Notes under the pieces: generated by a model
The model's input: only the letters and a program-made list of their open reading frames with translations
Databases searched by the model: none
Told to the model about the DNA's origin: nothing
Source of the DNA: Spirochaetes bacterium GWB1_60_80
Lineage (GTDB): Bacteria; Spirochaetota; Spirochaetia; Treponematales; UBA12059
DNA length: 34,252 nucleotides
Direction: 5' to 3'
Assembly: GCA_001829185.1 (NCBI GenBank)
Contig: MIAR01000007.1
Coordinates: 1-34,252 of the forward strand
Shown here: one piece after another, positions 1-34,252 of the stretch
Layout of the letters: each line of letters starts with the position of its first letter
How positions within the stretch are numbered: position 1 is the stretch's first letter
Program-made: the position numbers and the translations under genes

Positions 1-106
1 ATTGTGCGAAAATGAATACCGTTCTTGAAAAAATAAAAAATACTTGAAGCCAAAACGGAATTGGGTTCTAGATGATGGTTTTTAGAGGTTCCCTTAAGCC
101 TGAAAA

Positions 107-130
107 GGAAAAAACCTTCTCGAGAAGACT
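107..130 (-). terminator. Possible weak terminator after higA
   Basis: On the minus strand a short self-complementary CTTCTCGAGAAG directly follows, and slightly overlaps, the higA stop codon and is followed by GTTTTTTCC. The stem is only 4-6 bp, so termination would be weak. Nothing else is recognisable between here and the left edge of the window. Confidence 0.35.
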
Positions 131-443
131 AGACGCGGAGAAGCATCTCGGTCTTGTTTATATTTTGCCCGTCCTTAGGGTAGACACGAAGTTCGAGCCC
201 CATGCCGATGCCTTCAAGGTAGTCGATAAGCGTAGATATTTTCATATCCTTTCGACGTTCGAGCTTAGAAACGGCCGTCTGGCTGAAGGCAGCGATATCT
301 GTTTGCCTGATACCACGGCGTTCACGGAGTTCAGCGAGCCGGATAGCCAGAATCTCACGCTCAGCCACGGCCCGAGCGTGATGAATCTGTTCGGAAGTCA
401 GCAAGGCTTCCATAGCCTTAACCGCGTTATTGACGATAGCCAT
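129..443 (-). CDS. higA: HigA-like XRE-family antitoxin
   Basis: This 104-aa protein has a Cro/C1-type helix-turn-helix at about residues 38-75, with ELRERRGIRQTDIA followed by the recognition-helix signature SQTAVSKLERR. It matches the antitoxins that follow HigB/Gp49-type toxins, which bind the toxin and repress their own promoter. The ATG at 443 is preceded at good spacing by AAGGAGG, and that ribosome site overlaps the stop codon of the upstream toxin gene, so the two are probably translationally coupled. Gene order is toxin first, antitoxin second, as is usual for higBA. The antitoxin frame is intact while the toxin frame is broken (see the adjoining pseudogene), which would leave a solitary DNA-binding antitoxin. 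The family call rests on motif and context. Confidence 0.85.
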   Translation of the reverse strand: MAIVNNAVKAMEALLTSEQIHHARAVAEREILAIRLAELRERRGIRQTDIAAFSQTAVSKLERRKDMKISTLIDYLEGIGMGLELRVYPKDGQNINKTEMLLRV

Positions 444-454
444 AAAGAACCTCC

Positions 455-793
455 TTAAGGTCGATAGCGCTTGATAAGCGCCTCGGCTGTTTGAATAAGC
501 CGCTCATAAAAATCTTTCTCGTTTTTCCCCTTCTTGTCGCCTCCGACCAGAAGAAGAGCCTGACGTTTCTCGTCGAAAAAGTAGAGCACACGCAGAACAT
601 GAGACTGGGTACGAGCCCGAAGTTCCTTGAGATTTTTAACGGAACAACCTTTTAGTGTATCAGCGTGCGGCCGACCAAGCTGGGGACCGAATTCTTCAAG
701 GAGCAAGACCTTCGAAAGGAGTGCGCCTTGAGAATCGGGGTCTTGAGAGCGGAACTATTCAAGGTACTCATCGGTTGCTGCTACATCCCACAT
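455..793 (-). pseudogene. higB: HigB / phage Gp49-like toxin with in-frame TAG at codon 13
   Basis: The frame from the ATG at 793 reads MWDVAATDEYLE, then TAG (757-755), then FRSQDPDSQGALLSKV and on to a normal HigB end with FGPQLGRPHADTLKG, NLKELRAR, RVLYFF and LLLVGGDKKGKNEKDFYERLI. Disregarding the stop, the product is 112 aa, the usual length for this RelE/ParE-fold ribosome-dependent mRNA interferase family. The stop falls where related toxins commonly have Trp (E-W-F), so a TGG-to-TAG change is the simple explanation. An 83-aa product could start at a TTG at 706, but it would lack the first helix and has no convincing ribosome site. A consensus promoter ends six bases before the ATG, which supports that start. 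Alternatives are a sequencing error or amber suppression. Confidence 0.8.
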
Positions 794-799
794 ACAATT

Positions 800-828
800 A
801 ATATACCACACAACAAACATGAAGTCAA
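800..828 (-). promoter_or_regulatory. Sigma70-type promoter of higBA, apparently leaderless
   Basis: The -35 box TTGACT (823-828) and the -10 box TATATT (800-805) are separated by exactly 17 bp. Only six bases lie between the -10 box and the ATG at 793-791, so transcription would start at or next to the start codon and the mRNA would be essentially leaderless. This is where HigA-type autorepression would be expected, but I could not define a clear operator. Confidence 0.75.
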
Positions 829-841
829 GTTCATATTGCGG

Positions 842-866
842 TAAAATAAAAAGCCCATTTAGGGCG
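842..866 (-). terminator. Possible terminator upstream of higBA
   Basis: The minus strand reads CGCCCTAAATGGGCTTTTTATTTT, a short GC stem (GCCC/GGGC, five-base loop) followed by a T-rich run. It lies between the attC-like palindrome and the higB promoter and would insulate higBA from upstream transcription. The stem is short, so confidence is modest. Confidence 0.45.
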
Positions 867-886
867 AACCAAGATGAGCAGTACTA

Positions 887-944
887 GCCTAAGACCAAGG
901 TTAACCTGCAATCGAAGGTTGTCAGGTTGAACCACTTCTTAGGC
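887..944 (-). repeat. 58-nt attC-like imperfect palindrome
   Basis: The outer boxes GCCTAAG and CTTAGGC are perfect 7-bp complements at the two ends of a 58-nt element. Inside them come a 4-5-nt unpaired spacer, then a 10-bp inner arm (GGTTCAACCTG pairing with CAGGTTAACC) with one bulged base, and then a small CAA/TTG-closed apical loop. This is the architecture of integron attC recombination sites (R box, spacer, L box with an extrahelical base, terminal structure, about 57-60 nt). It differs from the attC consensus RYYYAAC/GTTRRRY in that the innermost R-box base pair is G/C-swapped (AAG/CTT). It sits between the orphan-tip gene and the higBA unit. No integrase gene is in the window. Confidence 0.5.
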
Positions 945-1038
945 ACTTCGACATGCGCCGCCCTGCGTATGTGGGGTTAGCTCTAAACAGCGCATACGCC
1001 ATATCGTAGCGTTTGACAGCTACCACACGTGCCCCCAA

Positions 1039-1192
1039 TGCAAACCCGCTTCCAGACGCTTTGCTGACCGGATTATTGATTCTGTCTCTGGCTATTGGTC
1101 TATGAAAACCGGATGCAACTTGCGTCCGCGGTTTTTTGGCGGATAACAAGCCAGAAGGCCCTTAGCCGGAGCGTTCCTTGTTAGGAACGCTC
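1039..1192 (-). repeat. Dispersed ~155-bp repeat, copy A, ending in a hairpin
   Basis: This segment is similar, with scattered differences and small gaps, to 4442-4599. Shared landmarks in the same order are TGCAAACC, GATTCTGT, GGTTTTTTGG, AAGCC(A/G)GAAGGCC, CTTAGC and the hairpin GAGCGTTCC-TTGTTA-GGAACGCTC. The hairpin (1169-1177 pairing with 1184-1192) overlaps the stop codon of the orphan tip gene. It has no T-run, so it is not a typical intrinsic terminator. Both copies lie just downstream of a tip-region gene on the minus strand. Confidence 0.75.
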
Positions 1193-2696
1193 AGTAGACA
1201 AAAGCCCCTGAAGAGAGCTGTGCAGCGGCAAATCGTAGTTCTAGAGAATCACCATCTTCTCCTACAAGCCGGTTCCTAGTAGGATCATAGAGTAAATAAT
1301 CTTCACTCGATTCATAATTCCCTAGTACTTGTGCAAATTGATTATAATCTCCTTTTAATGCATTTTCGTATGCAGCTATTTCATCCATATAGCGTCCGCT
1401 CAGCTGGTCAAAGCCATAGGTGTTACCCAGCCCCATGGCGGTCTGGATGTGCCCCACTATAGCGTTATTGGTTTCCTGGCGCTGGCCGTCGGCGCCGTTG
1501 TTGACGCCATCGCGGTAGGCTTCGTGAGCCAACAGGATGTTGAGGCCAAAGCGGCTGCCGTCACCCAGGGCATGGCTACCCAGGGTTATGGTACTGTAAC
1601 CATTGGCCCCGGCTTGGGTAAGGGCGCCGTAGTCGGCATTCGCGTTTTCCAGCACGTCGGTCCTGCCCGACAGGATGCGTTCATACAGCGCGCGCTCCTG
1701 GCTGCCGCCGCCGGCTGAGTACAGGCTGCGCAGGGCGCTGGCGTAGCGGCCGGCTTCCTGCTGGCCGGAGAGGGCCATGCCGATGTTCACGCCCCAGGTC
1801 TCGAGGCCCTTGAAGGACTTGAGGAGATTACTCAGGTTGGCGTCCGCGCCGCCCATGCCGATGCGGCTGCTAATGCCGTTACGGCCGAAGCTCAGTTCCA
1901 AGAGGCCGCCATTGAGGGCGCCGCCTGAAAGGTTGCTGGCATTCAAGAGGTTCAGGGTAAAGTCGCCGCCGGCGGCGTAGTTCACGGCTTGGCCGGCCAG
2001 GCCGCCCACCAGGTTGGACAGGGCGGTGCCGTTGCCGTACAGGTTGCCGTGAAAGCCTTCCAGGCCCAGGTTAAGGGCCCCGCCCACGAACGTACTGGCC
2101 ATGCCGCTAGCCATACTGATCAACCCGCCTTGAACGCCTTGGCCGAAGGCATCGCCCGACCAGCTGATGCCTTGGCCGTCCCACTGGAAGGCGTTGATGG
2201 CGCTACTTGCCAGGCTGGTGGTCATGGTTTGCATGCCGCCCAGTACGGTCTTGCCAATGACGCTACCGATGCCGCTTGTGGGCAGGCCGCTGGCCAGGCC
2301 TTTCATGCTGCCAAAGAGGCCGCCCATCTCGGTGGAGCCGGGGACGGCCGAGAAGCCGTTGAAGGCGCCGCCGATGGCCAGGTTGACGGCAGCGCTGGCT
2401 ACTTTCTTGCCAAAGTCCAGGCCGACTTCTTCCCACTTCTTGTAGCCGCTGGTGCCGTCCAACAGGCCGAAGATGGCGTCGTCGACAAGGCCGACGCCGG
2501 CGCCCAGGAGCGCGCCGCCGATGCCGCCCAGGGGCGCGGTGAGGGCGGTGGCGGCGATGGTCACGCCGATGTCCACCAGGCCTTTGATGGTCGGGGCCTG
2601 GAACCAGCTGCCGCGGCTGTCCCAGTAGGGGGAGCAACATATACAAAAGCTGGCTGCGTCGGACTGGCTCCGCGTGGCAGGTTTTTGTGCGCTCAA
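1191..2696 (-). CDS. Orphan C-terminal tip module of the giant exported protein
   Basis: This 501-aa protein has a unique 24-residue start. Residues 25-205 then match residues 3052-3232 of the 3890-aa protein at 5637-17309, with 13 substitutions, 11 of them within residues 111-138. Diverged similarity continues for about 80 residues (LNASNLSGGALNGG, ELSFGRNG, IGMGG). The tail is different, with HEAYRDG at 391-397 followed by QRQETNNAIVGH. The last ~70 codons are visibly AT-richer. There is no signal peptide and no long helical part. The TTG start at 2696 has GGGGAGGA about seven bases upstream and a promoter at 2733-2761, so it may be expressed. It resembles displaced tip cassettes of CDI/Rhs loci. 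The biochemical role is unknown. Confidence 0.75.
   Translation of the reverse strand: MSAQKPATRSQSDAASFCICCSPYWDSRGSWFQAPTIKGLVDIGVTIAATALTAPLGGIGGALLGAGVGLVDDAIFGLLDGTSGYKKWEEVGLDFGKKVASAAVNLAIGGAFNGFSAVPGSTEMGGLFGSMKGLASGLPTSGIGSVIGKTVLGGMQTMTTSLASSAINAFQWDGQGISWSGDAFGQGVQGGLISMASGMASTFVGGALNLGLEGFHGNLYGNGTALSNLVGGLAGQAVNYAAGGDFTLNLLNASNLSGGALNGGLLELSFGRNGISSRIGMGGADANLSNLLKSFKGLETWGVNIGMALSGQQEAGRYASALRSLYSAGGGSQERALYERILSGRTDVLENANADYGALTQAGANGYSTITLGSHALGDGSRFGLNILLAHEAYRDGVNNGADGQRQETNNAIVGHIQTAMGLGNTYGFDQLSGRYMDEIAAYENALKGDYNQFAQVLGNYESSEDYLLYDPTRNRLVGEDGDSLELRFAAAQLSSGAFVY
2080..2624 (-). repeat. 545-bp direct repeat shared with the giant gene, copy 1
   Basis: This segment aligns to 7612-8156 at a constant offset of 5532 bp at both ends, so there are no net gaps. 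It encodes the glycine-rich hydrophobic segment beginning WDSRGSWFQAP and ending SGMASTFVGG. The match stops abruptly at the TGGGAC trinucleotide pair at the upstream end and fades into diverged homology at the other. The offset is a multiple of three and both copies are read in the same frame. Confidence 0.9.
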
Positions 2697-2732
2697 GGGC
2701 TGTCCTCCCCGGCAATTGGCTTGTTCATGGAC

Positions 2733-2761
2733 ATTATAGCCGCGGGGCCTGGCGTTTTCAA
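2733..2761 (-). promoter_or_regulatory. Consensus-like promoter of the orphan tip gene
   Basis: The -35 box TTGAAA (2756-2761) and a perfect -10 box TATAAT (2733-2738) are 17 bp apart. Transcription would begin near 2726, about 30 bases before the TTG start, and the leader contains GGGGAGGA. A tiny 11-codon frame (ATG at 2728, MNKPIAGEDSP) ends in a TGA overlapping that TTG, which could couple translation. The -35 box overlaps the end of the palindrome at 2759-2792. Confidence 0.65.
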
Positions 2762-2792
2762 GTATGGCCAGCTTATCGCTTGGCCATACTTG
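2759..2792. repeat. 12-bp perfect inverted repeat abutting the orphan promoter
   Basis: CAAGTATGGCCA (2759-2770) and TGGCCATACTTG (2781-2792) are exact complements separated by ten bases. The arm nearest the gene overlaps the -35 box. It could be an operator, a cruciform or recombination site, or a transposon relic. Nothing in the window identifies a binding protein. Confidence 0.6.
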
Positions 2793-3099
2793 GTCACGCC
2801 ACCCGCGCGGCTACTTGTCCTTGCATAAGCAGGTACCAGGTTTGGAGGTACACACGCCGTAGCTGGCAGTGTTCGCCACACCGAGCCAGCCCGCCGCTGC
2901 CTGGTTTCCTGGTACAGGTTGCTCCTGGTTGGCTAACGGCTCCCCCTCGGCCAGGCTTCCGGCGCCGCCTTTGGGCTGCTAGCCTGGCGGTCTTGCGGTG
3001 CAAGCCCGCCACTGTTGGGCGGCCAGAGCGGCGCCGGCGATCCTGGCCTACCCCCACTTTTGGTAATCGGATTGGCAGCCAAGGCGTTTCATGATAATC

Positions 3100-4408
3100 T
3101 GTGACAATTATGTCAAACAGCCGATTGGCGTACCATACAGATTTCAAGCTGGCGTTGCAGTGTGGCCTAATGCCGGCCACGCAGGTGGCGCGCTTGCCGC
3201 GCTCCACGCGCCACCGTTTCAGGACGACTGATTACTCTGGTGTGGTCGGCGCGGAATATTCCACGCTGCTCGCTCAGATCGATGTGTTGAAGCAGATCGC
3301 AGCCTCGCGTGTTCTGCTCGGTTTTTGCCGCGCCTTCTTGCGGGTAGCATCCTTGCTGCGTAGTCTGGCTGTCAATCCTTTCCAACTGAAGCGGCTCAAA
3401 AATGTGGAACAGCGCGCGGCAATTGCCCATCGTTTGGTCAGCGCTGGGCAATTCGCACCGCTGGGTTCGTTATTGGCTTGCCTGGGCTTGTCCTACCGCA
3501 CGCTACGATCCTGGTTGGCATACAAGGTGCCCTGCGCTTCCTCGCCACTTACACTGTGCCGGGCGCGCAGTCCGGCCCAGCTCAGCCTGGCGGAAGTGCA
3601 AGTGGTTAAGCAGGCGTTCCGAGACCAAGCGACAGCACACTGGCCGCTGTCTGCGGTGGCCTGGCATTTGGTACATAGCGGTCGGTTGTCGGCCAGTGTG
3701 GCCACCATCATCAAGTATGCCAAGCTGCTGGGTGTGGCGGCGGGACACAGTGCAAGGAAACGTTCACGAAAACGCGGTAGTGTCGTAGCCAAGGCGCCCA
3801 ATACGGTTTGGCATGTGGATGCCACGATGGTACGCACGCTGGATGGTGTCAAGGTCGGTGTCCAGTTTATACTCGACAATTTCTCGCGCAAGCTGCTAGC
3901 CTGGACGGTTATCGCGCGGTTGTCCGGCGCGGCCACCGTTCAGCTAGTGCGTTCTGCCTGGGAGGCAATGCCAGAACAGCCGGCTACGCCGGTCGCCTTG
4001 ATCAGCGATGGCGGAAGCGAGAACGTCAACCAGACAGTAGCCGGCTATCTAGCCACCGTGCCGCTACATCTCTTGGTAGCTCAGACCGATGTGTCGTTCT
4101 CCAACTCGATGATCGAGGCCGCGAACAAGATTATAAAGTATCGTTATATTTTCAACCGAACCATACCTGACCTAGCGCATCTAGAGGAAGTAATCGGCGC
4201 GGCTGTCAAGGATTACAACAACCGGCCGCACTGCGCTTTGCGTGGCCTGACGCCAGAGCAGGTCTACGCTGGCAAGGTCTTCGATACGGCTGCGTACCGG
4301 GAGCAGCTGCACCAAGCTCGAGAGCTTCGCCTGGCCAGCAACCGGGGTCATTGTCCGTCGTGTGTGCCGTTGGTGGATGAAACAGCAGCCGAGGTAGCAG
4401 TCAGCTAA
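3100..4408 (+). mobile_element. IS element remnant with DD(35)E transposase, left end only
   Basis: The left boundary is probably TGTGACAATTATGTCAAACA at 3100, a TG-starting end with an internal TGAC/GTCA dyad just before the transposase start. No complementary sequence is visible between the transposase stop and about 4720. Repeat copy B begins only ~35 bp after the stop. The right end therefore appears lost, or is too diverged to see, and no target-site duplication can be defined. Confidence 0.6.
3110..4408 (+). CDS. DDE transposase, retroviral-integrase (rve) type
   Basis: This 432-aa protein starts from the ATG at 3110. The GTG at 3101 lies inside the presumed IS end, and neither start has a clear ribosome site. 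Catalytic residues are D237 (WHVDAT), D300 (ISDGGSEN) and E336 (SNSMIEAANKIIKY). The last two are separated by 35 residues, the classic DD(35)E spacing of IS3/IS481 transposases and retroviral integrases. The N-terminal ~200 residues contain basic helix-turn-helix-like segments (LLACLGLSYRTLRSWL), and the C-terminal part has the usual NRPHCALRGLTPEQVYAG motif. It is the only plus-strand gene in the window. Because the right IS end is not visible, it may be immobile even though the catalytic triad is intact. The family within the superfamily is not certain. Confidence 0.88.
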   Translation: MSNSRLAYHTDFKLALQCGLMPATQVARLPRSTRHRFRTTDYSGVVGAEYSTLLAQIDVLKQIAASRVLLGFCRAFLRVASLLRSLAVNPFQLKRLKNVEQRAAIAHRLVSAGQFAPLGSLLACLGLSYRTLRSWLAYKVPCASSPLTLCRARSPAQLSLAEVQVVKQAFRDQATAHWPLSAVAWHLVHSGRLSASVATIIKYAKLLGVAAGHSARKRSRKRGSVVAKAPNTVWHVDATMVRTLDGVKVGVQFILDNFSRKLLAWTVIARLSGAATVQLVRSAWEAMPEQPATPVALISDGGSENVNQTVAGYLATVPLHLLVAQTDVSFSNSMIEAANKIIKYRYIFNRTIPDLAHLEEVIGAAVKDYNNRPHCALRGLTPEQVYAGKVFDTAAYREQLHQARELRLASNRGHCPSCVPLVDETAAEVAVS

Positions 4409-4711
4409 AGTTTCTGGGCAGGAAAGTAGTCTGGAGCCAAGTGCAAACCGGCTTCAGGATGGTTTATGGCTGGGTTGCCGATTCTGTTTCTGGTTTTTTG
4501 GTCAGGGAAAGCCAGCTGCTACTTGTGTCCGTGGTTTTTTGGAGTTTATCAAGCCGGAAGGCCACCCTTAGCAGGAGCGTTCCTTGTTAGGAACGCTCCG
4601 TGGTCGAAACGTGGGGAATGGAGCTGAGCTGATTACTCAAGCATAAAAAGTTTTTTATTCAACCTAGTTATCTAAGTTTTACACACCATGGACAACCCTT
4701 AAAACACCTTG
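4409..4711. other. Intergenic stretch between transposase and AT-rich lipoprotein gene
   Basis: This stretch holds repeat copy B (4442-4599) with its 10-bp hairpin and an AT-rich ~110-bp segment. The sequence CCTTGTTAGGAAC appears at 4707-4719, overlapping the stop codon of the 4712-5626 gene, and again inside the hairpin (4582-4594). It also occurs in copy A (1176-1188). No gene is evident. Confidence 0.6.
4442..4599 (-). repeat. Dispersed ~155-bp repeat, copy B, ending in a hairpin
   Basis: This is the counterpart of 1039-1192. The terminal hairpin is a perfect 10-bp stem, GGAGCGTTCC (4574-4583) and GGAACGCTCC (4590-4599), around the loop TTGTTA. The transposase sits immediately beside it on the left, roughly where similarity to copy A ends. 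That suggests insertion or recombination at the repeat edge. Confidence 0.75.
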
Positions 4712-5626
4712 TTAGGAACCATCTGTAGTTGGAATGTGTTGATTTAAGTCTGGAATAGTAAATGGTATTGGCAACGAATAATATCTTTGAAATAGTCTGT
4801 TCAGAATCGATTGATCGCGCAGATATCGTATGCTAAAAAATGCTCCTTCTTCCACACGCAGAGCAATCCCTGTATTAGTAATGAAATTATTAACTATTTC
4901 ACCAACATTGGTACCCTTAGCATACGTGCATACTACGACATCCATATAATCGCTTGAATTAAGCAAAAACCAATGCAAATCAGCAATCAGAAAATCAGTG
5001 CTTACCATTGTGCCATCGTTATAGTATTCAGTCGTATCTGGATAGTAATTAGCTATTATGGTATTACGACTTGATTCAATATAAGAATCAAGCCAAAACA
5101 GCTGAGCGATCATCAAAACAAGAGTATCCATAGTATTAGTATTATTTAAAAATTCATTGAATTTCATAAAATAAATATAAATAGAATTATAATGTTGGTT
5201 ATCTAAATCTTCACTTGCTCCAAATCCATCATTTCCATGAAGTTTTAGAAATAAATATAAATATAATTTATTAAACAAATCTACATTATGCCCTAATCTA
5301 TAATCACAATAACCATCTAATAACATCATACCACTAATCCAATTCCTTGCTATATCTCTATCCACTTCATCAGTCAAACCTCTGTATAAACCAGTAATAT
5401 TATTGATTCTTATCGCTATTAAACTCTGTGCCTCAATAAATTCATTTTCCCATATTTTGCTAAAAACTTCATTAAAGGTATCATCTAGTTCAAGTAGTCT
5501 GAAATAATATCTACCATTTTCATAATGCTCATAAAATTCTCCCAATTCATTTTTCAATGAGAATTGAGATTGCGCACATGAAAAAAAAGGTAATAGTAAA
5601 AGTAAACAAATAACAAAAACCTTCAT
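4712..5626 (-). CDS. AT-rich exported protein, candidate immunity partner of the giant protein
   Basis: I do not recognise the family. The 304-aa product starts with a signal peptide, MKVFVICLLLLLPFFSCAQ, whose FFSC could be a loose spirochaetal lipobox (C17). The rest is mixed helix with many Asp, Asn and Tyr residues (for example YRLGHNVDLFNKLYLYLFLK) and no obvious catalytic motif. Its ribosome site AGGAG overlaps the TAG stop of the giant gene, and the start lies 10 bp after that stop, so it is translationally coupled to it. Base composition is far more AT-rich than the body of the giant gene, as is usual for toxin-immunity ends acquired by transfer. An exported immunity protein would fit a toxin acting in the periplasm. 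That role is inference; a chaperone or unrelated lipoprotein is possible. Confidence 0.7.
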   Translation of the reverse strand: MKVFVICLLLLLPFFSCAQSQFSLKNELGEFYEHYENGRYYFRLLELDDTFNEVFSKIWENEFIEAQSLIAIRINNITGLYRGLTDEVDRDIARNWISGMMLLDGYCDYRLGHNVDLFNKLYLYLFLKLHGNDGFGASEDLDNQHYNSIYIYFMKFNEFLNNTNTMDTLVLMIAQLFWLDSYIESSRNTIIANYYPDTTEYYNDGTMVSTDFLIADLHWFLLNSSDYMDVVVCTYAKGTNVGEIVNNFITNTGIALRVEEGAFFSIRYLRDQSILNRLFQRYYSLPIPFTIPDLNQHIPTTDGS

Positions 5627-5636
5627 CGATGTTCTC

Positions 5637-8600
5637 CTAGTACCTTAATGTACCATTCCGCCAAGTCCAAGAACGCAAGGAATGCTGAAATCTGTTTGAC
5701 AAACCAACGTATGGATAATAAATTTCATTAGAAAAATTGATATTAGTAGTAGTGTATCCATGCATTTCAAACGAATTGTTTCTCCATAGGTTGCCTTGAT
5801 CTACAGTCGTTTCAAACCTTTCATATACATGGCTATCATGTGCTGTAAGATTGAAAATCTGCCTCAGCATTGGATTTCCAGAAGTGAATCCACCAGAGTA
5901 CCCATCGCGTTCAATTAACGCATTAACACTAGTTGCGGATGCCCCCATCGGGGAACGGCCTCTTTGAAAAGTAAGCCAGGACCTCAACCCAGCGTCTAAA
6001 TTGCCAACATTATTCTGGAAGAAGTCCGCTGCAGCTTGGAAACTGCCCATCTCCTCGGCCAACCTCCTGGCTTGGTAATCTTGCATCATCCCCCAAGTCT
6101 GGCCAGCTGCTTCTTCTGCTCGTACCGACGCATCAGACTCATCACAAGCGCTCCAAACTTTTCCAGCCAGGCTGAATCCGGCAATAGCCGCTTCATAATC
6201 AGCCCTAAAAATTCCAATCACGCCCGCTATCTGATTCGCGGTGACTTGTCCCCCCACAAGCCTTGAGCCAATCTCTGCTGCACCATCCCACATCATATCC
6301 AGTAGATACTCGTCCGGCTGCGTCAACTCGAGACTAAAATCACTTCCTACGCTTACTGGCAATCCACCTGGTCCCAGCGGTAATCCCAAACTATCTGCTG
6401 CATAGCCAAGGCCTTCGCCAGCGGCATAGGTCAAGTAGGCGGGCATCATTGCCCTGAGTGCTGCTCCGGTAGCCTGCTGTAATGCTGGTAGCAAGCCGCC
6501 AGTTAGCTGGCGCCTATCGATTCCAGCTTCCCGAAGAAGTGCAGTATACTGTCTATCAAGCAAAGCACTTTCAGCTAGGAAGGCCTCTGCGACACCGCGC
6601 GTTTGAGCTAGTGCTTGCAGGGCCTGAGAACGGAAACCAGCCTCCATTCCCAACCGAGCTGACTCGCCTCCGGCAAAATCTGACAACTCGCCATCGCGAA
6701 TTGCTCCACCAGAGGCGTAGAGCTCCCGCACTGATTCGCTACCCATAATTTTTATTTTATTGGCAACGTCACTGCCATAGCGCTCGGTAACCCAGGCCTC
6801 TTGCTCTGCGGATAAGGTTCGCCGTGCAAAATTTCTTCCCGCCACCGCAGCTAGTAATCCTTGATTATCAAGCCGACCCAGTGTTGCATCCCTGCCATGA
6901 GCAGTATAATAAGAAGCCATTTCACCTATACCCGATATTAGACCTTCACCAGTGATATTGAAAGCGCTCTGCAAATCAGCGAAGCTGGAAAACTCCCTAA
7001 TATATGCATCACCCTCGCCCAATCCGCTTAAATGGTCATCTTCATGCGCCATAAAAGCCGCTAATTGCGCGGCAGATTCCAAGCCCTCGCCCATCAAGCG
7101 GGTATCCAGTTGGATTCGTCCACCTTCGGTCGTGGCAAGTCCACCTGATAATTCTACAAAATCCACGCCTTGTCGGCCACCAAATATCCGCTTGCCCAAA
7201 TCCCAATTCGCTTCATTCCCGGTATAACCCAGCATGTTTATACCATTGAATATTTGACGCTGCCCGGCATCTCCATATTTCATGCGGGCAATATTAATGC
7301 TCTCCATTAATCCGCCAAGACTACTGGCTATGGTTCCCAAACTTACATTGGTGCCTCCCATGCCAATTTGCCCACCCGAGAATCCGTTCTTCCCGAAGCT
7401 TAGCTCAAAAAGGCCACCGCTCAGGGCTCCACCCGTTAAATCCGAAGCATTCAGAACATTGAAAGTAGCGTTACCGGTTAAAGCATAGGTTACGCCAGCT
7501 CCGGCCAACCCACCCATCAAGCCATTAAAGGCACTAATGTTTTGGGTGTTAAAAATGTTCGACGACAATGAAACGGCATTGCCATCATACAAGTTAGCCA
7601 GCCCCAGGCTACCGCCCACGAACGTACTGGCCATGCCGCTAGCCATGCTGATCAAGCCGCCCTGGACGCCCTGGCCGAAGGCATCGCCCGACCAGCTGAT
7701 GCCTTGTCCGTCCCACTGGAAGGCGTTGATGGCGCTGTTAGCCAAGCTAGTGGTCATGGTTTGCATGCCGCCCAACATAGTCTTGCCGATAACGCTACCA
7801 ATGCCGCTTGTCGGCAGGCTGCTAGCCAGGCCTTCCACTTTGCCGAAGAGCTTGCCGACGGCGTCCGAGCCGGGGGCGGCGGCGAAGCCGTTGAAGACGC
7901 CGCCGATGGCCAGGTTGACAGCAGCGCTGGCTACTTTCTTGCCAAAGTCCAGGCCGACTTCTTCCCACTTCTTGTAGCCGCTGGTGCCATCGAGGAGGCC
8001 GAAGATGGCGTCGTCGACCAGGCCGACGCCGGCGCCTAGGAGCGCGCCGCCGATGCCGCCCAGGGGCGCGGTGAGGGCGGTGGCGGCGATGGTCACGCCG
8101 ATGTCCACCAGGCCTTTGATGGTCGGGGCCTGGAACCAGCTGCCGCGGCTGTCCCACAGGGCTTTGTCGTAGACTGGCTTGTTGGCTTCGGTGTAGCCGC
8201 GGCCTTCCTGCATGCTCCAGTAGATGTACTCGGCCATCAGGCGGCCCAGTTCGCCTTTGCCGAGGCTGGCGGCTTCAAAGATGCCATCCTGGCCTTCGTC
8301 CAGGTTGGGTTGCAGCTTGACGATGGGAGCGGCGCCGATGTAGTTACCGAACAGGCCGGGGCTGATTGTCTGGCTGGCCTTTTGGTCAGCTTCCAATGCG
8401 GTAGTTTCTGTTGTCCAGACCCGTGGGGTATAGGTGTATTCGTTGCCCTCTTCGTCGTAACGGGTTTCCGGTATGCCATCAACCAGGACGGGTTTTTCAT
8501 AGGTGCTGCGAATCAAGGTACTAACGCTTTTTTCGTCCTTCTTGCCAAAGAGTACTTCCTGGGCGGCTTCGACTTCGTCTTGCACGGCCAGCATGAGGGC

Positions 8601-11600
8601 CTGGATGGCGTCGGCGTCGAGGGTCTGTAGGTTACTTTCCGACAGGTCGGTCTGGATCTCCACCGGGGCGGGGGCAAAGGGGTTGTAGCGGCGGACGCTG
8701 GCGGCTTGGGTGATGTATTTTTCCTGAACGGTGGAATGTACCACGACTTCTTTGGTGTAGTAGCCACCGGAGATGTTCCAGTAGCCGTCGCCTTGCCAGG
8801 TGGCGTCCATCGAGTCGCTGAAGTTCTGGTTGGCGCCGGCCACGGCACTGTCGATGCTGCCGATGATTTGGGCCAGTTGCTCGCGGGCTTGGGCGGCCAT
8901 GATGCGGGCCTGGCGGGCGGCCAGTTCCTGGTTGGCGCTGCGTACGAAGCTGCTGGCGGCTACCTGGATGGTAGCGGCGTCCCAGGCGGAGGGGCCGCCC
9001 AGGCCGGTGCGGACGCTGCTCGCGGCGGTGTTGGCGCTGCCGCTTTGGGCACTCAAGGCGCTGCTCAGGCTGGTTATGCCGGTAGCGTTGAGGGCTTCCT
9101 CCAGGAGGTTGGCGGAGCTATTCTCCAGCTGCAGTTCCGGGATGATGTCCAGTTCGGCCGCGCGTCCGGCGCTGGCGGCGGCGTCGCCTAGGAGGGCCAG
9201 GTGGACGTCGCTGGCGGCGGTGTTGGCGGCCAGGGTGGCTTGTTCTACCCAGCCCATTTTGTCGGTCTGCAGGGTCAGCCAAGAGTCGGACCACAGGAAG
9301 GCGTAGCGGTCGTATTCTGCCTGGTAGCGGTTCTGCCAGGCTTGCCAGCCTTCTTGCAGGCGGCTGTAGCCGGCGTCGAAGTCGGTCAGGCCGCGTTCCA
9401 GGATCAGGCTGGCCGCGTCCTGCCAGGCTGCGGTCTTGTGCTCGAGGTCGGTCTGCAGTATGCGCCATTCGTATTGGCGGGCTTGCAGTTCGGCGTTGTT
9501 GCGGGCGTTGGCAATGCGGTGAATCAAGGTCTGGTAGGAGGAGATGTCGCCGAGGGCTTCACTTTCCAGGCTGGGTGTTTCGGTAAAGAGGTAGGTCTGG
9601 TAATGGTTACCAAGGCGGCGCAGGTGGGTGCGGTAGGAGGCGCTGGCTGGTCCGAAGGCTTTGGCGGCGGCTGCGGCTAACTGCTCGTCGGTCGCCTCTC
9701 CCAGCAGGTACTGGTTGTAGACGGTCTGGTAGGCAGCGGCGGCGGTTTGTTGGTCGCCGGCTTGGCTGGCAAAGTGTTCTTCCAGGGCTTGCTGGCTCTT
9801 GTCGGTTTGGTTGCGGCTCCAGTTGAGCATGCGGCTAATCAGGGTGGTGGCGTCGCCAGCCTTGACTTGTTCATTGACGGGGCCGGTGTCGCCGTCGGGT
9901 TGGCGGAAGCGTTGGTAGAGGGTTCCGAGGTCGGTCATTTCTTCGGCGCTCAGGGCGCCGGTGGTGGCCATGGCGGTCTGCAGGGTGGCGAGGCTGACTT
10001 CGGCGGTACTGGTGGCGCCGCTGCCTTTCAGTTTGGCCAGGGTGGCGGTGGTGGCGGTATAGGCATCGAGGTTGGTTTTGACGTTTGTACCTTGGAAAGC
10101 GGCTGTATTTCTGGCGTTCTGGCTGAAGCTATTGTTAAATCTGGTGGGATTGTCGGCGGAGTCTGCGCTTATATAATTATTGTTGAGTAACTGGATCGCG
10201 GCACTAGTTTCACTCATTTTATACATTATATAAGCATTGTTAATGAATTCAGCCGCATAGAGCCAACCCATGACAGGGTTGAGGAAAGTCAAGCCAAAAT
10301 AGAGCAGCATCCGTCCGGTGCTCAATCCATGGCCGATAGAAAGCTGCCGCTGTGATTCCTGCAATCTTTGTTTGGCGAATTCGAATTCTTTTTCAATCAG
10401 GCTTTTTTGAAAAACGGCTTTCAGGTTTCCGTTTTTGCCATTTTCCATGCTGAACAGGAGCATTTCCAGGTCAGCCCGTTCTTCTTCCGACAGGTCGTTC
10501 CAGGCTTTTTCCATTTCAGTTTTCAGGGTGGTATTGTGATATTCGGTAACGGCGGTACTGAGTTGGGAGGCTACGCCATCGAATAAATGAATTTGGAGGC
10601 CGAGGGCATTGTAGAGTAATTGTTTTCCTAAACTATCGGCCAGTGGATTAGAGTCTACGCCTCCGAGCATGTTGTTGAAGGCTTCAAGGTTTGTTTTTTC
10701 GGCTTCTGAAGCGGTTCCTGGTATGCCCTTTTGGAACTGGCCAATCAGGTAGGCGCGGGCCAGGGCTAGTCTTTGGAATTTGGTTTTGTCTGTCAGCCAG
10801 CCGGCGATGCGCTGGTTCCAGGCGCTCAGTTCCTGTTCGTAGGTGGAGCTTGTCTGGCTTTGGCCGGTTATCGTTTTGTCAAGCGCGAAATGGGCTGCCA
10901 GGTCCTGGCTGGTAGTAGCATTGATGGCTTTCAGGTCACCGCCGTTAAAATTGATGCGCAGGCGGCCATCTTTGATATACAGGTAGTTGTTTATGCTATT
11001 AGGGCCAAAGTTGGCGGTTTCAAAGTCTGTACCGGTATATTCATCTATTCGTTTAGTCTTCAAAAATTCTACGCCGTTCTTATACAATTGGTCGTGCCAG
11101 GCCGTGTAGGCTTGGGTGTTGCGGCGTTCGGCTTCGGCGACGGCGGCGGATAGGGCGGTTTGGGCTTTGGCGGCCAGCAGTTTTTCCTGGTAATTTTGTT
11201 GGTAGGCCAGGTAGAGCCGGTTGTAATCGGGGTCGTTGTACTCTAATTGTGTAACGGTGGCATTCAGGTTGGTCAGCGCGGCCGTGGCCAGGTTGGCTCT
11301 GGTTTGCATCAGCCGGCAGAAGTCCAATTCGTCGCTCGGTGTGCGCCAAGCGCCGGGTGCGCTGGCGTCGGGTACGGTGGCGCTGGCGTCGGTATTGGCG
11401 GCGGCCAGGTAGGCGGTGGCGGCCCAGCGTTTGATGGCGTCGCGGGTTTCATAGGCGGTGCGGGCGGTTTCCAGGCTATCCCAGCTGGTTTTTACCACGT
11501 CGTACTGGGCGTCATAGTCGGCGCCGGCGCTGGCGAAGCCGGTAGCGGCGGTCTGGTAGAGGGCTAGTTTTTCGTCATACTGGGTTTGCTGGTCTTGGAT

Positions 11601-14600
11601 GGTTTGTTTCAGGATGGCTAATTGTTGCACGATTGCGGTACGATCCTGGCTCAACTCATAGCTGGCGCCGCGGCTGGCGATCTCGGCCATCAGGCGCTGG
11701 CGTTGTTGCTCGATAGTCTGCAGGCGCGCTCCGACCGCCTGGAAGGCTTCCTCCAGGGTATAGTTGGTTTCTGGCAGGTCGCTGGCCACGAAGACTTTGG
11801 TCGGATCATCCAGCCAGGCCTGGACGAGGGTCGCGAAATCGCCATATCTCTGGTAGTGGAAGCCAGCCGCTACTTGATTCACTGGATCCGGATTACCTTT
11901 TTGCCAATCCTCGCTCAGGTTAGACCAGCGTTCAAGGGCCAACTGGAGCTGGCCCTGCAGGCGCTCCTGGTACTGCCAGGCGTCGGTAAGCAGGCCGGCC
12001 CGCCGGTCGGCTACCCGGGTGCGCAGGGCGTCGGCGCTTTCCAGGTCGGTGGCCAGGCCGCTCACCAAGTCGGTGCCGGTAATGATGTCGGCTACCAGGT
12101 ACTCGCGCCAATGTTTCAGGTCGGCGGCTTCATTGGCCGTTTCCCGCTGGCTCCACTCCTGCCAGGTTCTGGCCACGCCAAGTAGGCCGTGTTGACGGTT
12201 GGCCGTTTGGAACAGGGCTTCGGCCCGGGCCACCAGGCTTTGGGTCAGCACTTGAAGAATTGGGTCAGCCGGGCCGCCGGCCGAGGCGCCGCCGTCCAGC
12301 AGGCGCAGGATGGCGACGGCTTGCTGGGCATCGTCGGCGTTGCGCGCCATCGCCCAGGCGCCGCGCTCACCGGACAATTCGCCGATATATAGCTGGCTCA
12401 GGCTCAGCTGGCGGCGCTGTTCTAAGGTGGCGCTAAAGCGAGTTATATCTAGACCGGAAGCCTGCGCTTCGGCCGTGAGGGCGTTTAGCTGGCTATCGGT
12501 GGCTGCAAATATAAGCGGCTCATAAAGCAAATATAACAAGTCTTGCTTGAATTCGTGGCTGGCGTTGGCCGTCAGGCTGGCGCGGATCAGCTCGCCAACA
12601 TTAGCATTACCGAATTGCGCCATGCCCAGCGTGGCCTGTGCGGGCAGGAAGGCCTCTAACACCTGTTGCGTCAGGTCGGCCGTCAAGCCCAGGTTGGCCA
12701 GGCGGAGCGCCAGGCCGCTTTCCATATAGGCCGCAAAGGCTCCCGTTTGTTCAAACTCCGCCCGGATTTCATCCATCGCGCTTTTGCCAATGGCTAGGGT
12801 ACTCTCAAAATCAGCCGCGGCCTTGGCACGCAAGGCGGCCACGTGTTCAGTCAAGATCGCGTCCGTTGGCCAATCGTCTATGGCTCCCTGCAGCCAGGCG
12901 GCGGTCATAGCCAGACCGGCCGGCGACTGCCCGTCCAGTAAGGTCAAAAAATCCGAGGTATAATTACCTTCAGCGTCTAACGTCACCAGAGCGCTAAGCG
13001 CGGCCTTAAAGTCGGCAGCTGTGGCATCGGCCGCCAGTCGACCCACGATGGTATTGAGAATTCCCGGCAGTATATCCAGCGCTACCAAATCCGCTAGAGG
13101 CAGGCGACCCAAGTACTGATTATAGTAATCCGGCGCCAGGAGCTCCATGTAGCCGCCGAGCACCACCAAACGGTTTTCCTGGTTAATAACGTCTTCCGGC
13201 TTTTGGCTGGTGTCCAGGGCGTAATCCAGCTGGACTTTTCGTACCACGTTCTCGACGGCTAGAGCCAGGTGGGTGTCGGCGGCGCTGTAGTTCAGGCCAT
13301 ATTGGCTGTGCAGCAAGGCTTCCAAATCAACCTGGACGTTGGCCCAATTTGGCTGGCCGGCGTTAAAATCCGGCTTGATATAGCCCGCAAACAGGCCGGC
13401 GCTCAGTTTTTCTACCAGCAAGTCGCCAAGTACGGCCTGGACGGAGGCGCTCAGGCCCAGGTTGTTAGGCTGTGTAAGCTGGTAAAGGCTGGTAATGAGT
13501 TCATATTGGTTGTCGCCCTGCAGCGTATTCAAGAGATCCTGTAATTGGCTCAGCGTGGTTTGGTTTGCTTCCAGGCTGTTTGTCAGGCTGGCTATATCGG
13601 TCGGGCTGTCGACGTTGGCTTGCCAGGCTTTGGCCATCACATACTGGTTCAAGCCTTGTTGCCATTGCCCTAACTGGCGTGCTACAAACTCCGGCGCGGC
13701 CTGGGCGGCCTCGGCCACGGCCTGGTTGATCCGTTGCAGGCCGGCCTGCCAGTCGTTTCCAGCCACTACCAGGCTGTCGCCGATGGTTTTGATGGCCGGC
13801 AACTCGGTGCTGTCCGGACTGTTGGTCACTTCATTGAGGCAGCTTTGCAGGACGGCCATACTGGCTGCATAGCGCTCGTCATTCAAGGCGGCGCTATAAG
13901 AACCATACATCGCCACCACGAACTGCCGATTGCGGGTAGCCTCAAGTCGCGTCGCCGTTTCGGCTGTCAACAGGCCAAGCACATCTTGCCCGGCCACGAT
14001 AAATGGCGTATTGCCAAGCAGGAATTGGCGCACTTGGCTATTGCCGGCCGCCAAGGCTTCCAGCTCGGTTCCGGTAGCGGCCAGGCTCAGCTCCTGGGCC
14101 AGAATTTCCGTTATCTGTTGCAGCGTGGTTAACCAAGCCTGGGCCGAGTCCGCTGTCCCGCGCCACAGTGTCGTCAACCACTGGCCATTGGCCGAGAGTG
14201 GTTCAGCGCTGGCTGGGTTGGCCAGTTTAGTGAAGGCTTCCAAGGCCAGGCCGACCCGCTCCCGCAAGAGTTGGGCTTGATAACCTTCCGCTTCGGCCGT
14301 CAGGCTGGCGGCGACGCTCAGGCCAGCCATCAACTCGTTGGCGGTTACGGCTTCGTACCAGGCACCGGCATCGGTCGCGCATAATAGTTTCAGGCCGGCT
14401 TGGCGGGACTCCAGGCTGGTGGTGGCTTGAGCCAGCGCTTTACCCAGGGTTAGATGAATCAAGCGCTGATAGCGGCTACTTAGCTCTTCTAAGGCGGCTT
14501 CTTTCTGGGCCGCGGCATCAGAGCCCGTGAAAACCCGGTTGCTTATAACCTGGAACTCGGCATCATAGGCGCTCAAGCAGGCTTGAATGCTCTGATACGG

Positions 14601-17309
14601 CGCGGCCTCTTTCAAGGTGTCATACTGGGTAAGCAGCAGGGCGATATCGGTCGGTTCTTTTTCGGCCAGGAAACCGGCCAGCAGGGTTTGCTGGTCGGAC
14701 AAGGCTTTCAGCGAAGGCTGATTGTCGTCGCCCTGGATCAAGCCCTGTAATTGGCCGGCGGCCGTGGCCACGAATTGGTCATGGTGGTAGGCCGCCGCCG
14801 CCGCCAGATAGGTGGCCATCAGTTCGCTTTCGGTGGTCGCCTCGGCATCGGCGCGCGGCCCTAAACCATGCAAGGCCAACAAATCGCAATAGCGGTCTTC
14901 CACCGCCTGGCGTAAAAATTCATTGCTGTTCAGCAGCATGACCGCTACCAGGTCGGCGTACTGGCGGTTCAGGGTCTCCAGTTGGGTACCGGCCGCCGTC
15001 AAAGCCTGGCGAGCGGCTGTGATGGCCTCTTGGCTGCTGCCGATAGCGGCGCCTAAAGCCGTCAGTTGCGCGGCGGCGAGTTGGTACTGCGACAGAGCCT
15101 CGTCATAGGCGGTTTTACTTTCCGCCCACAGCCGGGCGGTATCGGCTTCCGTCTCCCGCCCGGCGCTCTGGTCGGTGGCATACTCGTACACGGCCGTGGC
15201 GATGGCCAGCCGTTTGGTCCAGTAATTCTCGACCGACCTGACACGCAGGAGCTCCAACTGATATTCATCCAGGAAGAAATCCTCGCTGCTGGCCGTCGGA
15301 TTCAGGACATCCACCAAGAGCGGCGCGCCGCTGCCTTCGGCGCCCAACAGTAAATCAAACTCCTGAATCAGCTTGGTCCGCGCCTCGATAGCGTGTTGTT
15401 CATACGTCTTGTATATAGCCTGCCACTTGACGGCCTCAAACATGGCTTCAAAGCCGTTGCGGCGCAGGGCATACTCCGGGCGCTCGGTCAGCTCTTTTAT
15501 AACCGGCAAAAACTCAGCCAGGTTGTTATAGGTCTTTGCTAATTTTTCCTCGAGAAACATCCACACTGGATTTGCCGCCTCGAATTGCTTTTTAGCGGCC
15601 AGCAAGGCAGCTTCCGCCTCGCCTTTTATGGCCACGGCTTGCTCGATCTCGGTTTCGAGCGCCGCCAAGGCTGTTTCCCTGTTCTCAAGTTCCGCCGGAA
15701 GCTCTTCTAATCTCTCTCTTTGCTCATCAGTAAGATTAGATTGTTCGATCGCATTCAAGGTATCGTATTCAGCCTGTAGATCCGCTTGTTCTTGCAGCAA
15801 GCCGGTCTTGGTTTCCTGCAAGCTGGTCAAACTGGCCGAAGAGGTATCATATTCGGCTTGCCTGGCGTCAACGGCGGCCCTGCTCTGCCGCCAGCCGCTT
15901 TCGCCTTCTAAGCGATCGCGTTCGGTACTGAGAAGAGCAAGCAAGGTAGTACAGGCGGCTTGTTCGAAGCCGGCGGCATCCTGGCTAATGTCCATCGCCA
16001 CAACGCCGGCTTGGGTAAGCCAATAACGCAGGCTATCCTTAGCGCTCAACATCATGCTGGCGCTTTGGGTGTAAACCTCCACCCAGGCCGCCGCCCGATT
16101 GGCAAAGGCCTCGGCCCGTTCTTCGCCGTCGCGCTGCATCTCGGTCTTGGCGGCCGTAATGCGCGCGCTCAGCTCCGCGCTGGCTTGCTCGAAGGCCGTC
16201 TCCCCGGTCTGGATCAGGGCCAGGGCTTTTTGCTGCCAGCTATCGCGTGCCTGGCTGATCTTCTGCAGCGCCGTCGCCCAGGCCTTGTTGCCTTCGCTCC
16301 ATAAATCGCCGGATTGCACTTCCCACTGCATGCGCCGGGCAATGAACTTCTCTTCGGTTTCTTCCCAGATTGACAAGCCGCGCTCGAACTGCGCCTGGAA
16401 TTGCTGCAGCCATTCCTCACCGGCCAGGGCCAGGTCGCCGCCACCATCCTGGGCGGCTTCAATCCGGGTCTGCAAGGCCAGCAGCGCCTGGTCACAGGTA
16501 TAACTTGTCTGATTGGCCAGCTCTGTGGCGATAACGTCGGCCGTCTCGCCTTCGCTCTGGCGGCGCAGACTCCAGATATCGTTGGTGCGCCGGGCAATAA
16601 ACAAGCGCTCTTCCTGCCTGGCCACCACATCCAGCTCGCGTTGCAGCCGTTCGCCGGCCGTCTGCTTCAAGCCTGCCAGAAGATCATTAAAACGGGTATC
16701 ATTACTGCCAGTCAAATACGACAGCAAGGCCGCGGCCTTGGTCTGGACAAAAGCCATAAAATTATCAACCAGGCTAACCGCGCCATCGTTGATCATGGTA
16801 CGCCATTCGGCCCGGTCGCTTTCCAGGTTGGCGTTCTGGTCTGGCCGTATGAACATGGCATCGCCCGCTGCATCATACAGGATATTGCCGTCGGCGTCGG
16901 TCTGATACAAATACTGGCGGTTAGCCTCCCCGACCTGCTCCTGCATCAGCTGGCGCAGTCTGGCGGCCTCGTTGCCAAAAAAGCGTTCGTTCAGCCAGCG
17001 GCTATAACGCGCCCCCACGGCCTCATCCAACCAGGTAGACAAGCCCTGGCGGGCACTCGCCAATTCGGCGGGATCCGCGTACCAGGCCAGCGCGTCGATT
17101 TCCCAGGCCGCGCGCACCGCCGTCAGGCCGTTTTGCACCTCGGCCAGCCAGCGTTCGGCGTCATTCTCCCGGTCTGCCCGCTGGAAGCTGAATTCCAGGG
17201 CCGAGGTATCCACATGTTGACTATTGAATTGATCCTGGGCAAAGCCTGTCGCCGTCATGACTACCGCCAGAAGCACAACTATCGCCCACACTTTTTGTCT
17301 GTTCAACAT
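5637..17309 (-). CDS. Giant (3890-aa) exported protein with HExxH-bearing variable C-terminus
   Basis: The product resembles the very long uncharacterised proteins of Leptospira and related spirochaetes. Its function is not known. A Sec signal peptide (cleavage after GFA24) is followed by about 2300 residues of Ala/Gln/Glu/Trp-rich helical and coiled-coil sequence, and a hydrophobic stretch near 2330-2365 (MLLYFGLTFLNPVMGWLYAA). After more helix comes a conserved block starting at WDSRGSWF (3052) with a glycine-rich hydrophobic segment at about 3065-3095. H3422-E-D-D-H3426 followed by LSGLGEGDAYIREF is a plausible zincin site. Another ~460 residues follow, the last ~100 in AT-richer DNA. The start has AAGGA seven bases upstream. 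The layout (long exported stalk, conserved junction block, variable tip, coupled small gene, spare tip downstream) suggests a polymorphic-toxin or surface effector. A purely structural surface role cannot be excluded. Confidence 0.85.
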   Translation of the reverse strand: MLNRQKVWAIVVLLAVVMTATGFAQDQFNSQHVDTSALEFSFQRADRENDAERWLAEVQNGLTAVRAAWEIDALAWYADPAELASARQGLSTWLDEAVGARYSRWLNERFFGNEAARLRQLMQEQVGEANRQYLYQTDADGNILYDAAGDAMFIRPDQNANLESDRAEWRTMINDGAVSLVDNFMAFVQTKAAALLSYLTGSNDTRFNDLLAGLKQTAGERLQRELDVVARQEERLFIARRTNDIWSLRRQSEGETADVIATELANQTSYTCDQALLALQTRIEAAQDGGGDLALAGEEWLQQFQAQFERGLSIWEETEEKFIARRMQWEVQSGDLWSEGNKAWATALQKISQARDSWQQKALALIQTGETAFEQASAELSARITAAKTEMQRDGEERAEAFANRAAAWVEVYTQSASMMLSAKDSLRYWLTQAGVVAMDISQDAAGFEQAACTTLLALLSTERDRLEGESGWRQSRAAVDARQAEYDTSSASLTSLQETKTGLLQEQADLQAEYDTLNAIEQSNLTDEQRERLEELPAELENRETALAALETEIEQAVAIKGEAEAALLAAKKQFEAANPVWMFLEEKLAKTYNNLAEFLPVIKELTERPEYALRRNGFEAMFEAVKWQAIYKTYEQHAIEARTKLIQEFDLLLGAEGSGAPLLVDVLNPTASSEDFFLDEYQLELLRVRSVENYWTKRLAIATAVYEYATDQSAGRETEADTARLWAESKTAYDEALSQYQLAAAQLTALGAAIGSSQEAITAARQALTAAGTQLETLNRQYADLVAVMLLNSNEFLRQAVEDRYCDLLALHGLGPRADAEATTESELMATYLAAAAAYHHDQFVATAAGQLQGLIQGDDNQPSLKALSDQQTLLAGFLAEKEPTDIALLLTQYDTLKEAAPYQSIQACLSAYDAEFQVISNRVFTGSDAAAQKEAALEELSSRYQRLIHLTLGKALAQATTSLESRQAGLKLLCATDAGAWYEAVTANELMAGLSVAASLTAEAEGYQAQLLRERVGLALEAFTKLANPASAEPLSANGQWLTTLWRGTADSAQAWLTTLQQITEILAQELSLAATGTELEALAAGNSQVRQFLLGNTPFIVAGQDVLGLLTAETATRLEATRNRQFVVAMYGSYSAALNDERYAASMAVLQSCLNEVTNSPDSTELPAIKTIGDSLVVAGNDWQAGLQRINQAVAEAAQAAPEFVARQLGQWQQGLNQYVMAKAWQANVDSPTDIASLTNSLEANQTTLSQLQDLLNTLQGDNQYELITSLYQLTQPNNLGLSASVQAVLGDLLVEKLSAGLFAGYIKPDFNAGQPNWANVQVDLEALLHSQYGLNYSAADTHLALAVENVVRKVQLDYALDTSQKPEDVINQENRLVVLGGYMELLAPDYYNQYLGRLPLADLVALDILPGILNTIVGRLAADATAADFKAALSALVTLDAEGNYTSDFLTLLDGQSPAGLAMTAAWLQGAIDDWPTDAILTEHVAALRAKAAADFESTLAIGKSAMDEIRAEFEQTGAFAAYMESGLALRLANLGLTADLTQQVLEAFLPAQATLGMAQFGNANVGELIRASLTANASHEFKQDLLYLLYEPLIFAATDSQLNALTAEAQASGLDITRFSATLEQRRQLSLSQLYIGELSGERGAWAMARNADDAQQAVAILRLLDGGASAGGPADPILQVLTQSLVARAEALFQTANRQHGLLGVARTWQEWSQRETANEAADLKHWREYLVADIITGTDLVSGLATDLESADALRTRVADRRAGLLTDAWQYQERLQGQLQLALERWSNLSEDWQKGNPDPVNQVAAGFHYQRYGDFATLVQAWLDDPTKVFVASDLPETNYTLEEAFQAVGARLQTIEQQRQRLMAEIASRGASYELSQDRTAIVQQLAILKQTIQDQQTQYDEKLALYQTAATGFASAGADYDAQYDVVKTSWDSLETARTAYETRDAIKRWAATAYLAAANTDASATVPDASAPGAWRTPSDELDFCRLMQTRANLATAALTNLNATVTQLEYNDPDYNRLYLAYQQNYQEKLLAAKAQTALSAAVAEAERRNTQAYTAWHDQLYKNGVEFLKTKRIDEYTGTDFETANFGPNSINNYLYIKDGRLRINFNGGDLKAINATTSQDLAAHFALDKTITGQSQTSSTYEQELSAWNQRIAGWLTDKTKFQRLALARAYLIGQFQKGIPGTASEAEKTNLEAFNNMLGGVDSNPLADSLGKQLLYNALGLQIHLFDGVASQLSTAVTEYHNTTLKTEMEKAWNDLSEEERADLEMLLFSMENGKNGNLKAVFQKSLIEKEFEFAKQRLQESQRQLSIGHGLSTGRMLLYFGLTFLNPVMGWLYAAEFINNAYIMYKMSETSAAIQLLNNNYISADSADNPTRFNNSFSQNARNTAAFQGTNVKTNLDAYTATTATLAKLKGSGATSTAEVSLATLQTAMATTGALSAEEMTDLGTLYQRFRQPDGDTGPVNEQVKAGDATTLISRMLNWSRNQTDKSQQALEEHFASQAGDQQTAAAAYQTVYNQYLLGEATDEQLAAAAAKAFGPASASYRTHLRRLGNHYQTYLFTETPSLESEALGDISSYQTLIHRIANARNNAELQARQYEWRILQTDLEHKTAAWQDAASLILERGLTDFDAGYSRLQEGWQAWQNRYQAEYDRYAFLWSDSWLTLQTDKMGWVEQATLAANTAASDVHLALLGDAAASAGRAAELDIIPELQLENSSANLLEEALNATGITSLSSALSAQSGSANTAASSVRTGLGGPSAWDAATIQVAASSFVRSANQELAARQARIMAAQAREQLAQIIGSIDSAVAGANQNFSDSMDATWQGDGYWNISGGYYTKEVVVHSTVQEKYITQAASVRRYNPFAPAPVEIQTDLSESNLQTLDADAIQALMLAVQDEVEAAQEVLFGKKDEKSVSTLIRSTYEKPVLVDGIPETRYDEEGNEYTYTPRVWTTETTALEADQKASQTISPGLFGNYIGAAPIVKLQPNLDEGQDGIFEAASLGKGELGRLMAEYIYWSMQEGRGYTEANKPVYDKALWDSRGSWFQAPTIKGLVDIGVTIAATALTAPLGGIGGALLGAGVGLVDDAIFGLLDGTSGYKKWEEVGLDFGKKVASAAVNLAIGGVFNGFAAAPGSDAVGKLFGKVEGLASSLPTSGIGSVIGKTMLGGMQTMTTSLANSAINAFQWDGQGISWSGDAFGQGVQGGLISMASGMASTFVGGSLGLANLYDGNAVSLSSNIFNTQNISAFNGLMGGLAGAGVTYALTGNATFNVLNASDLTGGALSGGLFELSFGKNGFSGGQIGMGGTNVSLGTIASSLGGLMESINIARMKYGDAGQRQIFNGINMLGYTGNEANWDLGKRIFGGRQGVDFVELSGGLATTEGGRIQLDTRLMGEGLESAAQLAAFMAHEDDHLSGLGEGDAYIREFSSFADLQSAFNITGEGLISGIGEMASYYTAHGRDATLGRLDNQGLLAAVAGRNFARRTLSAEQEAWVTERYGSDVANKIKIMGSESVRELYASGGAIRDGELSDFAGGESARLGMEAGFRSQALQALAQTRGVAEAFLAESALLDRQYTALLREAGIDRRQLTGGLLPALQQATGAALRAMMPAYLTYAAGEGLGYAADSLGLPLGPGGLPVSVGSDFSLELTQPDEYLLDMMWDGAAEIGSRLVGGQVTANQIAGVIGIFRADYEAAIAGFSLAGKVWSACDESDASVRAEEAAGQTWGMMQDYQARRLAEEMGSFQAAADFFQNNVGNLDAGLRSWLTFQRGRSPMGASATSVNALIERDGYSGGFTSGNPMLRQIFNLTAHDSHVYERFETTVDQGNLWRNNSFEMHGYTTTNINFSNEIYYPYVGLSNRFQHSLRSWTWRNGTLRY
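7032..7046 (-). other. HEDDH zincin-like motif of the giant protein
   Basis: The codons for H3422, E3423 and H3426 lie here, in the context FMAHEDDHLSGLGEGDAY. The following Gly and Glu suit an HExxH...G...E metal site. In the orphan tip the roughly corresponding place reads LAHEAYRDG, where the second His is missing. Confidence 0.5.
7612..8156 (-). repeat. 545-bp direct repeat shared with the orphan tip gene, copy 2
   Basis: This is the in-gene counterpart of 2080-2624, encoding residues 3052-3232. Both copies have the same orientation and reading frame. Most nucleotide differences cluster around 7810-7900, coding for FNGFAAAPGSDAVGKLFGKVEG. That is what mosaic exchange between tip cassettes would leave behind. 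Confidence 0.9.
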
Positions 17310-17370
17310 GGTATATCCTTGTCTGATGATTTCCGGAATCCGGTTATCCGGCGTGACAATACTGTCGAGA

Positions 17371-17395
17371 GCGCCCAGAAGGCGCGATTTTTTTT
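17371..17395 (+). terminator. Plus-strand intrinsic terminator in the giant gene's leader region
   Basis: GCGCC-CAGAA-GGCGC is followed after two bases by eight T residues, a good intrinsic terminator read on the plus strand. No plus-strand gene ends here. It would stop antisense transcription coming out of the giant gene before it enters the operon. On the minus strand the same hairpin lies in the presumed untranslated leader. Confidence 0.6.
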
Positions 17396-17650
17396 AAGAC
17401 ACTATAACCTGAGTAGTCTAGCGCGCAAATTCAGTATAATCCAGTTTTTTCTGCATTGGTTAGGCTAAAACGCCCTTGGCCGTAACTCGCGTTCGTAGCA
17501 GTGTTTATTTTAATATTATTTGATCTATTTGTGAAGCCCACAGAAAATGGAGATAAAAAAGGATACTTGGCGACGGGTGTCGTTCACCACCAGGATTATA
17601 TGTTATTGAGAAATCAGATCAAACACTAGGCCTTATATCCGTCTCTTGAT

Positions 17651-17679
17651 AAAACAGCCAGGCGATTCTGCCTGGCTGT
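17651..17679 (-). terminator. Strong intrinsic terminator of the efflux/lipoprotein operon
   Basis: On the minus strand a perfect 10-bp stem (ACAGCCAGGC at 17679-17670, GCCTGGCTGT at 17663-17654) with a six-base loop runs into TTTT. It lies about 27 bp after the stop of the last gene. Confidence 0.85.
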
Positions 17680-17705
17680 AGTGAACAATTTGTAAGGCTC
17701 TTTTT

Positions 17706-19088
17706 TTAGTTACGTGCCACTCGGAAGCCAAGTACATTTAGCATAGAATAAGCTCCAGGAAAACCGCGCTCGGCTATGGTAACGCTACTAACCGAACTGG
17801 AGAAACAACCACTACGCATTACACGATTGGTAGTGCTAGTATCTCCATGATAATCGTGCAACCAACCAGTCATTGTATAGCCAGGGTTGTCAGCGTCCGA
17901 ACTAGACCTGTCCCAACAATATTCATAGACATTACCTGACATATCGTGAAGTCCTAATTCGTTGGCTAGTTTTCCGCCGACGGGGTGCGTAGTTGTCGTT
18001 GAATTTTCTCCATACCAAACATAATCGCCGATGGCATTGCTGCCAGTCGACCCGGCGAAGGCCCGGGCATATCCGCTTGTATACGCCAAGCCGCTAAAAC
18101 CAAAGCCATGTGTGGCGCCCATGGCCGCCCACATCCATTCCATCTCACTGGGCAAGCGGTAGCCATTTGCCGCCCAATTAACCACTGCCGAATTCCAGGT
18201 GGTATTATCGGCAGTGGGAATCGAGGCATAGGCCAGAGTCGAAAAATTGATGCCGCTTACCGCGTACACCGGAGTCAAGCCCTCGCGCAGGCTCAGCTTG
18301 TTGCAGAAGGTAATAATATGGTAAAGATTCGTCCTCTGTACCGGGTCGCTGTCGCCGCTGGACGCGGCCGTATCGGAAGGATCGCCGCCTACTACATCCA
18401 AAAACTGGGCGCGGGTTATTTCGTAGCGACTGATGCGGTAGGGGTTGGAAATTACGCTGATATTTTCAGCCCCGCTGTCACGCTGGAAACGGCCCCGTGG
18501 TACACAGATAAGCGTACCGATTGTGGCCGATTCATAATGCTGCCCCCAGCTGGCATAATAAGTAATTGCGGCGGTAACATTCACCGACTGTCCTACCGCG
18601 TAAGTAAAATCCGTACCATCAGCCTTGGTGTTCCAGCCCATAAAGGTATAGCCATCACGGATCAGACCACCGCTATTCAGAGGCAACTCATACAAAGCTT
18701 CTGACATTACTTGGCTGGAGTCCGGCACGGTGCCCCCTGTGGCTTGGTTGGCATCGAAGGTAACTTGGTAGAAGTGTGTCCAATATGCATACAGGGTTAG
18801 ATCAAATACTTGATCAATATCGTACGTCTCTCCTGCGGTATAAAGGTGATCAGATCCGTCTGCGCTTTCACTCCAGCCGCCAAACTCGTAACCAGCCTTC
18901 GCCAGATTACCGGTGTTCATTGCCATTTCAACATATTCGCCACGGGTTTGGACTTGTGGGGCTGGCACTGTGCCAGAGTCGGCGCCATTTGCGTCATATG
19001 TAAGCGTATACGTGTTAATCAGATCGAGGCAGGCCGTTAAGGCCATCAGCAACAAGGCTATTGCTAAGCCTGTTAATAGTTTCTTCAA
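17706..19088 (-). CDS. Lipoprotein with InlB-type repeats and a SUMF1/FGE-like domain
   Basis: I place the start at the TTG at 19088 because AAGGAG lies six bases upstream and the product then opens with a lipoprotein signal, KKLLTGLAIALLLMALTAC (C20). The longer frame to 19202 would overlap the RND gene. Two Listeria-Bacteroides (InlB B / Flg_new) repeats follow (YTLTYDANGADSGTVP and VTFDANQATGGTVPD, each ending in a YAYW/YASW strand). A formylglycine-generating-enzyme-like domain then spans roughly residues 185-460, with ISRYEITRAQFLDVVGG, NGYRLPSEMEWMWAA, LHDMSGNVYEYCWD, VMRSGCF and LGFRVARN. Secreted SUMF1-like domains in bacteria are often binding folds rather than active enzymes, so catalysis is not implied. 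The gene is 53 bp after the RND gene and just before the operon terminator. Its link to the pump is inferred only from position. Confidence 0.85.
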   Translation of the reverse strand: MKKLLTGLAIALLLMALTACLDLINTYTLTYDANGADSGTVPAPQVQTRGEYVEMAMNTGNLAKAGYEFGGWSESADGSDHLYTAGETYDIDQVFDLTLYAYWTHFYQVTFDANQATGGTVPDSSQVMSEALYELPLNSGGLIRDGYTFMGWNTKADGTDFTYAVGQSVNVTAAITYYASWGQHYESATIGTLICVPRGRFQRDSGAENISVISNPYRISRYEITRAQFLDVVGGDPSDTAASSGDSDPVQRTNLYHIITFCNKLSLREGLTPVYAVSGINFSTLAYASIPTADNTTWNSAVVNWAANGYRLPSEMEWMWAAMGATHGFGFSGLAYTSGYARAFAGSTGSNAIGDYVWYGENSTTTTHPVGGKLANELGLHDMSGNVYEYCWDRSSSDADNPGYTMTGWLHDYHGDTSTTNRVMRSGCFSSSVSSVTIAERGFPGAYSMLNVLGFRVARN

Positions 19089-19141
19089 TTGTTTCTCCTT
19101 TTCACCGTTTCGTCGATAGACGATAATAGTTTCCAGCCAGG

Positions 19142-22100
19142 CTACTCTGCGCCAATGCCGGCCTGTGTATGCAAATTTCGTCGAAAAAACAGTCTCGGCC
19201 ACAATGCAGCCAGGGCCGGTATCAGCAGGATGGAGACCACAAACGATGCCGACACGCCACTGGCGCTTACGATAGCCAAAGACCGTACCAAACTGCTGCC
19301 AGAATCCCGTAAAAACAAGAAGGGAAGCGCGCCTGCCACCGTCGTGCCGCAGGTGGCCAATAAGGCCGGCATCCGTTGCCGCAGCACATTATAAAAAGCC
19401 TTGGCCGGATGACGCATACTACCAGCCTTTTGACCTTTTGAGAAGCCGGCAGAATTTAGAGATATTTGATGCTGGCACTCCTCAACGCCCAGCACGGCCG
19501 CATTTACCACCAAGCCGGCTACAGCCACGAAGGCACAGGCAAAGGCAGCGTTAAAAGACTGCCCACTGGCCAGTAAAAGCACGGCTGGCACGGCCAATGA
19601 GGGGGGCAAGGCCGCCAATATTACCAGCGGCAAGCTGAGGCTTTCGCTAACAATGCCTAGTACCATGTAGATGAACAATACCGCGGCCAGGAAATACCAC
19701 AATGACCCAGCTAAACGTTGTGCGCCTTGCAGGGCTTCTCGGTCAAATTCCCAGTAATACCCTATTGGCAAGACAATCGCCTCCAGCGCTTTTTGTACGG
19801 CCTGGTTTACCTTGACTGGATCAATCATCGTTCCGCGGATGGTTATGCCGGCTATTCGCCGACGGTCGCGCCGTTGAATGCGCGATACGTCTCGCTCGCG
19901 CACGGCACGCGTCAAATCACTGATACGGATCGAGGCCGCTTCGCTGGCCAGCAATACCGTGTCGACATCCGCCAAGCTGGCTTGATCCTCGCTGTGCGCC
20001 ATGGTCACCCGAACATCGTACTCGCGGCCATCTTCCAGCCGCTTATAGGCGACAGGACCGTAAATAGCCCGGCGCAACTCATCGCCAACCTGTGAAAACG
20101 AAAACCCGAAAGTCGCCAAACGTTCCCGGTCGGGCCGCAAGATTACATCCTCGGGCCCATCTTTGAAATTCAAGATCGTTTCCGATACAAAAGCGATAGT
20201 GCCACAGGCCTCCGCGGCTTGGCGCGCCAGCTCCCGGCAGATAGCGTCATCCTCCCCGCGCACCATGAGTTCCCAGCTTCTTTCCGCCAGATCATTTTCC
20301 TGAATCCAGACAAAACCGCCATTCACGGGCGTATCACGGGCGGCCTGTCTGACGCTGGCTCTATCCAGCAGCTCGGCGTCAAATTGGATTAAACCCGAAC
20401 CCGACCCAGCCCGCGCGGTGGTTTGCACCGCAAGAATGCCAGGAACCGCGCCAAGTCGGCTAGACCATTCGGCCAGACGGTTGTCAGTGCTATCGATGGC
20501 TGCGCCTGGCTCAAACTCGACATGCGCAAAAACGGCATCCTCCTCCACCGCCATGGTCGGGTCCAGGGGCAACAGTAAGAGCGAGGCTACACCGCCTATC
20601 GAAAGAAAAAAAGAGAAAATTATTATAAGCGCTGGTTTCTGCACCGTCAGCCTGGCCAGGCGGGCTTGGCCGCGATGTATCAAGCGGGCCAGTCTGCGCT
20701 TCCATACACCGTCTTTTCCGGTCTCTGGCTTCCCGCTCCGGCCACGCTTGTCAGGCAAGCCACCGATCAGCGCCAAAGGCGGCAATAAAGCAACGGCCGT
20801 AAACAGGGCCCACATGGTTCCGGCCGCGATGGCCACCCCCGTACGGCCAGCGCCAGGGCTGATTGCGTCCAGCCCGGCTAAAGGCAGGAGCGCCACGATA
20901 GTCGTAGCCGCACCGGCCACTAATGAAGGCACAAGCCGCTTCATTTCTGCGCGCGCCAGACTGCTGTTCGGGCAATAGCGCAGCCGCTCGCTGCCTAAAA
21001 TTGCGGCGTCTACCGCCGCGCCAATGCCACTGGAAAGGCCCGCCAAGATATACCTATCCAAGCTAAAGCCAAACAAGACTAACGAGGCTGCCGCCAGCGC
21101 CAACACGAAAGGAACCGTCAGGACAGCTACCAGCCGGGCGCTTTTCCGTCCATTCTGGCCGGAAAGCAGCCAGGCAGCTACGGCTACCGCCAACGCGCCA
21201 AACAAAGCCGCCTGCAAGGTCGAGGAAAAAGAGCGGGCCACATTGTCACCGGTGTCGCTTAGAATTATGAAAGATACGCCACTCTGCTTGAATTTATCCA
21301 ATTCCTGGTTAATCGCCCGGGATAGTAATGGAAGATTAGCGTGCCCAGCCGGCATCACCGCCACCACCGCAGCCCGCGCTCCGTTCAAACGCGCCAGGCT
21401 ATCCGGTTCACGCATCACCATCGTCAGCTTAGCTATGTCACCAAGCCTAACACTCCCTCCCTCGGCCAAGGGAATTCGGATGCTTTTCAGTCTTTCAGGA
21501 TCAGCATAGCGCGCGTCGAACAACAAACGGGTCTGGATGCTGCCGGTTTCTATTCTCCCCAATGGGGCAAGGATATCATTCGAAGCCAAAACGCCGGCGA
21601 TAATTCCAGCGCTACTTCCCAACCGGGCCAGGATTTGTTGATCTAGTTCTATCAGTAACTGGGCTGGCGCGCTGCCAGATAGCTCTACCTCGCCGGCGCC
21701 TGGCAGCTTTTCCAACGCTGGCTTTAAATCCCGTTCCAATAGTTGGCCTAATTCCAACTGGTTGAGCCTATCGGATGATACTGAAGCCACCCAAACCGGT
21801 CCACGGCCCTCGCTAGAGGAAACAAGCTCGGGCCGCTGGACGGATGTTGGTAATTTTTCATAAACCCGTTGCACCGCTTCCCGGACCCGCTCATACATAT
21901 AATCATTGTTACTGTCGCCGCTGAAGCGCAGAACCAGCCGGACTTTACCGAATTCGCTTACCGATACCATCTCGCTTATCCCGGACAGGCTACTGACGGC
22001 ATCCTCGAGGGGGATGGCGATGCTCCGTTCCATTTCCCGGGCATCAACGCCATAGTGCCGCAAAGTTATAGCCAAGGCGGAGCGGCCTTCGTCCTCGCGC

Positions 22101-22231
22101 GGACCGTATTCGGCTCCGGCAAAAAGCATTATGGCAAAAGTAAGCAAAGCCCCAGCCACGCAGATAGCAGCTACGGGGCGATCAAACCAATGACGGCCAA
22201 GCTCGGCCGCCTCGAATCGCGCCGAGCTCAT
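19142..22231 (-). CDS. RND efflux pump subunit, second of a tandem pair
   Basis: The ATG at 22231 overlaps the stop of the upstream RND gene by 4 bp (ATGA), giving 1029 aa. A longer frame to 22291 lies inside that gene and is not needed. The N-terminal membrane helix (RPVAAICVAGALLTFAIMLF) is followed by the first periplasmic porter domain, a helix bundle, the second porter domain and the C-terminal bundle, the normal two-fold RND layout. The TM4 region reads SSGIGAAVDAAILGSE, keeping one acidic relay residue in the VDAA form seen in CusA-type pumps. TM10 has LVVNAAVLGVEE, without the lysine of AcrB. It is inner-membrane and proton-driven. The substrate cannot be read from sequence. It diverges clearly from its partner gene, which suggests a heteromeric MdtBC-like trimer. 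Confidence 0.9.
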   Translation of the reverse strand: MSSARFEAAELGRHWFDRPVAAICVAGALLTFAIMLFAGAEYGPREDEGRSALAITLRHYGVDAREMERSIAIPLEDAVSSLSGISEMVSVSEFGKVRLVLRFSGDSNNDYMYERVREAVQRVYEKLPTSVQRPELVSSSEGRGPVWVASVSSDRLNQLELGQLLERDLKPALEKLPGAGEVELSGSAPAQLLIELDQQILARLGSSAGIIAGVLASNDILAPLGRIETGSIQTRLLFDARYADPERLKSIRIPLAEGGSVRLGDIAKLTMVMREPDSLARLNGARAAVVAVMPAGHANLPLLSRAINQELDKFKQSGVSFIILSDTGDNVARSFSSTLQAALFGALAVAVAAWLLSGQNGRKSARLVAVLTVPFVLALAAASLVLFGFSLDRYILAGLSSGIGAAVDAAILGSERLRYCPNSSLARAEMKRLVPSLVAGAATTIVALLPLAGLDAISPGAGRTGVAIAAGTMWALFTAVALLPPLALIGGLPDKRGRSGKPETGKDGVWKRRLARLIHRGQARLARLTVQKPALIIIFSFFLSIGGVASLLLLPLDPTMAVEEDAVFAHVEFEPGAAIDSTDNRLAEWSSRLGAVPGILAVQTTARAGSGSGLIQFDAELLDRASVRQAARDTPVNGGFVWIQENDLAERSWELMVRGEDDAICRELARQAAEACGTIAFVSETILNFKDGPEDVILRPDRERLATFGFSFSQVGDELRRAIYGPVAYKRLEDGREYDVRVTMAHSEDQASLADVDTVLLASEAASIRISDLTRAVRERDVSRIQRRDRRRIAGITIRGTMIDPVKVNQAVQKALEAIVLPIGYYWEFDREALQGAQRLAGSLWYFLAAVLFIYMVLGIVSESLSLPLVILAALPPSLAVPAVLLLASGQSFNAAFACAFVAVAGLVVNAAVLGVEECQHQISLNSAGFSKGQKAGSMRHPAKAFYNVLRQRMPALLATCGTTVAGALPFLFLRDSGSSLVRSLAIVSASGVSASFVVSILLIPALAALWPRLFFRRNLHTQAGIGAE

Positions 22232-25200
22232 GCGTCTGGTTCCGGTATTTTCTTGACAGCGGGCGCGGAGAATTTGGAATTGCGCAGCCAATTATTGAAA
22301 AGCACTGGTGCCAAAAACAGGCTCAGAACAGTAGATGCAAACAAGCCGCCCAACATGGCTAAGGACATGGAACGCTGGGCCGCCCCAGCCGAGAACACGA
22401 TCATCGGGACGAGGGCTACTATGGTGGTCGCCGTCGTCGCCAGGATGGGCCGTATACGTTTGGTTGCGCCTAACCAGGCGGCCAAGCCAGAAGAACAACC
22501 GGCCATCCGGTATTGCTGCGTAGTTTCAAACATTATTATCGCATTATTGACCGCGACGCCAAACAAGACTACCAAGCCTAGGACGCTTCCAGAATCCAGG
22601 CCTGCGCCGCCCAAGATGAGGGCCGGGCCGGCCCCGGCCAAGGCCAAGGGGATAGTGGTAAGCAGGAGGGCGGGCAAACCGAGCGATTCAAACTGGGCGC
22701 TGAGGACCAAATATAATAAAACAATTACCAGAATAATGGTACCAAGCAAGGCTTTACCGTGCTGCTTCAAGGCTGACTCATCATGGTCCTGAACGAAGGG
22801 CAACTCTTGCTTGATGGTCATGATCATCTTGGCATAAGGCTTTTCCTGGCCAACCGGCGGCAGCACGCGTACATACAATACGTCGCGCCGGTCGATCCTG
22901 GCTAAAGCCGCCGGTATATCGTCCTCAACAAAGTTCGCTATCGCGCCTACGGATAGCAAGCCTTCTTTCAGCAGTATCGGCAATGACCTTACCGCGTCGA
23001 TACTGGTCAAATAACGGGAGCCAGCGTCGGCATTATCATCAAGCCGCGCCGGGTCGGCCGCCACCCGTATCGACTGGCTGATGCCATCCAGTTCAATAGT
23101 GCCTATCACCGCGCCTTCCGCCGCATAACCCATCGCCGAGGCCAACTGGCTGCTGTCCAGTCCCAATAAACTGAGCCTTTCACGCAGGGGAATTACCAGA
23201 ATTCGCGTTACCCTGGATGATGGGCTGACCTGCACCAGCGCTTCAGCATCGCCCGCCAAAACACGTAACCGGTCCTTGAATTGCGCCAGATTTTCCCTGG
23301 CCCTATCCGGTTCGTCGCCGCGCACCACGAGCCCTTGCTGGCTATCGATACCAAGCAAGCGGGCAGCCGGATCGATAGCCGCTTGTATAAAATACTCACA
23401 ATCGGCCGGCACTATGGTCGTGGACGACCTGAACAGGCTATCGCGCAGGGCCAGGGAGTCAAAACCAGCCTTCACGAAGCAGTAGATAACCAGATTCTGG
23501 GGTGACCAAGCTGGATCGGAACGGCGCACCAAATCGGCTACTTCCGCGCCAGCCACGCCGTAGCTATGGCTAATCCCTTCCAGTTCATTAATCCTGGCCT
23601 GGATGGCCGTCCCATCCCGGCTAATTCTCTCAAAGGTGGTACCGGCCGGGAAACTCACGGTATAGATATATTCAGTTACTTCATCTTCAGGCATGAAAGA
23701 GACGGGCCGCTGCAGAATGAGCCCAAGACCCAGTATGGCCGACACAATCGATATTACTATAACAAATTGCGGGCGCCGTAAGACCGTCGCCAGAGCCTTG
23801 CCATATTTCCTCTCCAAGACCTCGCTTCTTACGGCTACCGTAGGTCTATGCATCAGGAAATACAGGGAAGGAAGCGCGAAGACACCCATGATCCAGCCGG
23901 CGGTGTTGGCAACGATGAGGCTGATGGCCAGATCGGCAAACAAGGCTCCGAGGGCGCCTGGCAGGAACAAAATCGGCACGAACACCACGGCCGTGGTAAT
24001 CGTGCTGCCAAACGTCCCGCCCGCTACCTCCATCACGGCCTCTACAACCATTGCCCGGTCAAGCGGCCGCTGCGCTTTATGCACGCGCGCCACGATGGCG
24101 TCAAGCACGACCACCGCGTTGTCGGATATCAGGCCAATTGCCAAGCCAATGCCACCCAGGCTCATGCTATTCAAGGATCGACCAGTCAAGCTCAAAACGA
24201 CCAAGGAACAGGCCGCCGACAGCGGAATCGTGGCCGAAACCAAAAAGCCGGCCCGCAGGCTGCGTAGGGCAGCCAGTAAGACTACTATAGCCGCGATCGC
24301 GCCTAGCACGATCGACAGGCCCAAGCCTTGCACTGAAGAAGCTATCGCCAAGGACTCGTCGCGTACGATCTCGATCTTGATATCATCGCCTATAGCCCGG
24401 CTCATGTCGGCAATGCTGCCTCGTAATTCGCGCGCGGTCGCTACTGGGTCTACATCGGCGCGGGCATAGACTTCCAGGCAGATCTGCTCCGAACCGCCAT
24501 ACAGGAATAAACTGTCCTGCCGGGCCGGACGTTCCACGACCCGAGCCAATTGGTCGAGCGGAAATGCACCGGAAGGCCCATTAAGCAGTATCCTGGAAAA
24601 TTCATCCAAGCGTGTGCTGCGGCCGCGCGCCACCACCGAAAGCTCCAAGCGGCCGTTACGGACACTCCCGGCCGGTATGTCGGCATGAGCCTGCCCGATA
24701 GCCTGCGCCAGTTGGCTAACGTCCACCTGGCGGGCAGCGGCCTTTTCGACATCCACTAAAACGACGATTTCATTATCCGATCCGCCGCTCATACTTACCA
24801 TGCCGACGCCAGCCACCTGCCGCAAGCGAGCTTTCATCTCGTACTCGACAATACGGCGGGTAAAGGCTACAGACTGCCGGGTGCTTGTCACGGCCAAAAC
24901 CAGCAGCGGCGCGGACGCATTGTCAACCGGTAACACGATAGGCCGTTCCGCTCCTTCGGGCAACGAAGGATAGACTGCGTCCACCAATTCCCGGACGCGC
25001 GCAGCGGCTCGATTGCTGTCCTCGCCCCAAGCAAAATCCAGCTGAATCAAGCTACGGCTATCCCGAGTTATGCTGCGCATGCTACTTAATCCGCGTGCCG
25101 AAGCCAGGGCATCCTCAAGGCTTTTGGTAATCAGGCTGCGCATTTCGGTCGAGGACATCCCGGGCCAGGCTGCGTCTACCAGGACGCGGGCTCGATCTAC

Positions 25201-25320
25201 CGGTGGTAAGCGTGCTAATGGCAAATTCGCGACGGATATTCCAGCAACCAGTAGCAGCCCCAATAATAGCATGAGCACGGCAATCGGTCGGTCAACGGCG
25301 CCTTTTAAAAGACTGCGCAT
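22228..25320 (-). CDS. RND efflux pump subunit, first of a tandem pair
   Basis: This 1030-aa product opens with the typical RND first helix (RPIAVLMLLLGLLLVAGISV) and porter motif (VLVDAAWPGMSSTEMRSLI). TM4 reads GLAIGLISDNAVVVLDAI. The first of the two AcrB-type aspartates is kept and the second is Asn. TM10 reads VLFGVAVNNAIIMFE, with Asn in place of the AcrB lysine. The start is 8 bp after the Ig-like lipoprotein gene and the end overlaps the second RND gene, so all are co-translated. Together with the TolC-like and membrane-fusion proteins encoded upstream, it completes a tripartite pump spanning both membranes. Multidrug, lipid and metal export are all possible. Confidence 0.92.
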   Translation of the reverse strand: MRSLLKGAVDRPIAVLMLLLGLLLVAGISVANLPLARLPPVDRARVLVDAAWPGMSSTEMRSLITKSLEDALASARGLSSMRSITRDSRSLIQLDFAWGEDSNRAAARVRELVDAVYPSLPEGAERPIVLPVDNASAPLLVLAVTSTRQSVAFTRRIVEYEMKARLRQVAGVGMVSMSGGSDNEIVVLVDVEKAAARQVDVSQLAQAIGQAHADIPAGSVRNGRLELSVVARGRSTRLDEFSRILLNGPSGAFPLDQLARVVERPARQDSLFLYGGSEQICLEVYARADVDPVATARELRGSIADMSRAIGDDIKIEIVRDESLAIASSVQGLGLSIVLGAIAAIVVLLAALRSLRAGFLVSATIPLSAACSLVVLSLTGRSLNSMSLGGIGLAIGLISDNAVVVLDAIVARVHKAQRPLDRAMVVEAVMEVAGGTFGSTITTAVVFVPILFLPGALGALFADLAISLIVANTAGWIMGVFALPSLYFLMHRPTVAVRSEVLERKYGKALATVLRRPQFVIVISIVSAILGLGLILQRPVSFMPEDEVTEYIYTVSFPAGTTFERISRDGTAIQARINELEGISHSYGVAGAEVADLVRRSDPAWSPQNLVIYCFVKAGFDSLALRDSLFRSSTTIVPADCEYFIQAAIDPAARLLGIDSQQGLVVRGDEPDRARENLAQFKDRLRVLAGDAEALVQVSPSSRVTRILVIPLRERLSLLGLDSSQLASAMGYAAEGAVIGTIELDGISQSIRVAADPARLDDNADAGSRYLTSIDAVRSLPILLKEGLLSVGAIANFVEDDIPAALARIDRRDVLYVRVLPPVGQEKPYAKMIMTIKQELPFVQDHDESALKQHGKALLGTIILVIVLLYLVLSAQFESLGLPALLLTTIPLALAGAGPALILGGAGLDSGSVLGLVVLFGVAVNNAIIMFETTQQYRMAGCSSGLAAWLGATKRIRPILATTATTIVALVPMIVFSAGAAQRSMSLAMLGGLFASTVLSLFLAPVLFNNWLRNSKFSAPAVKKIPEPDA

Positions 25321-25328
25321 GGCCGTAC

Positions 25329-26918
25329 CTATTTAATCAGTGGCAATTGCCACTGTTGCGCCAGATGCCGATCTGCCTTGTCCCGCAGGCTGGTAGCAAA
25401 AATTAAACGCACTATGCCCGCTTCTGTCGAGTTTCTAAGCGTGCCATGTATCTCTATCCTTATATAAGGTAATGAGACTGAGGCATCCGGCGTCGGATTT
25501 AGAAACTCCGCGGTATTGGTTTTTATCAGTTTTGGGGAAAAACTGACCGCCCCCCCCGTCGCTTCTACCCTGAAGCTTTCCATAACGCTGTACAGATTTA
25601 GCTCGGTATTCTCCGCCAAGCGGATATAGACCTCAAAACAGGTGGCAGTATTGGTATTGATCCGGTAGCCAAGGGGGACATCTTCAATATCAAATTGCCC
25701 CCAACTATCGGCTACAGTCCATAGTGTCCACAGCTGGGCAGCTATGTCAGCCTCGCCTGGCAACAAAGGCATGCGAACCGCCAATACTTCTGGTGGCCTG
25801 GAGGCGGTGCCATTGGCCCAAATCCGGTACTGCACTTGAGCTTCACTTTTGTTTGCGGACTGGTCCTCTATACCTGGCTTGAGGGTACACAGGAACACCG
25901 AATCCCAATCCGGCTTTTCAATCAGGCGATAAACGACCGTCGCTGCAAACCGGTTGCTGCCAACCCGCTCCAGGGCTGGGCCACCTTCGGTTACCAAGCG
26001 GCTGTCCAGGGTTGCACAATTCACCGGCTCGTCAAACTGAATTTGCAGGCTCCAGCTATCTTCCCAGCCAACGTTTAATACCTGAGTAGCCATTAACGGA
26101 TCCTCTGGAAGCAGGCTCAACACCACTGTGTCAGAAGCATTGATGGCCACCAGCGATATTAGCTGCGGGGCTGCCAAGTCAGTCCCGCCAAGAAACTCAG
26201 ACTCAATATTTTCTACCAAGGCCATATTCTGTAGCGTTTTCAAGGCAGTGCTTATTTTCAAACTATACGTTTGCGTCCTCACCCAGTCTTGGAACGGAGT
26301 AAACGTGGCAGTAGTATTATCGCCATTGAACTGCCAGGCACCGGAAACCGTCGGCGTCAGACTGAACGCCTTACGTAAAGAGAGGCTGTCAATTGCCTCA
26401 TTGAACGATAAAACCAACGGAGCACGCAATCCGCTTACTGCAGATCCGTGGCCAGGGCTGCAACTTGTCAGCTCGGGGCGGGTATGGCTTGTCCGGGTCG
26501 TGAACCGGAATTCCAAATCATCGTCAAGTGACAGACCATCCAGTGCTTGGGCGGAGCGTGCCACCCGTATTATATAATCGCACGGCACTAACGGTGGATA
26601 AGCTGGTATAAACTCGACGGTTGACCCTTGCCACTCATATTGCCCGACGAGCTCTACGCCATCGGCCGTAACGGTGATCGCCTCTTCAACAGAAATGGTA
26701 TCTGGCGGAAGCGAAAAGGTAAGACTAAGCGTACTGCCAGCAGTAAATTCCTGATAACCTGCTCCTGGCAACCATGAATCAATGCTAAATTCACCGGTCC
26801 GAAGGAAATCACAACCGGAATGCACTGTGGATATTCCGCCCATGCACAATGATAACATAAAAATTCGAAAAACCTGCAACGTTGATTTGATGGAGAAAGG
26901 AATGGATGCGATACTCAC
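25329..26918 (-). CDS. Ig-like (Big_5-type) lipoprotein, second of a pair
   Basis: This 529-aa protein starts at a GTG that overlaps the previous stop by 4 bp. The hydrophobic leader ends at VHSGC (C36), a loose lipobox. Two N-terminal Big_5-like segments are visible, with TLSLTFSLPPDTISVEEAITV followed by DYIIRVARSAQALDG, and APLVLSFNEAIDSLSLRKAF with TYSLKISTALKTL. Further beta-sandwich repeats follow. Such domains occur in bacterial surface adhesins and envelope proteins and carry no enzyme activity. The gene has the same domain type as its upstream neighbour and lies 8 bp before the first RND gene. Its tight coupling to the pump suggests an envelope structural or adaptor role, but this is inference. 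Confidence 0.75.
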   Translation of the reverse strand: MSIASIPFSIKSTLQVFRIFMLSLCMGGISTVHSGCDFLRTGEFSIDSWLPGAGYQEFTAGSTLSLTFSLPPDTISVEEAITVTADGVELVGQYEWQGSTVEFIPAYPPLVPCDYIIRVARSAQALDGLSLDDDLEFRFTTRTSHTRPELTSCSPGHGSAVSGLRAPLVLSFNEAIDSLSLRKAFSLTPTVSGAWQFNGDNTTATFTPFQDWVRTQTYSLKISTALKTLQNMALVENIESEFLGGTDLAAPQLISLVAINASDTVVLSLLPEDPLMATQVLNVGWEDSWSLQIQFDEPVNCATLDSRLVTEGGPALERVGSNRFAATVVYRLIEKPDWDSVFLCTLKPGIEDQSANKSEAQVQYRIWANGTASRPPEVLAVRMPLLPGEADIAAQLWTLWTVADSWGQFDIEDVPLGYRINTNTATCFEVYIRLAENTELNLYSVMESFRVEATGGAVSFSPKLIKTNTAEFLNPTPDASVSLPYIRIEIHGTLRNSTEAGIVRLIFATSLRDKADRHLAQQWQLPLIK

Positions 26919-28390
26919 TGCTTTATCTCCAGATAGAGCTGAAAGTCATCTTCCATCCGGGAATTCAAGCCGTTAGAAATCCCTCCCAAGCCACCAGGAA
27001 TAGAAAGTTTATATATACAAGTCTCGGTGGGCGTGCTCTGTATCAAACCAGTATATACCAGCACTAAAATATCTGTCGGCACCGCTGTTAACCAAGCAGC
27101 GGACTTCAGGGTAATCCCCGAGGCCGTCGAAGCGGGGAAGAAACCGCTCAAGCTGATGCGACTGACTACATCTATGGCAGCCTCAGCGCCAATCGCTTGA
27201 TTAAAATTAATTGTTAACGACAATTCACCACCAGTCGCAAGAATCGTTACTTGCAAGACCTGTCCGGCAACAGGGCTGGTCAATATCTCGGCTGGATCAG
27301 CAGCAGAAATACTGTCAATCGTCAGCCACGGGGTAACGATACTCATAGCAAAACGCTGCTCGGTACCATGCTGAATCCCTGGCAAGTCCAACAAGCCGGC
27401 ACTCACCACGACAGTATATTCACTTTCAGGGTTAAAATCCTTCTGGGGAACATATACAAATACATCGCCAGCCAATTGCTCAAATCGTCCTTGCAGGCTT
27501 GGCTCAAACTTTATGGCACTTGCTACAGAAGCGGGCTGAACTGCTTCTGAAAACTGAAAACCAATGGCGTCAGTTGTTTCAAAATCAGCGGCTGTCGCTG
27601 TTGGCGCTACCAGTTCCCACAAGCCGTCTACTTGATGCATCGGCACTATCGCGTTTAGACTTGGAGCTTCAACATCAAGAATTGTCAAAAAAACACCACT
27701 CTCGGCACGATCTAGCAGCGAGCCATCGGCGGACGTAGCTTCAGATGCCAAAGACCACTCATACACTGCGCAAGGCTGCAATGCCCGTTTCGGCACGCAT
27801 GAAACGAACGTATTGTCGCTGTTCCAGGTAAAAGTGATATCTATGGCTGGATTTAATTTAAAGGCCTTTTGGACGCTCTCTATGTCCATGGCTTCGGAAA
27901 ACAGGAGCGTCACGAGCGCATCATCCGCTGGAAACACGCTGGTAGTGCTGCGGTCAAGTGGAGTGTAACTCGCCAAGCAGGGCCCTGGCGAAGCTCGCAT
28001 TGCGTAGAAACTGCTATCGTAATTGAGCTTGGCTATCCTGCCATCCAGTAGCGGAACGACACCCTGAGCTTGCAAACGATAGGCTACCGTCGGCTGCCAG
28101 TCAATATACGGAGTAAAGCGGCATTCGTTATCGATCCAGTCATAGTCGCCAGATATTGCGCCGCCTGGCCCCATCACTTTAAAAATTTTTTCTGCTATTA
28201 CCTTATCAACCGCGGCAGGAAAATTCAGCGCAACGTAGCTATCGGCGGCCGCGAGTACCTGATTACGGCCCGCGGGAAAGGCTACAACAACAACCGGACG
28301 TAAATCAATAAGCCCGCAAGACGAGCAGGCCAGCAGCCATACCGCCATGATCATGCCGAAAAATGGGGTAACATTTGTATTATTGGACAT
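26915..28390 (-). CDS. Ig-like (Big_5-type) lipoprotein, first of a pair
   Basis: This 491-aa protein has the leader MIMAVWLLACSSC, with the best lipobox at LLAC22. Repeated Big_5-type motifs are YVALNFPAAVDKVIAEKIFKV, ALVTLLFSEAMDIESVQKAF and AIGFQFSEAVQPASVASAIKF, each followed by a strand with a YR/YEWSL or EYTVVVSAGLLD motif. I see no catalytic residues. The start overlaps the end of the membrane-fusion gene by 11 bp (ATGTCCAATAA). The pair probably arose by duplication, since lengths and domain order are similar, although the sequences have diverged a great deal. Confidence 0.75.
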   Translation of the reverse strand: MSNNTNVTPFFGMIMAVWLLACSSCGLIDLRPVVVVAFPAGRNQVLAAADSYVALNFPAAVDKVIAEKIFKVMGPGGAISGDYDWIDNECRFTPYIDWQPTVAYRLQAQGVVPLLDGRIAKLNYDSSFYAMRASPGPCLASYTPLDRSTTSVFPADDALVTLLFSEAMDIESVQKAFKLNPAIDITFTWNSDNTFVSCVPKRALQPCAVYEWSLASEATSADGSLLDRAESGVFLTILDVEAPSLNAIVPMHQVDGLWELVAPTATAADFETTDAIGFQFSEAVQPASVASAIKFEPSLQGRFEQLAGDVFVYVPQKDFNPESEYTVVVSAGLLDLPGIQHGTEQRFAMSIVTPWLTIDSISAADPAEILTSPVAGQVLQVTILATGGELSLTINFNQAIGAEAAIDVVSRISLSGFFPASTASGITLKSAAWLTAVPTDILVLVYTGLIQSTPTETCIYKLSIPGGLGGISNGLNSRMEDDFQLYLEIKQ

Positions 28391-29768
28391 TGACGCTATC
28401 GCCTTCCCGCAAGCCCGTAGGTGGATTGAGGATTACCACCTCGCCAGGACGTAGTCCTGATAAGACAATCACGAGCATTTCTCGGTCACCACCAGCTGTG
28501 GTTGTAGCAGCATCCGTTCCCATATTTACACCTGTTGCTACGCTTCGCGCCTGGGCTTTACCGGCAGCTACCACGAATAGCGAAGCATTCTCGCCAGAAC
28601 GGCTGAACAGAGCGCTTTCGGGAACCACAAGCACCGTACGGGCTGGCCCCAAGCGGATAAGGCATTTAACAAACATCCCTGGGCGTAAATCCGTTACCCG
28701 GCCCATAAGCCGGATGCGAACTGAAAAACTGGCGGTTCGGGAATCTGCTATCGGGGCAATCAATTCGATCCTGCCCTCGACCTCACGATCCAAGGCCTCA
28801 ATAGAAATCAAGGCACTCATACCCGGGGTTAGCCTAACCGCTTCGGCTTCATTTACTGGCACTACGGCGTGCAATATGGCCATATCAATTACCGTAAATA
28901 ATTGATCATCACGCTTAACACGTTCACCGACCTCAACGTGCCTGGCGCCAACAGTACCTCCAGCTGGGGCTAATATTACAAGTTCCTGATCGACCAAACG
29001 AGCGGAATCCAATTCACCTTGGGCAGTACTGACGCCGGCGATGGAAGCATCACGCTCAGCGCGCAAAGTAGCTGTATTCAAATTCAAAATTGACTGGCGC
29101 AAGGCTGCAGGGTTAGTTGGAACAGCCATCCCGGCATTGACCAAATCAATCGGCCTGGTACCGATGGCTCGAATTTCCATGTCTTTTCGCATCAATACTA
29201 TTCGTTCGCGCGCTGATTCCAACGCAAATCTGCTCCCGCGAATCACTTCCTCAGTTACGCCACCGGCGGCAAACAACTGCTCTTGATCGAGATGTTTTCT
29301 CTCTGTCTCAGCAAGTTCCCGCTCCGCCTGCTGCAATTCAAGTTGCGATTTTTCAAGAGTCAATAACCTGCTTTCTGCAGCAAGTATGCCTTCCCTCAAA
29401 CGGGCTTCGGCGACAAGCAAGGCTGCCCTGGCTCTTTCCAGCCCATTGCCAGCTCGTTCTACAGCTATTGTAACTTGGGGATTATATAAGCGGGCGACTA
29501 CCTGATTTGTCCGAACTAGGTCACCTTCCCGAAAAAACATGGCTTGTACCTGGGCATCTTGGGGTGATTTTATCTCGAATTTCTTTTCCCAAGCCAAACT
29601 TCCGAACACGGCCAGTTCATCAGGTTGTTCAGTCTCGGTAGCTACAACAGCACGGACCGCCACAGCCCTATCCAAATGTATGACTTCTTCTTTTTTGCAT
29701 GCCGTGAAAACCATAAGAAGACAAGCACCGCATAAAAAAAAGATATTGATTCTTGCTGTCAGTTTCAT
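28380..29768 (-). CDS. RND membrane-fusion (periplasmic adaptor) lipoprotein
   Basis: This 462-aa protein has a lipoprotein signal ending in LLMVFTAC (C24). The biotinyl-lipoyl half motifs (EIKSPQDAQVQAMFFREGDLVRTNQVVARL and LAPAGGTVGARHVEVGERVKRDDQLFTVID, shown here only as landmarks near residues 63-93 and 263-293) flank a long alpha-hairpin of about 160 residues that would contact the TolC-like protein. Beta-barrel and membrane-proximal domains follow (GRVTDLRPGMFVKC, VLVVPESALF). It bridges the RND pump and the outer-membrane channel. The start overlaps the TolC-like gene's stop by 4 bp. Confidence 0.92.
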   Translation of the reverse strand: MKLTARINIFFLCGACLLMVFTACKKEEVIHLDRAVAVRAVVATETEQPDELAVFGSLAWEKKFEIKSPQDAQVQAMFFREGDLVRTNQVVARLYNPQVTIAVERAGNGLERARAALLVAEARLREGILAAESRLLTLEKSQLELQQAERELAETERKHLDQEQLFAAGGVTEEVIRGSRFALESARERIVLMRKDMEIRAIGTRPIDLVNAGMAVPTNPAALRQSILNLNTATLRAERDASIAGVSTAQGELDSARLVDQELVILAPAGGTVGARHVEVGERVKRDDQLFTVIDMAILHAVVPVNEAEAVRLTPGMSALISIEALDREVEGRIELIAPIADSRTASFSVRIRLMGRVTDLRPGMFVKCLIRLGPARTVLVVPESALFSRSGENASLFVVAAGKAQARSVATGVNMGTDAATTTAGGDREMLVIVLSGLRPGEVVILNPPTGLREGDSVNVQ

Positions 29769-31177
29769 AATTCTTCTCCAGCACAGTACAAGGCCAAGCC
29801 GCCAGTCTCTATTTCCGCCATCTTCTCTAATTCCCGCTCGGCATTAAGCACCGCCAAGTGTGAATCGATTAAAGCCAATTGTTTTTCCGAAAGCGCCAGG
29901 CTGGCTGATAGCAATTCCAGCCTGGTTTTTTTTCCTAACGACAACTCAAGCTGCATGAAGGCTAGCCGAGTTTGCGCTAAAGCCATTTCCCTAGCAGCCA
30001 ATTGCCGTCTTTGCCAAACAATCGCATATCGCTCTAGCGCGGCTTGGGCTTGCCGTCGCAGACTGACGATCATTTGTTGCAGCTTTTCCTGCTCGATTGA
30101 GATCGCCAATAATTGACTTTGAGGGGTAAGCATGGCGGCAGGATTTGCTAACGGATCGATTTGCGCACTGCTGCGCATAGTAGAAATATCATTCCCATCC
30201 TGCCCACCAGAAACTCCCAAGGTTGAATTCAGAAATGGAAGCGAAAAATCCAAGCTCAGGCCAACATTCCAATTAAACTCAGTCAACGGATAAGATGCGC
30301 CGCTGACGCGCATAGTTGCCTTCAAGCTGACCGTCGGCATCCAGGACCAATTATACACGCGAATTTCAGCAAGCTTCTTCTGGATAGCTTGACGTTGAGC
30401 AATCAAATCGACCGACCGCGCCAAAACCATGGAAATATATAAATCTGCTTCTACCTCAACTCGCGAACTTTCCAAATCAAAGGATTCACTCACGGCTGGA
30501 ACGCTTTCCATTCCCAGGAGACTGGTCAATTCCAGCTCGGCCAAGCGTAAATCTAATAGATTATTGTCGAGCTCTAATTCAAGGCTGGCAATTTTGATTT
30601 CCGCCTCATTGATATCACTAGCCAATGTCAAACCAAGGTTACTTTCAATTTGCATCAAACTTAACTGCTGTCTTGCCATATCCAAGGAACGTTGCCTGAT
30701 CTCTATTCTTTGGCGTGTAGCTATCAATGAACGCAGAGCCTGCACGACTGAATCGCCCAAGGCCTGTTCCTTTCTTCTTAAACCTACCAAAGCCAGCGAA
30801 ATATCCTGTTCCTCAAACATACGTGACATCAACAGGCGGCCGCCATCCCAAAGCGTTTGATTGAGGCTGACGCCCATGCTTTTACTAAAATTATCTTGCC
30901 CATCCAACACCAGCCGTTCATCGCCCATGGCATCAAACGAGATTTCAGGCAGAAGGCTTCTGAACGCTAGTCGCCAGGCACCATGCCTTAATCCAAGGGA
31001 AGCGCGTTCTGCTTCTATCTCATAAGAGTTACTGATAGCCCGTAACACCAGATCGTTAATGGAGTATTCGGATTCTTGGGCTACTGCGACATTCGAACTA
31101 ATACTGAAATTGATCAAAAATACAACCAGCGCCAAGGTGCGGCCGAATAATTGATGTTGAAAGCTTGAGGTGCTCAC
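29765..31177 (-). CDS. TolC-like outer-membrane efflux protein
   Basis: This 470-aa protein starts with GTG at 31177, 12 bp after the preceding gene, and has a signal peptide ending near VAVAQE. Two outer-membrane-efflux (OEP) repeats of long helices are visible. One runs through ISNSYEIEAERASLG, LRSLIATRQRIEIRQRSLDMA and LELDNNLLDLRLAELELTSLLG. The other runs through LIAQRQAIQKKLAEI, QAQAALERYAIVWQRRQLAAREMAL and LSASLALSEKQLALIDSHLAVL. This is the usual TolC length. It would form the trimeric channel for the pump. Confidence 0.92.
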   Translation of the reverse strand: MSTSSFQHQLFGRTLALVVFLINFSISSNVAVAQESEYSINDLVLRAISNSYEIEAERASLGLRHGAWRLAFRSLLPEISFDAMGDERLVLDGQDNFSKSMGVSLNQTLWDGGRLLMSRMFEEQDISLALVGLRRKEQALGDSVVQALRSLIATRQRIEIRQRSLDMARQQLSLMQIESNLGLTLASDINEAEIKIASLELELDNNLLDLRLAELELTSLLGMESVPAVSESFDLESSRVEVEADLYISMVLARSVDLIAQRQAIQKKLAEIRVYNWSWMPTVSLKATMRVSGASYPLTEFNWNVGLSLDFSLPFLNSTLGVSGGQDGNDISTMRSSAQIDPLANPAAMLTPQSQLLAISIEQEKLQQMIVSLRRQAQAALERYAIVWQRRQLAAREMALAQTRLAFMQLELSLGKKTRLELLSASLALSEKQLALIDSHLAVLNAERELEKMAEIETGGLALYCAGEEL

Positions 31178-31189
31178 GGTAAGCTGGCT

Positions 31190-31702
31190 CTACTCAGCCA
31201 CGACTTTTACTGCCGGTAGTTGGTTTATCAACTGTTGTGCAAGACGCTGCAACAATGCTTCATCTAAAAGCGACTCTTGTCCTTCAGTCCACACTCGCGC
31301 GATAAAAATCGGGCTGATCTCATTGGCTTCATAAATCAACATTTCAATGTAAATAACATTTGTTGCGGTAAAATTTTTGTAGGCTTCATGCTCATGAAGT
31401 AAAAAGCGCACCCGCCGATTTACACCATCATTGGTCTCATTTACCTGCCAACCCCGGCTACTAAGAAAAAAGGGTACAAGTTTGGTAAATTGACGTCCCA
31501 CAGTTGTAGATTCAAGAGTCCGTTCAACCAAGATTTGCTCAATAAACAATTGGCGCCCATCGGCAGCGGAAATTGCTCCATAAGCTGAAACGCCCGGAAA
31601 CAGATTTCCAATTGAAACACAGGATAATAATGCCAAAGAGAAAAGAGTATAAAAAATGGCGAAGCAAATTCTTGCTTCAAGAATCCGCGTCCTCTGAATC
31701 AT
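31190..31702 (-). CDS. Small lipoprotein of unknown function in the pump operon
   Basis: I do not recognise the family. The 170-aa product has a lipoprotein signal ending in LALLSC (C28). A short mixed alpha/beta domain follows, with LVPFFLSSRGWQVNETNDG, VIYIEMLIYEAN and IARVWTEGQESLLDEALLQRLAQQL, reminiscent of small outer-membrane lipoproteins of the DUF4136 kind, though I cannot confirm this. The start overlaps the TPR lipoprotein's stop by 4 bp and the stop is 12 bp before the TolC-like gene. Confidence 0.75.
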   Translation of the reverse strand: MIQRTRILEARICFAIFYTLFSLALLSCVSIGNLFPGVSAYGAISAADGRQLFIEQILVERTLESTTVGRQFTKLVPFFLSSRGWQVNETNDGVNRRVRFLLHEHEAYKNFTATNVIYIEMLIYEANEISPIFIARVWTEGQESLLDEALLQRLAQQLINQLPAVKVVAE

Positions 31703-32361
31703 TCAATCCCCACTCGTGTCGCATTCATCCGGAGCAGCAACTCATTGGCTGCTGACCAAAGCCGTGATTCACTTGGCAAAAGCTTGAGCGCAATCTGAAT
31801 ATCATCAATCGCAGCTGCATTCTTACCCGCCGCCCAAAGTAATTCAGCTCTATCCATAAAAATCAAGCCTAATTCTCCTTGGCCCATAATGGCTTGCTCC
31901 AATAAATATAGGGATTCAGCTGTTTCGCCCCGCTCAATGGCCATTTTTGAGAGCATCCGTAACGCCGCCGGATTTGTATCCTCATCGGCTAATACAGTAT
32001 TCAAAACCACTAAGGCCTCGTCACTTGCCTCAAGCGCCACAAGTGCGCGAGCAAGCCATATCCGTGTATCAACTGAACTATTCTGCAAATCAAAGGCCCG
32101 CCGAAACTCCCTCGCCGCTCCTTCGAAATCAGATTGCGTATACAGCACCCGGCCGGCGAGATTATAGGCAGGCGCAAAGGACTTGTCTTGCCCTTGAGCC
32201 TCACGCGCTAGTCGTAAGGCTTGATCGAATTCCTGGTTCTCATAAGCTTGTAAAGCCGACAAATATGTTCGTGCAGTCAAATCTTTTCCAGACTGGTCAC
32301 AACTCGTTAACACAGCGCCAATCATCAAAAAACCGAGTAATAGTGATCTTTTACCCATCAT
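31699..32361 (-). CDS. TPR-repeat lipoprotein
   Basis: This 220-aa protein has a clear lipobox, GAVLTSC21. About five tetratricopeptide-type helical pairs follow, including SALQAYENQEFDQALRLARE, APAYNLAGRVLYTQSDFEG, TRIWLARALVALEASDEA and DRAELLWAAGKNAAAIDD. TPR lipoproteins act as docking or assembly factors, for example in outer-membrane protein assembly. Here the operon context suggests support of the pump or its lipoproteins. Both ends overlap neighbouring genes by 4 bp. Confidence 0.82.
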   Translation of the reverse strand: MMGKRSLLLGFLMIGAVLTSCDQSGKDLTARTYLSALQAYENQEFDQALRLAREAQGQDKSFAPAYNLAGRVLYTQSDFEGAAREFRRAFDLQNSSVDTRIWLARALVALEASDEALVVLNTVLADEDTNPAALRMLSKMAIERGETAESLYLLEQAIMGQGELGLIFMDRAELLWAAGKNAAAIDDIQIALKLLPSESRLWSAANELLLRMNATRVGIE

Positions 32362-33416
32362 GGTCTTCCACCAGCATATCGCAAACGTTCTGCCAGGCGT
32401 CCGTTAGCTTTTGCAGATTCTGCCTGGATCCATTGTCTTACAATTTGATTATCAGCCAGTCCTTGAAGGGCTCCTAAAGCGTAAAGTGTCGCAGGGTTAT
32501 CCGCCAAGCCCAGCAAGGGGAACAATGACTTAATCTGCTCCAAATCCGCGTCCGCGAGAGCAGTTTGAATCAAGTCTTGAATTTCCTGAACCGTTAGGAG
32601 CCCAACTGCCGCCCCTTTTGGCAAAGACCATAATTCCGCCAACGCTTCCCGTGCCAAAAGCGCAAAGGGTCCGGTAGGGGCCAGATTAATGCAACGCTCT
32701 GCTGCATCGATGGCCAGGCTATCATTAAGATTAATACGCATTGCATAGTACCAATATTGCGGTAACAACCGATACCGCGACATCATACTCCCGTATGCCG
32801 TAGCCAACTGGTCATAGACCACAATCTGGTCGCCTTGATAGGGCCTTGATTCATTAAGCTCTATTTGTGCAACTAAGTACATCCAGGCTTGAAATGAATC
32901 ATCATGTAACGTGTAGCCAGCCAGATTTGCCAATATCTTTTCTGCACCGGCCCAATCCGAGGCCAAAAAGAGACGAACTGCTTCGATCGACTGATTAACC
33001 AAGCGGCCATCCTCACTCGATTGGTCCATCCAATTTGCTGCAAGCTGATTTAAGCTACCAGCATAGTCATCTATGGTTATCATTCCAGTCGCATAAGCCT
33101 GCGACAAGTCAGCGCATGCCGCAAAAACCGCGGGGACTACCAATCCTAATTGCTCGTAATAACTTGACGCAACTAGACCAGACCCTGCCTGATAGCCTTG
33201 GCGCCGCTCGGTTTCGTTTAAAATCAAAAGCTTGGAATGAAACTCGCCAGCTTTTTCCATATCTGTTGCCTGAAGAATAGCCGAAACGCCATTATCTCCA
33301 TTTTGAGCATTCCCGAGCGTTTCTCTTTCTTCCCCATTTCCGCATGCCACGTAAAAACAAAGAAACAAAAAAGATAGAAAGCCAACACAACAATTTTTCA
33401 GCACTTGCCTTATCAT
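32358..33416 (-). CDS. First operon gene: lipoprotein of unknown function with helical repeats
   Basis: This 352-aa protein has a lipobox at FYVAC25. The remainder is predominantly helical and TPR/Sel1-like in feel (DWAGAEKILANLAGYTLHDD, SRYRLLPQYWYYAMRINLND, AERCINLAPTGPFALLAREA) but lacks a clean repeat consensus. The ATG at 33416 has GAGAGG about six bases upstream and a promoter 70-100 bp upstream. The stop overlaps the TPR lipoprotein's start by 4 bp. Confidence 0.78.
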   Translation of the reverse strand: MIRQVLKNCCVGFLSFLFLCFYVACGNGEERETLGNAQNGDNGVSAILQATDMEKAGEFHSKLLILNETERRQGYQAGSGLVASSYYEQLGLVVPAVFAACADLSQAYATGMITIDDYAGSLNQLAANWMDQSSEDGRLVNQSIEAVRLFLASDWAGAEKILANLAGYTLHDDSFQAWMYLVAQIELNESRPYQGDQIVVYDQLATAYGSMMSRYRLLPQYWYYAMRINLNDSLAIDAAERCINLAPTGPFALLAREALAELWSLPKGAAVGLLTVQEIQDLIQTALADADLEQIKSLFPLLGLADNPATLYALGALQGLADNQIVRQWIQAESAKANGRLAERLRYAGGRP

Positions 33417-33485
33417 GAATACCTCTCAAGCTCAGTGATTGGGAATATACTTTTGCATTAATCAAAGATCTAAATTTGCAATAAT

Positions 33486-33514
33486 AGCATATCTGACAAA
33501 TGATTAGATGTCAA
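33486..33514 (-). promoter_or_regulatory. Promoter of the ten-gene efflux/lipoprotein operon
   Basis: A perfect -35 box TTGACA (33509-33514) is 17 bp from TATGCT (33486-33491). Transcription would start near 33479, leaving a ~62-nt leader. A TGACA/TGTCA inverted repeat with a ten-base spacer overlaps the -35 box and the spacer, so a dimeric regulator could bind there. No regulator gene is present nearby. Confidence 0.7.
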
Positions 33515-33813
33515 GACGAGCAAAGATTCGCAATTATTTTTCTACTGACAAGAATTTAAATTATAAGTAATTATTACTACAGATTGATTCTATCATGATT
33601 AATTTGCTAATGGTATCATGGAAACATGTTATACGAACCTTTAATAAAATAGCGGAATCGCTTATATTATCTCTCCTGAAAACAATCATTACTTATTGCT
33701 CATTACTGATACTAGAAGAATTCTGTTTAATAAACTTGGATAGCGGTGAACTTGGTGGAATCATAATGTGCCAGATGCCTGGCATAGATACCATAAGCTC
33801 ACTCAAATAAAGC

Positions 33814-33839
33814 AAAAGACCCGCCGCTTACGCGACGGG
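33814..33839 (-). terminator. Intrinsic terminator of the DUF4469-type gene
   Basis: The minus strand reads CCCGTCGC-GTAA-GCGGCGGG (8-bp stem with one G-T pair) and then TCTTTTGC. It lies about 22 bp after the stop of the truncated gene to its right. Confidence 0.75.
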
Positions 33840-33861
33840 CCAATCAGCAGAACTTAACTAA

Positions 33862-34131
33862 TCAGGCAACCACCAACAATTCAATTGGGCTGGCGCAGAC
33901 ACGCGGTTCCTTGACTTGGTAGTCGCCGCACGAGAACTGCGACACCAGTTCCAGCCGATAAGACTGTCCGACTGTCAGTTCGTCCGGCACGAAAAATTCG
34001 AGCTGACCGGGCCGGTTACAGGTGATGTAGCTGGCCGGCACCTTGATGCGGACGGCCGGGTCGGCCACAGCCACCAGATAAATGCCGACGCGCGGATCGT
34101 CGCCCGTTACCCGCAGGCGTTGGCCACTTAG
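33862..34131 (-). pseudogene. 3' remnant of a DUF4469 / Ig-fold DNA-binding-type protein
   Basis: The last ~90 codons remain: LLSGQRLRVTGDDPRVGIYLV, followed by VRIKVPASYITCNRPGQLEF, VPDELTVGQSYRLELVSQFS and KEPRVCASPIELLV. This matches the C-terminal Ig-like DUF4469 domain that usually follows an HU/IHF-like DNA-binding domain in proteins of about 200-250 aa. The N-terminal part is missing. At 34132 the frame enters IS-like sequence and meets TAA at 34158-34156. The terminator downstream is intact. Confidence 0.75.
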
Positions 34132-34187
34132 CAGGTTGTTGAAAATTACACACCATTAACAGGCTGTTGAAAATTACACACCATTAA
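34132..34187. repeat. Tandem 28-bp direct repeat at an IS junction
   Basis: Two adjacent 28-bp units (34132-34159 and 34160-34187) each begin CAGG and contain TGTTGAAAATTACACACC followed by ATTAA. They differ at one base (T or C after CAGG). Sequence of this form, starting TGTTG..., looks like an IS terminal repeat, here present twice in the same orientation. Confidence 0.8.
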
Positions 34188-34252
34188 CCAAAACAACCTC
34201 TGATTTTGATGTAAAAGACAAAATTATGATAGAATAACCGTTGATTTCAAAA
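34132..34252 (+). mobile_element. Probable left end of an insertion sequence running off the window
   Basis: After the tandem repeat, a promoter-like TTGATG (34206-34211), 18-bp spacer and TAGAAT (34230-34235) point rightwards, as expected ahead of a transposase gene. The element interrupts the DUF4469-type gene. No transposase is visible before the window ends. Confidence 0.5.

What the first reader, a model, noticed from the sequence alone, without database searches (positions are those of the whole stretch)
1191..2761. Orphan tip has its own promoter, ribosome site and start
A displaced C-terminal cassette would normally be silent. Here TTGAAA-N17-TATAAT, a GGGGAGGA ribosome site and a TTG start lie directly before it, with a small upstream frame whose stop overlaps the start codon. 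The 501-aa product lacks a signal peptide and would stay in the cytoplasm. It might be a decoy, an immunity-like competitor, or simply a toxin fragment tolerated because its target is outside the cytoplasm.
Basis: partly seen in the sequence, partly recalled or inferred. Interest (0 to 1): 0.65.

Follow-up and report, generated by a model that had tools for sequence, protein, structure and literature searches.

The report
Stalk remnant behind a dispersed repeat
The supposed free-standing toxin tip is a leftover piece of the conserved stalk of a giant secreted bacterial protein, cut at both ends by mobile DNA; its striking promoter lies in a scattered structured repeat, so it probably has no function of its own, although the same kind of repeat starts every comparable cassette in a distant relative.

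Summary
The motifs are real. TTGAAA-N17-TATAAT (11/12) lies at 2761-2733(-), GGGGAGGA at 2710-2703 and TTG at 2696, opening a 501-codon frame. The reading changes in three ways. (1) The promoter lies in a dispersed, structured repeat (about 3064-2628). BLAST finds 46 matching pieces of this repeat in the genome. TTGAAA sits in the repeat's hairpin; most copies lack a -10, and only one other of about 25 listed copies reaches 11/12. (2) The frame is not a 'tip'. It holds the conserved stalk shared with the 3890-aa neighbour and relatives. It ends in a partial insertion-sequence end (1035 to about 1226), where relatives begin their 300-400-aa variable domain. It has no partner gene. (3) In a complete genome from another family, G031, six orphan cassettes sit next to a full-length gene. 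Each starts at a repeat of the same class, fused at three parent positions, and G031's only near-identical copies are in that array. The window's fusion is a fourth position. Best reading: a doubly truncated, probably non-functional orphan cassette with an incidental promoter. The unexpected lead is an unnamed structured repeat (spirochaetes, one Fibrobacter match) that marks cassette boundaries.

The parts
1191..2696 (-). orphan frame, 501 aa, TTG start; residues 25 to about 488 are the stalk region homologous to the neighbouring giant gene and relatives
2733..2761 (-). promoter-like site TTGAAA-N17-TATAAT (11/12), inside the dispersed repeat
2703..2710 (-). GGGGAGGA Shine-Dalgarno-like sequence, private to this copy (other copies read CGCCGTTG here)
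2628..3064 (-). dispersed structured repeat, about 437 nt: left end ACCAAAAGTGGGGG, right end GCTCCCCC. Homology to other copies holds to 2719; 2718-2636 matches only in length; the terminal motif recurs at 2635-2628
2938..3057 (-). conserved left hairpin of the repeat (GTGGGGGYAG...GAGGGGGAGCC), arms covary across genomes
2735..2815 (-). second hairpin of the repeat (loop GCGATAAGC); its 3' arm contains the TTGAAA
1035..1226 (.). partial second copy of the insertion sequence's right end, truncating the orphan; the last ~11 codons and the stop lie in it (1035-1203 = 4437-4609 at 77%; weaker match to 1226)
3065..4632 (+). insertion sequence with IS3/IS481-like transposase (ORF 3101-4408), between the partner gene and the repeat; ends approximate
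5637..17309 (-). full-length 3890-aa secreted giant protein (parent)
4712..5626 (-). 304-aa ORF with signal peptide directly after the parent, presumed partner (immunity-like) gene
   Evidence: same arrangement in G031

Best explanation
This is a degenerate orphan C-terminal cassette of an unnamed polymorphic giant-protein family. Shown: its 5' border is a dispersed, structured, non-coding repeat whose right terminus joins the parent-like coding sequence; its 3' end is cut by the right end of an insertion sequence, beyond which neither a variable effector domain nor a partner gene is left. Inferred: intact cassettes [repeat - 5'-truncated stalk - variable domain - partner] are reserves that recombine with the full-length gene through the shared stalk. 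For example, one crossover with a circular cassette would leave exactly this order, with each displaced old end starting at a repeat. Also inferred: the promoter, ribosome site and TTG arose in this divergent repeat copy by substitution (TGCAAC to TATAAT; CGCCGTTG region to GGGGAGGA). A transcript and a stalk fragment may be made, but with no effector domain, no partner and no export signal it most likely does nothing.
For: Own-genome BLAST: 33 hits to 3300-2600 and 46 hits to a complete repeat copy. Copy alignments: TTGAAA is in the hairpin arm of many copies, TATAAT only here and in the C32 copy. The fusion is at GCTCCCCCTAC|TGGGAC. The same right terminus is fused to stalk in six G031 orphans at parent positions 10176, 11278 and 12504 (positions in the fetched G031 region), and the only near-identical copies in that complete genome are in the array. 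The insertion-sequence right end at 1035-1203 matches 4437-4609 at 77%. Relatives' variable domains start where the orphan stops. Each G031 orphan has a small downstream ORF, most with an evident signal peptide; the window's orphan has none.
Against: The frame is still open over 501 codons and the parent-like part is conserved (dN 0.07, dS 0.34 over 202 codons); that may predate the truncation. The promoter plus ribosome-site combination is unlikely from base composition alone. Residues 1-23 lie in a stretch that does not align to other repeat copies better than shuffles (292/1000); only its length and terminus fit. Two G018 orphans have no such repeat.
Confidence: 0.7

Rival explanations
1. 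Exapted expression: the repeat copy gained a working promoter and ribosome site and the cell makes the stalk fragment for a use, such as a dominant-negative partner of the giant protein or a regulator of its export.
For: 11/12 promoter with optimal spacing, Shine-Dalgarno at 6 nt, open frame. A second repeat copy with TATAAT (C32) lies some 145 nt before an open frame on the same strand.
Against: No effector domain, no partner and no export signal; G031 orphans lack a promoter in their elements; the other genome of the genus has no orphan homologue.
Confidence: 0.13
2. Silent donor: the piece serves only as a recombination reservoir for the giant gene, as orphan CdiA-CT and Rhs cassettes do.
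For: First 40 codons 99% and next 40 codons 95% identical to the parent at the DNA level; arrays in G031; orphan cassettes in CDI/Rhs loci are proposed reservoirs (PMC3150448) and can fuse to the main gene (PMC3967940).
Against: There is no variable domain and no partner left to donate; a fusion would give a truncated giant protein.
Confidence: 0.12
3. Assembly or binning artefact: the junctions are false joins at repeats in a draft genome.
For: The genome is a 59-contig draft and the window is a whole contig.
Against: The same repeat-to-stalk junction type occurs six times in a one-contig genome; the junctions lie well inside the contig.
Confidence: 0.05

Closest known systems
Orphan cdiA-CT/cdiI and rhs-CT/rhsI modules (PMC3150448, PMC3967940)
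   Same: Displaced 3' fragments next to a full-length secreted polymorphic protein gene, with varying amounts of upstream homology, small partner genes, disruption by insertion sequences, and usually no translation start.
   Different: Unrelated giant protein (no Pfam or NCBIfam match); a structured repeat at the 5' border; this copy has promoter and ribosome-site motifs but has lost its variable domain and partner.
Polymorphic toxin cassettes in general (PMC3482391)
   Same: Constant gene body, variable C-terminal cassette, arrays of standalone cassettes with neighbouring immunity genes.
   Different: Toxicity and immunity not shown for this family; only one weak Peptidase_M23 match among the seven G031 C-termini scanned.
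GTAG-tagged REP repeats mobilised by Y1 (RAYT) transposases (PMC3733652, PMC2817692)
   Same: GTAG at the 5' foot of an imperfect hairpin, intergenic, dispersed.
   Different: About 330-440 nt rather than 20-40 nt, with two hairpins and C5/G5 tracts; no Y1 transposase found in the window's genome or in G031.
Insertion sequences or MITEs providing outward promoters (general knowledge; review PMC9330008, abstract only seen)
   Same: Mobile repeat placed before a gene fragment, with a promoter-like edge.
   Different: Most copies of this repeat lack the -10; no transposase is tied to it.

Membership tests
Orphan C-terminal module of a polymorphic secreted protein (CDI/Rhs-like arrangement) | 3' fragment of a longer secreted gene lying downstream of the full-length copy | tested here: met
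Orphan C-terminal module of a polymorphic secreted protein (CDI/Rhs-like arrangement) | carries its own variable C-terminal domain | tested here: not met
   cut by the insertion-sequence end at about 1226 where relatives begin 300-400 aa of variable domain
Orphan C-terminal module of a polymorphic secreted protein (CDI/Rhs-like arrangement) | followed by a partner/immunity gene | tested here: not met
   next features are insertion-sequence remains and a Gp49/HTH pair; present in G031 orphans
Orphan C-terminal module of a polymorphic secreted protein (CDI/Rhs-like arrangement) | toxin activity neutralised by the partner | not testable with these tools
   needs bench work
CdiA or Rhs protein family itself | Pfam/NCBIfam domains of those families in the parent or orphan | tested here: not met
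   no family at E<=0.1
REP/RAYT repeats | GTAG tag at the foot of a hairpin | tested here: met
   GTGGGGGTAG before covarying arms, 0/10000 permutations as stable
REP/RAYT repeats | Y1 (PF01797) transposase in the same genome | tested here: not met
   none in G000 or G031; present in G030, G065, G157
Known Rfam RNA family | match above gathering score | tested here: not met

The most novel reading that the evidence does not exclude
The structured repeat is an active cassette boundary: a mobile or recombination element that joins by its GCTCCCCC end at various points in giant-protein genes, lets stalk-effector-partner cassettes be captured, circularised and re-integrated, and now and then provides an expression signal that turns a silent cassette on.
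Probability: 0.2. Interest if true: 0.75.

Novelty: new variant of a known kind. Interest (0 to 1): 0.4.

Why it matters
Orphan toxin-like cassettes are known in enterobacterial CDI and Rhs loci, and how they come to lie where they do is poorly understood. Here every orphan in a complete relative's genome, and the one in this window, begins at the same class of structured repeat, with four different fusion points. That makes cassette capture testable. The window's own orphan is mainly a caution: a near-consensus promoter in front of an open frame can come from a scattered repeat and need not mark a working gene.

Tried and rejected
Rfam: no family; mir-1265 and gntR-DTE are far below their cut-offs. 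HEARO/omega-RNA was considered because ATGA follows the hairpin; no Rfam match, dropped. Integron attC was considered for the palindrome after the orphan; it proved to be the end of the insertion sequence. The REP/RAYT idea fails for lack of a Y1 transposase. Claim tested and weakened: I first took the whole 2718-2628 stretch as aligned to the repeat; a shuffle test did not support sequence homology there, so only its length and terminal motif are claimed.

Full report
Observation. By composition, a site of at least 11/12 is rare in this GC-rich stretch (0.002 per 700 nt on one strand) but not in the whole window (0.45 expected, 1 seen). An in-frame start with a Shine-Dalgarno arises in 3% of shuffles.

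What lies upstream. The 700 nt around the start has 33 matches in the organism's own genome, and a complete copy of the repeat has 46. Seven loci besides the window carry the repeat's right end and most are near full length, running from ACCAA..GTGGGGG to GTGCTCCCCC; many others are partial. The RNA fold of the window copy is 6.45 sd below shuffles. The promoter sits at the 3' arm of the second hairpin: TTGAAA is part of the arm in many copies, while the -10 position reads TGCAAC or similar in most. Of about 25 copies listed with this site, only the window's and one on C32 reach 11/12; the others reach at most 9. The ribosome site is private to this copy. The stretch 2718-2636, which holds the ribosome site, TTG and first codons, does not align to other copies better than shuffles, but it has the right length and ends in the repeat's terminal motif at 2635-2628, three bases before the parent homology at 2624.

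What lies downstream. DNA 1035-1203 is a 77% copy of 4437-4609, the right end of the insertion sequence between the parent's partner gene and the repeat; weaker similarity, shared with a third copy on C14, extends to about 1226. The orphan's last codons and stop lie in it. In G031 and other relatives the conserved stalk runs to the equivalent of residue 468-484 and is followed by about 340 or more further aa, mostly variable. So the window's orphan has stalk but almost none of the variable domain, and it lacks the small downstream gene that follows the parent (4712-5626) and each G031 orphan. G+C falls from about 0.63 to 0.36-0.48 near the end, where the variable domain would begin.

The wider pattern. 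14 of 39 genomes in the relatives search have homologues, the window's own included. G031 (another family, one contig) holds one full-length gene and six shorter cassettes in about 25 kb. A repeat of about 325 nt precedes each of the six and, at this similarity, occurs nowhere else in that genome except for one partial copy in the same array and one 23-nt match. It ends in GTGCTCCCCC and is fused to parent sequence at three positions; the window's fusion is a fourth. The repeat differs in sequence from the window's but shares GTGGGGGTAG, GAGGGGGAGCC and the terminus, with a hairpin between whose arms covary (own arms -31.4 kcal/mol, swapped arms -20.8; 0 of 10000 permutations as good). An exact pattern for the left part is found in 7 of 294 genomes of the order, with no hit to the reversed pattern. 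Among named genomes it is in Treponema sp. and other spirochaete MAGs, and a convincing short form is in a Fibrobacter succinogenes MAG; several other single hits look like chance. In those genomes it lies between unrelated genes. Two G018 orphans have no such repeat, so the association is frequent, not universal.

Mechanism. Shown: repeat-to-stalk fusion on the left, insertion-sequence truncation on the right. Inferred: cassettes bounded by the repeat recombine with the main gene through the stalk; one crossover with a circular cassette would place [partner - repeat - 5'-truncated old end] downstream, which is the order seen in G031. In the window the insertion sequence then eroded the cassette. 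The promoter is probably incidental: three transitions from the common repeat sequence make TATAAT. G031's orphans show no promoter-like site in their elements, so expression is not a conserved feature.

Comparison. Orphan cdiA-CT and rhs-CT modules behave similarly and generally lack translation starts (PMC3150448, PMC3967940); polymorphic toxins in general carry standalone cassettes with immunity genes (PMC3482391). The parent is in no Pfam or NCBIfam family. Its neighbours are efflux-type genes: two AcrB-like proteins, a HlyD-like protein, an outer-membrane efflux protein and an FGE-sulfatase-domain protein. The repeat has REP-like GTAG hairpins but no Y1 transposase in this genome, and no Rfam match.

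Verdict. A real motif set and a real displaced cassette, but a stalk remnant without its tip, probably without function. The more interesting lead is the structured repeat at the cassette border.

Noticed in passing
window 2628-3064 and loci L006, L007, L008, L010, L013, L112-L128, L133: An unnamed structured repeat family (GTGGGGGYAG-hairpin-GAGGGGGAGCC ... GCTCCCCC) in spirochaetes and at least one Fibrobacter MAG. Outside orphan arrays its right end often lies just past the 3' ends of unrelated genes on the opposite strand (they read like serS, aspS, eno, thrS; identified by eye only).
   Followed up: partly
L053-L054 (G031:C1:1183000-1222999): Array of one full-length giant gene and six orphan cassettes with small partner genes; a YhgA-like putative transposase (Transposase_31) gene lies beside one partial repeat in the array.
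   Followed up: partly
window 2943-3064 and C14 3340-3695 (L004): The IS3/IS481-like insertion sequence abuts the left end of the repeat in two places of the genome, as if it targets the repeat's end.
   Followed up: no
window 129-706 (-): Gp49-like (DUF891) and helix-turn-helix gene pair, a likely HigBA-type toxin-antitoxin module at the contig end.
   Followed up: no
L012 (C32, repeat at 1501-1593): A second repeat copy with TTGATA-N17-TATAAT lies some 145 nt before an open frame read on the same strand; a natural test of whether such copies act as promoters.
   Followed up: partly
window 17706-31177 (-): RND efflux-type gene cluster (two AcrB-like, HlyD-like, OEP) plus an FGE-sulfatase-domain protein upstream of the giant gene; in G031 a ~1010-aa membrane-transporter-like ORF (by eye only) also precedes the giant gene.
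   Followed up: no

Follow-up and report, generated by a model that had tools for sequence, protein, structure and literature searches.

A Conserved RND-TolC-Lipoprotein Gene Cluster of Spirochetes Is Linked to Giant Exoproteins with Variable Tips and May Deliver Them

A pump gene cluster and genes for giant proteins with interchangeable, often predicted wall-cutting, tips recur together in many spirochetes. Judged from the sequences, the pair resembles a weapon that delivers proteins to competing bacteria and that has not been described before. We analyzed it in a 34,252-nucleotide stretch of contig MIAR01000007.1 from Spirochaetes bacterium GWB1_60_80 (here called the window; Table 1) and in related genomes. 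In the reading that we favor and consider probable, the locus would deliver a giant, polymorphic exoprotein with antibacterial action in two steps. Literature searches turned up no description of this locus.

A nine-gene operon encoding a pump with two RND permeases

The open reading frame (ORF) list of the window contains 10 consecutive minus-strand genes (33416 to 17706). The initial annotation had joined all of them in one operon; they are indeed consecutive, but the tenth (FGE) lies outside the conserved set, and the locus extends as far as the giant gene. We rejected FGE as an operon member because it is not conserved (i.e., absent between RND2 and the giant in mapped relatives) and is followed by a terminator. 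The operon consists of nine genes, encoding two TPR-type lipoproteins, a 170-aa lipoprotein (orf170, without a match in the Pfam scan), TolC, an adaptor, two Ig-like lipoproteins, and two RND permeases. Pfam domains (OEP, HlyD, and two ACR_tran) identify the TolC-like, adaptor, and two RND genes of the operon, in which the Ig-like pair is placed between the adaptor and RND1, as first described. Six lipoproteins had been counted besides the adaptor. Lipoboxes in the window were judged by eye: they are clear in TPRb, orf170, IgB, and FGE (and in the adaptor) but non-canonical in TPRa and IgA.

With the starts given by the ORF caller, the genes are spaced by -4, -4, +12, -4, -11, -4, +8, -64, and -61 bp. 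Overlaps of 4 bp, initially said to prevail, occur at four of the nine junctions and at a fifth (RND1/RND2, which becomes -4) if RND2 starts at Met21. The site proposed as a strong promoter is present, but such promoter-like matches are hardly commoner in the window than by chance (23 found versus 16.2 expected; standard deviation, 4.1). The proposed terminator stands as a stem-loop with a T-run in a stretch (17640 to 17690) that folds at -20.7 kcal/mol; it was found by reading and is missing from the list of the window's terminator scan.

TABLE 1 Features of the locus in the window
Feature	Positions	Strand	Remarks
Promoter-like site TTGACA-17-TATGCT	33486-33514	-	Before operon; not above chance alone
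TPRa lipoprotein	32358-33416	-	First gene of set; non-canonical lipobox YVAC
TPRb, TPR lipoprotein	31699-32361	-	Pfam TPR; lipobox LTSC
orf170, small lipoprotein	31190-31702	-	Lipobox LLSC; relatives in many loci
TolC-like outer-membrane channel	29765-31177	-	Pfam OEP, 3.7e-26
Periplasmic adaptor (MFP), lipidated	28380-29768	-	HlyD_D23, 8.8e-21; TIGR01730 above cut-off; lipobox FTAC
IgB, Big_5 Ig-like lipoprotein	26915-28390	-	Pfam Big_5; lipobox LLAC/CSSC
IgA, Big_5 Ig-like protein	25329-26918	-	Pfam Big_5; lipobox HSGC, non-canonical here
RND1 permease	22228-25320	-	Pfam ACR_tran; TM4 Asp400 invariant in 41 relatives
RND2 permease	19142-22291	-	Pfam ACR_tran; TM4 Asp428 invariant in 38 relatives; probable start 22231
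FGE-sulfatase-domain lipoprotein (FGE)	17706-19202	-	Between RND2 and giant; Pfam FGE-sulfatase; lipobox LTAC; not conserved
Intrinsic terminator	17655-17678	-	After FGE; stem-loop and T-run read by eye; folding
Promoter-like site TTGATC-16-TATAAT	17595-17622	-	Before giant; not above chance alone
Giant polymorphic exoprotein, 3,890 aa	5637-17309	-	Tip at C terminus variable; signal peptide judged by eye
Predicted lipoprotein, 304 aa	4712-5626	-	Candidate immunity gene; 10 bp behind giant; AT-rich
Displaced (orphan) copy of giant's pre-tip region	1191-2696	-	Different end; 75% identical to giant residues 3052-3334

Permeases that retain the TM4 aspartate (RND1 in 41 relatives and RND2 in 38), an adaptor, and a TolC-like channel are encoded together, the combination that marks a tripartite RND pump. 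All NCBIfam RND permease models scored below their cut-offs, which leaves the permeases without a curated drug or metal RND subfamily. We rejected a drug pump on this ground and because the locus has a giant exoprotein as its partner in the genome. Pumps of the MdtABC type serve drug efflux with two different RND permeases and one adaptor and are not known to have a lipoprotein set. The cluster resembles them in its two permeases and single adaptor, but the MdtB and MdtC NCBIfam models remain far below their cut-offs here. The Borrelia BesABC system, as far as we know, has one permease and neither Ig-like or TPR lipoproteins nor a giant. As described (PMC2279261), this RND efflux system also combines a spirochete TolC, an adaptor, and an RND permease.

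The cluster is conserved and linked to the giant

Thirty-six of the 47 relative loci of the order carry the six core genes together, and 8 of the remaining 11 stop at contig edges. The order sample has 45 other IgB-positive genomes, and these loci cover 44 of them, all but G113 (E = 8.9e-4). The set is kept in 16 more loci outside the order, and the locus is common in both termite-gut and free-living spirochetes, which brings it within reach of work on harmless strains; Gracilinema caldarium (L129) is a named, culturable candidate. The association of the Ig-like genes with the pump, as initially proposed, held up in relatives, where they were found with TolC, adaptor, and/or RND genes in 47 of 47 loci.

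The initial annotation missed the main partner of the operon. This is the adjacent gene for a 3,890-aa protein, which accounts for the locus best. Among 38 readable loci, 28 have a giant behind the pump, and 9 of the remaining 10 belong to genomes that encode an unlinked giant. Across 146 genomes of the order, giant and Ig gene are both present in 42, one occurs alone in 4 and the other in 2, and neither is found in 98; among 296 genomes of the phylum, 47 of the 49 bearing a giant have a strong IgB match. Most sampled genomes lack a giant, and within genus g22, where presence is patchy, giant and pump are both there or both missing. When the giant was sought again in cluster-only genomes, 13 of 21 in the phylum and 4 of 4 in the order stayed negative (one giant-negative genome, G065, carries the pre-tip domain). 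These data give good support to a functional link between pump and giant. The suggestion of surface protein traffic instead of drug efflux agrees with the tie between the locus and an exported giant; no evidence was found for the lipid traffic suggested alongside it.

What the pump does for the giant can be read in more than one way. The giant may cross the outer membrane otherwise, with the RND-TolC-lipoprotein set assembling, anchoring, or processing it or exporting a needed small molecule or lipid. RND substrates are normally small, and Ig-like and TPR lipoproteins would suit assembly or anchoring. In most relatives the giant begins at or near the RND2 stop; in the window, it is set apart by FGE, the terminator, and a promoter-like site of its own. 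In locus L031, moreover, a giant sits behind a cluster without RND genes, although the same genome has a second cluster with them (L059). However, no other dedicated export route was found nearby, and the link survives where the genes are unlinked as well as in the usual position at RND2, making this indirect role unlikely in our view. An ordinary spirochete efflux or envelope pump with the giant merely carried along as a neighbor would suit the domain-level match to tripartite RND pumps and the clusters without a detected giant, but the co-occurrence of unlinked genes, the all-or-none pattern in g22, and the failure to reach any drug or metal subfamily cut-off make it improbable.

Giants have constant bodies and exchangeable tips

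In two pairs of close relatives (L075/L076 and L077/L078), the giant bodies are 59 to 97% identical per block while the tips are unrelated; another pair (L137/L138) shares one tip. Displaced tip cassettes occur in L082 and L100 as well as in the window, and G012 has six extra frames of this kind. Ten of 30 scanned tips matched M23, M15, or CHAP at an E value of 2e-4 or better, which is not an unbiased rate because 3 of the 10 tips in one batch (L150, L165, and L173) had been picked for M23-like ends. The recognized tips are peptidoglycan peptidases, and 18 of the 30 have no convincing family.

GC content falls at the tip and the next gene. The short gene behind each giant differs and mostly encodes an exported product, with export signals in 27 of 33 downstream genes versus 48 of 186 background frames. 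Downstream genes were related in 14 of 54 tip-related pairs versus 18 of 726 other pairs, the pairs being non-independent. In the pair counts, the longest ORF on the same strand from -60 to +350 bp was taken as the downstream gene, a rule by which a few assignments are probably wrong. SH3_3 domains were found in 3 of 10 downstream proteins scanned, and an FGE domain also occurs in two genes behind giants elsewhere.

Polymorphic toxins are marked by tips that vary from one close relative to the next, by displaced cassettes, and by a candidate immunity gene that changes with the tip, and the giants very likely have this architecture. They might instead be envelope-remodeling or adhesion proteins whose C-terminal wall-cutting enzyme works on the peptidoglycan of the producing cell, as the peptidase tips and the SH3_3 domains would allow, but tip replacement, displaced cassettes, and the GC drop are typical of polymorphic toxins and not of a housekeeping enzyme, and absence of the giant from most genomes likewise leaves this quite unlikely.

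In a structure model, the N-terminal domain (A6; mean pLDDT, 77.8; pTM, 0.48) has long helices and matched designed and spectrin-like helical proteins, which is uninformative about function. The pre-tip region (A5; mean pLDDT, 64.9) had no significant Foldseek match, and a search of solved structures was likewise empty. VIA-align gave it low Z values (best, 5.5); zinc metallopeptidases, namely, CapP, oligoendopeptidase F, BlaR1, and SPRTN, account for several rows over model residues ~325 to 456, no more than a lead toward a possible metallopeptidase-like domain. With model A3, the solved structures offered nothing beyond weak matches of Ig domains to L,D-transpeptidases. As for a phage origin, for instance as a tape-measure protein, two giants had no PHROG match, and viral contigs contained no relative of the N-terminal domain.

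Comparison with known delivery systems

Contact-dependent inhibition (CDI) and two-partner secretion combine a giant protein, which is exported by Sec and whose toxic tip varies, with an immunity gene and orphan tip cassettes; CDI employs a TpsB barrel and mostly cytoplasmic immunity proteins. The locus shares candidate counterparts of the giant, tip, immunity gene, and cassettes, but its neighbors are RND and TolC genes and its downstream genes mostly carry export signals. TpsB (ShlB) had no match among the 10 operon proteins or in the genome itself, a search in which the control genomes were also silent. Type VI secretion delivers wall-cutting peptidoglycan effectors paired with exported (periplasmic) immunity proteins; here, in contrast, the putative effectors end a giant bearing a signal peptide, and the sheath gene (VipA) had no match in the genome (Escherichia coli control positive). 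No ABC protein, as in type I secretion, is among the 10 operon products.

In their survey, Zhang et al. (2012; PMC3482391) describe polymorphic toxin systems that, like this locus, combine a constant N-terminal body, a variable C-terminal tip, an adjacent candidate immunity gene, and displaced cassettes. At least eight delivery routes are named there (including T2SS, V, VI, VII, PVC, PrsW, and MuF), and RND and TolC do not appear in the text of that survey (PMC3482391). Unlike those toxins, the giant here is tied to an RND-TolC-lipoprotein cluster, and none of the surveyed routes was seen at the locus.

A possible delivery mechanism and its implications

The conserved gene set, the linkage and co-occurrence of the giant, its constant body and variable tip, the displaced cassettes, and the tip-linked exported downstream genes support the delivery reading. 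Against it stand the clusters without a detected giant, L031, the gap formed by FGE and the terminator, the 18 of 30 tips without a family, and the shared tip of L137 and L138. In the first step, Sec would carry the giant to the periplasm, as its signal peptide suggests, and the exported lipoprotein of the next gene may keep its tip harmless there. In the second, the TolC-adaptor channel, powered by two proton-coupled RND permeases, would pass the giant through the outer membrane, with the TPR, Ig-like, and small lipoproteins as possible receptors or chaperones aiding its passage. We think it fairly probable that the pump performs this export. The long helical body would then display the tip outside the cell, so that, when cells touch, this variable end (in many cases a predicted peptidoglycan peptidase) would reach the wall of a neighbor. 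More tentatively, the cluster could represent a new secretion class across Spirochaetota, i.e., an RND-powered machine that would export Sec-exported toxins of ~2,300 to 5,100 aa for contact-dependent attack on neighboring cell walls.

To our knowledge, RND pumps have not been described as protein exporters. The delivery of large proteins by spirochetes and their rivalry with other bacteria have been little explored. If the export step is true, RND pumps would be protein exporters too and not only efflux systems, and a family of unannotated giants would have both a function and an easy way to test it.

Conservation of the RND-TolC-lipoprotein gene set

The initial annotation described a ten-gene operon at 17706-33514, and ORF calling and Pfam searches recovered all ten minus-strand genes there (see the table). 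The terminator that it proposed is likewise present, as indicated by sequence reading and folding. The gene overlaps, described as mostly 4 bp, have that length at four of the nine junctions as called and differ at the rest; a promoter-like site exists, but such sites are barely commoner than chance.

Features of the window, with one giant gene of a relative
Feature	Position	Strand	Description
Promoter-like site	33514		
TPRa		-	First lipoprotein of the set; no TPR match of its own
TPRb		-	TPR lipoprotein
orf170		-	170-aa lipoprotein without family
TolC		-	
Adaptor		-	Lipidated
IgB, IgA		-	Two Big_5 Ig-like lipoproteins
RND1, RND2		-	Two RND permeases
FGE gene		-	FGE-sulfatase-domain lipoprotein
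Terminator	17678-17655		3' of the FGE gene
Giant	5637-17309	-	3,890 aa, about 422 kDa
IS3-type transposase gene	3101-4408	+	Mobile element within the cassette region, between the giant's downstream lipoprotein gene and the orphan
Orphan	1191-2696	-	Displaced pre-tip copy
Two short overlapping frames	129-706	-	HigB/RelE-type toxin and HTH antitoxin-like (by eye); contig end
Giant of L092 (G042)	93-8873		Broken into two frames (735 and 2,161 aa)

Relatives of IgB occur in 46 of the 146 genomes of the order, counting the window's own. From 44 of the other 45 (G113 was left out), 47 loci were taken, including two each from G008, G109, and G124. TolC, adaptor, IgB, IgA, RND1, and RND2 all lie within the fetched stretch in 36 loci. 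Eight of the 11 incomplete loci stop at a contig end (L029, L030, L033, L039, L042, L045, L053, and L056); the others lack both RND genes (L031), a detectable TolC (L050), or RND2 (L055). In G008, the cluster without RND genes (L031/L080) has the giant directly behind IgA, and a complete second cluster (L059) lies on a different contig. One branch within family f3 has IgB and IgA ahead of TolC, though within the set. Outside the order, all six genes were found in 14 of 16 loci, the other two being truncated, L112 at a contig end and L116 at the limits of the fetched stretch; the Ig pair lies on the opposite side of the RND genes in several of these loci (L116 and L118-L121). Across the 47 loci, the Ig genes stay with TolC, adaptor, and/or RND genes; the outcome named as refuting the initial annotation, Ig-like and small lipoprotein genes separated from the pump in relatives, was not observed. 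The gene set recognized by the initial annotation is real and phylum-wide; its giant partner was overlooked.

A giant gene linked to the cluster

In most relatives, the gene directly after RND2 is not an FGE gene but a very large open frame (the giant). Its window counterpart has a signal peptide, identified by eye, and matched no family in Pfam, NCBIfam, and PHROG searches. The giant adjoins the cluster in 28 of the 47 loci; 9 loci end too soon to judge, and 10 are readable without it. For nine of these 10, a giant is encoded elsewhere in the genome (G017, G039, G099, G109 [two loci], G124, G133, G140, and G145), with G126 being the sole genome with none anywhere. Up to six giant-like frames (about 4,500-5,100 aa each) occur in one 6.0-Mb spirochaete genome (G316).

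Among the 146 genomes of the order, 42 carry both IgB and the giant, 4 carry IgB alone (G026, G065, G113, and G126), 2 carry the giant alone as weak fragments (G046 and G120), and 98 carry neither (Fisher test, 1.8e-29, which is not a true probability, since the genomes are related). G065 has the pre-tip domain, i.e., the region preceding the variable C-terminal end (tip) of the giant. In the phylum sample (296 genomes), a strong IgB match (E of 1e-20 or better) accompanies the giant in 47 of the 49 genomes that carry one (exceptions, G161 and G339), and the first giant model found no giant in 21 of 68 strong-IgB genomes. A broader model, applied solely to these 21 and the four order genomes, revealed a clear giant in six of the 21 (G169, G190, G193, G270, G299, and G311); matches were weak in G280 and G368, and none appeared in the other 13 phylum genomes or in any of the four order genomes. 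One N-terminal pattern yielded 49 named loci in a species-genome collection, every one spirochaete-titled (termite-gut Treponema, Gracilinema caldarium, groundwater Spirochaetae, and one "Brevinematales"). A functional tie between the cluster and the giant is very probable. Seven order genomes (G023, G050, G054, G061, G079, G102, and G117) contain the pre-tip domain with neither a giant N terminus nor IgB detected; these may represent remnants, contig ends, or giants with a different N terminus.

Variable tips and their downstream genes

Twenty-five giants were aligned over their length; conservation is poor in the final few hundred residues. In two close pairs, identity breaks off sharply: between the L075 and L076 giants, it is 59-92% per 150-residue block across 2,550 residues, followed by 47, 17, and 21%; for L077 and L078, it is 75-97%, followed by 49, 25, and 27%. 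Another close pair, L137/L138, retains its tip. The window orphan is 75% identical to giant residues 3052-3334, and further displaced pre-tip copies with different ends occur in L082 (three) and L100 (two); a profile of the pre-tip region hits, in G012, the giant plus six further frames within about 26 kb. The GC content of the window giant falls from 0.59 in the body to 0.38 across the final 100 codons, and the gene that follows has 0.30; in the orphan, it falls from 0.65 to 0.41. Tails are lower in GC than bodies in 33 of 46 unique giants, as are close downstream genes in 25 of 30 cases.

Ten of 30 scanned C termini match wall-cutting Pfam families at an E value of 2e-4 or better, six of them exceeding Pfam's cutoff: eight M23 (L105, L097, L150, L165, L173, L124, and the L082 and L100 orphans), one M15 (L136), and one CHAP (L102). 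Two further tips (L104 and L152) show weak M23 matches, and no convincing Pfam family was found for the other 18. A nearly invariant His-Glu motif (HEAYRDG/HEDDH) lies ahead of the variable tip in giants and in the window orphan product; its modeled region weakly resembles zinc metallopeptidases and is possibly a self-cleaving release domain.

By the rule used, a same-strand next gene follows 39 of 51 giants and orphans; in the window, it starts 10 bp behind the giant and encodes a predicted lipoprotein. A lipobox or signal peptide, called by a simple rule, was found in 27 of 33 close downstream genes (start at -30 to +80 bp) versus 48 of 186 background frames. Downstream genes are related in 14 of 54 tip-related pairs versus 18 of 726 other pairs; L076 and L139 share related tips and downstream genes, with bodies only distantly similar. 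Ten scanned downstream proteins include SH3_3 (three), FGE-sulfatase (two), and NADase_transloc (one) domains, and four had no domain match. The two FGE-sulfatase matches suggest that the window FGE gene may belong to this group and have strayed from it. We consider it highly likely that the giant has a polymorphic-toxin architecture.

A candidate export route

Zhang et al. 2012 (PMC3482391) name at least eight systems by which polymorphic toxins are delivered; in the main text of that paper, we found no mention of TolC or RND. In the open-licence literature, we found no published description fitting the pump-giant locus.

The TM4 aspartate is kept in all RND1 (41/41) and RND2 (38/38) sequences, and asparagine (41/41 and 37/37) occupies the site corresponding to the AcrB TM10 lysine; because of this pattern, both permeases look proton-coupled. 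Neither reached the cutoff of any known drug or metal RND subfamily. The window's own genome has one more full-length RND gene and further OEP genes.

Given its predicted signal peptide, the giant would be taken to the periplasm by Sec. It would pause there before exit, since an exported immunity protein is expected if the tip is active in that compartment. The periplasm is where RND pumps pick up their substrates and where SecDF, distantly related to them, pulls on proteins, and unfolded proteins pass through TolC in type I secretion; in light of these properties, the most economical reading is that the RND-TolC set would transport the giant outward, with the lipoproteins serving as receptor and chaperones. 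The modeled N-terminal domain of the giant, a set of long helices, is in keeping with a stalk. Linkage and co-occurrence, the basis of this reading, make it moderately likely that the RND-TolC set exports the giant.
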